Origin: Empedobacter falsenii
GTDB lineage: Bacteria; Bacteroidota; Bacteroidia; Flavobacteriales; Weeksellaceae
NCBI RefSeq assembly: GCF_019308355.1
Contig: NZ_JAAGKM010000025.1
Coordinates: forward strand, 1 to 40,088
Reading direction: 5' to 3'
DNA length: 40,088 nt
Below the pieces are notes generated by a model. The model saw nothing but the letters and a program-made list of their open reading frames with translations, ran no database searches and was not told the DNA's origin. Within the stretch, counting starts at the first letter, position 1; the number at the start of each line of letters is the position of its first letter. A program made the translations under genes and the position numbers. Of this stretch, positions 1 to 40,088 are shown one piece after another.

Positions 1-97
1 AATTTGATAAGAAAGAGTTGAGTCTTAATCAGAATATGAGATTATATAGCTCTGAACTCGTTATAGTGTACTCAAACTCTTTTCTCTTCTTTTTATA

Positions 98-277
98 CTA
101 CAATTTAAGATTTTCAAATCTAAAGGATTTTGTTAATTCGAAAATTTTTTCTTTAAATTGAATGGGCGTATAATTTTGCCACTTGTTTTCTTTCTTAAAT
201 TCTAAAAATTTTTCAGGTAATTCATTGAAATTAGCATTAAGTAAAAAGTCAAATAATCTTTTGTTTGAATATTTCAT
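98..277 (-). pseudogene. Truncated N-terminus of long-chain acyl-CoA synthetase (AMP-binding family)
   Basis: A 59-residue reading frame starts with ATG at 277 and stops with TAG at 98-100. It begins MKYSNKRLFDFLL and contains ENKWQNYTPIQFKEKI, which resembles the extreme N-terminus of Bacteroidota AMP-dependent long-chain fatty acid CoA ligases (short helix, then W-x-x-Y/T-x-x-E and a helix). The AMP-binding core is absent, because the sequence beyond the stop does not continue the family. It lies 27 bases downstream of the TetR gene on the same strand, a usual partner for fatty-acid genes. This is probably a remnant left by a rearrangement. The assignment rests on recalled family pattern only. 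Confidence 0.4.
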
Positions 278-304
278 TTTATGTGTGGTTTTTTTATTTT
301 TTAA

Positions 305-931
305 TTATTTGTATAACAAACTCTTAGTTGTTGAATGTAAAAAGTGTAAAAATTGTTCATTCTGATCTTTTAGTGCTTTTTCATCAGGTAGGAGTAATAA
401 TGATTTTATCTCAGGAAGACATAGATAGTTGTGAATAGAGCCGACTAATAAGCAATATAAATTTTCAGATTTAGCAGGATTAAATTTGTTTTCTATTTCG
501 CCTTGCTTTATTATATTTCTTAAACCGTTAATCGTTTTTGTTTTAAACAGCATTATTTTATCCTGAAAAAGAGCACTTTTTGATTTTCCCTGTTCTTGTA
601 AGAAGATGTGGGTTAATTGCCAGTTTTCCATACATATATGAAAAAAAGTTTGTAGGGCATAATCGATTTTTTCGGACGGATCTGTTATCTGGTCTATTTG
701 ATTTTTCATTTTGTTAAAGGACCCAATAAAATCATCAATCACATCGAGTAAGAGCATTTCTTTTGAACCAAAATAATAGGAAATCATAGAGACATTGATA
801 GTTGCCTTTTCTGCAATATCTCTTGTCGTGACAGATTCAAATCCATACATCGCAAAAAGCAAAGTAGCTTCACTTTTTATTCGGTTTTTGGGAGAATCGG
901 TTGCTGTTGATTTAGTTTGTCCTCGATTCAT
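305..931 (-). CDS. TetR/AcrR family transcriptional regulator
   Basis: This 208-residue protein has an N-terminal TetR helix-turn-helix (about residues 17-62) with ATLLFAMYGFESVTTRDIAEKA followed by the recognition segment MISYYFGSKEMLLLDVI. The remainder is a helical ligand-binding domain with no recognisable ligand signature. I chose the ATG at 931 over the upstream TTG at 943, because 943 falls inside a perfect palindrome that looks like the operator. The gene is followed on the same strand by an acyl-CoA synthetase remnant, so a fatty-acid or acyl-CoA ligand is possible but unproven. Autoregulation is likely from the palindrome just upstream of the start. Confidence 0.88.
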   Translation of the reverse strand: MNRGQTKSTATDSPKNRIKSEATLLFAMYGFESVTTRDIAEKATINVSMISYYFGSKEMLLLDVIDDFIGSFNKMKNQIDQITDPSEKIDYALQTFFHICMENWQLTHIFLQEQGKSKSALFQDKIMLFKTKTINGLRNIIKQGEIENKFNPAKSENLYCLLVGSIHNYLCLPEIKSLLLLPDEKALKDQNEQFLHFLHSTTKSLLYK

Positions 932-941
932 AATAACATAC

Positions 942-966
942 AATCAAACGTTTGATTACAAAATTA
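942..966 (-). promoter_or_regulatory. TetR operator palindrome and -7 box
   Basis: AATCAAACGTTTGATT at 942-957 is a perfect 16-bp palindrome located 10 bases upstream of the tetR ATG. Directly beyond it, reading toward the gene, TAATTTTG (966-959) fits the flavobacterial -7 consensus TAnnTTTG. No good TTG element was found 17-23 bases further upstream. The palindrome would cover the transcription start, as expected for autorepression. Confidence 0.6.
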
Positions 967-1082
967 TGATGAATTACAATATAAAAACAGAACTTAAAGT
1001 GGGTAAAAAATGTTTATAAGTAGGATTTTATTAGATGTTTAGATGTAAAATAAGTAAATAAATGTTTAATCAGGAGGTTAAA

Positions 1083-1907
1083 TTATTTTTTTCTGAATTG
1101 AGAAGGACTTATGCGTTCGTGCCTTTTAAAAAAATGACCAAAGGTATAACTGTCACTAAATCCTAATTCAGTAGCAATTTGATAAATACTTTTATCGGTG
1201 TCGAGAAGAATGGCTTTTGCTTCTTTAAGTTGGAATTCTAAAATTATTTGACTGGCTGTTTTTCCAATAACATTTTTCACTGTTTCTGATAAATGCCTAA
1301 CGGTTAAACACTGTTTGTCGGCATAGAATTTTACATTTTTTTCTTTTTTAAAATTTTCTTCAACATTTCTTAAAAAGGTTAACGAAATGAGTTCTTTTCT
1401 GGAAACTTTTTTTGAACTCTTTGCTGTTTCACCTACATAATTCGCAATAGATTGTATCAATCCAGAAAAAACAGTCTCAATTATTTCTTTACTGTTTTTA
1501 TAGTTATTTGAATTATCTGAAAGACTTTTTAGTAATGGGGCAAAATTAAAGAGTTCATTAAGCTGTAGCTCATTTAAGAAAAACTGCCTTTCCAAATTCT
1601 CTTTAAAAAATGTATAAATATGAAGGCTATTTATTTTCTGACTGATACTCTCGATAAATTCTCTGGTAAATGATATTACATAACATTCAATATCATCGCT
1701 TATATGAGAAAATTGGTAAGCCGAATAGCTGTCCATAAATGCTAAAACCGGTTCATTTATTTCTATTGTATTCAATCTTTTTTCATAGACAATATGTCCT
1801 TTTTTCAAAATGAAAAATGAGGAGTTTTGAGGATAAAATGGTCTGTCGAGGATTAGTTTTTTTCTATATTCTTTACCGTTATAAACAGTTATACCAAAAT
1901 TATTCAT
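1083..1907 (-). CDS. AraC family transcriptional regulator
   Basis: This 274-residue protein has a cupin-like N-terminal sensor half and a C-terminal AraC DNA-binding domain (about residues 175-274). The second HTH is clear: KSIYQIATELGFSDSYTFGHFFKRHERISPSQFRKK carries the family pattern IA-x-x-x-GF-x-D-x-x-x-F-x-x-x-FK-x-x-x-x-x-SPS-x-FR. The effector is unknown. It stands alone between the tetR gene and the efflux run, on the same strand. About 200 bases lie between it and the hdeD-like gene upstream, so it probably has its own promoter. No clear operator was seen. Confidence 0.88.
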   Translation of the reverse strand: MNNFGITVYNGKEYRKKLILDRPFYPQNSSFFILKKGHIVYEKRLNTIEINEPVLAFMDSYSAYQFSHISDDIECYVISFTREFIESISQKINSLHIYTFFKENLERQFFLNELQLNELFNFAPLLKSLSDNSNNYKNSKEIIETVFSGLIQSIANYVGETAKSSKKVSRKELISLTFLRNVEENFKKEKNVKFYADKQCLTVRHLSETVKNVIGKTASQIILEFQLKEAKAILLDTDKSIYQIATELGFSDSYTFGHFFKRHERISPSQFRKK

Positions 1908-2116
1908 CTTTCAATTATTAAAAATTTTATAGCCTATCTCTCTATTTTGATTTATTATTGGTGACCTAGTAGGTATTTACCTTTTTATCTACAAAAAGTA
2001 TTCGGTGTAATTTCTTAATAAATTGCCTTTCGAGATAAAGCATAGACAAGTTTTTTATCTATCTGAGTTTTTTATTATTGTATGATGTTCTATTTCTGTG
2101 AAAATAGCATTTCTAA

Positions 2117-2758
2117 TTAATCTTCATCTTGAATATTTTTGTAATATTCTTCTTTTAGATCTTCGATTTTGTCTTTCAGTTCTTTTTTTAATTTTCCTGG
2201 AAGAGTTTTAAGTTTCTTTAATTGGAAAGACAACACAATGGCACTGATACCAATAGATATAAACGATAATGCCGTTATTACTACAAGCGAAATGCCTGTA
2301 AAAATAGGATTAGCAATTAGTAAAAAAGAAAAAATAATTCCCAGAACACTTAAAATAGCAAGATTTCCCCATTTCATTATACCGTAATTTTTCAATTCGA
2401 AAGCAAAACCTAATCCTTGAAAAGAACGAAACAACAAGCTGAAACCAATAAAGAATGGTAAAGTTGTAGCGGCAACAGCGGGTTTAATAACCAAAAGTAA
2501 ACCTATCAATAAACTGAAAATTCCGCTGGCAAGATACCAACCCCAACCTTCTAATTCGCTTCGGTTTTGGATAGAAAACAAAGTTTCTAAGATACCCGAA
2601 AACAAAAACGATAAACTAAAAAGGATTACCAATGAAAAGTAAGTTGCTTCGGGAACAGTAAATAAATAACCGCCCAAAACGATAAATAATACACCGATAA
2701 TTGCTGGTACATACCAATGTTTTACGGTGTTGCGAATGCTTTTAAAAAATGTTGCCAT
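2117..2758 (-). CDS. HdeD-family (DUF308) inner-membrane protein
   Basis: This 213-residue protein contains about six hydrophobic membrane segments (from about residue 17 to 180), with the repeated short loops typical of HdeD/DUF308 proteins such as SGIFSLLIGLLLVIKPAVAATTLP. The hydrophilic C-terminal tail (about 35 residues) is rich in Lys, Glu and Asp. HdeD proteins are linked to acid resistance in enterobacteria, but their mechanism is unknown. It is the last gene of the marR-led run and starts 11 bases after the universal stress protein gene, which supports cotranscription. Confidence 0.8.
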   Translation of the reverse strand: MATFFKSIRNTVKHWYVPAIIGVLFIVLGGYLFTVPEATYFSLVILFSLSFLFSGILETLFSIQNRSELEGWGWYLASGIFSLLIGLLLVIKPAVAATTLPFFIGFSLLFRSFQGLGFAFELKNYGIMKWGNLAILSVLGIIFSFLLIANPIFTGISLVVITALSFISIGISAIVLSFQLKKLKTLPGKLKKELKDKIEDLKEEYYKNIQDED

Positions 2759-2769
2759 AATAAAAATTT

Positions 2770-3636
2770 TTAGTTGTTATAAATTGTGTTGTTATTATAA
2801 ATTAATAAAGCAATATCTGAGTATTGAAGTAAATTTTTACTGTGATTGATTTTGAATATTCTTTGCCAAAAACTTAAATCTCTATGAATGATAGAAAGTA
2901 TTTGTGTGTTTGTGTTGTAAGCATATTCCATTAAACCAATTTCAATATTTTCTTTGTTAATTACATCAATAATTAGATTATTTTCTTTGAAATTTACTAG
3001 CCATTTATCAACTTTTGCTTTCACCATTTCCGTTTCTTCTATTGATTTTATAATGTGTACAAAATTAATTTTGTAACCATATTGCGCTGTTTTTTCAAAT
3101 AATCTTTTAATAATTGGAATTTCGGTATCATTCAACATAACGGCAACAGACAAACTATTGCTGTTTACAAAAGTTGCTTTCTCCGGAATCGCCAATATCG
3201 GGATAGAACAATTATTGATTAAATTTTCGGTATTAGAACCAAATAGTTTTTTATCAACCGTATTTGCCCCGGATGTTCCCATAATCAATAAACTAATATC
3301 GTTATCGTCAATATAGTTTAACACCACTTCCAAGAAAGGGCCGTTTTCTAGGTGAAATTCTACCGGAACGTCTTTTTGATGATATTCTTTGGCTATTTTT
3401 TCTAATTTTCCTGCTTCAGCTCTAAATTTTCCCCATTCTTCTTTTTCTAAATTATTTTTGTAAGCATTAGCCATCGCATGTACTTGCATTTCTTCTACTT
3501 CATCTTTTGCCTCCATAATAGCAGTAATATGTAGAATGTGAATTTCTGCCTTTGTTTTTTCTGCAACAGATAATGCATACACAAAAGCATTTTGAGCTAC
3601 TTTTGAGAAATCGGTTAAAAAAAGTATTTTTTTCAT
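2770..3636 (-). CDS. Universal stress protein (UspA family), tandem-domain
   Basis: This 288-residue cytoplasmic protein is about twice the length of a single Usp domain. The first domain opens MKKILFLTDFSKVAQNAFVYA and ends with LLIMGTSGANTVDKKLFGSN, which carries the ATP-binding pattern G-2x-G-9x-G-S. It is followed by IPILAIP. The second half keeps the fold pattern but has no complete ATP motif. This layout is common in Bacteroidota Usp proteins. The gene sits between the MFS transporter and the HdeD-like gene, with 43 and 11 bases of spacing. That links a general stress response to the efflux operon. Confidence 0.88.
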   Translation of the reverse strand: MKKILFLTDFSKVAQNAFVYALSVAEKTKAEIHILHITAIMEAKDEVEEMQVHAMANAYKNNLEKEEWGKFRAEAGKLEKIAKEYHQKDVPVEFHLENGPFLEVVLNYIDDNDISLLIMGTSGANTVDKKLFGSNTENLINNCSIPILAIPEKATFVNSNSLSVAVMLNDTEIPIIKRLFEKTAQYGYKINFVHIIKSIEETEMVKAKVDKWLVNFKENNLIIDVINKENIEIGLMEYAYNTNTQILSIIHRDLSFWQRIFKINHSKNLLQYSDIALLIYNNNTIYNN

Positions 3637-3679
3637 TTATTTTCTCTTTATTTTTTTAAGACAATTTGTATCCTTTTAC

Positions 3680-5200
3680 CTAATTTCCTCTTATTCTTTT
3701 TCGCAATAAAACCACTCTTCTAAAATTAAATTTTCCGTAAGAATGAGTGAATATATACAGTAGTATTGGCAGCAATAACCAAATTAAAGAACCCAATACT
3801 ATTTTAGAAGAAGCCATTACGGCATTTAAACTTATATTTTGATATATCGCCATTCCGTTAGGAATTAATCCCACATCTAACTGATTAGACATATCGCTCA
3901 AACTTTGCCATTGTGCTTGGTAAGAAGCCCAACTGAGAATGGCACTTCCAATGGCAGCTCCTAAAAACGAACGTACTGCAATCAAGATGCCCATCATCCC
4001 AAGAAGTAAGTCCATAGATAAATTGAGAGACGCATAAAACCATACGCCTATAAAAAGTATGCCCATTCCCAAACCTTTGATAATCATTGCATATTCTAAA
4101 TATTCAATATTCATATTGGGTTGAATAATTGCGTATAAAATATAAGAGTGCAACGCAAAAGCAACAAAACCAGAAGCGATATAATATTTAATTGGCCATT
4201 TGTTTTTGAAACCAAAGAATGCCATAATTCCCGAAATTATAATCCCAGGAACCATCCATAAATTAGTATGTGCATTTACCAAATTATTATACCCTAATAC
4301 ACCAACTGCATATTGAGTATAAACCGATGTACTTGCCATATAAACCCCTAACAACAAGAGTAAAACTGTTGCATGAATAACGTTAGGACGTTTGAATACT
4401 TTGAAATTAATCAGCTTTCGTTTTAAGAAATTTTGACGGTAAATCAACAAACCAAAAAGTACTAATCCGCCAAGTAACGAAGCGTTAATCCAAGGCGAAA
4501 TAAACCAGCCTTGTTGTTTCATAAACACAAAAGCATAATTGAAACACATAAACGAAGCTGCAAACAAGACCAAGGAAAGCCAATCGATTTGATACAAAGG
4601 CATTTTAAAACAAAAGCGTTGGTTGTGCTGAAAAATTTGCGACAATGCAGCTACTACCAGCATTACAGCTGCCATCATAAAATAAGGTGATTGCCAACTT
4701 CCGTTGAAAACCAAAGTCGAGAAATAATAAGCAGAAACCTGCGATAAAACAATGGTTAGTGGATAAAAAACCGAATAAAATCTTCCGTTATCTCCCGTAG
4801 GTGCAATGATAAACATTAAGGGCAAAAGCATTTCAATCATCGGAAACATTTTAAAAAACCCGATAAAAAAACTACAAACCACCAAAATCCAAGGATTTTC
4901 TGTTGTGCCACACATATACAATAAAACTGCAATAAGAATAGCACAGGTGGTAATAATTTCTTTACTACGAAAACGCATTTTTACCCGTAACACGATAAAT
5001 ATGGAAGTACCCATACCAATTGCTCCAGCATTATTTGCCAAAGAAATATATTCCGTATAGGTTGCCATTGCACCCGAAACATCGGTAATCGTACTAACAT
5101 ACACACCCGAAACGGTCAGTGTTGCAAATATAATTACAAGTATAAGCAATAGCATCAACGGCTTGGGTACCCAACTTGCAAATGGACCTTTGTTATACAT
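3680..5200 (-). CDS. MFS multidrug transporter, EmrB/DHA2-like
   Basis: This 506-residue polytopic inner-membrane protein has about 14 hydrophobic segments, the size and topology of the DHA2 (14-TM) drug:H+ antiporters. The N-terminal segment LMLLLILVIIFATLTVSGVYVSTI is the first helix. The loop between helices 2 and 3 carries basic residues (RVKMRFRSKE), although motif A is poorly kept. It lies 27 bases after an EmrA-like adaptor and further downstream of a TolC-like channel, so it is the energised pump of a tripartite efflux system. The substrate is not deducible. Confidence 0.88.
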   Translation of the reverse strand: MYNKGPFASWVPKPLMLLLILVIIFATLTVSGVYVSTITDVSGAMATYTEYISLANNAGAIGMGTSIFIVLRVKMRFRSKEIITTCAILIAVLLYMCGTTENPWILVVCSFFIGFFKMFPMIEMLLPLMFIIAPTGDNGRFYSVFYPLTIVLSQVSAYYFSTLVFNGSWQSPYFMMAAVMLVVAALSQIFQHNQRFCFKMPLYQIDWLSLVLFAASFMCFNYAFVFMKQQGWFISPWINASLLGGLVLFGLLIYRQNFLKRKLINFKVFKRPNVIHATVLLLLLGVYMASTSVYTQYAVGVLGYNNLVNAHTNLWMVPGIIISGIMAFFGFKNKWPIKYYIASGFVAFALHSYILYAIIQPNMNIEYLEYAMIIKGLGMGILFIGVWFYASLNLSMDLLLGMMGILIAVRSFLGAAIGSAILSWASYQAQWQSLSDMSNQLDVGLIPNGMAIYQNISLNAVMASSKIVLGSLIWLLLPILLYIFTHSYGKFNFRRVVLLRKRIRGN

Positions 5201-5227
5201 AATTTATTTTTGAGATTTTATAATCTT

Positions 5228-6397
5228 CTATTTCAATGTTACTTCGAGGTTCATACCGGCACGAAGTTGTTCTAAATCTTCGGGTTTATTCTCTTTTGTA
5301 AATTCAATACGAACGGGTAGTCGTTGTTGAACTTTTACAAAATTTCCAGTTGAATTATCCAACGGAACAGCCGAATATTTGGCACCTGTTGCTCCGGAAA
5401 TGGCAGTGATTTTTCCTTCAAAGACTTTTCCTCCAAGGGCATCAACTTTAATTTTTGCAAGACCTCCAATCTTCACATTTTCCATTTGTTTTTCACGGTA
5501 ATTTGCAGTAACCCAAATGTTTTTGCTATCTACAATGGTTGCTACTTGCTGACTTGGATTTAATAATTGTCCGATATTTATCGTTCTTCTTCCCATAATT
5601 CCATCGTGAGGAGCTGTGATTACGGTATAAGATAAATTCAGTTTTGCCATTGCCAATGCGTTTTCGGCACGTTTGATTTCTGCTTCGTTCAATCCTAATT
5701 TTGCTTGTACTTCATTCACCGACAATTCGCTTGTTGTTTTTGAATTGATAACCGATTGGTATTGCGAAATCTGTGCTTCCAATTGTGCTTTTTGTGCTTC
5801 AAAATCAGTTTTCATTTGGTCAAATTGCTGACGAGTAACCGCTTCATCTGCCAATAAATTTTTGTATCGATTAAAATTTTGCTCAGCATTCCACAGTCGT
5901 GCTTTTGCTGCATCCATGTTTGCTTTTGCTGCTTGTACGTTTGCACCCATTGTATTCACGTTGTTTGATGCCGTTTTTACCGAACTATTGGTTGCATTTA
6001 GCGAAGCCATTGCCGACATATACGCCGCTTCTGCTTGCCCAAGTTGGGTTTGAATTTCTCTATCGTCTAAGATGAGTAGCGTATCGCCTTTCTTTACAAA
6101 TTGGTGTTCTGTAAAACGGATTTCTTTGATATAGGCAGAAACACGGGTATTAATCGGGTTAATAAAAGCCTCAACCTGAGCCGCATTGGTGAACTTATCA
6201 TTACCCACATTAAAGTATGATTTCACAACAAAGTAGAAACCAATAGCAACCAAAATCAATACTAAAAGATTGACGATATTCAATTTCTTTTTAGGTTTTT
6301 TCTTAGTTTTATTTTGAGGTTGAACCGTTTCCGTTTGTGGAGTTTGCTCGTTATTCTCTATGTTTTCTGACGAATTGTTTTCTGTATTTTGTGACAT
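5228..6397 (-). CDS. HlyD/EmrA family periplasmic adaptor (membrane fusion protein)
   Basis: This 389-residue protein has a charged, proline- and lysine-rich cytosolic N-terminus (about 35 residues) and a single membrane anchor (LNIVNLLVLILVAIGFYFVV). A biotinyl-lipoyl-like half motif (VSAYIKEIRFTEHQFVKKGD) follows. A long alpha-helical coiled-coil hairpin rich in Ala, Gln and Asn spans about residues 105-230. The second lipoyl half contains ITAPHDGIMGRRTINIGQLL, with the family APxDGxV/I pattern. It bridges the MFS pump and the TolC-like channel encoded on either side, with 27-base spacings on both sides. Confidence 0.93.
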   Translation of the reverse strand: MSQNTENNSSENIENNEQTPQTETVQPQNKTKKKPKKKLNIVNLLVLILVAIGFYFVVKSYFNVGNDKFTNAAQVEAFINPINTRVSAYIKEIRFTEHQFVKKGDTLLILDDREIQTQLGQAEAAYMSAMASLNATNSSVKTASNNVNTMGANVQAAKANMDAAKARLWNAEQNFNRYKNLLADEAVTRQQFDQMKTDFEAQKAQLEAQISQYQSVINSKTTSELSVNEVQAKLGLNEAEIKRAENALAMAKLNLSYTVITAPHDGIMGRRTINIGQLLNPSQQVATIVDSKNIWVTANYREKQMENVKIGGLAKIKVDALGGKVFEGKITAISGATGAKYSAVPLDNSTGNFVKVQQRLPVRIEFTKENKPEDLEQLRAGMNLEVTLK

Positions 6398-6424
6398 CTT
6401 ATTTCTTATTGTTTAATTTGATGA

Positions 6425-7741
6425 TTATAGATTTCCGCTTTCTTTTAGCAATTTGTAATAGGCATAAATGATATTAATTTCTGAATTGGAATACTGTAAT
6501 TCTGCATCTAATTTGGCATTACTAGCATCTAACAAATCCAGCAAAATTGCCAATTGATTGTTGTATTTGCTATTCATAATACGATAGTTTTCGTCTGCCA
6601 ATTCGGTATTGGTTTTTAGCGTATTGTTTTGCGTAAGCGACTCATTGAATTTGATATAAGCTGCATTTACAGCCACATCAATCATTTGTCGGGCTTCATT
6701 GGCTTGAGCAATGGCTTTGTCTTTTTCAAACTGTGCTTGTTTTACTTTTTTTGGCGATTTGTATAACGCATCAATATTAAAATTAAGAGCCAATCCAGCA
6801 CTCCAACCATTAGAATACATATCAACAACAGGCGATGTTGTGGTAATTGGTCGAGCCAATTTATTCCCTGCAAAAGCTGATAGTGAAGGCATCATTTCTG
6901 CCTTTGCTATTTTTTGTGAAGTTTCATAAATATCGATGGTTTTTTCGGTCATCAAAACCGTTGGATGATTTTCAACTAACGTTCTATAATCATCGAGTTG
7001 TAAAACCGTAGGAATTTGCTCTATAACCGATTGATCAATCAGAATTTGAGTGGTATCGGGCAAACCCAAAGCAGTGGTTAACTGTTTGTTTAAAATCTGA
7101 CGGTTATTTTCAACCACCTGCAAAGCGAGCTTCAGGTTAGAAAGTTGTAATTCTCCACGAATCACATCATTTCGGGTAACCATTCCTTGATTATAAAATT
7201 TATTGCTATTTGCCAATCGCTGTTCTGCTAACTGAATATTTTGTGCATAAACCGCTTTTTGATTGTCTAATTTGTATAAATCTAAATAGTAGCCCAATAC
7301 CAAAAGTTTGATGCTTTGTTCGTTAGATTGATAATTCAATTGCATCAATTCCTCTTTAAGCGATTGCGCTTTAATGCTGTTTTTTACGGTTCCTCCTTTC
7401 CAAAGTAATTGAGAAGCATCAACAGTGAAAGAGTTCCCAAAATGAGGCATCTCAACCTTTGTCGAATTAGAAAAATCTTTATCAATAACGTAAGAATCGC
7501 CTATATAATACGCCTGTAAACCTGTGTTAAGACTTGGCAACATGGCATTTTTGGCAACATCTACACCTTGCGAAGCGATAGAAATATCGGCTTTAGAAAC
7601 GGCAAGATTGGGGTGATTTTCTTTGGTGAGTTCAAACAACTCCTCGATGCTAATCTTTTTTTCTGTAATTTGTTGTGCGTGAATGGTGGTGGTTGTTAAA
7701 ACACCAATACATACCATCGCAATTAAGGGTTTCATTTTCAT
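6425..7741 (-). CDS. TolC family outer-membrane efflux protein
   Basis: This 438-residue protein has a signal peptide (MKMKPLIAMVCIGVLTTTTIHA, cleaved before QQ). Two repeated helical halves follow, typical of OEP/TolC proteins: ISIEELFELTKENHPNLAVSKADISIASQGVDVAKN in the first and a matching YRTLVENHPTVLMTEKTIDIYETSQKIAKAE in the second. It forms the outer-membrane channel of the pump encoded downstream. It is the first gene after marR. The 81-base gap to marR holds a palindrome that resembles the marR promoter operator, so the pump genes may be controlled separately from marR. Confidence 0.93.
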   Translation of the reverse strand: MKMKPLIAMVCIGVLTTTTIHAQQITEKKISIEELFELTKENHPNLAVSKADISIASQGVDVAKNAMLPSLNTGLQAYYIGDSYVIDKDFSNSTKVEMPHFGNSFTVDASQLLWKGGTVKNSIKAQSLKEELMQLNYQSNEQSIKLLVLGYYLDLYKLDNQKAVYAQNIQLAEQRLANSNKFYNQGMVTRNDVIRGELQLSNLKLALQVVENNRQILNKQLTTALGLPDTTQILIDQSVIEQIPTVLQLDDYRTLVENHPTVLMTEKTIDIYETSQKIAKAEMMPSLSAFAGNKLARPITTTSPVVDMYSNGWSAGLALNFNIDALYKSPKKVKQAQFEKDKAIAQANEARQMIDVAVNAAYIKFNESLTQNNTLKTNTELADENYRIMNSKYNNQLAILLDLLDASNAKLDAELQYSNSEINIIYAYYKLLKESGNL

Positions 7742-7767
7742 TTGTAATTTAAGTTTGCTGTAATACT

Positions 7768-7781
7768 GTTTGAATTCAAAC
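7768..7781 (-). promoter_or_regulatory. Probable MarR operator upstream of tolC-like gene
   Basis: GTTTGAATTCAAAC is a perfect 14-bp palindrome 26 bases upstream of the tolC-like ATG. On the coding strand it reads AGTTTGAATTCAAACA, close to AGTTTGATATTAAACT at the marR promoter. Two related palindromes in the same two-gene regulatory unit suggest one binding protein, the MarR regulator. Confidence 0.6.
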
Positions 7782-7822
7782 TATTTAGATAAAAAAATAG
7801 AATTATCTATTCTCTTATGGTG

Positions 7823-8260
7823 TTAAAAAACTTTTTTAAGTACTACTGTTGTTCTTTCAAGTTCCTCATCGGTAACATCTGTTTGAAAGGATATATACAT
7901 TTCTTTTAAAATTGGAATTAACTTTTGTTGATAAGCCTCTCCTTCCGAAGTTAAGGCCACCAAATTATTGCGTCTGTCGTTTGGATCTGGGTTACGTTGT
8001 ACCAAACCTCTTGCAGTCATATTATCAATCAAAGAAGTAATGCTGGCTTTGTTTCGGTTGGTTTTATCGACAATATCTTGTTGTTTAATATTGTCTTTTT
8101 CCCAAAGAATATGCAACACTTCTAGCATTTCGATGGTAACATCAATGTGATGCTCTTTCATTTTTTTTGAAAAGTGATTGCGAACGACCTTGCGAATATC
8201 TCGTATAGTATCTATTAAAGATAAAATACTAGCAATGTCTTTTTGATCTTTTAATTTCAT
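7823..8260 (-). CDS. MarR family transcriptional regulator
   Basis: This 145-residue winged-helix protein contains LHILWEKDNIKQQDIVDKTNRNKASITSLIDNMTARGLVQRNPDPNDRRNNLVALT. This is the full MarR recognition-helix and wing pattern, ending with the D-x-R-D/N wing (about residues 50-110). It heads the efflux operon as the EmrR/MprA-type repressors do. The ATG follows a TATCTTTG -7 box by only 4 bases, so the mRNA may be leaderless or nearly so. The ligand is unknown. Confidence 0.92.
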   Translation of the reverse strand: MKLKDQKDIASILSLIDTIRDIRKVVRNHFSKKMKEHHIDVTIEMLEVLHILWEKDNIKQQDIVDKTNRNKASITSLIDNMTARGLVQRNPDPNDRRNNLVALTSEGEAYQQKLIPILKEMYISFQTDVTDEELERTTVVLKKVF

Positions 8261-8264
8261 AGGA

Positions 8265-8298
8265 CAAAGATATAAATAAAACAGTTTAATATCAAACT
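8265..8298 (-). promoter_or_regulatory. marR promoter with overlapping operator
   Basis: On the minus strand TTG (8295-8293), a 20-base spacer and TATCTTTG (8272-8265) match the flavobacterial promoter consensus. A near-palindrome AGTTTAATATCAAACT (8283-8298) overlaps the -33 element. It differs from perfect symmetry by one pair and resembles the palindrome before the tolC-like gene. This fits autorepression by MarR. Confidence 0.65.
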
Positions 8299-8868
8299 AT
8301 TTTTGTTTGAAATTATGCCTTCATATACATGTGATCCACATTTATGAAAAATATACAACTTTTTAAGATAATAAATTACCAAATCAGATAGTAAAATTAA
8401 ATAAACAAAGGAGCATAATAGGATAATTTTTAGTCAGGTAAAATTAATTATTGGTACCGTTAAAAATCAATATATCATCTATTAAAATTAGAATAGGTTT
8501 CATAATTAATTTAGGTTAAAAAAATGCCCCAAATGTGTCTGAATCTGATTTCTTTTTTCAACAAAATATTGTTCACTAGTTTTGATAATTGCTGCGAGCC
8601 GTTTAAAGTAGGTAGACACATTCATTGCTTAATCTGTTTCTTACTAATATTTCAGCAATTACGTTAGAGTGAGACATAGTCCCTTCAATAGTTGGAATCC
8701 TTATTGGAACTGATACTAAAATCGAATTATCAAAATATAATTTTTCCTTAAAATACATTTATACATTATTTAAATTTAAAAGACCATTATTATAAGTAAG
8801 CGTTACTCTCATATTTTAAGTTAATCTTCCAATTCAAAAACATCTGCCAAATCGTATCCAACTGTGGT
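8299..8868. other. Gene-poor junction between efflux operon and mobile-element region
   Basis: No well-supported gene lies here. On the minus strand, a frame ending at 8821-8823 encodes the possible C-terminal remnant FATVKSKTTVGYDLADVF, closed upstream by an in-frame stop. A separate 51-codon minus-strand frame (8603-8758) is listed on its own. The stretch has an elevated stop density and looks like decayed island DNA. It probably marks the left edge of the element whose genes start at 9300. Confidence 0.4.
8603..8758 (-). CDS. Small hypothetical protein (51 aa), doubtful
   Basis: This short frame has ATG at 8758 and TAA at 8603-8605. It begins MYFKEKLYFDNSILVSVP and contains a single hydrophobic patch. 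I recognise no family. It lies in the direction served by the minus-strand promoter-like motif in the first leader repeat (about 8886-8913). No other sign of coding was found, and it may be a remnant. Confidence 0.2.
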   Translation of the reverse strand: MYFKEKLYFDNSILVSVPIRIPTIEGTMSHSNVIAEILVRNRLSNECVYLL

Positions 8869-9152
8869 TTTGCTTTTTACTGTTGCAAATGTAGGGCAGC
8901 ATCATTCACTCAAAAAAATCTTTTTGGGTTTCTATAAAAATTCTTTCCGCCTTGCTCCAACAATTTTTCCAGACACTCCTAAACTCTCAGAGCAAAAAGA
9001 TTTCAAGCCCGATTCAAAACTTGTAAGCAATTACGGGAATTGAATCGGGTTTTGTGTGCCTGATGCTGTCCTGTAATCATCGGCAAAGAAAAAGCCGGAA
9101 CCTCAGTTATACGAATCAATTTAACAGCAGACGTTCTTTGACATCAACGAAA
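8869..9152 (+). repeat. Leader repeat copy A, upstream of the SSB/PRTRC operon
   Basis: This is the most diverged of three related leaders (others near 14766 and 17154). The invariant parts are inverted-repeat arms AAATCTTTTTG (8916-8926) and CAAAAAGATTT (8993-9003), the internal CCAGACACTCCT, and boxA-like GTTCTTTGACAT (9133-9144). Between them copy A has its own hairpin, CCCGATTCAA (9008-9017) with TTGAATCGGG (9040-9049), where copies B and C have a different one. The minus-strand motif TACATTTG (8893-8886) is also kept. After the boxA, GAGTGTCCTCG near 9224 resembles a motif after copy C. The role is probably a regulatory 5' leader. Confidence 0.7.
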
Positions 9153-9299
9153 AAATTAACAAAAACAATAAAGACAAATAATGCTTTTCTCAAAAAGAAA
9201 AGAAAAAAAAGAAGCCGAGTGTCCTCGATACCAAATCAATTCACTCGAAAATTTCAACCAACAATAAACTAAAAAATTAACAAAATAAATCGAAAAATT

Positions 9300-9689
9300 A
9301 TGAACACAATCGTAGGCAGAATTACAAGAAATGCAGAAATCAACACATTAGCAAATGACAAACAGGTCGTTAATTTTTCAGTAGCAACCAACGACAGCTA
9401 CAAAACCAAGCAAGGCGAACGCAAAGAACAAACCACCTATTACAATTGCTCATATTGGATAAATGCCAAGATAGCAGAATATCTTACCAAGGGAACTTTA
9501 GTGGAACTATCGGGAAGAATCAGCAGTAATGCGTGGATAGGCAAAGACGGAGAAATAAAGTCGGGATTAAACTTCAATACTTCACGGATAAAATTTCACG
9601 GAAGCGGACAGAAATCACAAAATTACAATGAACCAACCGAAACCTCTAATGTTTTTACAGAAGAAACAGAGGACGATTTACCATTTTAA
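9300..9689 (+). CDS. ssb: Single-stranded DNA-binding protein
   Basis: This 129-residue OB-fold protein begins MNTIVGRITRNAEI. It contains VNFSVATNDSYK and, in the L45 region, TYYNCSYWINAKIAEYLTKGTLVELSGRISSNAW, all typical of SSB. The acidic C-terminal tail ends DDLPF, the canonical partner-binding tip. It is shorter than chromosomal SSB because the glycine-rich linker is brief, as is usual for element-encoded copies. It is the first gene after leader copy A and is followed by small conserved island genes and the PRTRC cassette. It probably coats ssDNA during element replication or transfer. Confidence 0.93.
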   Translation: MNTIVGRITRNAEINTLANDKQVVNFSVATNDSYKTKQGERKEQTTYYNCSYWINAKIAEYLTKGTLVELSGRISSNAWIGKDGEIKSGLNFNTSRIKFHGSGQKSQNYNEPTETSNVFTEETEDDLPF

Positions 9690-9700
9690 AATTCAGAAAT

Positions 9701-9949
9701 ATGGAAGCACAATTCAATTTTCAAGTTAAACACAGAAACACTGAAATAGATTGGGAAGATGTAGCCGTAGGTTATCAAATCTTTTGCGACAGAACCACCG
9801 CAGTACGCTATGCGAGAAGAATCTCAAAAATTTTTCAATCTGAAATCCGAATGACCGAGGGAACTAATCCTTTCAAAACAAGCGGTACTTACATTTACGA
9901 AAAAGCAGAACCTTTAAAAATCAAAAATTATGGCAAACTGGTGCAGTAA
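9701..9949 (+). CDS. Conserved hypothetical island protein (82 aa)
   Basis: This short protein has mixed alpha/beta character and many aromatic residues, including EIDWEDVAVGYQIFCDRTTAVRYARRISKIF. I recognise no named domain. It begins 11 bases after ssb, and its end overlaps the next gene by 20 bases, so it is translated within the same operon. The tight packing and the consistent codon use with its neighbours support a real gene. Confidence 0.65.
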   Translation: MEAQFNFQVKHRNTEIDWEDVAVGYQIFCDRTTAVRYARRISKIFQSEIRMTEGTNPFKTSGTYIYEKAEPLKIKNYGKLVQ

Positions 9950-10442
9950 TACAGTTGTTTTCGAGGGAAGTCCCGAAGCAATTGAACAAATGAAATGGTT
10001 GTTTCATGCAATGGCAACCAAAGAACAGCAGGAACAAAAAGGGCAACTTCCCGAGTGGGTAAATCAACACAATGGCGGATATTTCTTCGATTTGTATTCT
10101 GATGACAATAATACAGAAGTATTTCAGTATCAAACCAAATGGTCGCCAAATATTGAAATCGTACAAGAAATAGCAGAACATTACAAAGTAGATTTTGTGC
10201 AGGATTACGAAGAAATGGGCAATCTTGTCTACGGAAAAGCAAGGTACTACAACGGAATACTTCAAGACATCTATCTCGAAGATGAAGATTTTGAGCAGTA
10301 CGAATATGACGAAGAAACCGATAATTACCACTTTGAGGGCGAGACCTATAACAGCGATGCAGAAATCTTGGAAATTCTTTTAGAACGAAAAATCAACGGT
10401 CAATTATCTAAAATTGACCATCAACCGACAACAATCAACTAA
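9930..10442 (+). CDS. DUF1281/Api92-like ferredoxin-fold protein
   Basis: This 170-residue protein begins MANWCSNTVVFEGSPEAIEQM, the characteristic opening of the DUF1281/Api92 (YubB ferredoxin-like) family found on plasmids, phages and conjugative elements. The middle contains FDLYSD and TKWSPNIEIVQEIAEHYKVDF, also typical. The C-terminal third is very acidic (ED, EY and DE runs). The function is unknown in the family. It overlaps the gene upstream by 20 bases and is followed 6 bases later by PRTRC protein E. Confidence 0.7.
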   Translation: MANWCSNTVVFEGSPEAIEQMKWLFHAMATKEQQEQKGQLPEWVNQHNGGYFFDLYSDDNNTEVFQYQTKWSPNIEIVQEIAEHYKVDFVQDYEEMGNLVYGKARYYNGILQDIYLEDEDFEQYEYDEETDNYHFEGETYNSDAEILEILLERKINGQLSKIDHQPTTIN

Positions 10443-10448
10443 ACTAAT

Positions 10449-10982
10449 ATGCAGGCCAATTTTTTCAGACAACTCGCAAAAATAAATCTTTCGGGAGATT
10501 TGCAAATCACGCTTCGCCCGACCACAGAAAACAGTTTTGTCCTTTCTGTATTGCTCAATAATGAGCAATGTGGGGATGAAGCAAGAAAGCTCATTCCGCC
10601 TTTGAATCTTCGGGGAACAGCCGAAGAACTCGACAACGGATTTTTTGAAACCATTTCCGTACCGTTACAGACCGCTTCGGGATTAATGGTGGATATGGAA
10701 ACCTTTATGAAACAGCTTGAAGAAGCTAAAAAGCAATCCGCAATGGAAAAGGAAAAAGCGGACAGGGAAAAAAAGGAAAAGGAAGCCAAAGCGAAAAAAT
10801 ACAAGGAAGCGTTCCAAAAAGCCGAAGCACTTGAAAAAGAGGGCAAATACAAAGAAGCGTGGTCGGCACTTCCCAAAATATCGGAAAACCCCGATTTTGC
10901 CGAAGCTATTCGCAAAAAGCAGGATGAATACGAAAGTCATTTCGCCCATAATCTTTTTTCAGAAACTCCAACCGAAGTCTAA
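10449..10982 (+). CDS. PRTRC system protein E
   Basis: This 177-residue protein begins MQANFFRQLAKINLSGDLQITL, matching the short N-terminal beta-rich domain of PRTRC E (about residues 1-90). A strongly charged coiled coil (KKQSAMEKEKADREKKEKEAK and on, about residues 95-150) and a short acidic tail follow. The biochemical role is unknown. Its identity is supported by its position as the first gene of the E-C-F-B-ThiF set, 17 bases before protein C. Confidence 0.8.
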   Translation: MQANFFRQLAKINLSGDLQITLRPTTENSFVLSVLLNNEQCGDEARKLIPPLNLRGTAEELDNGFFETISVPLQTASGLMVDMETFMKQLEEAKKQSAMEKEKADREKKEKEAKAKKYKEAFQKAEALEKEGKYKEAWSALPKISENPDFAEAIRKKQDEYESHFAHNLFSETPTEV

Positions 10983-10999
10983 TCTTAAAAATCAGAACA

Positions 11000-11218
11000 A
11001 TGTTATTAGCAACACAATTAGAAAGGGTTTTTATCCTCAAAGACAACGGACAGGAAATTCGTTTGACAGACCCCGAACCCAAATGGAGCGTAGAAGCGGT
11101 TATGAATTTTTATGCCAATAATTACCCGATTTTAACCACCGCTAAAGTTTCCGCACCAAAAATTGAAGATGATACCGTTCAATACTTATTTGAAAGCATA
11201 ATGGGAACAAAAGGATAA
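11000..11218 (+). CDS. PRTRC system protein C (prokaryotic ubiquitin-like)
   Basis: This 72-residue protein has a beta-grasp-like pattern: TQLERVFILKDNGQEIRLTD, then a helix (SVEAVMNFYANNYP), then VQYLFESIMGTKG. It ends in a terminal glycine, as expected for a ubiquitin-like modifier that an E1 could adenylate without prior cleavage. PRTRC C has been placed in the Prok_Ub group by comparative genomics. The E1-like ThiF and E2-like protein B are encoded further on in the same operon. Conjugation activity is inferred only. Confidence 0.85.
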   Translation: MLLATQLERVFILKDNGQEIRLTDPEPKWSVEAVMNFYANNYPILTTAKVSAPKIEDDTVQYLFESIMGTKG

Positions 11219-11234
11219 TTTAAAACCGTAAACA

Positions 11235-12392
11235 ATGGAATATGCAACACAATATTATATCGGGAGCAATCAGCGTTCCCGAAGAACAGCAACAACGAAG
11301 ATTACACCGACAGTTGGGAGAGTTCGCAAAGTGGCTTCAAAAACCGAAAACAGCGAACGAGATACGGAAAGACAAGCAGAAATCCGTACCAATAGCAATG
11401 CTTCCAATGGTTTTCTAAAGTGCCGATTTCTACCGAAACAGGAAGAAATATCAACCATACAAGATTGTAAAATAATTGCAAGAACAGAGAGGGATTTTTA
11501 TAAATCCCTTTCCAATTTTGCCCGACAATACAATATTGAACCAATGCAGACCAAAGATTTTAATTTTCCCTATAATATGGCTTTGGCAATGTGGGATATA
11601 GAAAACAAAGTGAAGTACACCAATGAAGATTGGAAAAGTTTTAAGCTCATTCGGAACAATAAGAAAATCCATTTTGCGAAAGAGGAACGATATTATACAG
11701 GAACATCTCTTTATTATGTTCCCATTGTACCGCTTTTTCAAATGCTCCACGACAAGAGTTGTAAAAAGAACGCCCAACTATTACTTTCGGTTTGCAGTTA
11801 TCTGTATCACATTGTAGATGTTCCTTATTACAGAAGACAGGAAAGCTATCTGTATTGGATATACGAAATGCACGAAGATTGGATAGAACAGGGTGATGAA
11901 GCGGAAGAAGATATACAGGAGTTCAGGCGTGAATTTATAATATCGAAAACCATAGGCGACAAAATAGAGCAGAAGTTGTATAACCGGAAGAATCTGGAAA
12001 TGTTTGAACAGCGTTTGAACCATTTTGAAAGTCACACCGATTTTGACCGCAATTGCTATAAAGTTGCTTCCGATGCCTTTGCTCTTTATACGGAATATCC
12101 GAAAACATCAATTTTCAGAAATCAGCCAACTCCCGATAAAAACCCATATTTTGATGATGAGAATAAATCAATCGGAATGGAAATGTATATTTCTTTTGTT
12201 GCTGATACCAAAGGTAACCTGTATAACAACATTGAAGAAAGTATTAATGCAGAGTTCAACGAATACGGAAGTGTCGAAGAACCTACTGTTTATACTCCCA
12301 TTAACGAAACCGCAATTATCAAAGCTGATTTTGATTTTGAAAACCGTCTGTTTACCCTAATGGATGATTTATACAAAGTATTAGCTATTTAA
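11235..12392 (+). CDS. PRTRC system protein F (N-terminus probably frameshifted)
   Basis: The frame from 11235 gives 385 residues. The part from about residue 75, including KIIARTERDFYKSLSNFARQYNI, matches PRTRC F. The first roughly 60 residues are Thr, Ser and Arg-rich and look like an out-of-frame read. The +1 frame from ATG 11242 gives a more protein-like 58 residues (SVPEEQQQRRLHRQLGEFAKWL) and stops at 11416-11418. A one-base shift near 11395-11470 would join that N-terminus to the main body. It may be a sequencing indel, a mutation or programmed frameshifting. The function of F is unknown. It starts 16 bases after protein C. Confidence 0.8.
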   Translation: MEYATQYYIGSNQRSRRTATTKITPTVGRVRKVASKTENSERDTERQAEIRTNSNASNGFLKCRFLPKQEEISTIQDCKIIARTERDFYKSLSNFARQYNIEPMQTKDFNFPYNMALAMWDIENKVKYTNEDWKSFKLIRNNKKIHFAKEERYYTGTSLYYVPIVPLFQMLHDKSCKKNAQLLLSVCSYLYHIVDVPYYRRQESYLYWIYEMHEDWIEQGDEAEEDIQEFRREFIISKTIGDKIEQKLYNRKNLEMFEQRLNHFESHTDFDRNCYKVASDAFALYTEYPKTSIFRNQPTPDKNPYFDDENKSIGMEMYISFVADTKGNLYNNIEESINAEFNEYGSVEEPTVYTPINETAIIKADFDFENRLFTLMDDLYKVLAI

Positions 12393-12407
12393 AACAACAA
12401 AACAAAA

Positions 12408-13133
12408 ATGAATGATATAATTGATACAGCCGAAGACTTCGGAACATTGTATGAACCAAAGTCCGCATTGGTTTTTTATGAATCCTTAGATAATAATGAA
12501 ACAATGTATGTAGAGCATTTTGATATGGACAGAAACGGAAATCCAATCAATGCCCACCCTTTGACCGTAAACGAAGCCAGAGCATTGGCAAAGTCTTTAC
12601 ATTCCGATGAAGAAAAAGACAAAACTTTTCTAAAGCAAAAAGGAATTTTGCCTACCCATATTCTGAATATCAATCCGAGCCAAAACGGTTCAGTGATTTG
12701 GTACACTAATGCACAGCTAAGACAAATGTACTTTGTGAAAAATCTGGAAATTTCTAACGGAACAGCGGAAGTTCCTGCAATGCTTTGGTATGCCGATAAA
12801 GAAAACCTTTCCGTATTTGCATTGGCAAATGACAATAGACCAACCGAAAGAACACCATTGTACTACTCCCCATTTTTCAATGTGTATGAAGATGGCAAGG
12901 TATGTATGGGAACAGTAGATGTCCATATCAAAAATTCGGTTTCGGTAGAAGAATTTACAAAGGCGTGGGAAGATTATTTTTTCAATTCCTATTTCAGTCA
13001 TTTATTGGACAATTATAATCCGATAAAAGGGAACTGTGTAAACCTTTGGAAGAAATTAATTGAAACAAAAGAAACCTATCCTGTCAAAACATTGAAAAAG
13101 AATAATAAAATCCTTAAAAACCTATTACGATGA
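12408..13133 (+). CDS. PRTRC system protein B (E2-like fold)
   Basis: This 241-residue protein belongs to the PRTRC B / Prok-E2_D group. The conserved core is TPLYYSPFFNVYEDGKVCMGTV (split here at residues 149-170). Cys166 sits where the catalytic cysteine of E2 ubiquitin-conjugating proteins lies, and an upstream tryptophan and tyrosine complete the pattern. With the Ub-like protein C and the ThiF E1 homologue it could form a minimal conjugation cascade. The stop codon overlaps the ThiF gene by 4 bases (ATGA), suggesting coupled translation. Confidence 0.85.
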   Translation: MNDIIDTAEDFGTLYEPKSALVFYESLDNNETMYVEHFDMDRNGNPINAHPLTVNEARALAKSLHSDEEKDKTFLKQKGILPTHILNINPSQNGSVIWYTNAQLRQMYFVKNLEISNGTAEVPAMLWYADKENLSVFALANDNRPTERTPLYYSPFFNVYEDGKVCMGTVDVHIKNSVSVEEFTKAWEDYFFNSYFSHLLDNYNPIKGNCVNLWKKLIETKETYPVKTLKKNNKILKNLLR

Positions 13134-13951
13134 ATACAGAAAATGAAACATTCAGAACCAAAGTCCACTTTACGGACAACGAGTTGCTCAATCCTGCCAA
13201 TCCGATTTCGGTAAACCTAATCGGAGCAGGAGGAACAGGTTCAAAAGTCTTGACCGCTTTAATGGAAATGAACCACAGCCTGATTGAATTACGACACGCA
13301 GGATTGCAGGTTCGTCTGTGGGATGATGATAGTATCACAAGCGCCAATTTAGGAAGACAACGTTTTGCGGAATGCGAAACAGGATTATATAAATCCGTTG
13401 CTCTAATCAATCGTGCCAACCGTTGGGCAGGTACAAACTGGAAAGCTGAAACCGTAAAATATGAAAAAAACAGTTTTGGCAGATTGCCAGACAATGCAAA
13501 AGCAATGATTACCATTACCTGTGTGGACAGTGTAAAAGCAAGGTTCGGTGTTGCTGAAATTCTGAAAGAAAAAGACAATTACAGGAATTACAGCAATGAA
13601 CCGAGATATTGGTTAGACTTTGGCAATAGTAAAGATATAGGGCAAGTATTGTTATCTACCGTAGGAAATATTCGACAACCCAATTCTAATAAATACGAAA
13701 CGGTTGGAAATCTCCCTTTTGTTACGGAAGAGTTTAGAGAACTGTTGCAACAATCCGAAACCGAAGATGATATGCCGAGTTGCTCACTTGCAGAAGCATT
13801 GGAAAAGCAGGATTTATATATCAATTCTACTTTGGCACAAATGGGATGTTCTCTTTTATGGAACTTATTCCGCAACGGACTGACCGAAAACAGGGGATTC
13901 TTTCTTAATCTGAAAGATTTCAGAACCCAACCCATAAAAGTCGCCCGATGA
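13130..13951 (+). CDS. PRTRC system ThiF family protein (E1-like adenylyltransferase)
   Basis: This 273-residue protein has a Rossmann nucleotide-binding motif NLIGAGGTGSKV (glycines 32, 34, 35 and 37), acidic DDD at 65-67, and the E1/ThiF arginine motif NLGRQRF (Arg76, Arg78). The later TCVDSVKAR segment holds Cys131 and Asp133. PSCSL (Cys218) is a candidate acceptor cysteine. It would activate the C-terminal glycine of PRTRC C. No PRTRC protein A (JAMM protease) and no ParB-like PRTRC gene follows here. The stop codon lies inside a 7-bp hairpin that begins the shared 3' repeat. Confidence 0.9.
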   Translation: MNTENETFRTKVHFTDNELLNPANPISVNLIGAGGTGSKVLTALMEMNHSLIELRHAGLQVRLWDDDSITSANLGRQRFAECETGLYKSVALINRANRWAGTNWKAETVKYEKNSFGRLPDNAKAMITITCVDSVKARFGVAEILKEKDNYRNYSNEPRYWLDFGNSKDIGQVLLSTVGNIRQPNSNKYETVGNLPFVTEEFRELLQQSETEDDMPSCSLAEALEKQDLYINSTLAQMGCSLLWNLFRNGLTENRGFFLNLKDFRTQPIKVAR

Positions 13952-14093
13952 AAATTCGGGCGGCAAAAATGCAATTCCTCCCTGTGGTCGGAATCGCATT
14001 TTTGCTGTTTAAAGCGGATGCAACCTCTTATCAAAATATTTTTCCTGTACTTTTCCTTTGGATTTTTTTGAAAAGAAGTTGCGGGCTATTTAG
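13942..14093 (+). repeat. 3' operon-end repeat, copy 1, with strong hairpin
   Basis: A 7-bp stem (13942-13948 with 13956-13962) overlaps the ThiF stop. A longer stem follows, with GCAAAAATGC (13963-13972) and GCATTTTTGC (13996-14005) extended inward by ATTCC/GGAAT, and a loop tccctgtggtc. Downstream sequence to about 14090 (including TTTTGAAAAGAAGTTGCGGGCT) also recurs in the copy at 18651-18780. No long T-tract follows the stem, so it may be an RNA stability element or a processing site rather than a classical terminator. Confidence 0.65.
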
Positions 14094-14106
14094 TACAGTA
14101 ATGAAG

Positions 14107-14709
14107 TTACTGTTTTTTTAGATTATCAATTTTCTGCATTAATTCTTCATAATGTATTTGTGAATGACATTCTGCACAAACAGAAATTAAATCTTCTAAC
14201 TTTTCATTAAAAATATTTTTATAAGTTAAATGATGTGCGTGAAATGCCGGTCTGCTTTTACATTTGGTACAGGTATATCCATCTCTTTTGAAAACCATTT
14301 CTCTTTTTGCTCTCCATTCAGGAGATTCCAGATACTTATGATATTTTCCTTTGGGTGAACTCAAATAATTAGAATATGATACACTCTCATATATAAGTTT
14401 TTTATCAAAGTTTACCTTTTCTCTCCATTCTTCAAAATATTCAGAATCAAACTCTCCGCGAATATCAATATCAGATGTATATTTCACAGGGAAATTTCTT
14501 TTAGCTCCTCCACAATTTTTACATTGCTCATATAATCTGAAATTTGGAAAAAATTTAACGTCATTAACAACAATTTTGTTAGGGTTTCGACAACACTCGT
14601 CAGAACGTTTTATTTCTTCATACTCACAATTTTTACATCTATAAATATCGTGATATTCAGCTTCGTAGTATTTTTCAAGAATACCATTTTTACATCTGCT
14701 ACAATCCAT
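14107..14709 (-). CDS. HNH endonuclease with N-terminal zinc ribbons
   Basis: This 200-residue protein has several CxxC knuckles: CSRC at residues 3-6, CKNC near 27 and CKNC near 63. A C-terminal HNH nuclease core follows, with YTCTKCKSRPAFHAHHLTY and NEKLEDLISVCAECHSQIH, giving the HH, N, and zinc-binding C-x-x-C pairs. It is encoded against the direction of the flanking operons, exactly between the 3' repeat of the PRTRC operon and leader copy B. A TATTTTTG motif in that leader (14792-14785) could be its promoter. It may be a homing-like passenger or a defence nuclease, and the target is unknown. Confidence 0.85.
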   Translation of the reverse strand: MDCSRCKNGILEKYYEAEYHDIYRCKNCEYEEIKRSDECCRNPNKIVVNDVKFFPNFRLYEQCKNCGGAKRNFPVKYTSDIDIRGEFDSEYFEEWREKVNFDKKLIYESVSYSNYLSSPKGKYHKYLESPEWRAKREMVFKRDGYTCTKCKSRPAFHAHHLTYKNIFNEKLEDLISVCAECHSQIHYEELMQKIDNLKKQ

Positions 14710-14765
14710 AAATTTTAATTTTACTGTGGAAAGATAATCAGCATCGATTGCTTATTGGCAGACCA

Positions 14766-15026
14766 TCAGTTCGTTTTCAGTATGCAAAAATACAAATCCC
14801 GTTTCTGCTCAAAAAAATCTTTTTGGGTTTCTAAAAAAATTCTTTCCACAAGCTTCAACAATTTTCCCAGACACTCCTGAATCCTGCGGACAAAAAGATT
14901 TCGCAGCCTTCATTCCAATGCTTCCATTTCGGTTTTGGCTGAAACGGAATTTCTATCGTCAAAAAGCAATGAAAAACGACACACAGGTCAGACAAAAAAG
15001 CAAAGCGTTCTTTGACATTTCCGAAA
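14766..15026 (+). repeat. Leader repeat copy B
   Basis: Copy B is nearly identical to copy C (17154-17412) over its length. It has inverted-repeat arms AAATCTTTTTG (14815-14825) and CAAAAAGATTT (14891-14901) 65 bases apart. A second hairpin pairs TTCCATTTC (14922-14930) with GAAACGGAA (14941-14949). BoxA-like GTTCTTTGACAT lies at 15007-15018, 53 bases before the next ATG. On the minus strand TTG (14812-14810), 17 bases and TATTTTTG (14792-14785) form a promoter-like motif facing the HNH gene. It is probably a structured 5' leader plus a divergent promoter. Confidence 0.75.
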
Positions 15027-15070
15027 ATAATTAAAAAAATAGAATCATTAACAATTATAAATTTCAAAAT

Positions 15071-15496
15071 ATGAGAACTAAAAAAACAGAACAAATAGAA
15101 TTTTTCAGTTTAGGAAACGGTATTTCGGTTTGCGATACCAACCGGGAAGTAAACGGAGATTATAAGAAAGTAGCTCACATATCAAAATACAGAGAAGTAA
15201 ATTTTTTATGTCGGGTTTCAGATGAAGCAAAAAATAAGATACTGTACTACGCTGAAAGTGCAAATCCAAGAATTTCCATGACACAGGATGAACCTGTTTT
15301 CATCGAGAAAACATTCAGGTACAATGTTAATTTCAAAGAATTTAAAAAGGTCTGCTATGCCTATAATCTGGAACAGGCATTTACAGAAGCCGATGTATTT
15401 GCAAGAAAACATCAATTATCTTCAGACTTTACGATTGACGAAACAGAAAAGTTCGTAGAGAATCCCCCTTATTTCGGCATTAAAGAACCACTTTAA
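15071..15496 (+). CDS. Conserved hypothetical island protein (141 aa)
   Basis: This soluble 141-residue protein is the first gene after leader copy B. It contains VAHISKYREVNFLCRVSDEAKNKI and a second half with TFRYNVNFKEFKKVCYAYNLEQAF. I recognise no named domain. The regular mix of strands and helices and the consistent codon use suggest a real gene. Its position behind a leader shared with the SSB/PRTRC operon places it among the element's coordinated accessory genes. Confidence 0.65.
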   Translation: MRTKKTEQIEFFSLGNGISVCDTNREVNGDYKKVAHISKYREVNFLCRVSDEAKNKILYYAESANPRISMTQDEPVFIEKTFRYNVNFKEFKKVCYAYNLEQAFTEADVFARKHQLSSDFTIDETEKFVENPPYFGIKEPL

Positions 15497-15498
15497 AA

Positions 15499-15630
15499 AT
15501 GAGAAAATTAGAAATTAAAATACAGAACAAAAAAGGAAACGAGCCCAAATACAAAGCAAATTTGGGTTTTGTTTCCCCTTTAATGAATGCAGAACGTCTG
15601 TTATTGCCAAACCACAAAAAAATAAAATAG
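15499..15630 (+). CDS. Short frame, probable 5' part of the following gene
   Basis: Forty-three codons from ATG 15499 give MRKLEIKIQNKKGNEPKYKA and end at TAG 15628. It starts 2 bases after the preceding stop. The next gene's frame is open upstream of its ATG from about 15594, encoding TSVIAKPQKNKIDTYQAKTT, which reads like natural protein. The two frames overlap at 15585-15600, so a one-base shift there would make a single gene, 15499-16211. It is either a true small gene or one half of a broken one. Confidence 0.4.
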   Translation: MRKLEIKIQNKKGNEPKYKANLGFVSPLMNAERLLLPNHKKIK

Positions 15631-15671
15631 ATACTTATCAAGCGAAAACGACTTTAAGCCAAGCCGAGAAA

Positions 15672-16211
15672 ATGGTTGAAGGGCTACCCCTTTCAGCAGA
15701 AGAGTATCTCAATATTTTGAATATTGAAGGACTCAACGAATTTCCTCCTGAAAAGTTTCAGATTGTTCTAAAAACCATTGACGATTTTTTTAAATATCAT
15801 GGATATCCAAAAAATGAATATCCGCTCAGGGTATTCTATGGCTTTAAAAAACTGACGAAAAAAATAGTAAAAAAACCTTCTGTAATAATCCTTTATGAGA
15901 ATGGATGCTCACGATTAAATGATAAATATGTTCATAGAGCAATGAAAGTTACTTATCAGAGATTACAGACAGATAAAGAAAAAGAGGATGCCAAATACAG
16001 TAACAGATTATTTTCAAAGTATGAATATTTTATCAATGAGAAAGTCTGGAAAGGTAATGTTGATGCAATTCTACGACATAATTTTTCTGCTGATAAAAAT
16101 AATGTTCCGAAAGATGAAAGGGAGCATATAAGAGAACTTCTGAAAAAAGAAGTCTTCGATTTCTACGGAGATAAAGTTTCAAGATTTTTTCAATCATCAT
16201 TTGATTTTTGA
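15672..16211 (+). CDS. Hypothetical island protein (179 aa), possibly missing its N-terminus
   Basis: The first in-frame ATG gives 179 residues beginning MVEGLPLSAEEYLNILNIEG. The protein is helical and charged (KKLTKKIVKKPSVIILYENG; later TDKEKEDAKYSNRLFSKYE). No domain was recognised. The frame is open for about 80 bases upstream with plausible coding content, which suggests the true start is the ATG at 15499 and that a one-base indel separates them. It is the third frame behind leader copy B. Confidence 0.6.
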   Translation: MVEGLPLSAEEYLNILNIEGLNEFPPEKFQIVLKTIDDFFKYHGYPKNEYPLRVFYGFKKLTKKIVKKPSVIILYENGCSRLNDKYVHRAMKVTYQRLQTDKEKEDAKYSNRLFSKYEYFINEKVWKGNVDAILRHNFSADKNNVPKDEREHIRELLKKEVFDFYGDKVSRFFQSSFDF

Positions 16212-16295
16212 GGCTATGATTATTAGAGAATAAAAGAGAACACTATTTTATAGAAACCATTGAAACACTAAAGCAAATAAATTAAAAATTTCAAT

Positions 16296-16574
16296 ATGAA
16301 AACATTCACTCAAAAATTAGAAAATTTAAGAGAATCGGCATATCTGACCATAGTCAACCATTTAACCTTAATAGGAGAAGAAAGCTGTCACAGTCATCAG
16401 ATTATTATTCCTGTCAGAAAGGAAAATTTGCAATTCAACCTCAATAATGGCAGGTGGTTAGAGGAAATCGGAAGTGTTATTATTGATAATGAAGGATACC
16501 AATACGGTTTATCCGTTCTTGATGATGAACAGCTATGCAGTATTACTGACCACATAATAGAGTTAGCAAAATAG
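16296..16574 (+). CDS. Small conserved hypothetical island protein (92 aa)
   Basis: This 92-residue soluble protein begins MKTFTQKLENLRESAYLTIV and contains a strand-rich centre (HQIIIPVRKENLQFNLNNGRW). I recognise no family. It follows the 179-residue gene by 84 bases and precedes another small gene by 44, all on the plus strand. The three to four genes look like one accessory transcript behind leader copy B. Confidence 0.6.
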   Translation: MKTFTQKLENLRESAYLTIVNHLTLIGEESCHSHQIIIPVRKENLQFNLNNGRWLEEIGSVIIDNEGYQYGLSVLDDEQLCSITDHIIELAK

Positions 16575-16618
16575 ACATTCAATAATCAGATATAAAACAA
16601 CCCTTAATAATAAAAATT

Positions 16619-16864
16619 ATGACAACAAAAAAATACAAAACAGAAACTCTTTTAAAGAGGTTGGAAAAATATGACGAAAAATACTATGAAGCAATCTGTA
16701 AACCGTCAAATATTGGTTTTGGCTATGGAATGCGGGCTTATCACGCATTAAAGGTTCAAAATCCACCAGAATGGAAAATCCGGGATAAAGCGGTATTGAT
16801 CGCTGATGAACTCACAAAGCGAGGGGTAACATTCAGAACCAGTTATCTAAAGTTATCAAATTAA
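16619..16864 (+). CDS. Small hypothetical island protein (81 aa)
   Basis: This basic, helical 81-residue protein begins MTTKKYKTETLLKRLEKYDE and ends RGVTFRTSYLKLSN. I recognise no domain. It is the last gene before the gap that leads to leader copy C. Unlike the operons ending at 13951 and 18567, it is not followed by the shared 3' hairpin. Confidence 0.55.
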   Translation: MTTKKYKTETLLKRLEKYDEKYYEAICKPSNIGFGYGMRAYHALKVQNPPEWKIRDKAVLIADELTKRGVTFRTSYLKLSN

Positions 16865-17153
16865 TTACTATTAAATACCTACAAACAATATATATAATCT
16901 GATGAAATCAACACATTTAATTTTTAGCATAAGAATTAAACCTACATCAGTACAAAAACTTCCCGAGCCTTCTATAAATCATTTCTCCTGTCAGGTTCTT
17001 AAATCCCGATAGTGAATTCCTGAATTTATTGATTTTTCTCTCTTGAATATTTCTTTATTAAGTTTTGAGCAGGTAAGATACCACCGTATTTTTTGATTTT
17101 TCCATTTCTTATTCCCTTAAAAGCATTACGCCGTAGCTATTTCAGCTGACCTG
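16865..17153. other. Intergenic stretch before leader copy C
   Basis: No supported gene was found. On the minus strand, a short frame ending at 17026-17028 reads GKIKKYGGILPAQNLIKKYS. It has no start codon and an in-frame stop upstream, and it may be the tail of a lost gene. No shared 3' hairpin of the kind seen at 13963 and 18659 occurs here. The plus strand has dense stops. Confidence 0.4.
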
Positions 17154-17412
17154 TAGTTCGTTTTCAGTTTGCAAAAGTATAAATCCCATTTCTGCTCAAA
17201 AAAATCTTTTTGGGTTTCTCAAAAAATTCTTTTCACAAGCTCCAACAATTTTCCCAGACACTCCTGAATCCTGCGGACAAAAAGATTTCGCAGCCTTCAC
17301 TCCAATTCTTCCATTTCGGTTTTGGCTGAAACGGAATTTCTATCGTCAGAAAGCAATGAAAAACGACACACCGGTCAGATAAAAAGCAAAGCGCTCATTG
17401 ACATTTCCGAAA
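17154..17412 (+). repeat. Leader repeat copy C
   Basis: Copy C carries the arms AAATCTTTTTG (17202-17212) and CAAAAAGATTT (17278-17288), again 65 bases apart. It also has the hairpin TTCCATTTC (17309-17317) with GAAACGGAA (17328-17336) and a slightly diverged boxA-like GCTCATTGACAT (17393-17404). The minus-strand motif TACTTTTG (17179-17172) keeps the 17-base spacing to TTG seen in copies A and B. The motif CGGTGTCCCTCG follows the boxA near 17440, as a similar one does after copy A. It leads the operon starting at 17490. Confidence 0.75.
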
Positions 17413-17489
17413 ACAATTCAAAAAAACAAAAACAAGCGAACGGTGTCCCTCGTAGAAAACAATTATTAACAATTTAAAAATTTTAGATT

Positions 17490-17849
17490 ATGAAAAATCC
17501 AAGTATTTCAGCAAATGAATTTTACAACGAGTTTATGGGAACCGAATCCTACTATTCCTATATGTTCGGAATAGTTCTGACAGATGGTGTGAAAACCATT
17601 GCAGACGAAGAAAAATGCTATTGGTTTCTGGATGCCATTGCATCTTATCAGTTTGAAGAAAAATTTAAAAAACAGGAATTCCAGATTTGGAAAATTGAAA
17701 GAATCGGAGGAACTAAGTTCAAACTATCCGCAACAGACGGAAATAATAAAGTCTTAGCTACCCAAGAAATTACATATTCCGATTTCTTTTTTCAGGAATT
17801 TACCATTTGGAAAGAAGATAAGGTGTTATTACTTCCAAGCGAACATTAA
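17490..17849 (+). CDS. DUF6876 family protein
   Basis: This 119-residue protein resembles the DUF6876 family carried by Bacteroidota mobile elements. Its pattern is FMGTESYYSYMFGIVLTDGVKTIADEEKCYWFLDAIASYQ, with conserved TDGV, C-YW and D-I-S, followed by a strand-rich second half ending FTIWKEDKVLLLPSEH. The function is unknown. It is the first gene behind leader copy C. Confidence 0.75.
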   Translation: MKNPSISANEFYNEFMGTESYYSYMFGIVLTDGVKTIADEEKCYWFLDAIASYQFEEKFKKQEFQIWKIERIGGTKFKLSATDGNNKVLATQEITYSDFFFQEFTIWKEDKVLLLPSEH

Positions 17850-17915
17850 TACCTACAAAACCTCACGATGTACAGGCTAATCGTGTTTTATTAATAACTC
17901 TTAAATAACAATGAT

Positions 17916-18140
17916 ATGAATAAGAAAGAACTTGCTGCATATAACGCAAGAAAATTAGAAAATATGAATAAAGCAAAACAGCTAATAAAGCATCCTTTCA
18001 TAGAAAAAGAAGGGTTTGTTATTCAGGTAGAATGTACCGAAAAAGAACATTCTGCTTACTGTGCAAAATTAGGATTTAGCGGGATGTACTCCGATAAATC
18101 CGGAAAAGGATCCTTACTGAACTTTTATCAATACAAATAA
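17916..18140 (+). CDS. Small hypothetical island protein (74 aa)
   Basis: This 74-residue basic protein begins MNKKELAAYNARKLENMNKA and continues into a strand-rich part (GFVIQVECTEKEHSAYCAKLGFSG). I recognise no domain. It is followed only 4 bases later by the next gene, which supports cotranscription in the leader-C operon. Confidence 0.55.
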   Translation: MNKKELAAYNARKLENMNKAKQLIKHPFIEKEGFVIQVECTEKEHSAYCAKLGFSGMYSDKSGKGSLLNFYQYK

Positions 18141-18144
18141 GATT

Positions 18145-18567
18145 ATGGGAACTTACTCAATTATTTATCTTAGAAAGCCTGAAATGGCAAAAGAAGTCAA
18201 TGAGCTTCTGAAAGAAAAATACAATCTTGAATACGAGAAATATAACGGAATTGAATACGGTATTTTCTTTTCTCTGGAAATGTTTGATGAAGATTTAAGA
18301 TTTATGAATGAAGACGAAGAAGGAAAAACCAATCTTCCTCATTATGAACGTCCGATTTCTAAAGAAACCTATTATTCATTATTGTTTGGAGCAGGAAATT
18401 GCTTTGGTGATATTGGAACATTTTGTGTCAAAATTTCCTGTGTTACTGAAGAAGATATAAAAACAATCAAAACTTTACAGGAATTTTCCAAAACTCCTGA
18501 ATTTAAAAAGTATGTCAATTTTAGAAAATCTAAAAATCTTCGGAGATTGCTGAATACTGAATTATAA
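18145..18567 (+). CDS. Hypothetical island protein (140 aa)
   Basis: This 140-residue acidic protein begins MGTYSIIYLRKPEMAKEVNELL, with a possible alternating strand-helix start. The centre is acidic (FDEDLRFMNEDEEGK). It is followed by LLFGAGNCFGDIGTFCVKISCVTEEDIKTI. No domain was recognised. It is the last gene of the leader-C operon and ends 11 bases before an intrinsic terminator. Confidence 0.6.
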   Translation: MGTYSIIYLRKPEMAKEVNELLKEKYNLEYEKYNGIEYGIFFSLEMFDEDLRFMNEDEEGKTNLPHYERPISKETYYSLLFGAGNCFGDIGTFCVKISCVTEEDIKTIKTLQEFSKTPEFKKYVNFRKSKNLRRLLNTEL

Positions 18568-18578
18568 CTTAGGTTAAG

Positions 18579-18612
18579 AAGCAATAGTAAATTATTTCCC
18601 ATTGCTTTTTTA
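18579..18612 (+). terminator. Intrinsic terminator after the leader-C operon
   Basis: AAGCAAT (18579-18585) pairs with ATTGCTT (18601-18607) and runs into a T-rich tract. This is the shape of a rho-independent terminator for the plus-strand operon ending at 18567. Confidence 0.6.
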
Positions 18613-18650
18613 TTTTTTTACAAAATCTTTCTGAAGAAGTTTTCTATCTA

Positions 18651-18780
18651 TCGGGTGGCAAAAATGCAATTCCTCCCTTTGGTCGGAAACACATTTTTGT
18701 CTGAAATTGGAGCAATCCCATTTCTAAAACATTCCCGTACTTTTTCCTTGATATGTTTTTGAAAAGAGGTTGTGAGCTGA
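18651..18780 (+). repeat. 3' operon-end repeat, copy 2
   Basis: This is a diverged copy of the element at 13942-14093. The stem pairs CAAAAATG (18659-18666) with CATTTTTG (18692-18699), with an inner TTCC/GGAA pairing and the nearly identical loop tccctttggtc. The trailing segment (TTTTTGAAAAGAGGTTGTGAGCT near 18760) also matches. It lies just beyond the terminator of the leader-C operon, so it marks the operon end rather than causing the main termination. Confidence 0.6.
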
Positions 18781-18816
18781 TTTTATTGAAATTTGAATAC
18801 CGATGAAACAGATAAT

Positions 18817-19293
18817 TTATTTAATCGAATTATCTTTTAGCATCATTATGGCATTCCTCAACTCCATTGGATATTCAATGAAATACGTATGCGTTACACC
18901 TCCGGTAGTTACAACCAGCGTTCCGAAATTCAAAGCCTTTCCTAAAAAACTTTGGTGCTGGTACATTCCTTCGAGCTTGTTTAATGAGAGGTCGAAAAGT
19001 GTTTTGCCTAATATTCCTGTAGAAAATGTGAGATGGGTATCGGTAACATAAATTTTTGTGCTTCTGTTCTTCAGTAAACGGAGTAAGCCTCTGATGAAAA
19101 GATAAATAAGAAAAAGAGAAATAATACCAACTAAACCAAGCATATATTTATAACCTAACAATAAAAAAGAGATAACTCCTACAGAACCAATTATGATAAA
19201 GAAAACTGGAATTACATAGGAAATCCAATGGATTTTGGCTTCATAATTAATAGTTGGATTAAATCCCTCAGATTCAGCAAGTAAGTTTTTCAT
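18817..19293 (-). CDS. Membrane-anchored bacterial PH-domain protein
   Basis: This 158-residue protein has two membrane helices (ISYVIPVFFIIIGSVGVISFLLL and a second ending LIYLFIRGLL, about residues 25-75). A PH-like beta domain (bPH2/YdbT type) follows: STKIYVTDTHLTFSTGILGKTLFDLSLNKLEGMYQHQS and LNFGTLVVTTGG. The pattern 'T-D-x-x-x-x-x-x-G-x-x-x-x' followed by 'L-x-K-x-E-x-x-x-x-x-Q' is typical. The function is unknown. It converges on the leader-C operon. Confidence 0.8.
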   Translation of the reverse strand: MKNLLAESEGFNPTINYEAKIHWISYVIPVFFIIIGSVGVISFLLLGYKYMLGLVGIISLFLIYLFIRGLLRLLKNRSTKIYVTDTHLTFSTGILGKTLFDLSLNKLEGMYQHQSFLGKALNFGTLVVTTGGVTHTYFIEYPMELRNAIMMLKDNSIK

Positions 19294-19434
19294 AAATTGT
19301 GTGTAAATTTTCGTCTAATTTAGTGAAAAAAGAAAACAGTAAAAAGCCAAAATGAGAAAATTAATGTGTCCCAATCCATAAAATTTTAGATGTCGGAAGA
19401 GGAATTCTGCATCGTTCCGGTAAACCTTGTCTTC

Positions 19435-20184
19435 TTATTTCTTACTTTCATCAAAAGTTGATTTCGGACGTTTGATGCTTTGTAAGGCGATTTTGTTCTG
19501 AGGAGCAGAATTTTGGGATTCCAATTCTGTTTGAAGAAAAGGCATTGTGTTTTTTATGGAAGACTTCCAGTTCGTTATCGGCTTGTTATAGCCATTTTTC
19601 CATTCGTTTCCGAGCCAACTCTCATATTTTTCTTTAATAAGATGGTCTAATTCGGGAACATAGCTTTCCAATGTTTTCGCATATTCTGTAAATTCGTCCA
19701 AAGAAGGAATAGTACCGGAACCCGGAATAGGTATTGCAACAGGAATTTCCGGAGGAGCATCGGGAGACAAATTTTGATTCTGTGGAGTTTCTCTTTTCTG
19801 TGGCAATTTTTCGGTAGTTTCCTTTTTTTTCGGAATTGGCTTTTGACTCCTTTTAGTCGTCGAACCTCCTTTGTCAGTTTCAGGCTTTTCAAAAGCGGAT
19901 AACGTCGGTGCATATTCCCGAAGAATTTTATAATGTCCCGGAAGCCCGTTTTTAGATTGATATTGAATCATTCCCAGATTGCTAAGTTTTTGGCGTAAAG
20001 TAATAATGGTGGGTCTTGTGATTTTCAGCCGCTCGCAAATTTCGGTATCCGAAAGCTTGAAATCATTTTCCTCATTTTTTTTCCATATTTCCAACAAAAA
20101 AAGGTAGATGGAAGCTGCGACAGCTCCCAACGGTTCTTTTTCGTTATGTTGCCAAAACTGCCTGATTAATCCCGAATAATTCAT
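19435..20184 (-). CDS. DnaD/primosome-like HTH replication protein
   Basis: This 249-residue protein has an N-terminal winged helix (IYLFLLEIWKKNEENDFKLSDTEICERLKITRPTIITLRQKLSNLGMI), a proline- and lysine-rich linker (about residues 95-155), and a C-terminal region ending GYNKPITNWKSSIKNTMPFL. That ending resembles DnaD-like replisome organisers ('K-x-I-x-N-W-K-x-x-I-x-N-x-x-P'). Its ATG overlaps the stop of the DUF3853 gene in an ATGA. It probably helps load the element's primase-helicase or recognises its origin. Confidence 0.65.
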   Translation of the reverse strand: MNYSGLIRQFWQHNEKEPLGAVAASIYLFLLEIWKKNEENDFKLSDTEICERLKITRPTIITLRQKLSNLGMIQYQSKNGLPGHYKILREYAPTLSAFEKPETDKGGSTTKRSQKPIPKKKETTEKLPQKRETPQNQNLSPDAPPEIPVAIPIPGSGTIPSLDEFTEYAKTLESYVPELDHLIKEKYESWLGNEWKNGYNKPITNWKSSIKNTMPFLQTELESQNSAPQNKIALQSIKRPKSTFDESKK

Positions 20185-20435
20185 TTTTTATGCAGAGCCA
20201 TAAGTTGCATTGCTTTCTCTTTATCTATGATAATAAGATTTCCGTTCTGAATGATGGCATCATCCAGAATTCCGCTGGACTTTAGTTCCGCTGCTTTCGA
20301 GCGGGAACAGCCCAGCATTCTGGCTAACCCTTTAAGCCCATATTCATACTTTTTTTCAGAAACAGCGGTTCTTTGTAATTTCAGAAATTCCTCAACAGTC
20401 AACTCAAGCAGTGGTTTTTTCGGATCGATATTCAT
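20181..20435 (-). CDS. DUF3853 family protein
   Basis: This 84-residue protein matches DUF3853 of Bacteroidota elements. It has an N-terminal segment PLLELTVEEFLKLQ, an HTH-like core YGLKGLARMLGCSRSKAAELKSSG and a C-terminal strand IIQNGNLIIIDKEKAMQLM. It is probably a small DNA-binding protein. It lies between the primase-helicase (48 bases upstream) and the DnaD-like gene (4-base overlap) in one minus-strand operon. Confidence 0.8.
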   Translation of the reverse strand: MNIDPKKPLLELTVEEFLKLQRTAVSEKKYEYGLKGLARMLGCSRSKAAELKSSGILDDAIIQNGNLIIIDKEKAMQLMALHKK

Positions 20436-20483
20436 AGTATTTTTTGTTTTTATAAAAAGTATTCAGGCAATTTCTTTGAACTC

Positions 20484-22520
20484 TTATTTTTTGAACTCAT
20501 AATTATTTTCAGAATCTTTGACAATCAATCCTTTCTCACGCATAAATTTAATATAGCTCTTTGCCGTTCGGTCTTTGACCGCCATCATATTTTGGAGCTT
20601 CTCACATAATCCGGCATAGGTATAATGCTTTTGCTGTGAAAATAGAGTCCGGGCAATATTTGCAAGTTCGATCTCTTTTCGTTTCTCTTTTTCTTCTTTG
20701 GTCTTCTCTCCGATAAAAACGTGCATTCCTTTTTCTTTATCCCACGAAAACTGTATAAGTGGAACATCCAAAGGACTTCCGTCCCTTACTTTCAGTGCCT
20801 TTACAACAGAGATTTGAGGATCATCATCTTTTTCAATGGATAAAATGGCAGCTGCTTTTCTTTGAAGCTCGCTTCCGAGATGTCCCCGAAGCTTTAATCC
20901 GTTGGGTGTGAAATGAAGTACTCCGATTATACAGGTTTTATAAATTCCAGCCATACGGTAGAGCTCATCAATTAAGGCAATGCTTTCTCCTTCATCATTC
21001 GCACAGCGTATCAAATCAGCTATTCCGTCTATTACCACCATATGAATTCCTGAAAATTGGTAATAAAATTTATCCATACTCTGCAATATTGCCTGCAACC
21101 GTTCTTTTCTTGACATACCGGCTAAACAGTAAGCTTTGAAATATCCTGGCATATTTTCTCTTCCGGAACGTTTCAGGATGCCTGAAATATTTTTGTACAG
21201 CTGGGTTTCGGACTGTTCGGTATCGTAAAGCAAGACGGCTTTTCCTTCAGTATTGGGAAGGATATTACTTCCTAAAGTATCTATATAGTCATCCTGACGT
21301 AATGTTCCGGCAATCAGGCTTCCTACATAATTACTTTTTCCTGTGCCTTCACCTCCCGTAAGTCCCATTAAATTCCCTTGTGTTCCCAATGGAACATCAT
21401 TAATGGAAATCAGCGTTTGCGATTGTAAGGGAGGCTGTGTAAAGTCGATTTCGCAAGGTTTCAGTATCGCCATAGTTTCATTATATAATTGGTCTAAAAA
21501 TTCAAGGAATAATTGATTAAAGTCATTTTTGGTATTTCCCATTCTGAAATAATCGGAAATATCCTTTTCCTGTTTAGCTCCCGAAAGAGGAAGTCTCAAA
21601 CGGTTTACTCCGAAACCGGATAGTTGTTTCTGATGCTTGATTGAAGCCTCCAATCCTGTTTTATCCACATCATATAAAATCAGAATGTGTTTGAAACGGT
21701 AGGAAAGCTTTTTAATCAGGCTTTCAGGTATTGAGCTTGTTTCACTGTTGAAGCAAATCGCATAAAATCCTTTGGAAGCCAATGACAATACATCCTTTTC
21801 TCCTCCGGTAATAAACAGGGTGTTTCCTTTGGCGGGCAATTGTTCCAATCCAAAACAATACGATTCAGGCAGATTTCCACCGTACAGGAAACGGATTTGG
21901 GAAAATGGACGGTAAATTTTCACATATTTTTTACCGAAATACCCAAATATAGGTTCTTCTGTCGAAGATTGTATGGTAAAAGGTTTTGAATCTTTATTTT
22001 CACTCGTGAACTCTTCTAATGAAACCACTTTGTATAATTTCAGGATTTCACGGGTAATGCTATATTGTTTCCAAAACTCAATTTCTTTCAGTGTAAAGCT
22101 ACGCTCAAATACGGAATAAGGTTTAGGATGATATGGTTGTTCCTTTATTATGTTTTCCTTTTTGCTCTCTGCTTTTGCTCTTGAAGAATATCTGTTTTGG
22201 GGCAAAATATATCCGTTTTCCAGTCCCAAATTCATTTCTTCATTGATCTGTTTCAGTATTTCTGTAAAATCTTTAGTACAGTCCAGGTTTTTAATTTTTC
22301 CTACAATTGAAAAACAATCTCCGGCATAATCAGGAGTCCCAAAATCCTTCATACGATACATACCACTTCGCCGGTCAAAGTAGATGTTGCAGGAAGCTTT
22401 GGTATCATCATAAAAAGGATTTTTAAAATTTCTGCCTACGCGCCAATCTCCCGGAAGGTAGTGTTTGAAAATATCCAGTCCGTCACGGGTGCAGCTGAGC
22501 ACTTTGTTTTTGTCTAACAT
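20484..22520 (-). CDS. TOPRIM primase fused to RepA/DnaB-like helicase
   Basis: This 678-residue protein has an N-terminal primase-like region (residues 10-100). A TOPRIM domain follows, with GGEKD (Glu241) and LYDVD (Asp284, Asp286). A RecA-fold ATPase has Walker A LTGGEGTGKSN (389-396 core) and Walker B MVVIDGIADLI (Asp498). A C-terminal wHTH segment ends the protein. The arrangement resembles primase-helicases of integrative elements, plasmids and phages. It should unwind and prime element DNA, working with the SSB encoded at 9300. Its start overlaps the upstream HTH gene by 38 bases. Confidence 0.88.
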   Translation of the reverse strand: MLDKNKVLSCTRDGLDIFKHYLPGDWRVGRNFKNPFYDDTKASCNIYFDRRSGMYRMKDFGTPDYAGDCFSIVGKIKNLDCTKDFTEILKQINEEMNLGLENGYILPQNRYSSRAKAESKKENIIKEQPYHPKPYSVFERSFTLKEIEFWKQYSITREILKLYKVVSLEEFTSENKDSKPFTIQSSTEEPIFGYFGKKYVKIYRPFSQIRFLYGGNLPESYCFGLEQLPAKGNTLFITGGEKDVLSLASKGFYAICFNSETSSIPESLIKKLSYRFKHILILYDVDKTGLEASIKHQKQLSGFGVNRLRLPLSGAKQEKDISDYFRMGNTKNDFNQLFLEFLDQLYNETMAILKPCEIDFTQPPLQSQTLISINDVPLGTQGNLMGLTGGEGTGKSNYVGSLIAGTLRQDDYIDTLGSNILPNTEGKAVLLYDTEQSETQLYKNISGILKRSGRENMPGYFKAYCLAGMSRKERLQAILQSMDKFYYQFSGIHMVVIDGIADLIRCANDEGESIALIDELYRMAGIYKTCIIGVLHFTPNGLKLRGHLGSELQRKAAAILSIEKDDDPQISVVKALKVRDGSPLDVPLIQFSWDKEKGMHVFIGEKTKEEKEKRKEIELANIARTLFSQQKHYTYAGLCEKLQNMMAVKDRTAKSYIKFMREKGLIVKDSENNYEFKK

Positions 22521-22836
22521 TCTTTTGGTGGTTTAGAATCAGGTCTTGTAAGCATTCTTCGCTCCGGCGGATCAGGTTTTCCTGTAACATCCTTTTAATT
22601 TCGCTGATCTTGTAATAATTTTTTCCCCTTATTCGGGAATAGTTGATTTTGTTTTCACTGCGTAATCTTTGCAGAGTGCGGTCACTAATCTTCAAAAAGG
22701 TGCATACCTCATAGCTATCTACCCAACTGTCCTCATCATCATTTGTGTTTTGCTGGGAAATAACATAATCGAAAATTGTGTCCACTTTTGACATCAAGTT
22801 TTTAAAAGCTTGTGATTCAATAGTGATTACTTCCAT
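22483..22836 (-). CDS. Excisionase-like helix-turn-helix protein
   Basis: This 117-residue protein has a MerR/Xis-type winged helix (about residues 37-90): DSYEVCTFLKISDRTLQRLRSENKINYSRIRGKNYYKISEIKRML. This pattern is shared with excisionase-like 'helix-turn-helix domain' proteins of Bacteroidota conjugative elements. A hydrophilic tail follows. It is the first gene of the replication operon and overlaps the primase gene. It may regulate the operon or aid excision. Confidence 0.82.
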   Translation of the reverse strand: MEVITIESQAFKNLMSKVDTIFDYVISQQNTNDDEDSWVDSYEVCTFLKISDRTLQRLRSENKINYSRIRGKNYYKISEIKRMLQENLIRRSEECLQDLILNHQKNVRQKQSAQLHP

Positions 22837-22858
22837 TAGTTTTTTTAGGTTTATACAC

Positions 22859-22890
22859 CAAAATTAGTGGTAGTAATCGTCAAATACCAA
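22859..22890 (-). promoter_or_regulatory. Promoter of the replication operon
   Basis: On the minus strand TTG (22890-22888), a 21-base spacer and TAATTTTG (22866-22859) fit the flavobacterial consensus. It lies 23 bases upstream of the excisionase-like gene's ATG. Confidence 0.6.
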
Positions 22891-23056
22891 TTGAAAGAAG
22901 GTCAATAACGGACAGGAAAAAGACAATAAAAGACAATTAATTTTATCCGAATAGTATAAGTCAAAAAAATAAATTTATGCTTGTTAACTTTTTTGACATC
23001 ATCAGCAAAAAAGAAAGAATGTTTCTGATAGAATTAAATTCAGGCTCATAAGGGCA

Positions 23057-23098
23057 GGTGCAAGGTGCAAGTATTATATAATACTTGCACCTTGCACC
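23057..23098. repeat. Perfect 42-bp palindrome with tandem heptamers
   Basis: Positions 23057-23098 read identically on both strands. Each arm contains two tandem copies of GGTGCAA (23057-23063 and 23064-23070) followed by GTATTAT, then the mirror half. A palindrome this long without mismatch is rarely accidental. It lies about 220 bases upstream of the replication operon and 27 bases before a rightward promoter. Candidates are a replication origin or transfer site, a resolution site, a bidirectional terminator or a REP-like element. Confidence 0.85.
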
Positions 23099-23124
23099 AG
23101 TCCCAAATGCTGATGAATAAAGGA

Positions 23125-23155
23125 TTGGTGTTTTGAAAAATTTTGGTTAAATTTG
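23125..23155 (+). promoter_or_regulatory. Consensus promoter reading rightward from the palindrome
   Basis: TTG (23125-23127), a 20-base spacer and TAAATTTG (23148-23155) match the flavobacterial consensus. The predicted transcription start is near 23160, where a 36-codon frame begins with ATG (23160-23270, MSGLQTKSGHTIGQNSAGKA). That frame may be a leaderless peptide, or the RNA itself may matter. A hairpin at 23406-23428 could end a transcript of about 270 bases. Confidence 0.5.
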
Positions 23156-23405
23156 CACTATGAGTGGTTTGCAGACAAAAAGTGGACACACAATAGGTCA
23201 AAATAGCGCAGGAAAAGCTCTAAATCGTACCCCTCGATTGAAAACACATCCGTTTAATGTTGAATATTAGCTGGTTATGTTTTATTTAGTAATTTTAAAT
23301 TAAAAATACATAAAAAGTAACCTAAGTAACCCAATTTCAGCAAAAAGATTTTTTTGTTTTTTGAGTTTATGAAAAAAGGGATTCAAACGAAGATAGTAAC
23401 GCAAT

Positions 23406-23428
23406 AAGGAGAAGCATTGGTTCTCCTT
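23406..23428 (+). terminator. Hairpin, possible terminator
   Basis: AAGGAGAA (23406-23413) pairs perfectly with TTCTCCTT (23421-23428) around a 7-base loop. The following sequence is only moderately T-rich. It could terminate the transcript from the promoter at 23125 or act in the minus direction. Confidence 0.35.
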
Positions 23429-23491
23429 TGCTTTGCTATTCGCTTATGTTTCCAGTTTTTTATTTTGAGGATTTTACCATTTTTATTTTGG

Positions 23492-23728
23492 TCAAATTTG
23501 GTTACTTTCCTTACTTGGTGTAATTCGGTGTTGACTTAAGAAATAAAGTGTAAGATTTAAGTATTTTACGAGTTTGGAAAGTAAGGAAAAGTAAGGGGGT
23601 TTTAGTAATGATTTTAATAGCTTTATGAGTTCCTTTAGTGGATTTTTCCAATCTTTAACCACGTGTTTTCTTGTCTTATGTAGATATTTATCTACTAAGT
23701 TTTTGAGTTTCCGTATTTGCTGATCCAT
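23492..23728 (-). CDS. Hypothetical basic protein (78 aa), doubtful
   Basis: This 78-residue, lysine- and leucine-rich frame begins MDQQIRKLKNLVDKYLHKTR inside the 3' end of the HTH gene (34-base overlap). No domain was recognised. The composition is that of an AT-rich chance frame, although an overlapping second frame after a transposase-like HTH gene can be a real orfB-type extension. I treat it as weak. Confidence 0.2.
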   Translation of the reverse strand: MDQQIRKLKNLVDKYLHKTRKHVVKDWKNPLKELIKLLKSLLKPPYFSLLSKLVKYLNLTLYFLSQHRITPSKESNQI

Positions 23729-24129
23729 TTGTATAAGGTTGTTTTGGGGATTCGGTAACGTTCTATGACCTGATTTTTGGTCATTTCTTCTGTAGAAATC
23801 TGTTCCAAAATAAAGTCAATAACTTCTTTGGTGTAAATATTTTTTCTAAATTGGGGAGCAGATGTTTTATTTTCAAATAAACCTTTTGAAGAAGAAGAAG
23901 AAGGCGGAGAATATAAAATCAAATGTTGACTGTATAACCTAAAAAAATCATACTCCAAAAGCTTACTCCATTTTAAAAGTAAATCGGTAGATAGATGCTC
24001 TTCTTTATACATTTCTTTGATTTCTGCTTCTGTTGCTTTCATAAAATTACAGATGCGGGATATTTCTATCCCGCTTTCTGTAACAAGTTGATTGATTAAA
24101 GAGCCTATATGGATTTCTTTGAAATTCAC
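23695..24129 (-). CDS. Transposase-like helix-turn-helix protein
   Basis: This 144-residue protein starts with GTG and opens MNFKEIHIGSLINQLVTESG, matching a Chryseobacterium-type protein often annotated as transposase. The N-terminal half resembles an HTH of the XRE kind (ISRICNFMKATEAEIKEMYKEE). The C-terminal half holds an HTH_23-like segment (TKNQVIERYRIPKTTLYKWISKYG). No DDE catalytic domain and no terminal inverted repeats were found, so it is probably a regulator rather than an active transposase. Its N-terminal half contains a serine run between the two HTH parts. Confidence 0.7.
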   Translation of the reverse strand: MNFKEIHIGSLINQLVTESGIEISRICNFMKATEAEIKEMYKEEHLSTDLLLKWSKLLEYDFFRLYSQHLILYSPPSSSSSKGLFENKTSAPQFRKNIYTKEVIDFILEQISTEEMTKNQVIERYRIPKTTLYKWISKYGNSKT

Positions 24130-24421
24130 TTTTTAATAATTTTTATCATCATCTTGTTATTCTCTAATATTAATTTATACTAAAGTTTAATAGTTAGTGT
24201 GTCATTCGGGAATTTTAAGAGATTTAGTATTGTATTTCTTTTCACGAAACTAAGATAAGAAACTGCATAAAATTTCGTTATTCATTTTTTAAAGACATAA
24301 CAATGTTGAATCAAAAAAATTAGCGATAGTTACGGCGTGAAATAAAATTTTTCTGAATTATAAAATATAAATAAGTTAATTATTTAAATTTAAGATTATA
24401 TTATATAGTATATTAAATACA
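24130..24421. other. AT-rich non-coding stretch
   Basis: These 292 bases lie between the HTH gene and the last lectin-like gene. No frame, strong hairpin or consensus promoter was found. It probably holds the promoter of the HTH gene and the end of the lectin operon, which shows no clear terminator. Confidence 0.4.
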
Positions 24422-25444
24422 TTATTGGTTAAATTCTATAATCAGTTGGTTTAATGCTCTGAACTCAGCGGCTATACCTCCTGGAGAAAATGTAGTAACA
24501 TCGCAGGGAGCATCATTCCATTTGAGTTTCAATCCGTCCATACCACTACTCATTCCGTTTGCCCAAATATGTGTACACCCCTCATTATTGCCAAGGTTAT
24601 TGGGCTCATCCTGAATATTCGCATTACTTGCAAAGTTTTGCTGTACGGTTGTTGCGTTGCTCCAGTTGTGTTTAGAGTTTTCTCCAGTAATCCAATAAAA
24701 TTCGATTGGGATCCCCGGAGCAGGCTGATTGGCTGGAGAATAAGACATATTGATAGCTTTGTTGTTTCCTATCCAGATGTTGTTTCTTAGATTACCATAA
24801 CCACTATTAGAGCCGTTGATAATATTATTTCTTACAAAAGTTTCTTCGGCATCAGAAGTAATGGTTAACAAATACCCGTTTAAAGTTTTTCCTACATTAT
24901 AGGCGGTTCCCCAATTGGCACCTCCTGTTCCTGGACTGCTACCACTGGTACCATTATTACCGCTTGTATAGACACAGTAGTAATGGCCGTTTCCTGCCGT
25001 CCACTGTGTACATCCTCTCTTTGTAAATGTTAGACCATCAACAACAACTGAGCTGGCGGCACTCGAAGCAATTCCATTCGGAGTATATCCTAGAATAGAA
25101 GGAATTACTCCATCTGATACTACATACGTTCTGGATCCTAATCCTGTTGGTTGCCATTTGTTGTCAGCCCAAAAGTAATATCCGGGTGCTACATCTGTTG
25201 CAGGGTTTGTGCTAGTAGTCTTTGTGTTGTATACCAACATCCCTTCTGTTGCAGGATTTACAAGTGGAGCCCAAACATTGGTAGCTGTTAGCTCTACCTG
25301 TGGGGCAAGAAATCCTTTGTCGGAAGACACTACATCCAACACGGCAGAGGTATGGGGAGATTCGATGCCTATGCCGACCTGCCCGAATGCTATGTTTGAT
25401 ACACAAACAAAAGCAAATATAGATTTGTATATTGATTTTTTCAT
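24422..25444 (-). CDS. Secreted C-type-lectin-like protein, EPN type
   Basis: This 340-residue protein has a signal peptide (MKKSIYKSIFAFVCVSNIAFG). An N-terminal fibre-like region with SAVLDVVSSDKGFLAPQVEL follows, a motif common in Bacteroidota surface proteins. A C-type lectin-like domain runs from about residue 140. It has GYLLTITSDAEETFV, IWIGNN, WITGE, DEPNNLGNNEGC (EPN at 280-282), KWNDAPC (WND at 309-311) and cysteines 145, 157, 290 and 314. EPN with WND is the mannose/glucose-type calcium site in animal lectins. It is the last gene of a three-paralogue run, 21 bases after the previous one. Confidence 0.85.
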   Translation of the reverse strand: MKKSIYKSIFAFVCVSNIAFGQVGIGIESPHTSAVLDVVSSDKGFLAPQVELTATNVWAPLVNPATEGMLVYNTKTTSTNPATDVAPGYYFWADNKWQPTGLGSRTYVVSDGVIPSILGYTPNGIASSAASSVVVDGLTFTKRGCTQWTAGNGHYYCVYTSGNNGTSGSSPGTGGANWGTAYNVGKTLNGYLLTITSDAEETFVRNNIINGSNSGYGNLRNNIWIGNNKAINMSYSPANQPAPGIPIEFYWITGENSKHNWSNATTVQQNFASNANIQDEPNNLGNNEGCTHIWANGMSSGMDGLKLKWNDAPCDVTTFSPGGIAAEFRALNQLIIEFNQ

Positions 25445-25465
25445 AAATTTTTAATATTTAATAAT

Positions 25466-26407
25466 TTAGTAAGCATCCTGAAATTCTACGATTACATCCT
25501 TGGCATTTGTTGCGGTTACACCATCTCTGTCAGCCCATTTTCTGGTTCCAGTTGACATTATATATGCAGCGCCATTTGCACTAACAATGCTTGGCATTCC
25601 AGTGTCAAAGTTTTGTTGTACCGTTGCTCCTCCAGCAACCTCCCAATTTACAGCCCATTGTTCCCCGGTAATCCATTTGTAGCGATATCTGTTGAAAGGG
25701 GTATCGTTGTTGTTTCCATCCAACGGAATGTAGCGGCTCTGGAATTTGTTGTAGCCCAGCCAAATATTAGTAGCTAAACTTTTAGCTGTAATGATGTTGG
25801 TCGTAATCCAGTTTCTTTCCGTATCGGATGTGATGGTAACCAAATAACCGCCTCTGTTTTGTGCAAAGTTATATGCTTGTGCCCATGTCCTATCACTGGA
25901 AGCTGTATAAGCACAGTAAGTATGGTCATTACCCCCAGCGCTTACAGACCATTTTACACAACCTTTTTTATTCCAGGTTGCACCACCATAACTAATGGTT
26001 CCAGTGGAGTTATCCGCAGTGATACCAGTATTGTTAGGTGTATATCCCAAAAGTTCTACATCTATTTTTTGTTGGAAGAGATAAGAGTTTGCAATTTTTC
26101 CCATGGGATTCCACTGGTTATTGTACCAGTAATAATGCCCTGGTGTTACATTGGTATTGGGATTAGGATTGGTTGTTGTACTGGTATTGTATACTAATAA
26201 CCCGTCTTTTGGTGAAGTAATGGTTGCTACATCGGTAGCTGATAATGCTACATTGGGCAAAGACGCACCTTTATTGGCAGCATCCAGTTGCAACATTGCA
26301 GATGCAACTATTGCCGGAGGGGTTGCTGTATTGGTCATCTGAACCTGTGCAGATGTGCCTATGCCAAAAGCTATACTGAATACTATAGCAAGATATATGT
26401 TTTTCAT
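25466..26407 (-). CDS. Secreted C-type-lectin-like protein, binding motif lost
   Basis: The ATG at 26407 gives 313 residues starting with the signal peptide MKNIYLAIVFSIAFGIGTSA. Frames further upstream run into the preceding gene and are not the start. The layout equals its neighbours: MLQLDAANKGASLPNVALSA, then a lectin-like domain with GYLVTITSDTERNWI, IWLGYN and WITGEQW. At the sugar site it reads DTGMPSIVSANG with no EPN or QPD, and KWADRDG in place of WND. The last two cysteines are missing. It probably does not bind sugar in the calcium-dependent way, or it binds another ligand. Confidence 0.82.
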   Translation of the reverse strand: MKNIYLAIVFSIAFGIGTSAQVQMTNTATPPAIVASAMLQLDAANKGASLPNVALSATDVATITSPKDGLLVYNTSTTTNPNPNTNVTPGHYYWYNNQWNPMGKIANSYLFQQKIDVELLGYTPNNTGITADNSTGTISYGGATWNKKGCVKWSVSAGGNDHTYCAYTASSDRTWAQAYNFAQNRGGYLVTITSDTERNWITTNIITAKSLATNIWLGYNKFQSRYIPLDGNNNDTPFNRYRYKWITGEQWAVNWEVAGGATVQQNFDTGMPSIVSANGAAYIMSTGTRKWADRDGVTATNAKDVIVEFQDAY

Positions 26408-26418
26408 AAGTTGCAATT

Positions 26419-27399
26419 TTAATTTTGATATTCTACAATAAGATATGATACCGGTTTGGTGTCGATAGTGGTATTGTTGCAATTGGTATCGTACCATAAT
26501 CTGGTGCTGCTTTTTGATGTAGCTGATATATGAGCACAACCTTCCGTACCACCATTGTTATCAGGTTGGTTTACATCAAAGTTAAATTCAAAACTGGAAT
26601 TTTTATAATACGGAGCTGTTGTTATTCCTGCACGTTCCCAGGCAACCATAGATACCTCTCCTGTAATCCATGTAAATTTCTGAGGATTTCCGGGATAGGT
26701 TATTTTGTTGAAGCCCAACCATACGTTATTTTGGTTTTGTGAAGGTAAAGAAGTAGAAAGAAGGTTGTTTTTTACAAAATCCCATTCCTCTGTGCTGGTA
26801 ATTGTAGCCATGTAGCCATTCAGATTTTTGGCAATCGTGAAAGCTGTTGTCCAATTTGTACCAACAGCTGCATTTGTGGTGTTATCGGTAAGACTATATC
26901 CGCAAAATGAGTGATTGTTGCCTGTAGTAAATTTGTAGCATCCTGCTTTGGTCGCTTTTATATTGCCATAAACATATTCAGCAGGTGCTGTAGCCATGCT
27001 TCCTTCCGGCACGTACCCTAATGTTGATGTGCTGATATCTGTTATTGCATAGTTTTGGATTGTATTAGAGCTTTTCTGCCAAGGAATCCAACTCAAACCA
27101 CTCCAGTAATAATATCCTTTGCCTATTGTTGCATTGGTATTATACACTAAAAGCCCTGGTTTCAAATCGGCTGTGATAGTAGTAGTAGTAATAGGAGTTC
27201 TGGAGGTAAGGGAAGTTAAAGCTACTCTGGGACCCAAAAATCCTTTGGTTTCGGCATGTACATCCAAAATGGATGAAGGATGGGGGAAATCATTTGGGAT
27301 TGTAGTATCTGTCGATATAATCCCAACTGCTTTTCCTGTTTGTCCATATGAACAAACTGCTATCAGTAAAAGAGCTGATGTTAATATATTTTTTATCAT
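26419..27399 (-). CDS. Secreted C-type-lectin-like protein, QPD type
   Basis: The ATG at 27399 is preferred to the TTG at 27405. The protein has 326 residues with signal peptide MIKNILTSALLLIAVCSYG. It shares the fibre-like SILDVHAETKGFLGPRVALTS segment, then a lectin-like domain with GYMATITSTEEWDFV, VWLGFN and WITGE. The sugar-site motif is NQPDNNGGTEGC (QPD near 278-280, galactose-type in animal lectins) with WYD near 302-304, and all four cysteines are present. It lies 11 bases before the next paralogue. An inverted repeat AGGTTAT...ATAACCT (27413-27433) stands just upstream. Confidence 0.85.
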   Translation of the reverse strand: MIKNILTSALLLIAVCSYGQTGKAVGIISTDTTIPNDFPHPSSILDVHAETKGFLGPRVALTSLTSRTPITTTTITADLKPGLLVYNTNATIGKGYYYWSGLSWIPWQKSSNTIQNYAITDISTSTLGYVPEGSMATAPAEYVYGNIKATKAGCYKFTTGNNHSFCGYSLTDNTTNAAVGTNWTTAFTIAKNLNGYMATITSTEEWDFVKNNLLSTSLPSQNQNNVWLGFNKITYPGNPQKFTWITGEVSMVAWERAGITTAPYYKNSSFEFNFDVNQPDNNGGTEGCAHISATSKSSTRLWYDTNCNNTTIDTKPVSYLIVEYQN

Positions 27400-27508
27400 G
27401 TTCAAAAATTTTAGGTTATTATTTAGATAACCTGTTGTGTATTATTAGCAAAGCATTAAATAAGTGTTAAAAACTAAACACTTTAAATTTTTGTTGTGTA
27501 ATTAATTT

Positions 27509-27582
27509 GTCCTTGTCAAGAGAAACGACGAAGCAATCCGTTGTACTTAATTAGGGCTTGCTTCCTTTCGCTCGCAAGGACG
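27509..27582. repeat. REP-like palindromic element
   Basis: The segment opens near GTCCTTGTCAAGAG, includes CGACGAAGCAATCCG (about 27526-27540) and closes with GCTTGCTTCC and GCAAGGACG. The two sides are diverged reverse complements, resembling the widespread 'CGTCATTGCGAGGAACGAAGCAATCC' type of short dispersed palindrome. It overlaps the last codons of the gene ending at 27516. Confidence 0.5.
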
Positions 27583-28256
27583 GGCGGTGGGCGGATTCTG
27601 CCCGCAATTAAAAATTTGACATTTTTATAAACAGATGGGGAATCAGTGGTTTCTTGCTGATGGTAAGCAAAGAAGAGCTGTTTTATAGTTTCGGAAGGTG
27701 ATACAGATAGTTTAATGTTGTGATTGGAAGAGGGCGAAAAGGCAGAAGCGTAATTGGTATTAAAATGTATAAACTGCTGTGGGTTGCCGTCCTTTATGTA
27801 TATTTTGTATTTTTTTTGTTGGTTTTCTTCCTTATGTACTTTATTGTTTTGTGTTTTTTCTTTTTTCGGTTTGGGTGTATTTTTGGCGTATTGTTTTACG
27901 TTTTTGGAAGTTTTTTGGATATATACAATTTTGGTACTTCCAAGCTCTTCCAACCCAGAAACGGAGGTTCCTTCTAAAATAAAGATTTTGCTTTTTTCTA
28001 TAGTAGATATTGTTGTTCTTTCAATATCTATATCACTAGATACTTCTCCCACAACTGTTGTTCCACTCGCAATAAATAGTTTGGTGGGTGTTATCAGTTT
28101 CTGTGTTAGGGTAGCATCTTGCGATACATATAAAATAGCGTCACCAGTAGTATAAATCTGCGCATAAGAGAATAGAGAAAAAAGAGAACACAAAAACACC
28201 AAAAGGGTATTACAACCCTTTCGGATAAATGTTTTTATGTAGAAACTCTTTTTCAT
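27516..28256 (-). CDS. Secreted hypothetical protein leading the lectin operon (246 aa)
   Basis: The N-terminus has a long signal peptide (charged MKKSFYIKTFIRKGCN, then LLVFLCSLFSLFSYA). A strand-rich region follows, with GDAILYVSQDATL and TKLFIASGTTVVGEV. A lysine-rich stretch (KPKKEKTQNNKVHKEENQQKK, about residues 130-150) comes next, then a more ordered end. The final roughly 25 residues (RPPPVLASERKQALI and on) are encoded by the REP-like element, so the original C-terminus was probably different. The family is unknown. It is the first gene of the minus-strand run with the three lectin-like proteins. Confidence 0.65.
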   Translation of the reverse strand: MKKSFYIKTFIRKGCNTLLVFLCSLFSLFSYAQIYTTGDAILYVSQDATLTQKLITPTKLFIASGTTVVGEVSSDIDIERTTISTIEKSKIFILEGTSVSGLEELGSTKIVYIQKTSKNVKQYAKNTPKPKKEKTQNNKVHKEENQQKKYKIYIKDGNPQQFIHFNTNYASAFSPSSNHNIKLSVSPSETIKQLFFAYHQQETTDSPSVYKNVKFLIAGRIRPPPVLASERKQALIKYNGLLRRFS

Positions 28257-28275
28257 CGGTTTTGGTTGGTTGAAA

Positions 28276-28479
28276 TAGTCTGCTTTAGACTATTATTTTA
28301 TCTTATTGTATTGTAATACAATATTATTTAAGATGTAAGTAATTGAAATTGGTTTTATTTAAAAGAAAAATGCAAAAACATTAAATCAAATTATTTTAAT
28401 TTAAAACACTATTGCATAAATGTTTGGAGTTATCAAGAAAAGAATTATCTTTGCTTCGAAAGTAGTCTAAAGCAGACTA
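28276..28479. promoter_or_regulatory. Candidate invertible promoter segment
   Basis: TAGTCTGCTTTAGACTA (28276-28292) and its reverse complement TAGTCTAAAGCAGACTA (28463-28479) bound 170 bases. Inside, TTTG (28423-28426), a 19-base spacer and TATCTTTG (28446-28453) form an excellent promoter pointing right, toward the recombinase gene. No TAnnTTTG promoter points left toward the lectin operon at 28256. Inversion would turn the promoter toward the lectins. A further near-palindrome lies at 28305-28322. Because each 17-mer is itself nearly symmetric, the pair could instead be two operator sites. Confidence 0.5.
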
Positions 28480-28530
28480 CTTTTATTATCTTAAATTCGT
28501 TGAGAAATAACACGATTAAAACTCAACGAA

Positions 28531-29501
28531 ATGACATTTGAATTCTTTTTGCCTGAAAAAGGTATTGTAAAAAACATCCACTTAAACCTTACCGACCAAC
28601 AACAAAACAGAACCTATACTTTTCGTACACAATTAAGAATTTCTGAAAAAGATTGGGACAAAAACAAACAACGTCCTTCGAATATCTATCTGAAAAAGTA
28701 TAAAAAACTAAATAGTACACTCGATATCCTAAAAATAGAATTAGCTGAAAGTATTCGATTCAAACGCGAAGAAAACAAACAATTACCTCAAAGATCTATA
28801 TCTAAAAAAATAAAAGATATTTGTTCTAAACAAAAGAAAAAACTTCCTGAAAATTCATTACTCTTTTATATGAAGTGGTATATTGAAACAAAAAAGGAAC
28901 TCATCTGCAATTCCACATATAAACGATATAAAGTATTTTATCACCTGATGGAACGTTTCGAGGGTTTTGTCTGTAAAAAACTTTATGTAGAAGAAATCAA
29001 TTCGGATTTCATTCGGGAATTTATGATTTTCGGGAAAGAGGAAGAATACAGTGAGAATACGATCTATAGAACCATTCATTTTGTAAAGACAATCTTGAAT
29101 TTTGCAGAGCGAAAAAGCATAAGAACTTGTGTAAGAGAGCTGGAACTTCGACGAGAAAAACAAAGAAAAGAAATCATTACGCTTACCACCTATACAATGA
29201 AAAAATAAAACAAATTGGGCAATATGCAGGTATTAATGAAAAAATAAAAGCAAGAAAACGTATTGGTTTCAGAACCAGAAATGTTGAAGTTCAAAAATAT
29301 GAGGTAATAACCAGTCATATCGGAAGACGTAGCTTTGCTACCAATTTCTATGGAAAAATCCCTACTCCCTTATTAATGGAAGCTACCGGACACAGTACGG
29401 AACAGATGTTTTTACGGTACATTAATCCTACTAATAATGAGAGAATTCTTGCTTTGGGAGATTATTTTGATAGAGTGTATGAGGAAAGAATGGCGGTATG
29501 A
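28531..29501 (+). pseudogene. Tyrosine recombinase (integrase), internally deleted
   Basis: Two frames carry one gene. Frame 28531-29208 has the arm-binding and SAM-like core-binding domains through ELELRREKQRKEIITL. Frame 29127-29501 resumes with YNEKIKQIGQYAG and holds SHIGRRSFATNFYGKIPTPLLMEATGHSTEQMFLRYI (the H-x-x-R box, the second His and the catalytic Tyr). Family members have about 80 residues between these points, including the first catalytic Arg (TGQR region) and the Lys. They are missing, and the reading frame is broken at about 29180. The enzyme cannot be active from this copy. Confidence 0.85.
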
Positions 29502-29571
29502 GGAATCAGAATTTAAGAATGAAATAGAAAAAGAGTGGAAAAATTATTTTTTTTACTGGCAGATTTACTGG

Positions 29572-29662
29572 ATTAAAAATACCTTCACCAATCACAATTA
29601 TAAAAACCAGCGACAATCAAGCGACATTCTTTTTACATTTTATTAGATAAAACGGATAGTTT
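29572..29662 (+). repeat. Direct repeat R1 (pair with 31258-31350)
   Basis: About 90 bases beginning ATTAAAAATACCTTCA and containing ATTCTTTTTACATTTTATTA and TAAAACGGATA recur at 31258-31350, with roughly three quarters identity by eye. The right part is the 3' end of the small gene at 29617. The pair flanks the Fic locus. Confidence 0.65.
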
Positions 29663-29844
29663 TCTTGTACCTCGATAATTTCATATAAACCGTATTTTCC
29701 AAATTCTTCTTCTATGATTTCTTTGTCGTAAAAGAAAATTTTAACTCCTCCAAACATTTCAAATCTGTCTTTACTAATGTAAGTTCCTTGTCCATACGTT
29801 TGAGCTTCCTTTGTTATTGAAGAAGCAAATATAAATTTCTTCAT
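29617..29844 (-). CDS. Small hypothetical protein (75 aa)
   Basis: This 75-residue protein begins MKKFIFASSITKEAQTYGQG and ends ENYPFYLIKCKKNVA. I recognise no domain. A fragment encoding a very similar C-terminus (NYPFYIIKCKKN) lies at 31303-31362, so the gene belongs to a duplicated family. It follows the Fic gene by 46 bases on the same strand and could be a partner, but nothing in the sequence shows an antitoxin. Confidence 0.5.
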   Translation of the reverse strand: MKKFIFASSITKEAQTYGQGTYISKDRFEMFGGVKIFFYDKEIIEEEFGKYGLYEIIEVQENYPFYLIKCKKNVA

Positions 29845-29890
29845 TTCAATTAGTTAAACTTATATCAGGTTTCTTTTTATTTCAAAGTCT

Positions 29891-30976
29891 TTATTTTTCT
29901 TCTAAAATTTTCAGTAGCTGTTGGTTCAAATATAATTTTTCTTTTCCCACTTTTACTGATTTCAAAAATCCGTTTTCTTCCAATATTATCAAATAATTTC
30001 CTACAGTCTTTAAACTTCCAATGTTTTCATCAATCAAGTGTTGACGTTTTGTGTAAGGCAAACGGAATAAAATTTCAATTAAGTCTTTGGAATAAATTTT
30101 TGGTAATTTCGTTTTGATTTCGTTTGCTGTTTTTTCCATTGCTGTTGTAATTTTATTTAGTCGCTCTAAACCTTTTAATGAAGTTTCTTCAATCATATCC
30201 AACATATACAAAATGAAATTTTCCCACTCATTATTTTCAGTTACCTTTCGCAAACGGTTGTAGTATTCTGCCTTGTTTTTTATAATGTACTCGCTCAAAT
30301 AAATTGCAGGTGTATCCAACAAGCCCGAAAGCTTGAGATACAACAACAGTAAAATTCTTCCCGTTCTTCCGTTGCCATCTGAAAATGGATGAATGGCTTC
30401 AAATTGATAGTGCATTAATGCCATTTTGATAAGTGGATCTATACTGTCGTTTTCGTTGATGAACTTTTCCAGACTAGCTAACTTCTCACGAATAATAGCT
30501 TCGCCACTTGGTGGTGTATAAATCACTTCACCTTTTGTGTTACTCAAGGTAGTGCCTGGCGTATTGCGAATAGAAGCCGAATTTTGTTTAATACACTGAA
30601 CTATACTTACGCAAAGATTTGTTGTAATGAATGGCTTTTTTTTGAGTTGTTCTAAACCTAACCAAAGTGCCTCTTTATAACTCAAAACTTCTTTAGTAGC
30701 AGAATTATCATTTTTTTTGTCAGCAACCAAGGATTTGTAAAGTTCATCGGTTGTCGTAATAATATTTTCTACCTCCGAACTTGCCTTTGCCTCTTGCAAA
30801 TAAATAGTGTCTAAAAACAAAGTAGGATTTGGTAAGTTCAACAAAGTTCCTTTCAGTTGAGCCAATGCTCTACCTGCTGAAATAGTTTTGCGAAGTATTT
30901 CTTTTGTTTCTATGTCTACCTTTGGTGGAAGCAAAGGCAAGTCGTTATACGGTATTTTTCGGTCAAATTTTCTCAT
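29891..30976 (-). CDS. Fic family protein (AMP-transferase type, class II self-inhibited)
   Basis: I chose ATG 30976 over TTG 30985, giving 361 residues. The Fic motif HPFSDGNGRTGR (residues 196-207) has all catalytic positions. Upstream, SSEVEN (from residue 66) fits the inhibitory-helix pattern (S/T)xxxE(G/N), so the enzyme carries its own inhibitor. A C-terminal winged-helix region (FRLPYTKRQHLIDENIGSLKTVGNYL) suggests DNA binding. Such proteins transfer AMP to target hydroxyls; the target here is unknown. Repeated operator-like sites upstream suggest autoregulation. Confidence 0.9.
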   Translation of the reverse strand: MRKFDRKIPYNDLPLLPPKVDIETKEILRKTISAGRALAQLKGTLLNLPNPTLFLDTIYLQEAKASSEVENIITTTDELYKSLVADKKNDNSATKEVLSYKEALWLGLEQLKKKPFITTNLCVSIVQCIKQNSASIRNTPGTTLSNTKGEVIYTPPSGEAIIREKLASLEKFINENDSIDPLIKMALMHYQFEAIHPFSDGNGRTGRILLLLYLKLSGLLDTPAIYLSEYIIKNKAEYYNRLRKVTENNEWENFILYMLDMIEETSLKGLERLNKITTAMEKTANEIKTKLPKIYSKDLIEILFRLPYTKRQHLIDENIGSLKTVGNYLIILEENGFLKSVKVGKEKLYLNQQLLKILEEK

Positions 30977-30992
30977 ATTGTTCAAGTGTAAG

Positions 30993-31074
30993 TTTTACTC
31001 TCGTCTTTAATACGAGGGTAAAAATACAAAAAAATCGCTCTCGTTAGTGTAATGCAGGTAAAAATTACTCTCGT
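30993..31074 (-). promoter_or_regulatory. Iterated operator sites upstream of fic
   Basis: The half-site ACGAGRG occurs four times. On the minus strand it lies at 31004-30998, 31044-31038 and 31074-31068. On the plus strand it lies at 31012-31018. The first pair forms an inverted repeat (30993-31004 with 31012-31023, one mismatch, 7-base spacer). The sites probably bind the Fic protein's own winged helix or another regulator. No full consensus promoter was found. Confidence 0.55.
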
Positions 31075-31257
31075 TCAATTTGTACAGTTGGTAGAATGTG
31101 TAGCGCCATAATCAAAAATTTCTGTCAGCTTACAATGTCTAATAGTTATTGATTAGAAAGAATGATTCTGACTTTATCTTATTACTATAGCATAACGCTC
31201 TGTTACAATGATCACCAACAAGTTGCAAACAGAAATATTTTCCAACAAATTAACTAA
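31075..31257. other. Non-coding stretch upstream of the fic operators
   Basis: No supported frame or RNA gene was found in these bases. Together with the fragments to its right it forms a gene-free interval of about 600 bases between fic and the cysteine hydrolase gene. Confidence 0.4.
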
Positions 31258-31350
31258 ATTAAAAATACCTTCAACGAGCAGGATTGTAAAAAATAACAGT
31301 AATTAAATGGTATTCTTTTTACATTTTATTATATAAAACGGATAATTTCC
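31258..31350 (+). repeat. Direct repeat R2 (pair with 29572-29662)
   Basis: This is the second copy of the roughly 90-base repeat described at 29572. It starts ATTAAAAATACCTTCA and contains ATTCTTTTTACATTTTATTA. With R1 it brackets the fic gene and the 75-residue gene, as expected from a duplication or an insertion by recombination between copies. Confidence 0.6.
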
Positions 31351-31362
31351 AGTTATACCTGT
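31303..31362 (-). pseudogene. 3' fragment of a 29617-like gene
   Basis: The minus strand encodes VVDVTGITGNYPFYIIKCKKN followed by a stop at 31303-31305. It matches the C-terminus of the 75-residue protein encoded at 29617-29844. The upstream part is lost at a junction with an amidohydrolase fragment near 31360. Confidence 0.6.
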
Positions 31363-31440
31363 CACATCAACAACCCTAAATTTCCGCTTGTAGAGAACAA
31401 CAGTTATTTACTACCCAAGTTTACAGCAAAGGGTTATCTA
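31363..31440 (+). pseudogene. 5' fragment of an amidohydrolase paralogue
   Basis: The plus strand encodes HINNPKFPLVENNSYLLPKF and then TAKGYL before a stop. It corresponds to residues 9-34 of the intact amidohydrolase at 37614 (HIINPKFPLVENN and on) at about 80% nucleotide identity. A matching 3' fragment lies at 34053-34091. The block between them seems to have replaced the middle of a second amidohydrolase gene. Confidence 0.65.
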
Positions 31441-31584
31441 TCTTTCTGATAAATACGGCTGCCTTTTAGAGGTTTTTCGCAATCTAAAAGATTATGATTT
31501 GCACCTTCTCTACACCATTCCTACTTTCGGTACGAAACGCATTTTGCACCTGCAACGGATAACAACAATGTCTGTTTTAATTCC

Positions 31585-32241
31585 TTATTCACTAATAAAT
31601 TCAGAAGTGGTCAAATGTTCCCCAAAATGATGAACAATTTCATTCAAAACATAATCTTGTTGTTTTCTATTAAAAGCCGAAGTCGCATCTGAAATTATAA
31701 AAGTGTTATAACCTTTGTCGTGAGCATCACGCAAAGTACTTTCCACGCAAACGTGCGTAGCATAACCGACTAAATAAAGGTTTTCGATTTTATTGTTACG
31801 CAAATAAGCATCTAAATTGGAGCCTGTAAATCCACTTGCTCCTATTCTTCCAGTAACAATAAATTCGCCTTCTATCGGTTTTACGGTTTCATAAAACTGC
31901 GAACCAAATTCGTTTACCGGAAAAGTCCCTGCATTTGGAATAGCTTTTCTCAAACCACTTTTACCGTTGGCTAATTCAGGATAACCTTTTTCAAAACGTA
32001 AACCAACGTGAACAACTTCTATTCCGTTTTTTTGAGCGTATTCCAACGCCTTTTCAATATTGTCAATGGAAGTCTGCATCATTTCCCTGTCCTTTACCAA
32101 AGCTTTATTGAGTTTTCCATCTTTATGCATCCATTCGTTTTGTGTTTCAATAAGGATTAAAGCTGATTTTCCTCGTTTTTGTGCATTTGTTTTACTTGCC
32201 ATTGTCATAACTGTTAGAATTAATAAAAAGAAATTTTTCAT
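31585..32241 (-). CDS. Secreted cysteine hydrolase (isochorismatase-like)
   Basis: I chose ATG 32241 over the TTG at 32265, giving 218 residues. The signal peptide MKNFFLLILTVMTMASKTNA precedes an isochorismatase-like hydrolase. The nucleophile is in YATHVCVESTLRDAHDKGY (VCV Cys) and the usual cis-peptide region precedes it. The normal catalytic Asp is replaced by Glu in LILIETQNEW, and the Lys region reads TGRIGASGF with Arg. The changed residues may alter the substrate. It is divergent from merR and shares its operators. Confidence 0.82.
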   Translation of the reverse strand: MKNFFLLILTVMTMASKTNAQKRGKSALILIETQNEWMHKDGKLNKALVKDREMMQTSIDNIEKALEYAQKNGIEVVHVGLRFEKGYPELANGKSGLRKAIPNAGTFPVNEFGSQFYETVKPIEGEFIVTGRIGASGFTGSNLDAYLRNNKIENLYLVGYATHVCVESTLRDAHDKGYNTFIISDATSAFNRKQQDYVLNEIVHHFGEHLTTSEFISE

Positions 32242-32268
32242 TTTAAAATTGAATTTAATTATCAATAA

Positions 32269-32342
32269 TTGTAAATAATTTACAATTGCAAAAAAAAGAC
32301 TTAAAGTTTATATTTGCAACAATTAATGTAAATAAATTACAA
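32269..32342 (+). promoter_or_regulatory. merR promoter flanked by two 17-bp operators
   Basis: TTG (32286-32288), a 20-base spacer and TATATTTG (32309-32316) form a full consensus promoter. TTGTAAATAATTTACAA (32269-32285) is a perfect 17-bp inverted repeat abutting the -33 element. ATGTAAATAAATTACAA (32326-32342) is a near copy lying between the start point and the merR ATG. The left operator is also 28 bases upstream of the hydrolase ATG, so both genes could be controlled together. Confidence 0.7.
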
Positions 32343-32343
32343 A

Positions 32344-32667
32344 ATGAGCAAAAGCGGAACAAAAAAAGATGTATCATTTGACTTCGATTTCTTAGACAAA
32401 TTGGTCGTAGGAATTGGAGAAGTCGCCCAAATTACAGGCATTCCGACAAGACAAATAAGATATTGGGAAGACAAAGAAATTATCACAAGTCTAACCGAAG
32501 AAGAAGGAAAAAACAGGCGATACGACTATAAGAACATCAAAAAAATGTTACTTATCAAAGAACTTTTGGACGAAGGTTATACCTTGGATGCTTCTTCTGA
32601 AAAAGTGCAAAAACGCATGGAACTGATTGAAGAAACCCTAACAAAACTAAAAAATGACAGCATTTAA
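32344..32667 (+). CDS. MerR family transcriptional regulator
   Basis: This 107-residue protein has a short leader then a MerR winged helix (about residues 22-90): VGIGEVAQITGIPTRQIRYWEDKEIITSL, RRYDYKNIKKMLLIKELLDEGYTL. The RYWE motif is typical. No cysteine cluster or large sensor domain is present, so it is not a metal or drug sensor of the classical type. It probably controls the divergent hydrolase gene and itself through the flanking 17-bp operators. Confidence 0.9.
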   Translation: MSKSGTKKDVSFDFDFLDKLVVGIGEVAQITGIPTRQIRYWEDKEIITSLTEEEGKNRRYDYKNIKKMLLIKELLDEGYTLDASSEKVQKRMELIEETLTKLKNDSI

Positions 32668-32709
32668 TTTTATACCTTTACTGCTCAACTATACAATACC
32701 CAATGCCAT

Positions 32710-33474
32710 ATGTCAATCACAAGAGAAGAAGAATTAACAGGGATGAAAAAGGCGAGTGAAGCAGTTGCTTTGACGCTAAAAGAAATGCAACATTTTGTAC
32801 AACCCGGAATGACCACAAAAGAATTGGATGAATATGGTGCGAAAATACTTTCCAGTTTCGGAGCTAAATCTGCACCTCATCTTACTTACGGTTTTCCTGG
32901 TTGGACCTGCATCAGTGTTGACAACGAATTTTGCCACGGTATTCCATCGGACAAACGGATATTACAAGAAGGCGATTTGATCAATATCGATGTTTCAGCC
33001 GAACTGGATGGTTTTTGGGCGGACAATGGAGCTTCGTTTGTTATCGGTAATGACATACATCAACATCAGCAATTGGTGAACGCATCAAAAGAAATTTTGC
33101 AAAAAGCTATTAACAATATTAAAGGTGGAATTAAGATTGCCGATATAGGGCACATAATGGAAACCGAAGCGAAAAAGAGAGGGTTTAAGGTTATTAAAAA
33201 TCTGGGCGGACACGGTATTGGCAGAAGTCTGCACGAAGAGCCTGATGAATTAATGAACTATAGAAACCGATTTGACCAAAGACGATTTAAGAAAAACTCG
33301 GTTGTAGCGATTGAAACCTTTATTTCCACAGCTTCTACCTATGCAGCGGAATTAAATGACGGCTGGACAATGGTCGGAAACAAAGGCGGTTTTATGGCAC
33401 AACACGAACATACCATTGTTGTGACAGACGGAAAACCGATGATACTAACTGAGATGAATGGAATTTGGAACTAA
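32710..33474 (+). CDS. map: Methionine aminopeptidase, type I
   Basis: This 254-residue enzyme removes N-terminal methionine from nascent proteins. The metal ligands are visible: NIDVSAELDGFWADNGASF (two Asp), GGHGIGRSLHEEP (His), AIETF (Glu) and AQHEHTIVV (Glu). The usual 'TIEP' is changed to AIET. The N-terminal zinc-finger extension is absent, as in most bacterial MAPs. It lies 42 bases after merR and looks like an accessory copy rather than the housekeeping gene, which is normally in the ribosomal protein region. Confidence 0.93.
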   Translation: MSITREEELTGMKKASEAVALTLKEMQHFVQPGMTTKELDEYGAKILSSFGAKSAPHLTYGFPGWTCISVDNEFCHGIPSDKRILQEGDLINIDVSAELDGFWADNGASFVIGNDIHQHQQLVNASKEILQKAINNIKGGIKIADIGHIMETEAKKRGFKVIKNLGGHGIGRSLHEEPDELMNYRNRFDQRRFKKNSVVAIETFISTASTYAAELNDGWTMVGNKGGFMAQHEHTIVVTDGKPMILTEMNGIWN

Positions 33475-33548
33475 CAACTATACCTGAATTCATAAATCAG
33501 CTTCGAATGAATAATTAAAATTGTAAAACCATTTAAAACAAGTATAAA

Positions 33549-33989
33549 ATGAAGAAAATAGCTTTATTATCATTGGGTTTATTTACCTTGGTTGCCTGCA
33601 ACAACAATCAGAAAAACGGTTCATCCGAAAATATAGATGAGCAAAAAACAACCCAGCAACCCATTGGAGGCGAAAAAGATGACCACAGCTGTCTTGTTGG
33701 CGCAGGTGAAACGTGGAGTGAACTAAAACAAAACTGCATACAGGTCTTTAACGTAGGACAGCGGTTAAATCCCACAGAACCAAAAGAAGGAGAAGCTGTA
33801 ATGAGTGCATTTGTTTTACTTAATGAGGACAGCTCAAAAGTTGAATTGTTTTTGCCTGGTAATGAAAAGCAGACGGTTGTTTTAGATAAATCGGAAGGAG
33901 ATGTTTTTCAGAACGATGTGTATAAATTCGATGCGAAAGAAACAGCACTATACATCAACGGAGAAAAGCAATATCATGCTCAAAACTAA
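33549..33989 (+). CDS. Putative lipoprotein
   Basis: This 146-residue protein starts MKKIALLSLGLFTLVAC, with a lipobox LVAC (Cys17). A low-complexity Asn/Gln/Glu-rich linker follows. The folded part contains SCLVGAGETWSELKQNCIQVF (two Cys that could pair) and a strand-rich second half. I recognise no family by name. It is probably attached to the outer or inner membrane facing the periplasm. It is separated from map by 74 bases. Confidence 0.75.
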   Translation: MKKIALLSLGLFTLVACNNNQKNGSSENIDEQKTTQQPIGGEKDDHSCLVGAGETWSELKQNCIQVFNVGQRLNPTEPKEGEAVMSAFVLLNEDSSKVELFLPGNEKQTVVLDKSEGDVFQNDVYKFDAKETALYINGEKQYHAQN

Positions 33990-34052
33990 ATAATTTAGAG
34001 CATTTTTAAGTTGTATTCGTACTGTTTTTATTTCGGGAAAAGATATACTGGA

Positions 34053-34091
34053 AAAGAAAATCAATACTATAATAGGGTGGAAATCGGATAA
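34053..34091 (+). pseudogene. 3' fragment of an amidohydrolase paralogue
   Basis: The frame ENQYYNRVEIG followed by TAA (34089-34091) matches the last residues FEWYSRVEIG of the intact amidohydrolase (38369). The sequence after it (from about 34074) is nearly identical to 38350 onward. It is the counterpart of the 5' fragment at 31363. Confidence 0.6.
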
Positions 34092-34330
34092 TCGTGAACA
34101 TATCCATTTTTTTATTTCTATTTTTGCCATTGAATTTTAATAAATCAACGTAATGAACGAACTAATCGAAAAAATCAGTGCTTCATTTGAAGCATTAAAA
34201 GCCGATGCAGAATTGCAAGCTGAAAAAGGCAACAAAGCAGCCGGAACAAGAGCCCGTAAAGCATCACTTGAACTGGAGAAACTATTAAAAGAGTTCAGAA
34301 AAGCATCTTTGGAAGCTTCAAAAAGCTAAA
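34074..34330 (+). repeat. Segmental duplication, copy 1
   Basis: From GGGTGGAAATCGGATAATCG to the end of the Hc1 gene, this segment repeats 38350-38608 with only a few substitutions. It includes the amidohydrolase stop, the 61-base spacer and the whole 58-codon histone gene. The upstream amidohydrolase is intact only in copy 2. Confidence 0.85.
34153..34329 (+). CDS. Histone H1-like DNA-binding protein Hc1, copy 1
   Basis: This 58-residue protein begins MNELIEKISASFEALKADAE and continues with LQAEKGNKAAGTRARKASLE and LEKLLKEFRKASLEASKS. This is the Bacteroidota form of the Hc1 histone family: an amphipathic helix with the signature K-x-x-G-T-R-A-R-K. It condenses or shapes the nucleoid. A near-identical copy at 38431 differs by one residue (Ala37 to Thr). 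A perfect terminator follows 1 base after the stop. Confidence 0.88.
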   Translation: MNELIEKISASFEALKADAELQAEKGNKAAGTRARKASLELEKLLKEFRKASLEASKS

Positions 34331-34363
34331 AATAAAACCCTCTGAACTTTAGAGGGTTTTATT
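34331..34363. terminator. Bidirectional terminator between hc1 copy 1 and nhaA
   Basis: AATAAAACCCTCT (34331-34343) pairs perfectly with AGAGGGTTTTATT (34351-34363) around a 7-base loop. The A and T tracts on both sides let it end transcription of hc1 (plus) and nhaA (minus). Confidence 0.88.
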
Positions 34364-34364
34364 A

Positions 34365-35535
34365 CTATTTTCTACTCGAATATCTCAATACCAAATAGCC
34401 TAAAATCCCTGCTATAAGCGAGGTTACTAATACCGATAATTTAGCTTCCTCTATAAAAATAGGATTATCGAAAGAGAGCATTGATATAAAAATAGACATC
34501 GTAAACCCTATACCCGCTACCAAGCCCAAACCTATCATGTGAATAAGGGTACTGTTGGCTGGCAACTGCCCAATGCCAAATTTGGAACATAAAAAAGAGG
34601 TGATCACAATCCCTATAGGTTTTCCAAAAATTAATCCCAAAGAAATACCCAATCCCAAAGGAGAGGTCAGTCCTTCGATCATTTCGTGCTGAATAGTGAT
34701 ATTGGTATTTGCAAATGCAAAGATGGGAATAATCAGAAAATTAACAGGTTTTACAAGAGCGTGTTCCAATCTTTCCAATGGCGACTCCACAGCCGTATCG
34801 TTGGTAGGCAAAGTCATAGCTACCAATACTCCTGCAATTGTAGCATGAATACCCGAATGATGCACAAAATACCATATAAAAACACCTGGAATTAAGTATA
34901 AATAAGGATTTTTCACCCTTAGCCTATTCATCAATACAAGCACTATCATTCCCACTCCAGCATACATCAAATAATCATACTCAATTCCAGATGAGTAAAA
35001 AACGGCGATTACTAAAATGGCTATCAAATCATCTACAATTGCTAAGGCAGCTAAAAAGATCTTTAAACTAGCGGGTATTCGTTTATCTAAAAGAGAAATG
35101 ACGGCTAAATAAAGCAAAAGCAATATCAGTAGCCATCGGTATTCCCCATCCTCCAGAGGTTTCGCTGCCCGAATTAAAAAACATATAAATCAGTGCTGGT
35201 ACCACCGCACCACCTATAGCGGCTATTATCGGTAGCATTGCTTTTTTGGGAGAAGATAGTTCGCCTTCTACCATTTCCCGTTTTATTTCTAGCCCTACCA
35301 AAAGAAAAAACACAGCCATCAAGCCATCATTGATCCACATACTGATGGAATAACGAAGATGTATGCCATAGCTTTCAAAACCCAATTTGGTATCCTGTAA
35401 GTTTTGCAGCGGTATAGCCCAAGACGTATTGGCTACTATCAATGAAATGATGACACATACAAAAAGGAGAAAACCACCAAAATTACTCGATTTTACAAAG
35501 TTTTTGAAAACGTTTAAATTGATTATATTGGACAT
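34365..35535 (-). pseudogene. nhaA: Na+/H+ antiporter NhaA, broken by a 4-bp duplication
   Basis: The N-terminal frame (35535 to 35083) has typical NhaA sequence through GWGIPMATDIAFAL, then reads out of frame. The second frame (from 35123) continues with LAVISLLDKRIPASLKIFLAALAIVDDL to the end. At 35106-35113 the sequence TAAATAAA contains a tandem TAAA. Removing one copy restores DIAFALAVISLLDKR, which fits the family. The intact protein would have about 388 residues and 12 helices. NhaA genes are among those controlled by fluoride riboswitches in some bacteria, and this one sits beside the fluoride locus. Confidence 0.88.
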
Positions 35536-35708
35536 ATATCTGACTTACTAATAAACAGCGCAATATACCAATATTAACCAGAAGAATGGAACTTTCGAAG
35601 GCAGAACATTCGGGACAGAAAAAGATAGTAGAAACAGCTATTTGACATTAAAAAATAAAAAAACGAAGGAAATTTCATTGCAATCGATGATTTGTAACAA
35701 AAAAAATA

Positions 35709-35782
35709 TACATTTGTACGTATCAAAAAAGGAAATGGTGTTCTTCCTTGCCCAACCGCTTTAAAGAAGCTGATGACGCCTG
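35709..35782 (+). promoter_or_regulatory. Fluoride riboswitch (crcB motif) with -7 box
   Basis: The aptamer lies at 35731-35782. GGAAATGGTGTTCTTCC (35731-35747) provides the P1 arms and the conserved ATGG and TTC. The AACCGC segment near 35754 begins the internal hairpin, closed by AAGC. GCTGATGACGCCTG (35769-35782) is the highly conserved 3' part. The order and spacing match the crcB motif, where fluoride stabilises a pseudoknot and turns on expression. TACATTTG (35709-35716) is a good -7 box, but the spacing to the nearest TTG is only 14. Confidence 0.88.
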
Positions 35783-35792
35783 ATTAAATTAA

Positions 35793-37127
35793 ATGTTTAA
35801 CATTTTAATCAGGTTGGTTATGTCAATAAATAACAAAAAGTCATTCGGTCAAAAAATCAATTTATCAGCAAAAGTTTTTTTCAGACGTTATCCTGCTTTG
35901 CCCTATATTCTTAAATGGACATTGATCTGTTTATGTATCGGAGTATGTGTGGGAAGTGTTTCCGCAGGTTTTTTACAATCTTTGGATCGGGTTACTGATT
36001 TTCGCGAAAGCCATTTATGGTTGATTGCATTACTGCCGGTGGGCGGTTTCTTCATTGGGCTGCTTTATCATTACTTTGGCAAAGACGTTGAAGCAGGAAA
36101 CAATCTGCTTATTGACACCATTCACGAACCAAAAAAAACTATTCCGTTCCGGATGGCACCGTTTGTGTATATCGGAACCATTGCCACACATTTTTTTGGC
36201 GGTTCGGCAGGACGTGAAGGCACTGCACTGCAAATGGCAGGTGCTATTGCCGACCAGTTCAGCAAACCTTTTCGGCTGATAGAAAGTGAACGCAAAATTT
36301 TAATTATCGCTGCTATCGCTGCAGGTTTCGGTTCTGTTTTCGGAACACCATTGGCTGGAGCCATTTTTGGCTTGGAAGTTTTTTTGATCGGACGGTTAAA
36401 ATACAATGCTCTTTTTCCTGCCTTTGCGGCTTCTATTATTGCCGATTTGGTAACCAAACTATGGCAGACACATCATACACATTACCATATTAGCTTTATT
36501 CCCGACATTTCTTTTTTGAATATAATTTATGCCGTCATTGCAGGGATTATTTTTGGGCTATGTGCCGCCACGTTTAGCAAAGTGATACATCACACAGGAA
36601 CTGTTTTCAAATCAAAAATCGCTTATCCTCCACTAAGGCCTTTATTGGGTGGTATCATCATAGCATTGGCAGTTTGGACAATAGGCACAACAAAATACAT
36701 TGGTTTGGGCATCCCTACCATAGTTGCTTCTTTCGACCAACAATTGCCTGCTTATGATTTTGCTTTGAAAATGGCGTTTACCATTATCACCTTATCGGCA
36801 GGTTTTAAAGGCGGAGAAGTGACACCCTTGTTTTTTGTAGGAGCCGCATTGGGCAGTGCAATAAGTTTATTTATACCGTTGCCTACCGGACTTCTAGCAG
36901 GAATGGGGTTTGTTGCGGTTTTTGCAGGAGCGACCAATACACCTATTGCTTGCAGTATTATGGCAATTGAACTTTTTGGTGCCGAATGTGGCGTTTATGC
37001 CGCCATTGCCTGTATTGTTGCGTATCTGTTGTCTGGCCACAACAGCATTTACCGGACACAGATGATTGGCGAGCCTAAAAACCAAAGGTTTTCAAATTAT
37101 CAGCGAAAGCGAATAAATGATCTCTAA
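35793..37127 (+). CDS. CLC-type anion transporter, fluoride (CLC-F/EriC-F) subtype
   Basis: ATG 35793 gives 444 residues. ATG 35820 (residue 10) is an equally good start. About ten membrane segments are visible. The canonical chloride-selectivity motif GSGIP is replaced by GNNLL (residues 102-106). GREGT (140-144) carries the gating Glu142. GGEVTPLFFVGA replaces the usual GG-x-F-x-P motif. These changes are typical of CLC-F fluoride/proton antiporters. The riboswitch directly upstream supports the assignment. It exports fluoride across the inner membrane. Confidence 0.88.
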   Translation: MFNILIRLVMSINNKKSFGQKINLSAKVFFRRYPALPYILKWTLICLCIGVCVGSVSAGFLQSLDRVTDFRESHLWLIALLPVGGFFIGLLYHYFGKDVEAGNNLLIDTIHEPKKTIPFRMAPFVYIGTIATHFFGGSAGREGTALQMAGAIADQFSKPFRLIESERKILIIAAIAAGFGSVFGTPLAGAIFGLEVFLIGRLKYNALFPAFAASIIADLVTKLWQTHHTHYHISFIPDISFLNIIYAVIAGIIFGLCAATFSKVIHHTGTVFKSKIAYPPLRPLLGGIIIALAVWTIGTTKYIGLGIPTIVASFDQQLPAYDFALKMAFTIITLSAGFKGGEVTPLFFVGAALGSAISLFIPLPTGLLAGMGFVAVFAGATNTPIACSIMAIELFGAECGVYAAIACIVAYLLSGHNSIYRTQMIGEPKNQRFSNYQRKRINDL

Positions 37128-37184
37128 AATGTGTGTTTTTTGAATGAACTATTTTAAAACAGGAATAACTTAAAATCAAACAAT

Positions 37185-37601
37185 ATGTCAGAACAATTAA
37201 AAGAAAACCAAACAAGCGAAGCGGTTTTAATCGTAAAACCATCAGATCTGGCAAGCGCATTGCCATTAACAGAACAGGATGCATTTCCCGAAGTATTTGC
37301 TACCTCAAGAATGATTGCCTTAATGGAATTGGCAGCCGCAAGGATGATGCAATCTCTTTTACAAGAAGGAGAATTGTCTGTTGGCGTTGGGGTAAATATT
37401 CTGCATACAGCTGCTACAACGGTAGATGAAGAAGTGAGAGCTTTGGCTACATTTGTAAAACAAGAAGGCAAGTTGTACCACTTCAATGTTGAAGTATTCG
37501 ACAAAGGTGGTTCTGTTGGCAAAGGCGAACACACAAGAGCGATCGTAAGTGCAGAACGGCTAATAGGAAGTGCTAAAAAGAGATTAAACAAAGAACTTTA
37601 A
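37185..37601 (+). CDS. FlK-like fluoroacetyl-CoA-type thioesterase (hotdog fold)
   Basis: This 138-residue protein aligns with Streptomyces cattleya FlK. FATSRMIALMELAAARMM and GVGVNILHTAATTVDEEV hold Thr40, Glu48 and His74, spaced exactly as the catalytic Thr42, Glu50 and His76 of FlK (8 and 26 apart). A later GEHTRAIV corresponds to the FlK THERAV segment. FlK hydrolyses fluoroacetyl-CoA. Many bacterial homologues have unknown substrates. Placement behind a fluoride riboswitch suggests a fluorinated or otherwise toxic acyl-CoA. Confidence 0.85.
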   Translation: MSEQLKENQTSEAVLIVKPSDLASALPLTEQDAFPEVFATSRMIALMELAAARMMQSLLQEGELSVGVGVNILHTAATTVDEEVRALATFVKQEGKLYHFNVEVFDKGGSVGKGEHTRAIVSAERLIGSAKKRLNKEL

Positions 37602-37613
37602 ATACAAAAGACG

Positions 37614-38369
37614 ATGAAATTATTTGATGCCCATTTTCACATCATCAATCCTAAATTTCCGTTGGTAGAAAACAACGGTTATTTACCTCCCAAGTTTACC
37701 GCAGCGGATTATCTCACCACAACAAGCAGTTATGATATTGCAGGCGGAGCCATTGTATCGGGTTCGTTTCAGGCTTTTGACCAGGAATATTTGATAGATG
37801 CCCTGCAAACTTTAGGCAATAACTTTTTTGGTGTTGCCAATATTCCTGCAACAATCAAGGATGAAGAATTAGAACGGCTGAGCAATGCCAATATAGTTGC
37901 CGTGCGTTTCAATGTAAAACGGGGCGGTTCTGAAAAAATAGAACACATAGAAAAACTTTCCAACTACCTTTTCGAAAAATACGGATGGCATACCGAACTT
38001 TATATTGACAGCGTAGATTTAAGCAGACTGAAATCTGTTCTGCAAAATATTCCACAATTTTCTATCGACCATTTGGGATTATCAAAGGATGGACTTAAAG
38101 ATTTATATTATTGGGTAGAAAAAGGCGTAAAGGTAAAAGCAACAGGTTTCGGACGAATTGATTTTGATCCCATCGAAGCAATGAAAACCATTTATCACAT
38201 CAACCCAAAGGCATTAATGTTCGGTACGGACTTGCCTTCCACACGTGCCAAAATTCCGTTTTCAGACAAAGATGTACAACGGGTAAAGGAAAATTTTTCG
38301 GCAGATGAACTTGAAAATATCTTTTATAACAATGCTTTTGAATGGTATAGTAGGGTCGAAATCGGATAA
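37614..38369 (+). CDS. Amidohydrolase family metal-dependent hydrolase
   Basis: This 251-residue TIM-barrel protein of the Amidohydro_2 type has DAHFHI at the N-terminus (Asp5, His7, His9), a later His in SIDHLGL, and the active-site Asp in MFGTDLPSTR. It resembles small lactonase/decarboxylase-type enzymes such as PDC lactonase. It starts 12 bases after the FlK-like gene and must be cotranscribed from the riboswitch. The substrate is unknown. Fragments of a paralogue occur at 31363 and 34053. Confidence 0.85.
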   Translation: MKLFDAHFHIINPKFPLVENNGYLPPKFTAADYLTTTSSYDIAGGAIVSGSFQAFDQEYLIDALQTLGNNFFGVANIPATIKDEELERLSNANIVAVRFNVKRGGSEKIEHIEKLSNYLFEKYGWHTELYIDSVDLSRLKSVLQNIPQFSIDHLGLSKDGLKDLYYWVEKGVKVKATGFGRIDFDPIEAMKTIYHINPKALMFGTDLPSTRAKIPFSDKDVQRVKENFSADELENIFYNNAFEWYSRVEIG

Positions 38370-38608
38370 TCGTGAACATATCCATTTTTTTATTTCTATT
38401 TTTGCCATTGAATTTTAATAAATCAACGTAATGAACGAACTAATCGAAAAAATCAGTGCTTCATTTGAAGCATTAAAAGCCGATGCAGAATTGCAGGCTG
38501 AAAAAGGAAACAAAGCGGCCGGAACAAGAGCCCGTAAAACTTCCCTTGAACTGGAGAAACTATTAAAAGAGTTCAGAAAAGCATCTTTAGAAGCTTCAAA
38601 AAGCTAAA
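38350..38608 (+). repeat. Segmental duplication, copy 2
   Basis: This copy repeats 34074-34330 nearly exactly, including the end of the amidohydrolase gene, the spacer and the histone gene. The few differences are mostly silent within hc1. The source copy is probably this one, because here the amidohydrolase is complete. Confidence 0.85.
38431..38607 (+). CDS. Histone H1-like DNA-binding protein Hc1, copy 2
   Basis: This 58-residue protein differs from copy 1 only at position 37 (Thr for Ala), in TRARKTSLELEKLLKEF. It follows the amidohydrolase by 61 bases and ends just before a terminator, so it may be the last gene of the fluoride operon. Nucleoid packing is the family role. Why a fluoride operon would carry it is not clear, and the pairing may be only an effect of the duplication. 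Confidence 0.88.
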   Translation: MNELIEKISASFEALKADAELQAEKGNKAAGTRARKTSLELEKLLKEFRKASLEASKS

Positions 38609-38644
38609 AAAAAACCCTCTTATCTATTTTTGAGGGGATTTTTT
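38608..38644 (+). terminator. Terminator after hc1 copy 2
   Basis: CCCTC (about 38614-38618) pairs with GAGGG (38631-38635) within flanking A and T tracts, ending in a run of T. It closes the operon that starts at the fluoride riboswitch. Confidence 0.7.
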
Positions 38645-38698
38645 GTTATCGGAATTTTCTGTTTGCAATAATAAAGTATAGGCTCCAATCATAAAAAA

Positions 38699-38744
38699 TC
38701 CGAAAAGTTCACCATCGATAAGCTTGCATAAAAGTTTATCTTTG
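38699..38744 (+). promoter_or_regulatory. Shared upstream element and -7 box of the AraC gene
   Basis: TCCGAAAAGTTCACCA (38699-38714) is repeated at 39139-39154 before the SDR gene. In both places the distance from CGAAAAG to ATCTTTG is 37 bases. Here the -7 box is TATCTTTG (38737-38744). No TTG stands 17-23 bases upstream, which fits a promoter that needs an activator bound at the repeat. Confidence 0.55.
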
Positions 38745-38765
38745 TGATATTTTACAGACCGCCAA

Positions 38766-39161
38766 ATGGGAAAGACAGAGCAGGACATAACGAGAAGCGA
38801 AGAAATTACCCAAACCTACTTTCGGTTTCTGGACAAACATATTGCGGATGTGGTTTCGGGTACTGTAAGTGATTTTATGGAAATCAACCAAATTGCGGAA
38901 GAACTTTTCCTCTCCCACAAACACCTGAGCGACACCGTTCAGAAAGAAACAGGTAATCATCCCTGTCATTTTTACGACCACAAAATTATTGATGAAGCAA
39001 AAAAAATGCTTTCCAAAACAGATAAATCCATTGCTGAAATAGCAAAAATACTCACCTACGACCCCTCCAATTTCTCCAAATTTTTCAAAAAGTTTGTTGG
39101 TCAAACACCAGGTCAATATCGCAAAGAAAATAAAAATTCCGAAAAGTTCACCACGAAATAA
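38766..39161 (+). CDS. Small AraC-type DNA-binding protein
   Basis: This 131-residue protein consists almost only of the AraC double HTH (about residues 35-125): ISDFMEINQIAEELFLSHKHLSDTV is approximated by the first helix pair and KSIAEIAKILTYDPSNFSKFFKKFVGQTPGQYRKE by the second. There is no ligand domain. It precedes the SDR gene by 58 bases and shares an upstream element with it, so it probably activates both. Confidence 0.87.
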   Translation: MGKTEQDITRSEEITQTYFRFLDKHIADVVSGTVSDFMEINQIAEELFLSHKHLSDTVQKETGNHPCHFYDHKIIDEAKKMLSKTDKSIAEIAKILTYDPSNFSKFFKKFVGQTPGQYRKENKNSEKFTTK

Positions 39162-39184
39162 GCAGATCATCTCGCCATCTTTGT
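39139..39184 (+). promoter_or_regulatory. Shared upstream element of the SDR gene
   Basis: TCCGAAAAGTTCACCA (39139-39154) lies in the last codons of the araC-type gene, 37 bases before CATCTTTG (39177-39184), the likely -7 region. It is the second copy of the element at 38699. Confidence 0.55.
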
Positions 39185-39219
39185 AGTATTAAATTGTAAA
39201 TCAGTTAAAATCAAATAAA

Positions 39220-40011
39220 ATGGCAAGAAACGATGTAAACGGAAAAGTAGTCTTAATTGCAGGTGGTGCAAAAAACTTAGGCGGATTATTAAGCCGCGAT
39301 TTCGCAGCAAAAGGAGCAAAAGTAGCGATCCACTACAATAGCGATAGTACAAAAGCAGATGCTGAAAAAACATTGGCAGACATTGCCAATGCCGGTGGAG
39401 AAGCATTTTTGTTTCAGGCAGATCTGACCGATGTAAAGAACATCACCAAACTTTTTGATGCAGCCATCGAAAAATTCGGAGGAGTAGATATCGCCATCAA
39501 TACTGTTGGGATGGTGCTGAAAAAACCATTTGCAGATACCACTGAGGAAGAGTATGACAAAATGAGTGATATTAACTCAAAAGTAGCCTATTTCTTTATT
39601 CAGGAAGCTGGTAAAAAACTAAATGATAACGGTAAAATCAATACCATTGTTACCTCATTATTGGCAGCATTCACCGGATATTATTCAACCTACGCAGGAG
39701 CAAAAGCACCGGTAGAACATTTTACCAGAGCCGCTTCTAAAGAATTTGGACACCGAGGAATTTCGGTAACAGCAGTAGCTCCGGGACCGATGGATACCCC
39801 GTTTTTCTACGGACAGGAAAGTGATGATGCCGTGGCTTATCACAAATCGGCATCTGATCTGGGTGGCTTGACAGACATCAAAGATATTGCTCCGTTGGTA
39901 GAATTTTTGGTAACTGACGGTTGGTGGGTTACCGGACAGACTATTTTTGCAAATGGTGGTTATGTAATCTTCCCCTTGTTAAGAACACTTAAAAGTAGAG
40001 TTTTTATTTAA
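39220..40011 (+). CDS. Short-chain dehydrogenase/reductase
   Basis: This 263-residue protein has the SDR cofactor motif in LIAGGAKNLGGLLSRDFAAKGA (variant of TGxxxGxG), a basic and Asn pair after strand 2 (HYNSDS), NTVG, and the catalytic Tyr-x-x-x-Lys in STYAGAKAPVEHF. The family usually ends soon after 'ANGGY'. Here ANGGYV is followed by IFPLLRTLKSRVFI, an unrelated tail. The gene's 3' end was probably replaced by inserted or rearranged DNA near 39966. NADP(H)-dependent oxidoreduction is expected; the substrate is unknown. Confidence 0.88.
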   Translation: MARNDVNGKVVLIAGGAKNLGGLLSRDFAAKGAKVAIHYNSDSTKADAEKTLADIANAGGEAFLFQADLTDVKNITKLFDAAIEKFGGVDIAINTVGMVLKKPFADTTEEEYDKMSDINSKVAYFFIQEAGKKLNDNGKINTIVTSLLAAFTGYYSTYAGAKAPVEHFTRAASKEFGHRGISVTAVAPGPMDTPFFYGQESDDAVAYHKSASDLGGLTDIKDIAPLVEFLVTDGWWVTGQTIFANGGYVIFPLLRTLKSRVFI

Positions 40012-40088
40012 TATTATTGTATTATTATTTTGATTAATTTGAAATGTAGGAAAATCATTAGGATTTTTGACCTTACCATATTTCAATA

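Follow-up and report, generated by a model that had tools for sequence, protein, structure and literature searches.

Fluoride riboswitches flag genes that are wanted when fluoride rises, and the role of some of their partner genes is unexplained. In riboswitch-controlled CLC-F operons, the partners named in the available part of a review are Na+/H+ antiporters, pyrophosphatase, HAD proteins, enolase and ion transporters, and the word thioesterase does not occur in that part (PMC11139923). Nor does it occur in the available text on the FRM operon of Enterobacter cloacae, which consists of ppaC, uspA, eno, gpmA, crcB and orf5249 (PMC5533749). FlK and the fluoride exporter CrcB lie together in a fluoroacetate cluster on replicon g of Caballeronia sp. 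S22, as described in the accessible part of that article (PMC11812338). In the annotation of the Delftia plasmid pUO1, genes for an alpha/beta hydrolase and a transposase, and then crcB, come after an FlK-family gene, and the stretch contains neither a fluoride riboswitch at the gathering score nor an annotated amidohydrolase. We take the alpha/beta hydrolase to be a fluoroacetate dehalogenase. FlK hydrolysis itself neither produces nor removes fluoride. Inactivation of flK in Streptomyces cattleya is cited, in the available passages of PMC3999930, as without effect on growth in NaF.

Here we analyzed a window of 40,088 nt, the whole of the stretch examined from contig NZ_JAAGKM010000025.1 of Empedobacter falsenii (Weeksellaceae), in which a fluoride riboswitch is followed 5′ to 3′ by genes for a CLC-F antiporter, an FlK-family hotdog thioesterase and a LigI-like amidohydrolase. 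The window also contains PRTRC and integrase-like genes. The features are as follows.

35709–35716, + strand: promoter-like box TACATTTG, resembling the Bacteroidota −7 box
35722–35789, + strand: fluoride riboswitch aptamer, RF01734 (53.5 bits, E 3.1e-12)
35779–35813, + strand: expression platform hairpin CCTGATTAA...TTAATCAGG, kept in 14/14 cassettes
35820–37127, + strand: CLC-F fluoride/proton antiporter, 435 aa (PDB 6d0j, E 1e-62; signatures; start by comparison)
37185–37601, + strand: FlK-family (PF22636) hotdog thioesterase, 138 aa (99.7 bits; PDB 3kv7, E 2.2e-14)
37614–38369, + strand: Amidohydro_2/LigI-like hydrolase, 251 aa (Pfam and profile match)
38431–38607, + strand: Hc1 histone H1-like protein, 58 aa (PF07432, 85.8 bits)
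38616–38637, + strand: terminator-like stem with T tail, weak

The locus resembles the S22 and pUO1 clusters, as far as these are covered by the sources, in that an FlK-family thioesterase gene is clustered with a fluoride exporter gene, whereas those clusters differ from it in their exporter CrcB, a methyltransferase and a fluoroacetate dehalogenase (S22) or alpha/beta hydrolase (pUO1). S22 and pUO1 may thus be read as a precedent for FlK and fluoride export travelling together. The preliminary description, which knew of no such combination, has to be narrowed, since FlK with a fluoride exporter is in print for S22 (available part of PMC11812338) and pUO1 is similar. If an FlK-family thioesterase does belong to a riboswitch unit, it would link inorganic fluoride sensing to organofluorine defence, with relevance to fluoroacetate toxicity and to the engineering of defluorinating bacteria. 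Our tentative preference, held at somewhat less than even confidence, is that a fluoride-stress cassette of Flavobacteriales has gained two hydrolases that clear a toxic acyl-CoA and a related metabolite.

Fluoride riboswitch, expression platform and CLC-F antiporter

The RF01734 covariance model matched over all 64 of its positions at 35722–35789 on the plus strand. Its 53.5 bits exceed the gathering score of 34, which no other match in the window reaches. The crcB aptamer proposed earlier at 35731–35782 is therefore present, with slightly longer borders. The hairpin downstream is conserved in all 14 related riboswitch–CLC-F cassettes; its 5′ arm takes its first bases from the 3′ CCU of the aptamer, and the 3′ arm stops 6 nt 5′ of ATG 35820. 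The segment 35776–35830 has a folding energy of −12.5 kcal/mol (z −3.4), and a comparable 9-bp hairpin was found in 41 of 20,000 random window segments. This platform resembles a hairpin that hides the CLC-F start, which would mean translational control. As 35793, where the ORF of the preliminary description begins, falls within the conserved hairpin, the true start of CLC-F is probably ATG 35820.

In the fluoride-bound aptamer, the 3′ CCU could no longer take part in the CCUGAUUAA/UUAAUCAGG hairpin that follows; the CLC-F start site would then be free, and the antiporter would exchange internal fluoride for protons. Both hydrolases would be produced from the same mRNA. Because the platform looks translational, fluoride control of these two distal genes is not assured. 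The proposal of one riboswitch operon stands as regards the shared unit, which is repeated in Flavobacterium potami, but not as regards co-regulation, given the apparent mode of the platform and the 57 nt that separate the CLC-F stop from the thioesterase start.

The consensus of the Bacteroidota −7 promoter box is TAnnTTTG, and the box seen as TACATTTG here is also located 5′ of the F. potami riboswitch. No well-spaced −33 TTTG accompanies TACATTTG, and the scan for TTTG-N16-22-TAnnTTTG omitted this box. A sigma-70 promoter scan found 12 sites, with 8.8 expected.

The CLC-F protein matches Pfam Voltage_CLC with 254 bits, and among solved structures it best matches the CLC-F antiporter 6d0j (E 1e-62), whereas the best chloride CLC, 1kpl, reaches only 6.1e-12. 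The signatures GNNLL, GREGT and GEVTP start at residues 93, 131 and 332. The available text of PMC11139923 gives the CLC-F signatures as GNNLI/GMGLI, GREGT/V and GEVTP, a set with which the protein agrees save for L in place of I in the first. Among 39 CLC rows, GNNLL occurs in 28, GNNLI in four and neither in seven by the pattern used. The assignment to CLC-F made in the preliminary description is thus borne out. The aptamer, these signatures and the Flavobacteriales riboswitch–CLC-F cassettes are in common with the operons reviewed in the available part of PMC11139923. The likeness to the FRM operon is that of a riboswitch-led, island-borne, multi-gene fluoride resistance unit, whose genes are different (PMC5533749, as far as available).

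FlK-family thioesterase and LigI-like amidohydrolase

The thioesterase scored 99.7 bits against Pfam FlK PF22636 (curated cut-off, 27) and E 2.2e-14 against FlK of S. cattleya (PDB 3kv7). Its T40, E48 and H74 align under T42, E50 and H76 of FlK with equal spacing, as had been claimed, and the equivalents of Gly69 and Arg120 are present as G67 and R118. E48, G67, H74, H116 and R118 are found in 16/16 family rows and T40 in 15/16. As the Thr/Glu/His residues are common to the whole family, the triad does not prove fluoroacetyl-CoA specificity or FlK function. Phe33 and Phe36 of FlK presumably form the lid. The equivalent of F36 is retained as F34 in both the window and F. potami thioesterases and is a Phe in 5 of the 16 rows; position 33 is Q31 in the window, E in F. 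potami, and F in S. cattleya FlK and in pUO1, the latter of which has M at 36.

In a small tree of 16 rows with long branches, in which S. cattleya FlK is a 101-aa fragment, the thioesterase does not join the group that S. cattleya FlK forms with pUO1 FlK, and a clade of the window, F. potami and S. cattleya proteins, as FlK orthology would have it, is rejected (AU p 0.016). Over that fragment, identity to S. cattleya FlK is 37%, and all but one of the rows other than F. potami are no nearer. The thioesterase shares with S. cattleya FlK the fold family and the T42/E50/H76, G69, R120 and F36 equivalents but differs in the replaced F33, the 37% identity and its separate place in the tree.

The nearest relatives in the tree, from Variovorax VAI-C and Caballeronia NK8 (41% and 35% identical), have as neighbors a CoA ligase resembling PaaK, a member of the enoyl-CoA hydratase family and a HAD protein. 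Such neighbors would suit a fragmentary pathway for the breakdown of halogenated or aryl acids, in which a CoA ester would be the substrate of the thioesterase at a late step, a lactone that of the LigI-like enzyme, and fluoride the released halide that induces the unit; the sole NCBIfam match of the amidohydrolase, 4-sulfomuconolactone hydrolase, points the same way (35 bits; cut-off, 500). We consider this route very unlikely, as the unit contains no ligase or dehalogenase, the HAD proteins stay below the 125.4-bit cut-off for haloacid dehalogenase type II (113 bits in VAI-C, 100 bits in NK8), and the best PDB matches of the Variovorax HAD protein are mixed.

The next gene encodes, as described earlier, a small amidohydrolase (Amidohydro_2, 69.8 bits) with a profile match to LigI 2-pyrone-4,6-dicarboxylate lactonase (PDB 4d8l, E 1.2e-14), whose family we take to be COG3618. 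H7, H9, H153 and D206 are invariant in 8/8 aligned homologues, so that the HxH, the second His and the Asp of LigI are conserved, presumably as catalytic active-site residues; the protein is shorter than the PDB chain (251 versus 303 residues). In both Bacteroidota loci examined, the amidohydrolase gene has no CLC or thioesterase gene nearby. A 47% relative is encoded on pSCAT of S. cattleya, where the eight frames scanned, one of them the amidohydrolase, gave VIT1, a SnoaL-like match below cut-off, HypD and HypC. A fluorine link through pSCAT was dropped in view of the neighbors VIT1, HypD and HypC and of further relatives on Peribacillus, Streptomyces and Nocardia plasmids; around the three plasmid relatives whose neighbors were read, no fluorine link was seen.

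Under our preferred explanation, clearance by two added hydrolases, the thioesterase would most likely split a small toxic acyl-CoA into CoA and the free acid and so keep it out of central metabolism, with a 2-fluoroacyl-CoA such as fluoroacetyl-CoA as the leading candidate. The LigI-like enzyme would then most likely contribute to this clearance by opening a lactone or cleaving a related carboxylated compound. Fluoride poisoning without any organofluorine offers a possible, if doubtful, alternative: with enolase and other enzymes blocked, acyl-CoAs and lactones would accumulate, and the two enzymes would recycle CoA and clear side products. This metabolite repair agrees with riboswitch regulons that include fluoride-inhibited metabolic enzymes and stress proteins (available parts of PMC11139923 and PMC5533749), with the resemblance of the second enzyme to LigI lactonases and with the varied loci in which plasmid-borne FlK-family thioesterases sit. 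It also fits the E. falsenii genome, in which a single query, the pUO1 alpha/beta hydrolase, revealed no close dehalogenase (four matches, 28–30% identical over about 100–113 of 294 residues); a Pfam scan of the unit found no fluoroacetate dehalogenase either. However, the retained F36-equivalent Phe is not general in the family, and the nearest thioesterase relatives adjoin the CoA ligase, enoyl-CoA hydratase and HAD genes rather than glycolysis genes.

Recurrence of the gene order in Flavobacterium potami

F. potami carries a riboswitch, CLC-F, thioesterase and amidohydrolase in identical order, a second case of the co-occurrence raised in the preliminary description. The arrangement is rare: it was found in one of 320 Weeksellaceae genomes, and the thioesterase–amidohydrolase pair in two of the 14 related cassettes, the other 12 lacking it in the stretch covered, which for five loci reached only about 1.5 kb downstream. 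The genes downstream of CLC-F vary among these remaining cassettes. No relatives were found on viral contigs (73 stretches searched).

Four-fold-site identity between the window and F. potami is 0.28 for the thioesterase (shuffled, 0.30), 0.42 for the amidohydrolase (0.34) and 0.41 for CLC-F (0.29; 5 of 2000 shuffles reach 0.41), and the intergenic spacers are unlike. Silent sites at or near chance speak against a recent shared transfer and, together with the spacers, argue for a linkage of long standing that selection has probably maintained. DNA identity is higher in the pair (77%) than in CLC-F (69%). As silent sites are preserved no better in the pair than in CLC-F, this is explained by slower protein change, and an independent move of the pair into both cassettes was dropped.

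The pair might instead be a mobile passenger with no part in fluoride or organofluorine stress, which we regard as unlikely. Its presence in so few cassettes and the varying downstream genes of the others would be expected of cargo, as would the PRTRC and integrase-like genes, the tRNA-Met about 190 nt from the F. potami riboswitch, and a best tree that does not place the two carriers' CLC-F genes as sisters, sisterhood being a borderline case that is not firmly rejected (AU p 0.051). In contrast, the order is identical in species from two genera although their silent sites are worn and their spacers dissimilar, and the amidohydrolase and thioesterase were not found together in the other loci examined, so chance recurrence behind CLC-F is unlikely.

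In favor of a fluoride and organofluorine defence, we count the riboswitch and CLC-F, the linkage kept in F. potami beyond silent-site decay, the thioesterase's FlK family, F36 equivalent and 37% identity to S. cattleya FlK, the pUO1/S22 precedent, and the hairpin in 14/14 cassettes. Against it count the family-wide active site, the AU test on the small tree and the replaced F33; the missing close dehalogenase together with FlK chemistry and growth in NaF (PMC3999930, available part); and the amidohydrolase alone in two Bacteroidota loci, its plasmid relatives without a fluorine link and the 12 cassettes without the pair. A bolder version, which we think rather improbable, would make inorganic fluoride an alarm for organofluorine poisoning: a new fluoroacyl-CoA thioesterase sub-family that arose separately from FlK would, with its partner hydrolase, protect dehalogenase-less cells from fluoroacetate released or half-degraded by neighbors while CLC-F exports fluoride, in the first operon of this kind.

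The 3′ end of the interval holds, beyond the three genes described earlier, the small Hc1 gene and the terminator-like stem. The Hc1 gene was rejected as a fourth member of the conserved set, as the F. potami locus has no match to it, and is perhaps read through from the operon. The stem at 38616–38637 is a possible transcript end; terminator-like sites in 35400–38800 numbered eight, against 3.5 expected from shuffles.

Fluoride riboswitch and downstream genes

The preliminary description placed genes for a CLC-F exporter, a FlK-like thioesterase and an amidohydrolase in one fluoride-riboswitch operon. The Rfam covariance model matched the aptamer above the gathering score, as the sole match in the window at that level.

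35722-35789, + strand: fluoride riboswitch RF01734 (53.5 bits, Rfam covariance model)

On the same strand, the riboswitch is followed by CLC-F, a FlK-family thioesterase, an Amidohydro_2 protein, a small Hc1 protein and a terminator-like stem. The exporter was correctly recognized: among solved structures it is far closer to 6d0j, a fluoride/proton antiporter (E 1e-62), than to the best chloride CLC (6.1e-12), and it carries GNNLL, GREGT and GEVTP. A review gives the CLC-F signatures as GNNLI/GMGLI, GREGT/V and GEVTP (PMC11139923). Divergent from the riboswitch, the Na+/H+ antiporter gene nhaA (34365-35535, - strand) is split over two frames that overlap and match different parts of the NhaA model, pointing to a broken gene or a sequencing error.

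The last CCT of the aptamer opens a hairpin, CCTGATTA...TTAATC(A/G)GG, with the start codon a few bases on, in all 14 riboswitch-CLC-F cassettes compared. One is that of the window and one that of Flavobacterium potami; seven belong to the window's genome and genus, and five to g26, a large genus in this order that is presumed to be Flavobacterium; the 13 besides the window come from 38 loci and were chosen by a sequence pattern placing the aptamer upstream of a CLC, which may miss others. In the window, the hairpin segment has a folding energy of -12.5 kcal/mol (z -3.4), and a comparable 9-bp hairpin occurs in 41 of 20,000 random 60-base window stretches. Because no T run lies 3′ of the hairpin, we read it as masking the CLC-F start site; the fluoride-bound aptamer would keep the CCU out of the hairpin. 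The CLC-F start would then lie at 35820, giving 435 aa, the same length as the second copy in this genome. The thioesterase lies 57 nt beyond the CLC-F stop, and under a start-masking platform fluoride would control it only if weak translation of CLC-F also reduces the mRNA, or its translation, further downstream.

Recurrence and rarity

The operon is real, rare and conserved. A scan of genome contigs, sensitive to close relatives only, found one relative of the thioesterase, in F. potami (locus L013), where a riboswitch (44 bits) precedes CLC-F, thioesterase and amidohydrolase in that order. By tblastn the three proteins are 65%, 82% and 79% identical to those of the window, respectively. Identity at four-fold sites is 0.41, 0.28 and 0.42. 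Shuffling gives means of 0.29, 0.30 and 0.34, with 5, 1323 and 254 out of 2000 shuffles attaining the observed values. Since these sites are worn and the intergenic spacers unlike, the gene order is older than the near-saturation of silent sites. It has probably been kept by selection, or else was assembled twice. In the best tree of CLC-F, a quick one, the two exporters fall in different groups, with sisterhood borderline (AU p 0.051). A tRNA-Met at 4196-4269 of L013, about 190 nt upstream of the riboswitch, is a possible island insertion site.

Among 320 genomes of the window's family, a protein query with the thioesterase at E 1e-10 matched one, the window's own. The protein query matched none of 348 g26 genomes, where it was run without a positive control; F. 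potami was found by another search. At E 1e-3 the thioesterase was found in 7 of 395 genomes of the order, the six besides the window's own being 32-41% identical. A profile of the window and F. potami sequences (E 1e-8) matched 4 of 335 phylum genomes. Of 60 genomes searched with the Pfam FlK model, 5 exceed the cut-off, and both counts include the window's own genome. The amidohydrolase (E 1e-20) occurs in 3 of 395 phylum genomes (its own, and two at 70% and 51%), and the stretches examined near the latter two gave no match to CLC, thioesterase or the aptamer pattern. The genome sets behind these thioesterase and amidohydrolase counts overlap.

Among 14 genomes of the genus, 6 contain fluoride riboswitches. 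There are eight of these, every one ahead of a CLC gene. In a 39-row CLC tree, a non-random sample of best matches to one query, a branch of support 99 splits the 14 CLC-F with a riboswitch (by pattern) from the 25 without, as if riboswitch and exporter lineage travel together. The thioesterase-amidohydrolase pair is in 2 of the 14 cassettes, L061-L065 being covered for only about 1.5 kb downstream. That the pair is cargo seems unlikely to us, the same four-part order standing in F. potami. The second riboswitch of this genome, with its own CLC-F, lies at 138-1546 of L060 (C26). A small protein (RIYF.YGQ...), which presumably resembles DUF190, follows CLC-F in L060, L055 and L056; the L060 copy has no NCBIfam match.

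Relation to FlK and possible role

The FlK-family assignment holds, with a Pfam match and PDB FlK as the best solved relative. The proposed Thr/Glu/His triad is present but is no mark specific to FlK: in a 16-row alignment, 15 rows have T40 and all have E48, G67, H74, H116 and R118, and nine plasmid proteins without an annotated fluoride exporter within 4-5 kb share these residues. At the lid, FlK F36 is kept as F34 and F33 is replaced by Q31. In simple identity to the window protein, the FlK fragment (37%) stands about as close as the others (23-41%), F. potami apart. In the tree, the proteins of the window and F. potami fall together with those of Variovorax and Caballeronia NK8 and with a Rhodococcus protein on a long branch (86/98); Streptomyces cattleya FlK clusters with those of pUO1, Novosphingobium and Halobellus (92/90). 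Orthology to FlK is thus not supported by the sequences; placing FlK in one clade with the window and F. potami proteins was rejected (p 0.016) in this small tree with long branches and a fragmentary FlK. The tree-nearest relatives (L016, L048) adjoin a CoA ligase, an enoyl-CoA hydratase family protein, part of an ABC transporter and a haloacid dehalogenase type II match near cut-off.

Among 13 plasmid loci of FlK-family matches, drawn from 21 and 29 records, crcB occurs in one, the Delftia plasmid pUO1, after an alpha/beta hydrolase, which we take to be the fluoroacetate dehalogenase DehH1, and a transposase. Nine contain no annotated fluoride exporter (neighbours were read in 10 of 13; L028, L049 and L050 have no annotation). 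At gathering score, no fluoride riboswitch was found in 16 loci (these 13 and three from Bacteroidota) or within 1.5-kb flanks of nine FlK-model matches in relatives, four of them above cut-off. In Caballeronia S22, aconitate methyltransferase, fluoroacetyl-CoA thioesterase, fluoroacetate dehalogenase and CrcB are grouped, according to PMC11812338. With pUO1, this makes FlK clustered with a fluoride exporter already known; however, both have CrcB, whereas the window has CLC-F, a riboswitch and an amidohydrolase. The open-access literature searched yielded no description of FlK, CLC-F, riboswitch and amidohydrolase together, and 'thioesterase' is absent from the main text of Weinberg 2010 (PMC2864571). 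The parts are of known kinds, and their combination seems undescribed within this literature.

As the leading reading, we tentatively suggest that the operon enzymes may clean up fluoroacyl-CoA. Metabolite repair is a somewhat unlikely alternative role, and a halo-acid route is improbable. Several observations speak against a part in fluoroacetate handling. The amidohydrolase gives no clue to fluorine. PMC3999930 reports that growth in NaF is unaffected when flK is inactivated, and fluoride tolerance alone therefore does not need FlK. The pUO1 alpha/beta hydrolase has four matches in the window's genome, 28-30% identical over about 100-113 of 294 residues, and six in F. potami, the best 37% over residues 5-153, in a search whose one query sequence could miss another dehalogenase type. 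The alpha/beta-hydrolase model matches 18 stretches of the window's genome.

Possible mobile-element surroundings

Positions 9300-29208 carry genes for SSB, PRTRC_E, Prok-E2_D, ThiF, a Toprim/AAA protein, an integrase-like SAM domain and lectin-like proteins; from this gene content the region resembles a PRTRC-type element, which we take to be mobile. Near-identical large open frames, presumably element genes, adjoin two congener cassettes (L032 and L033).
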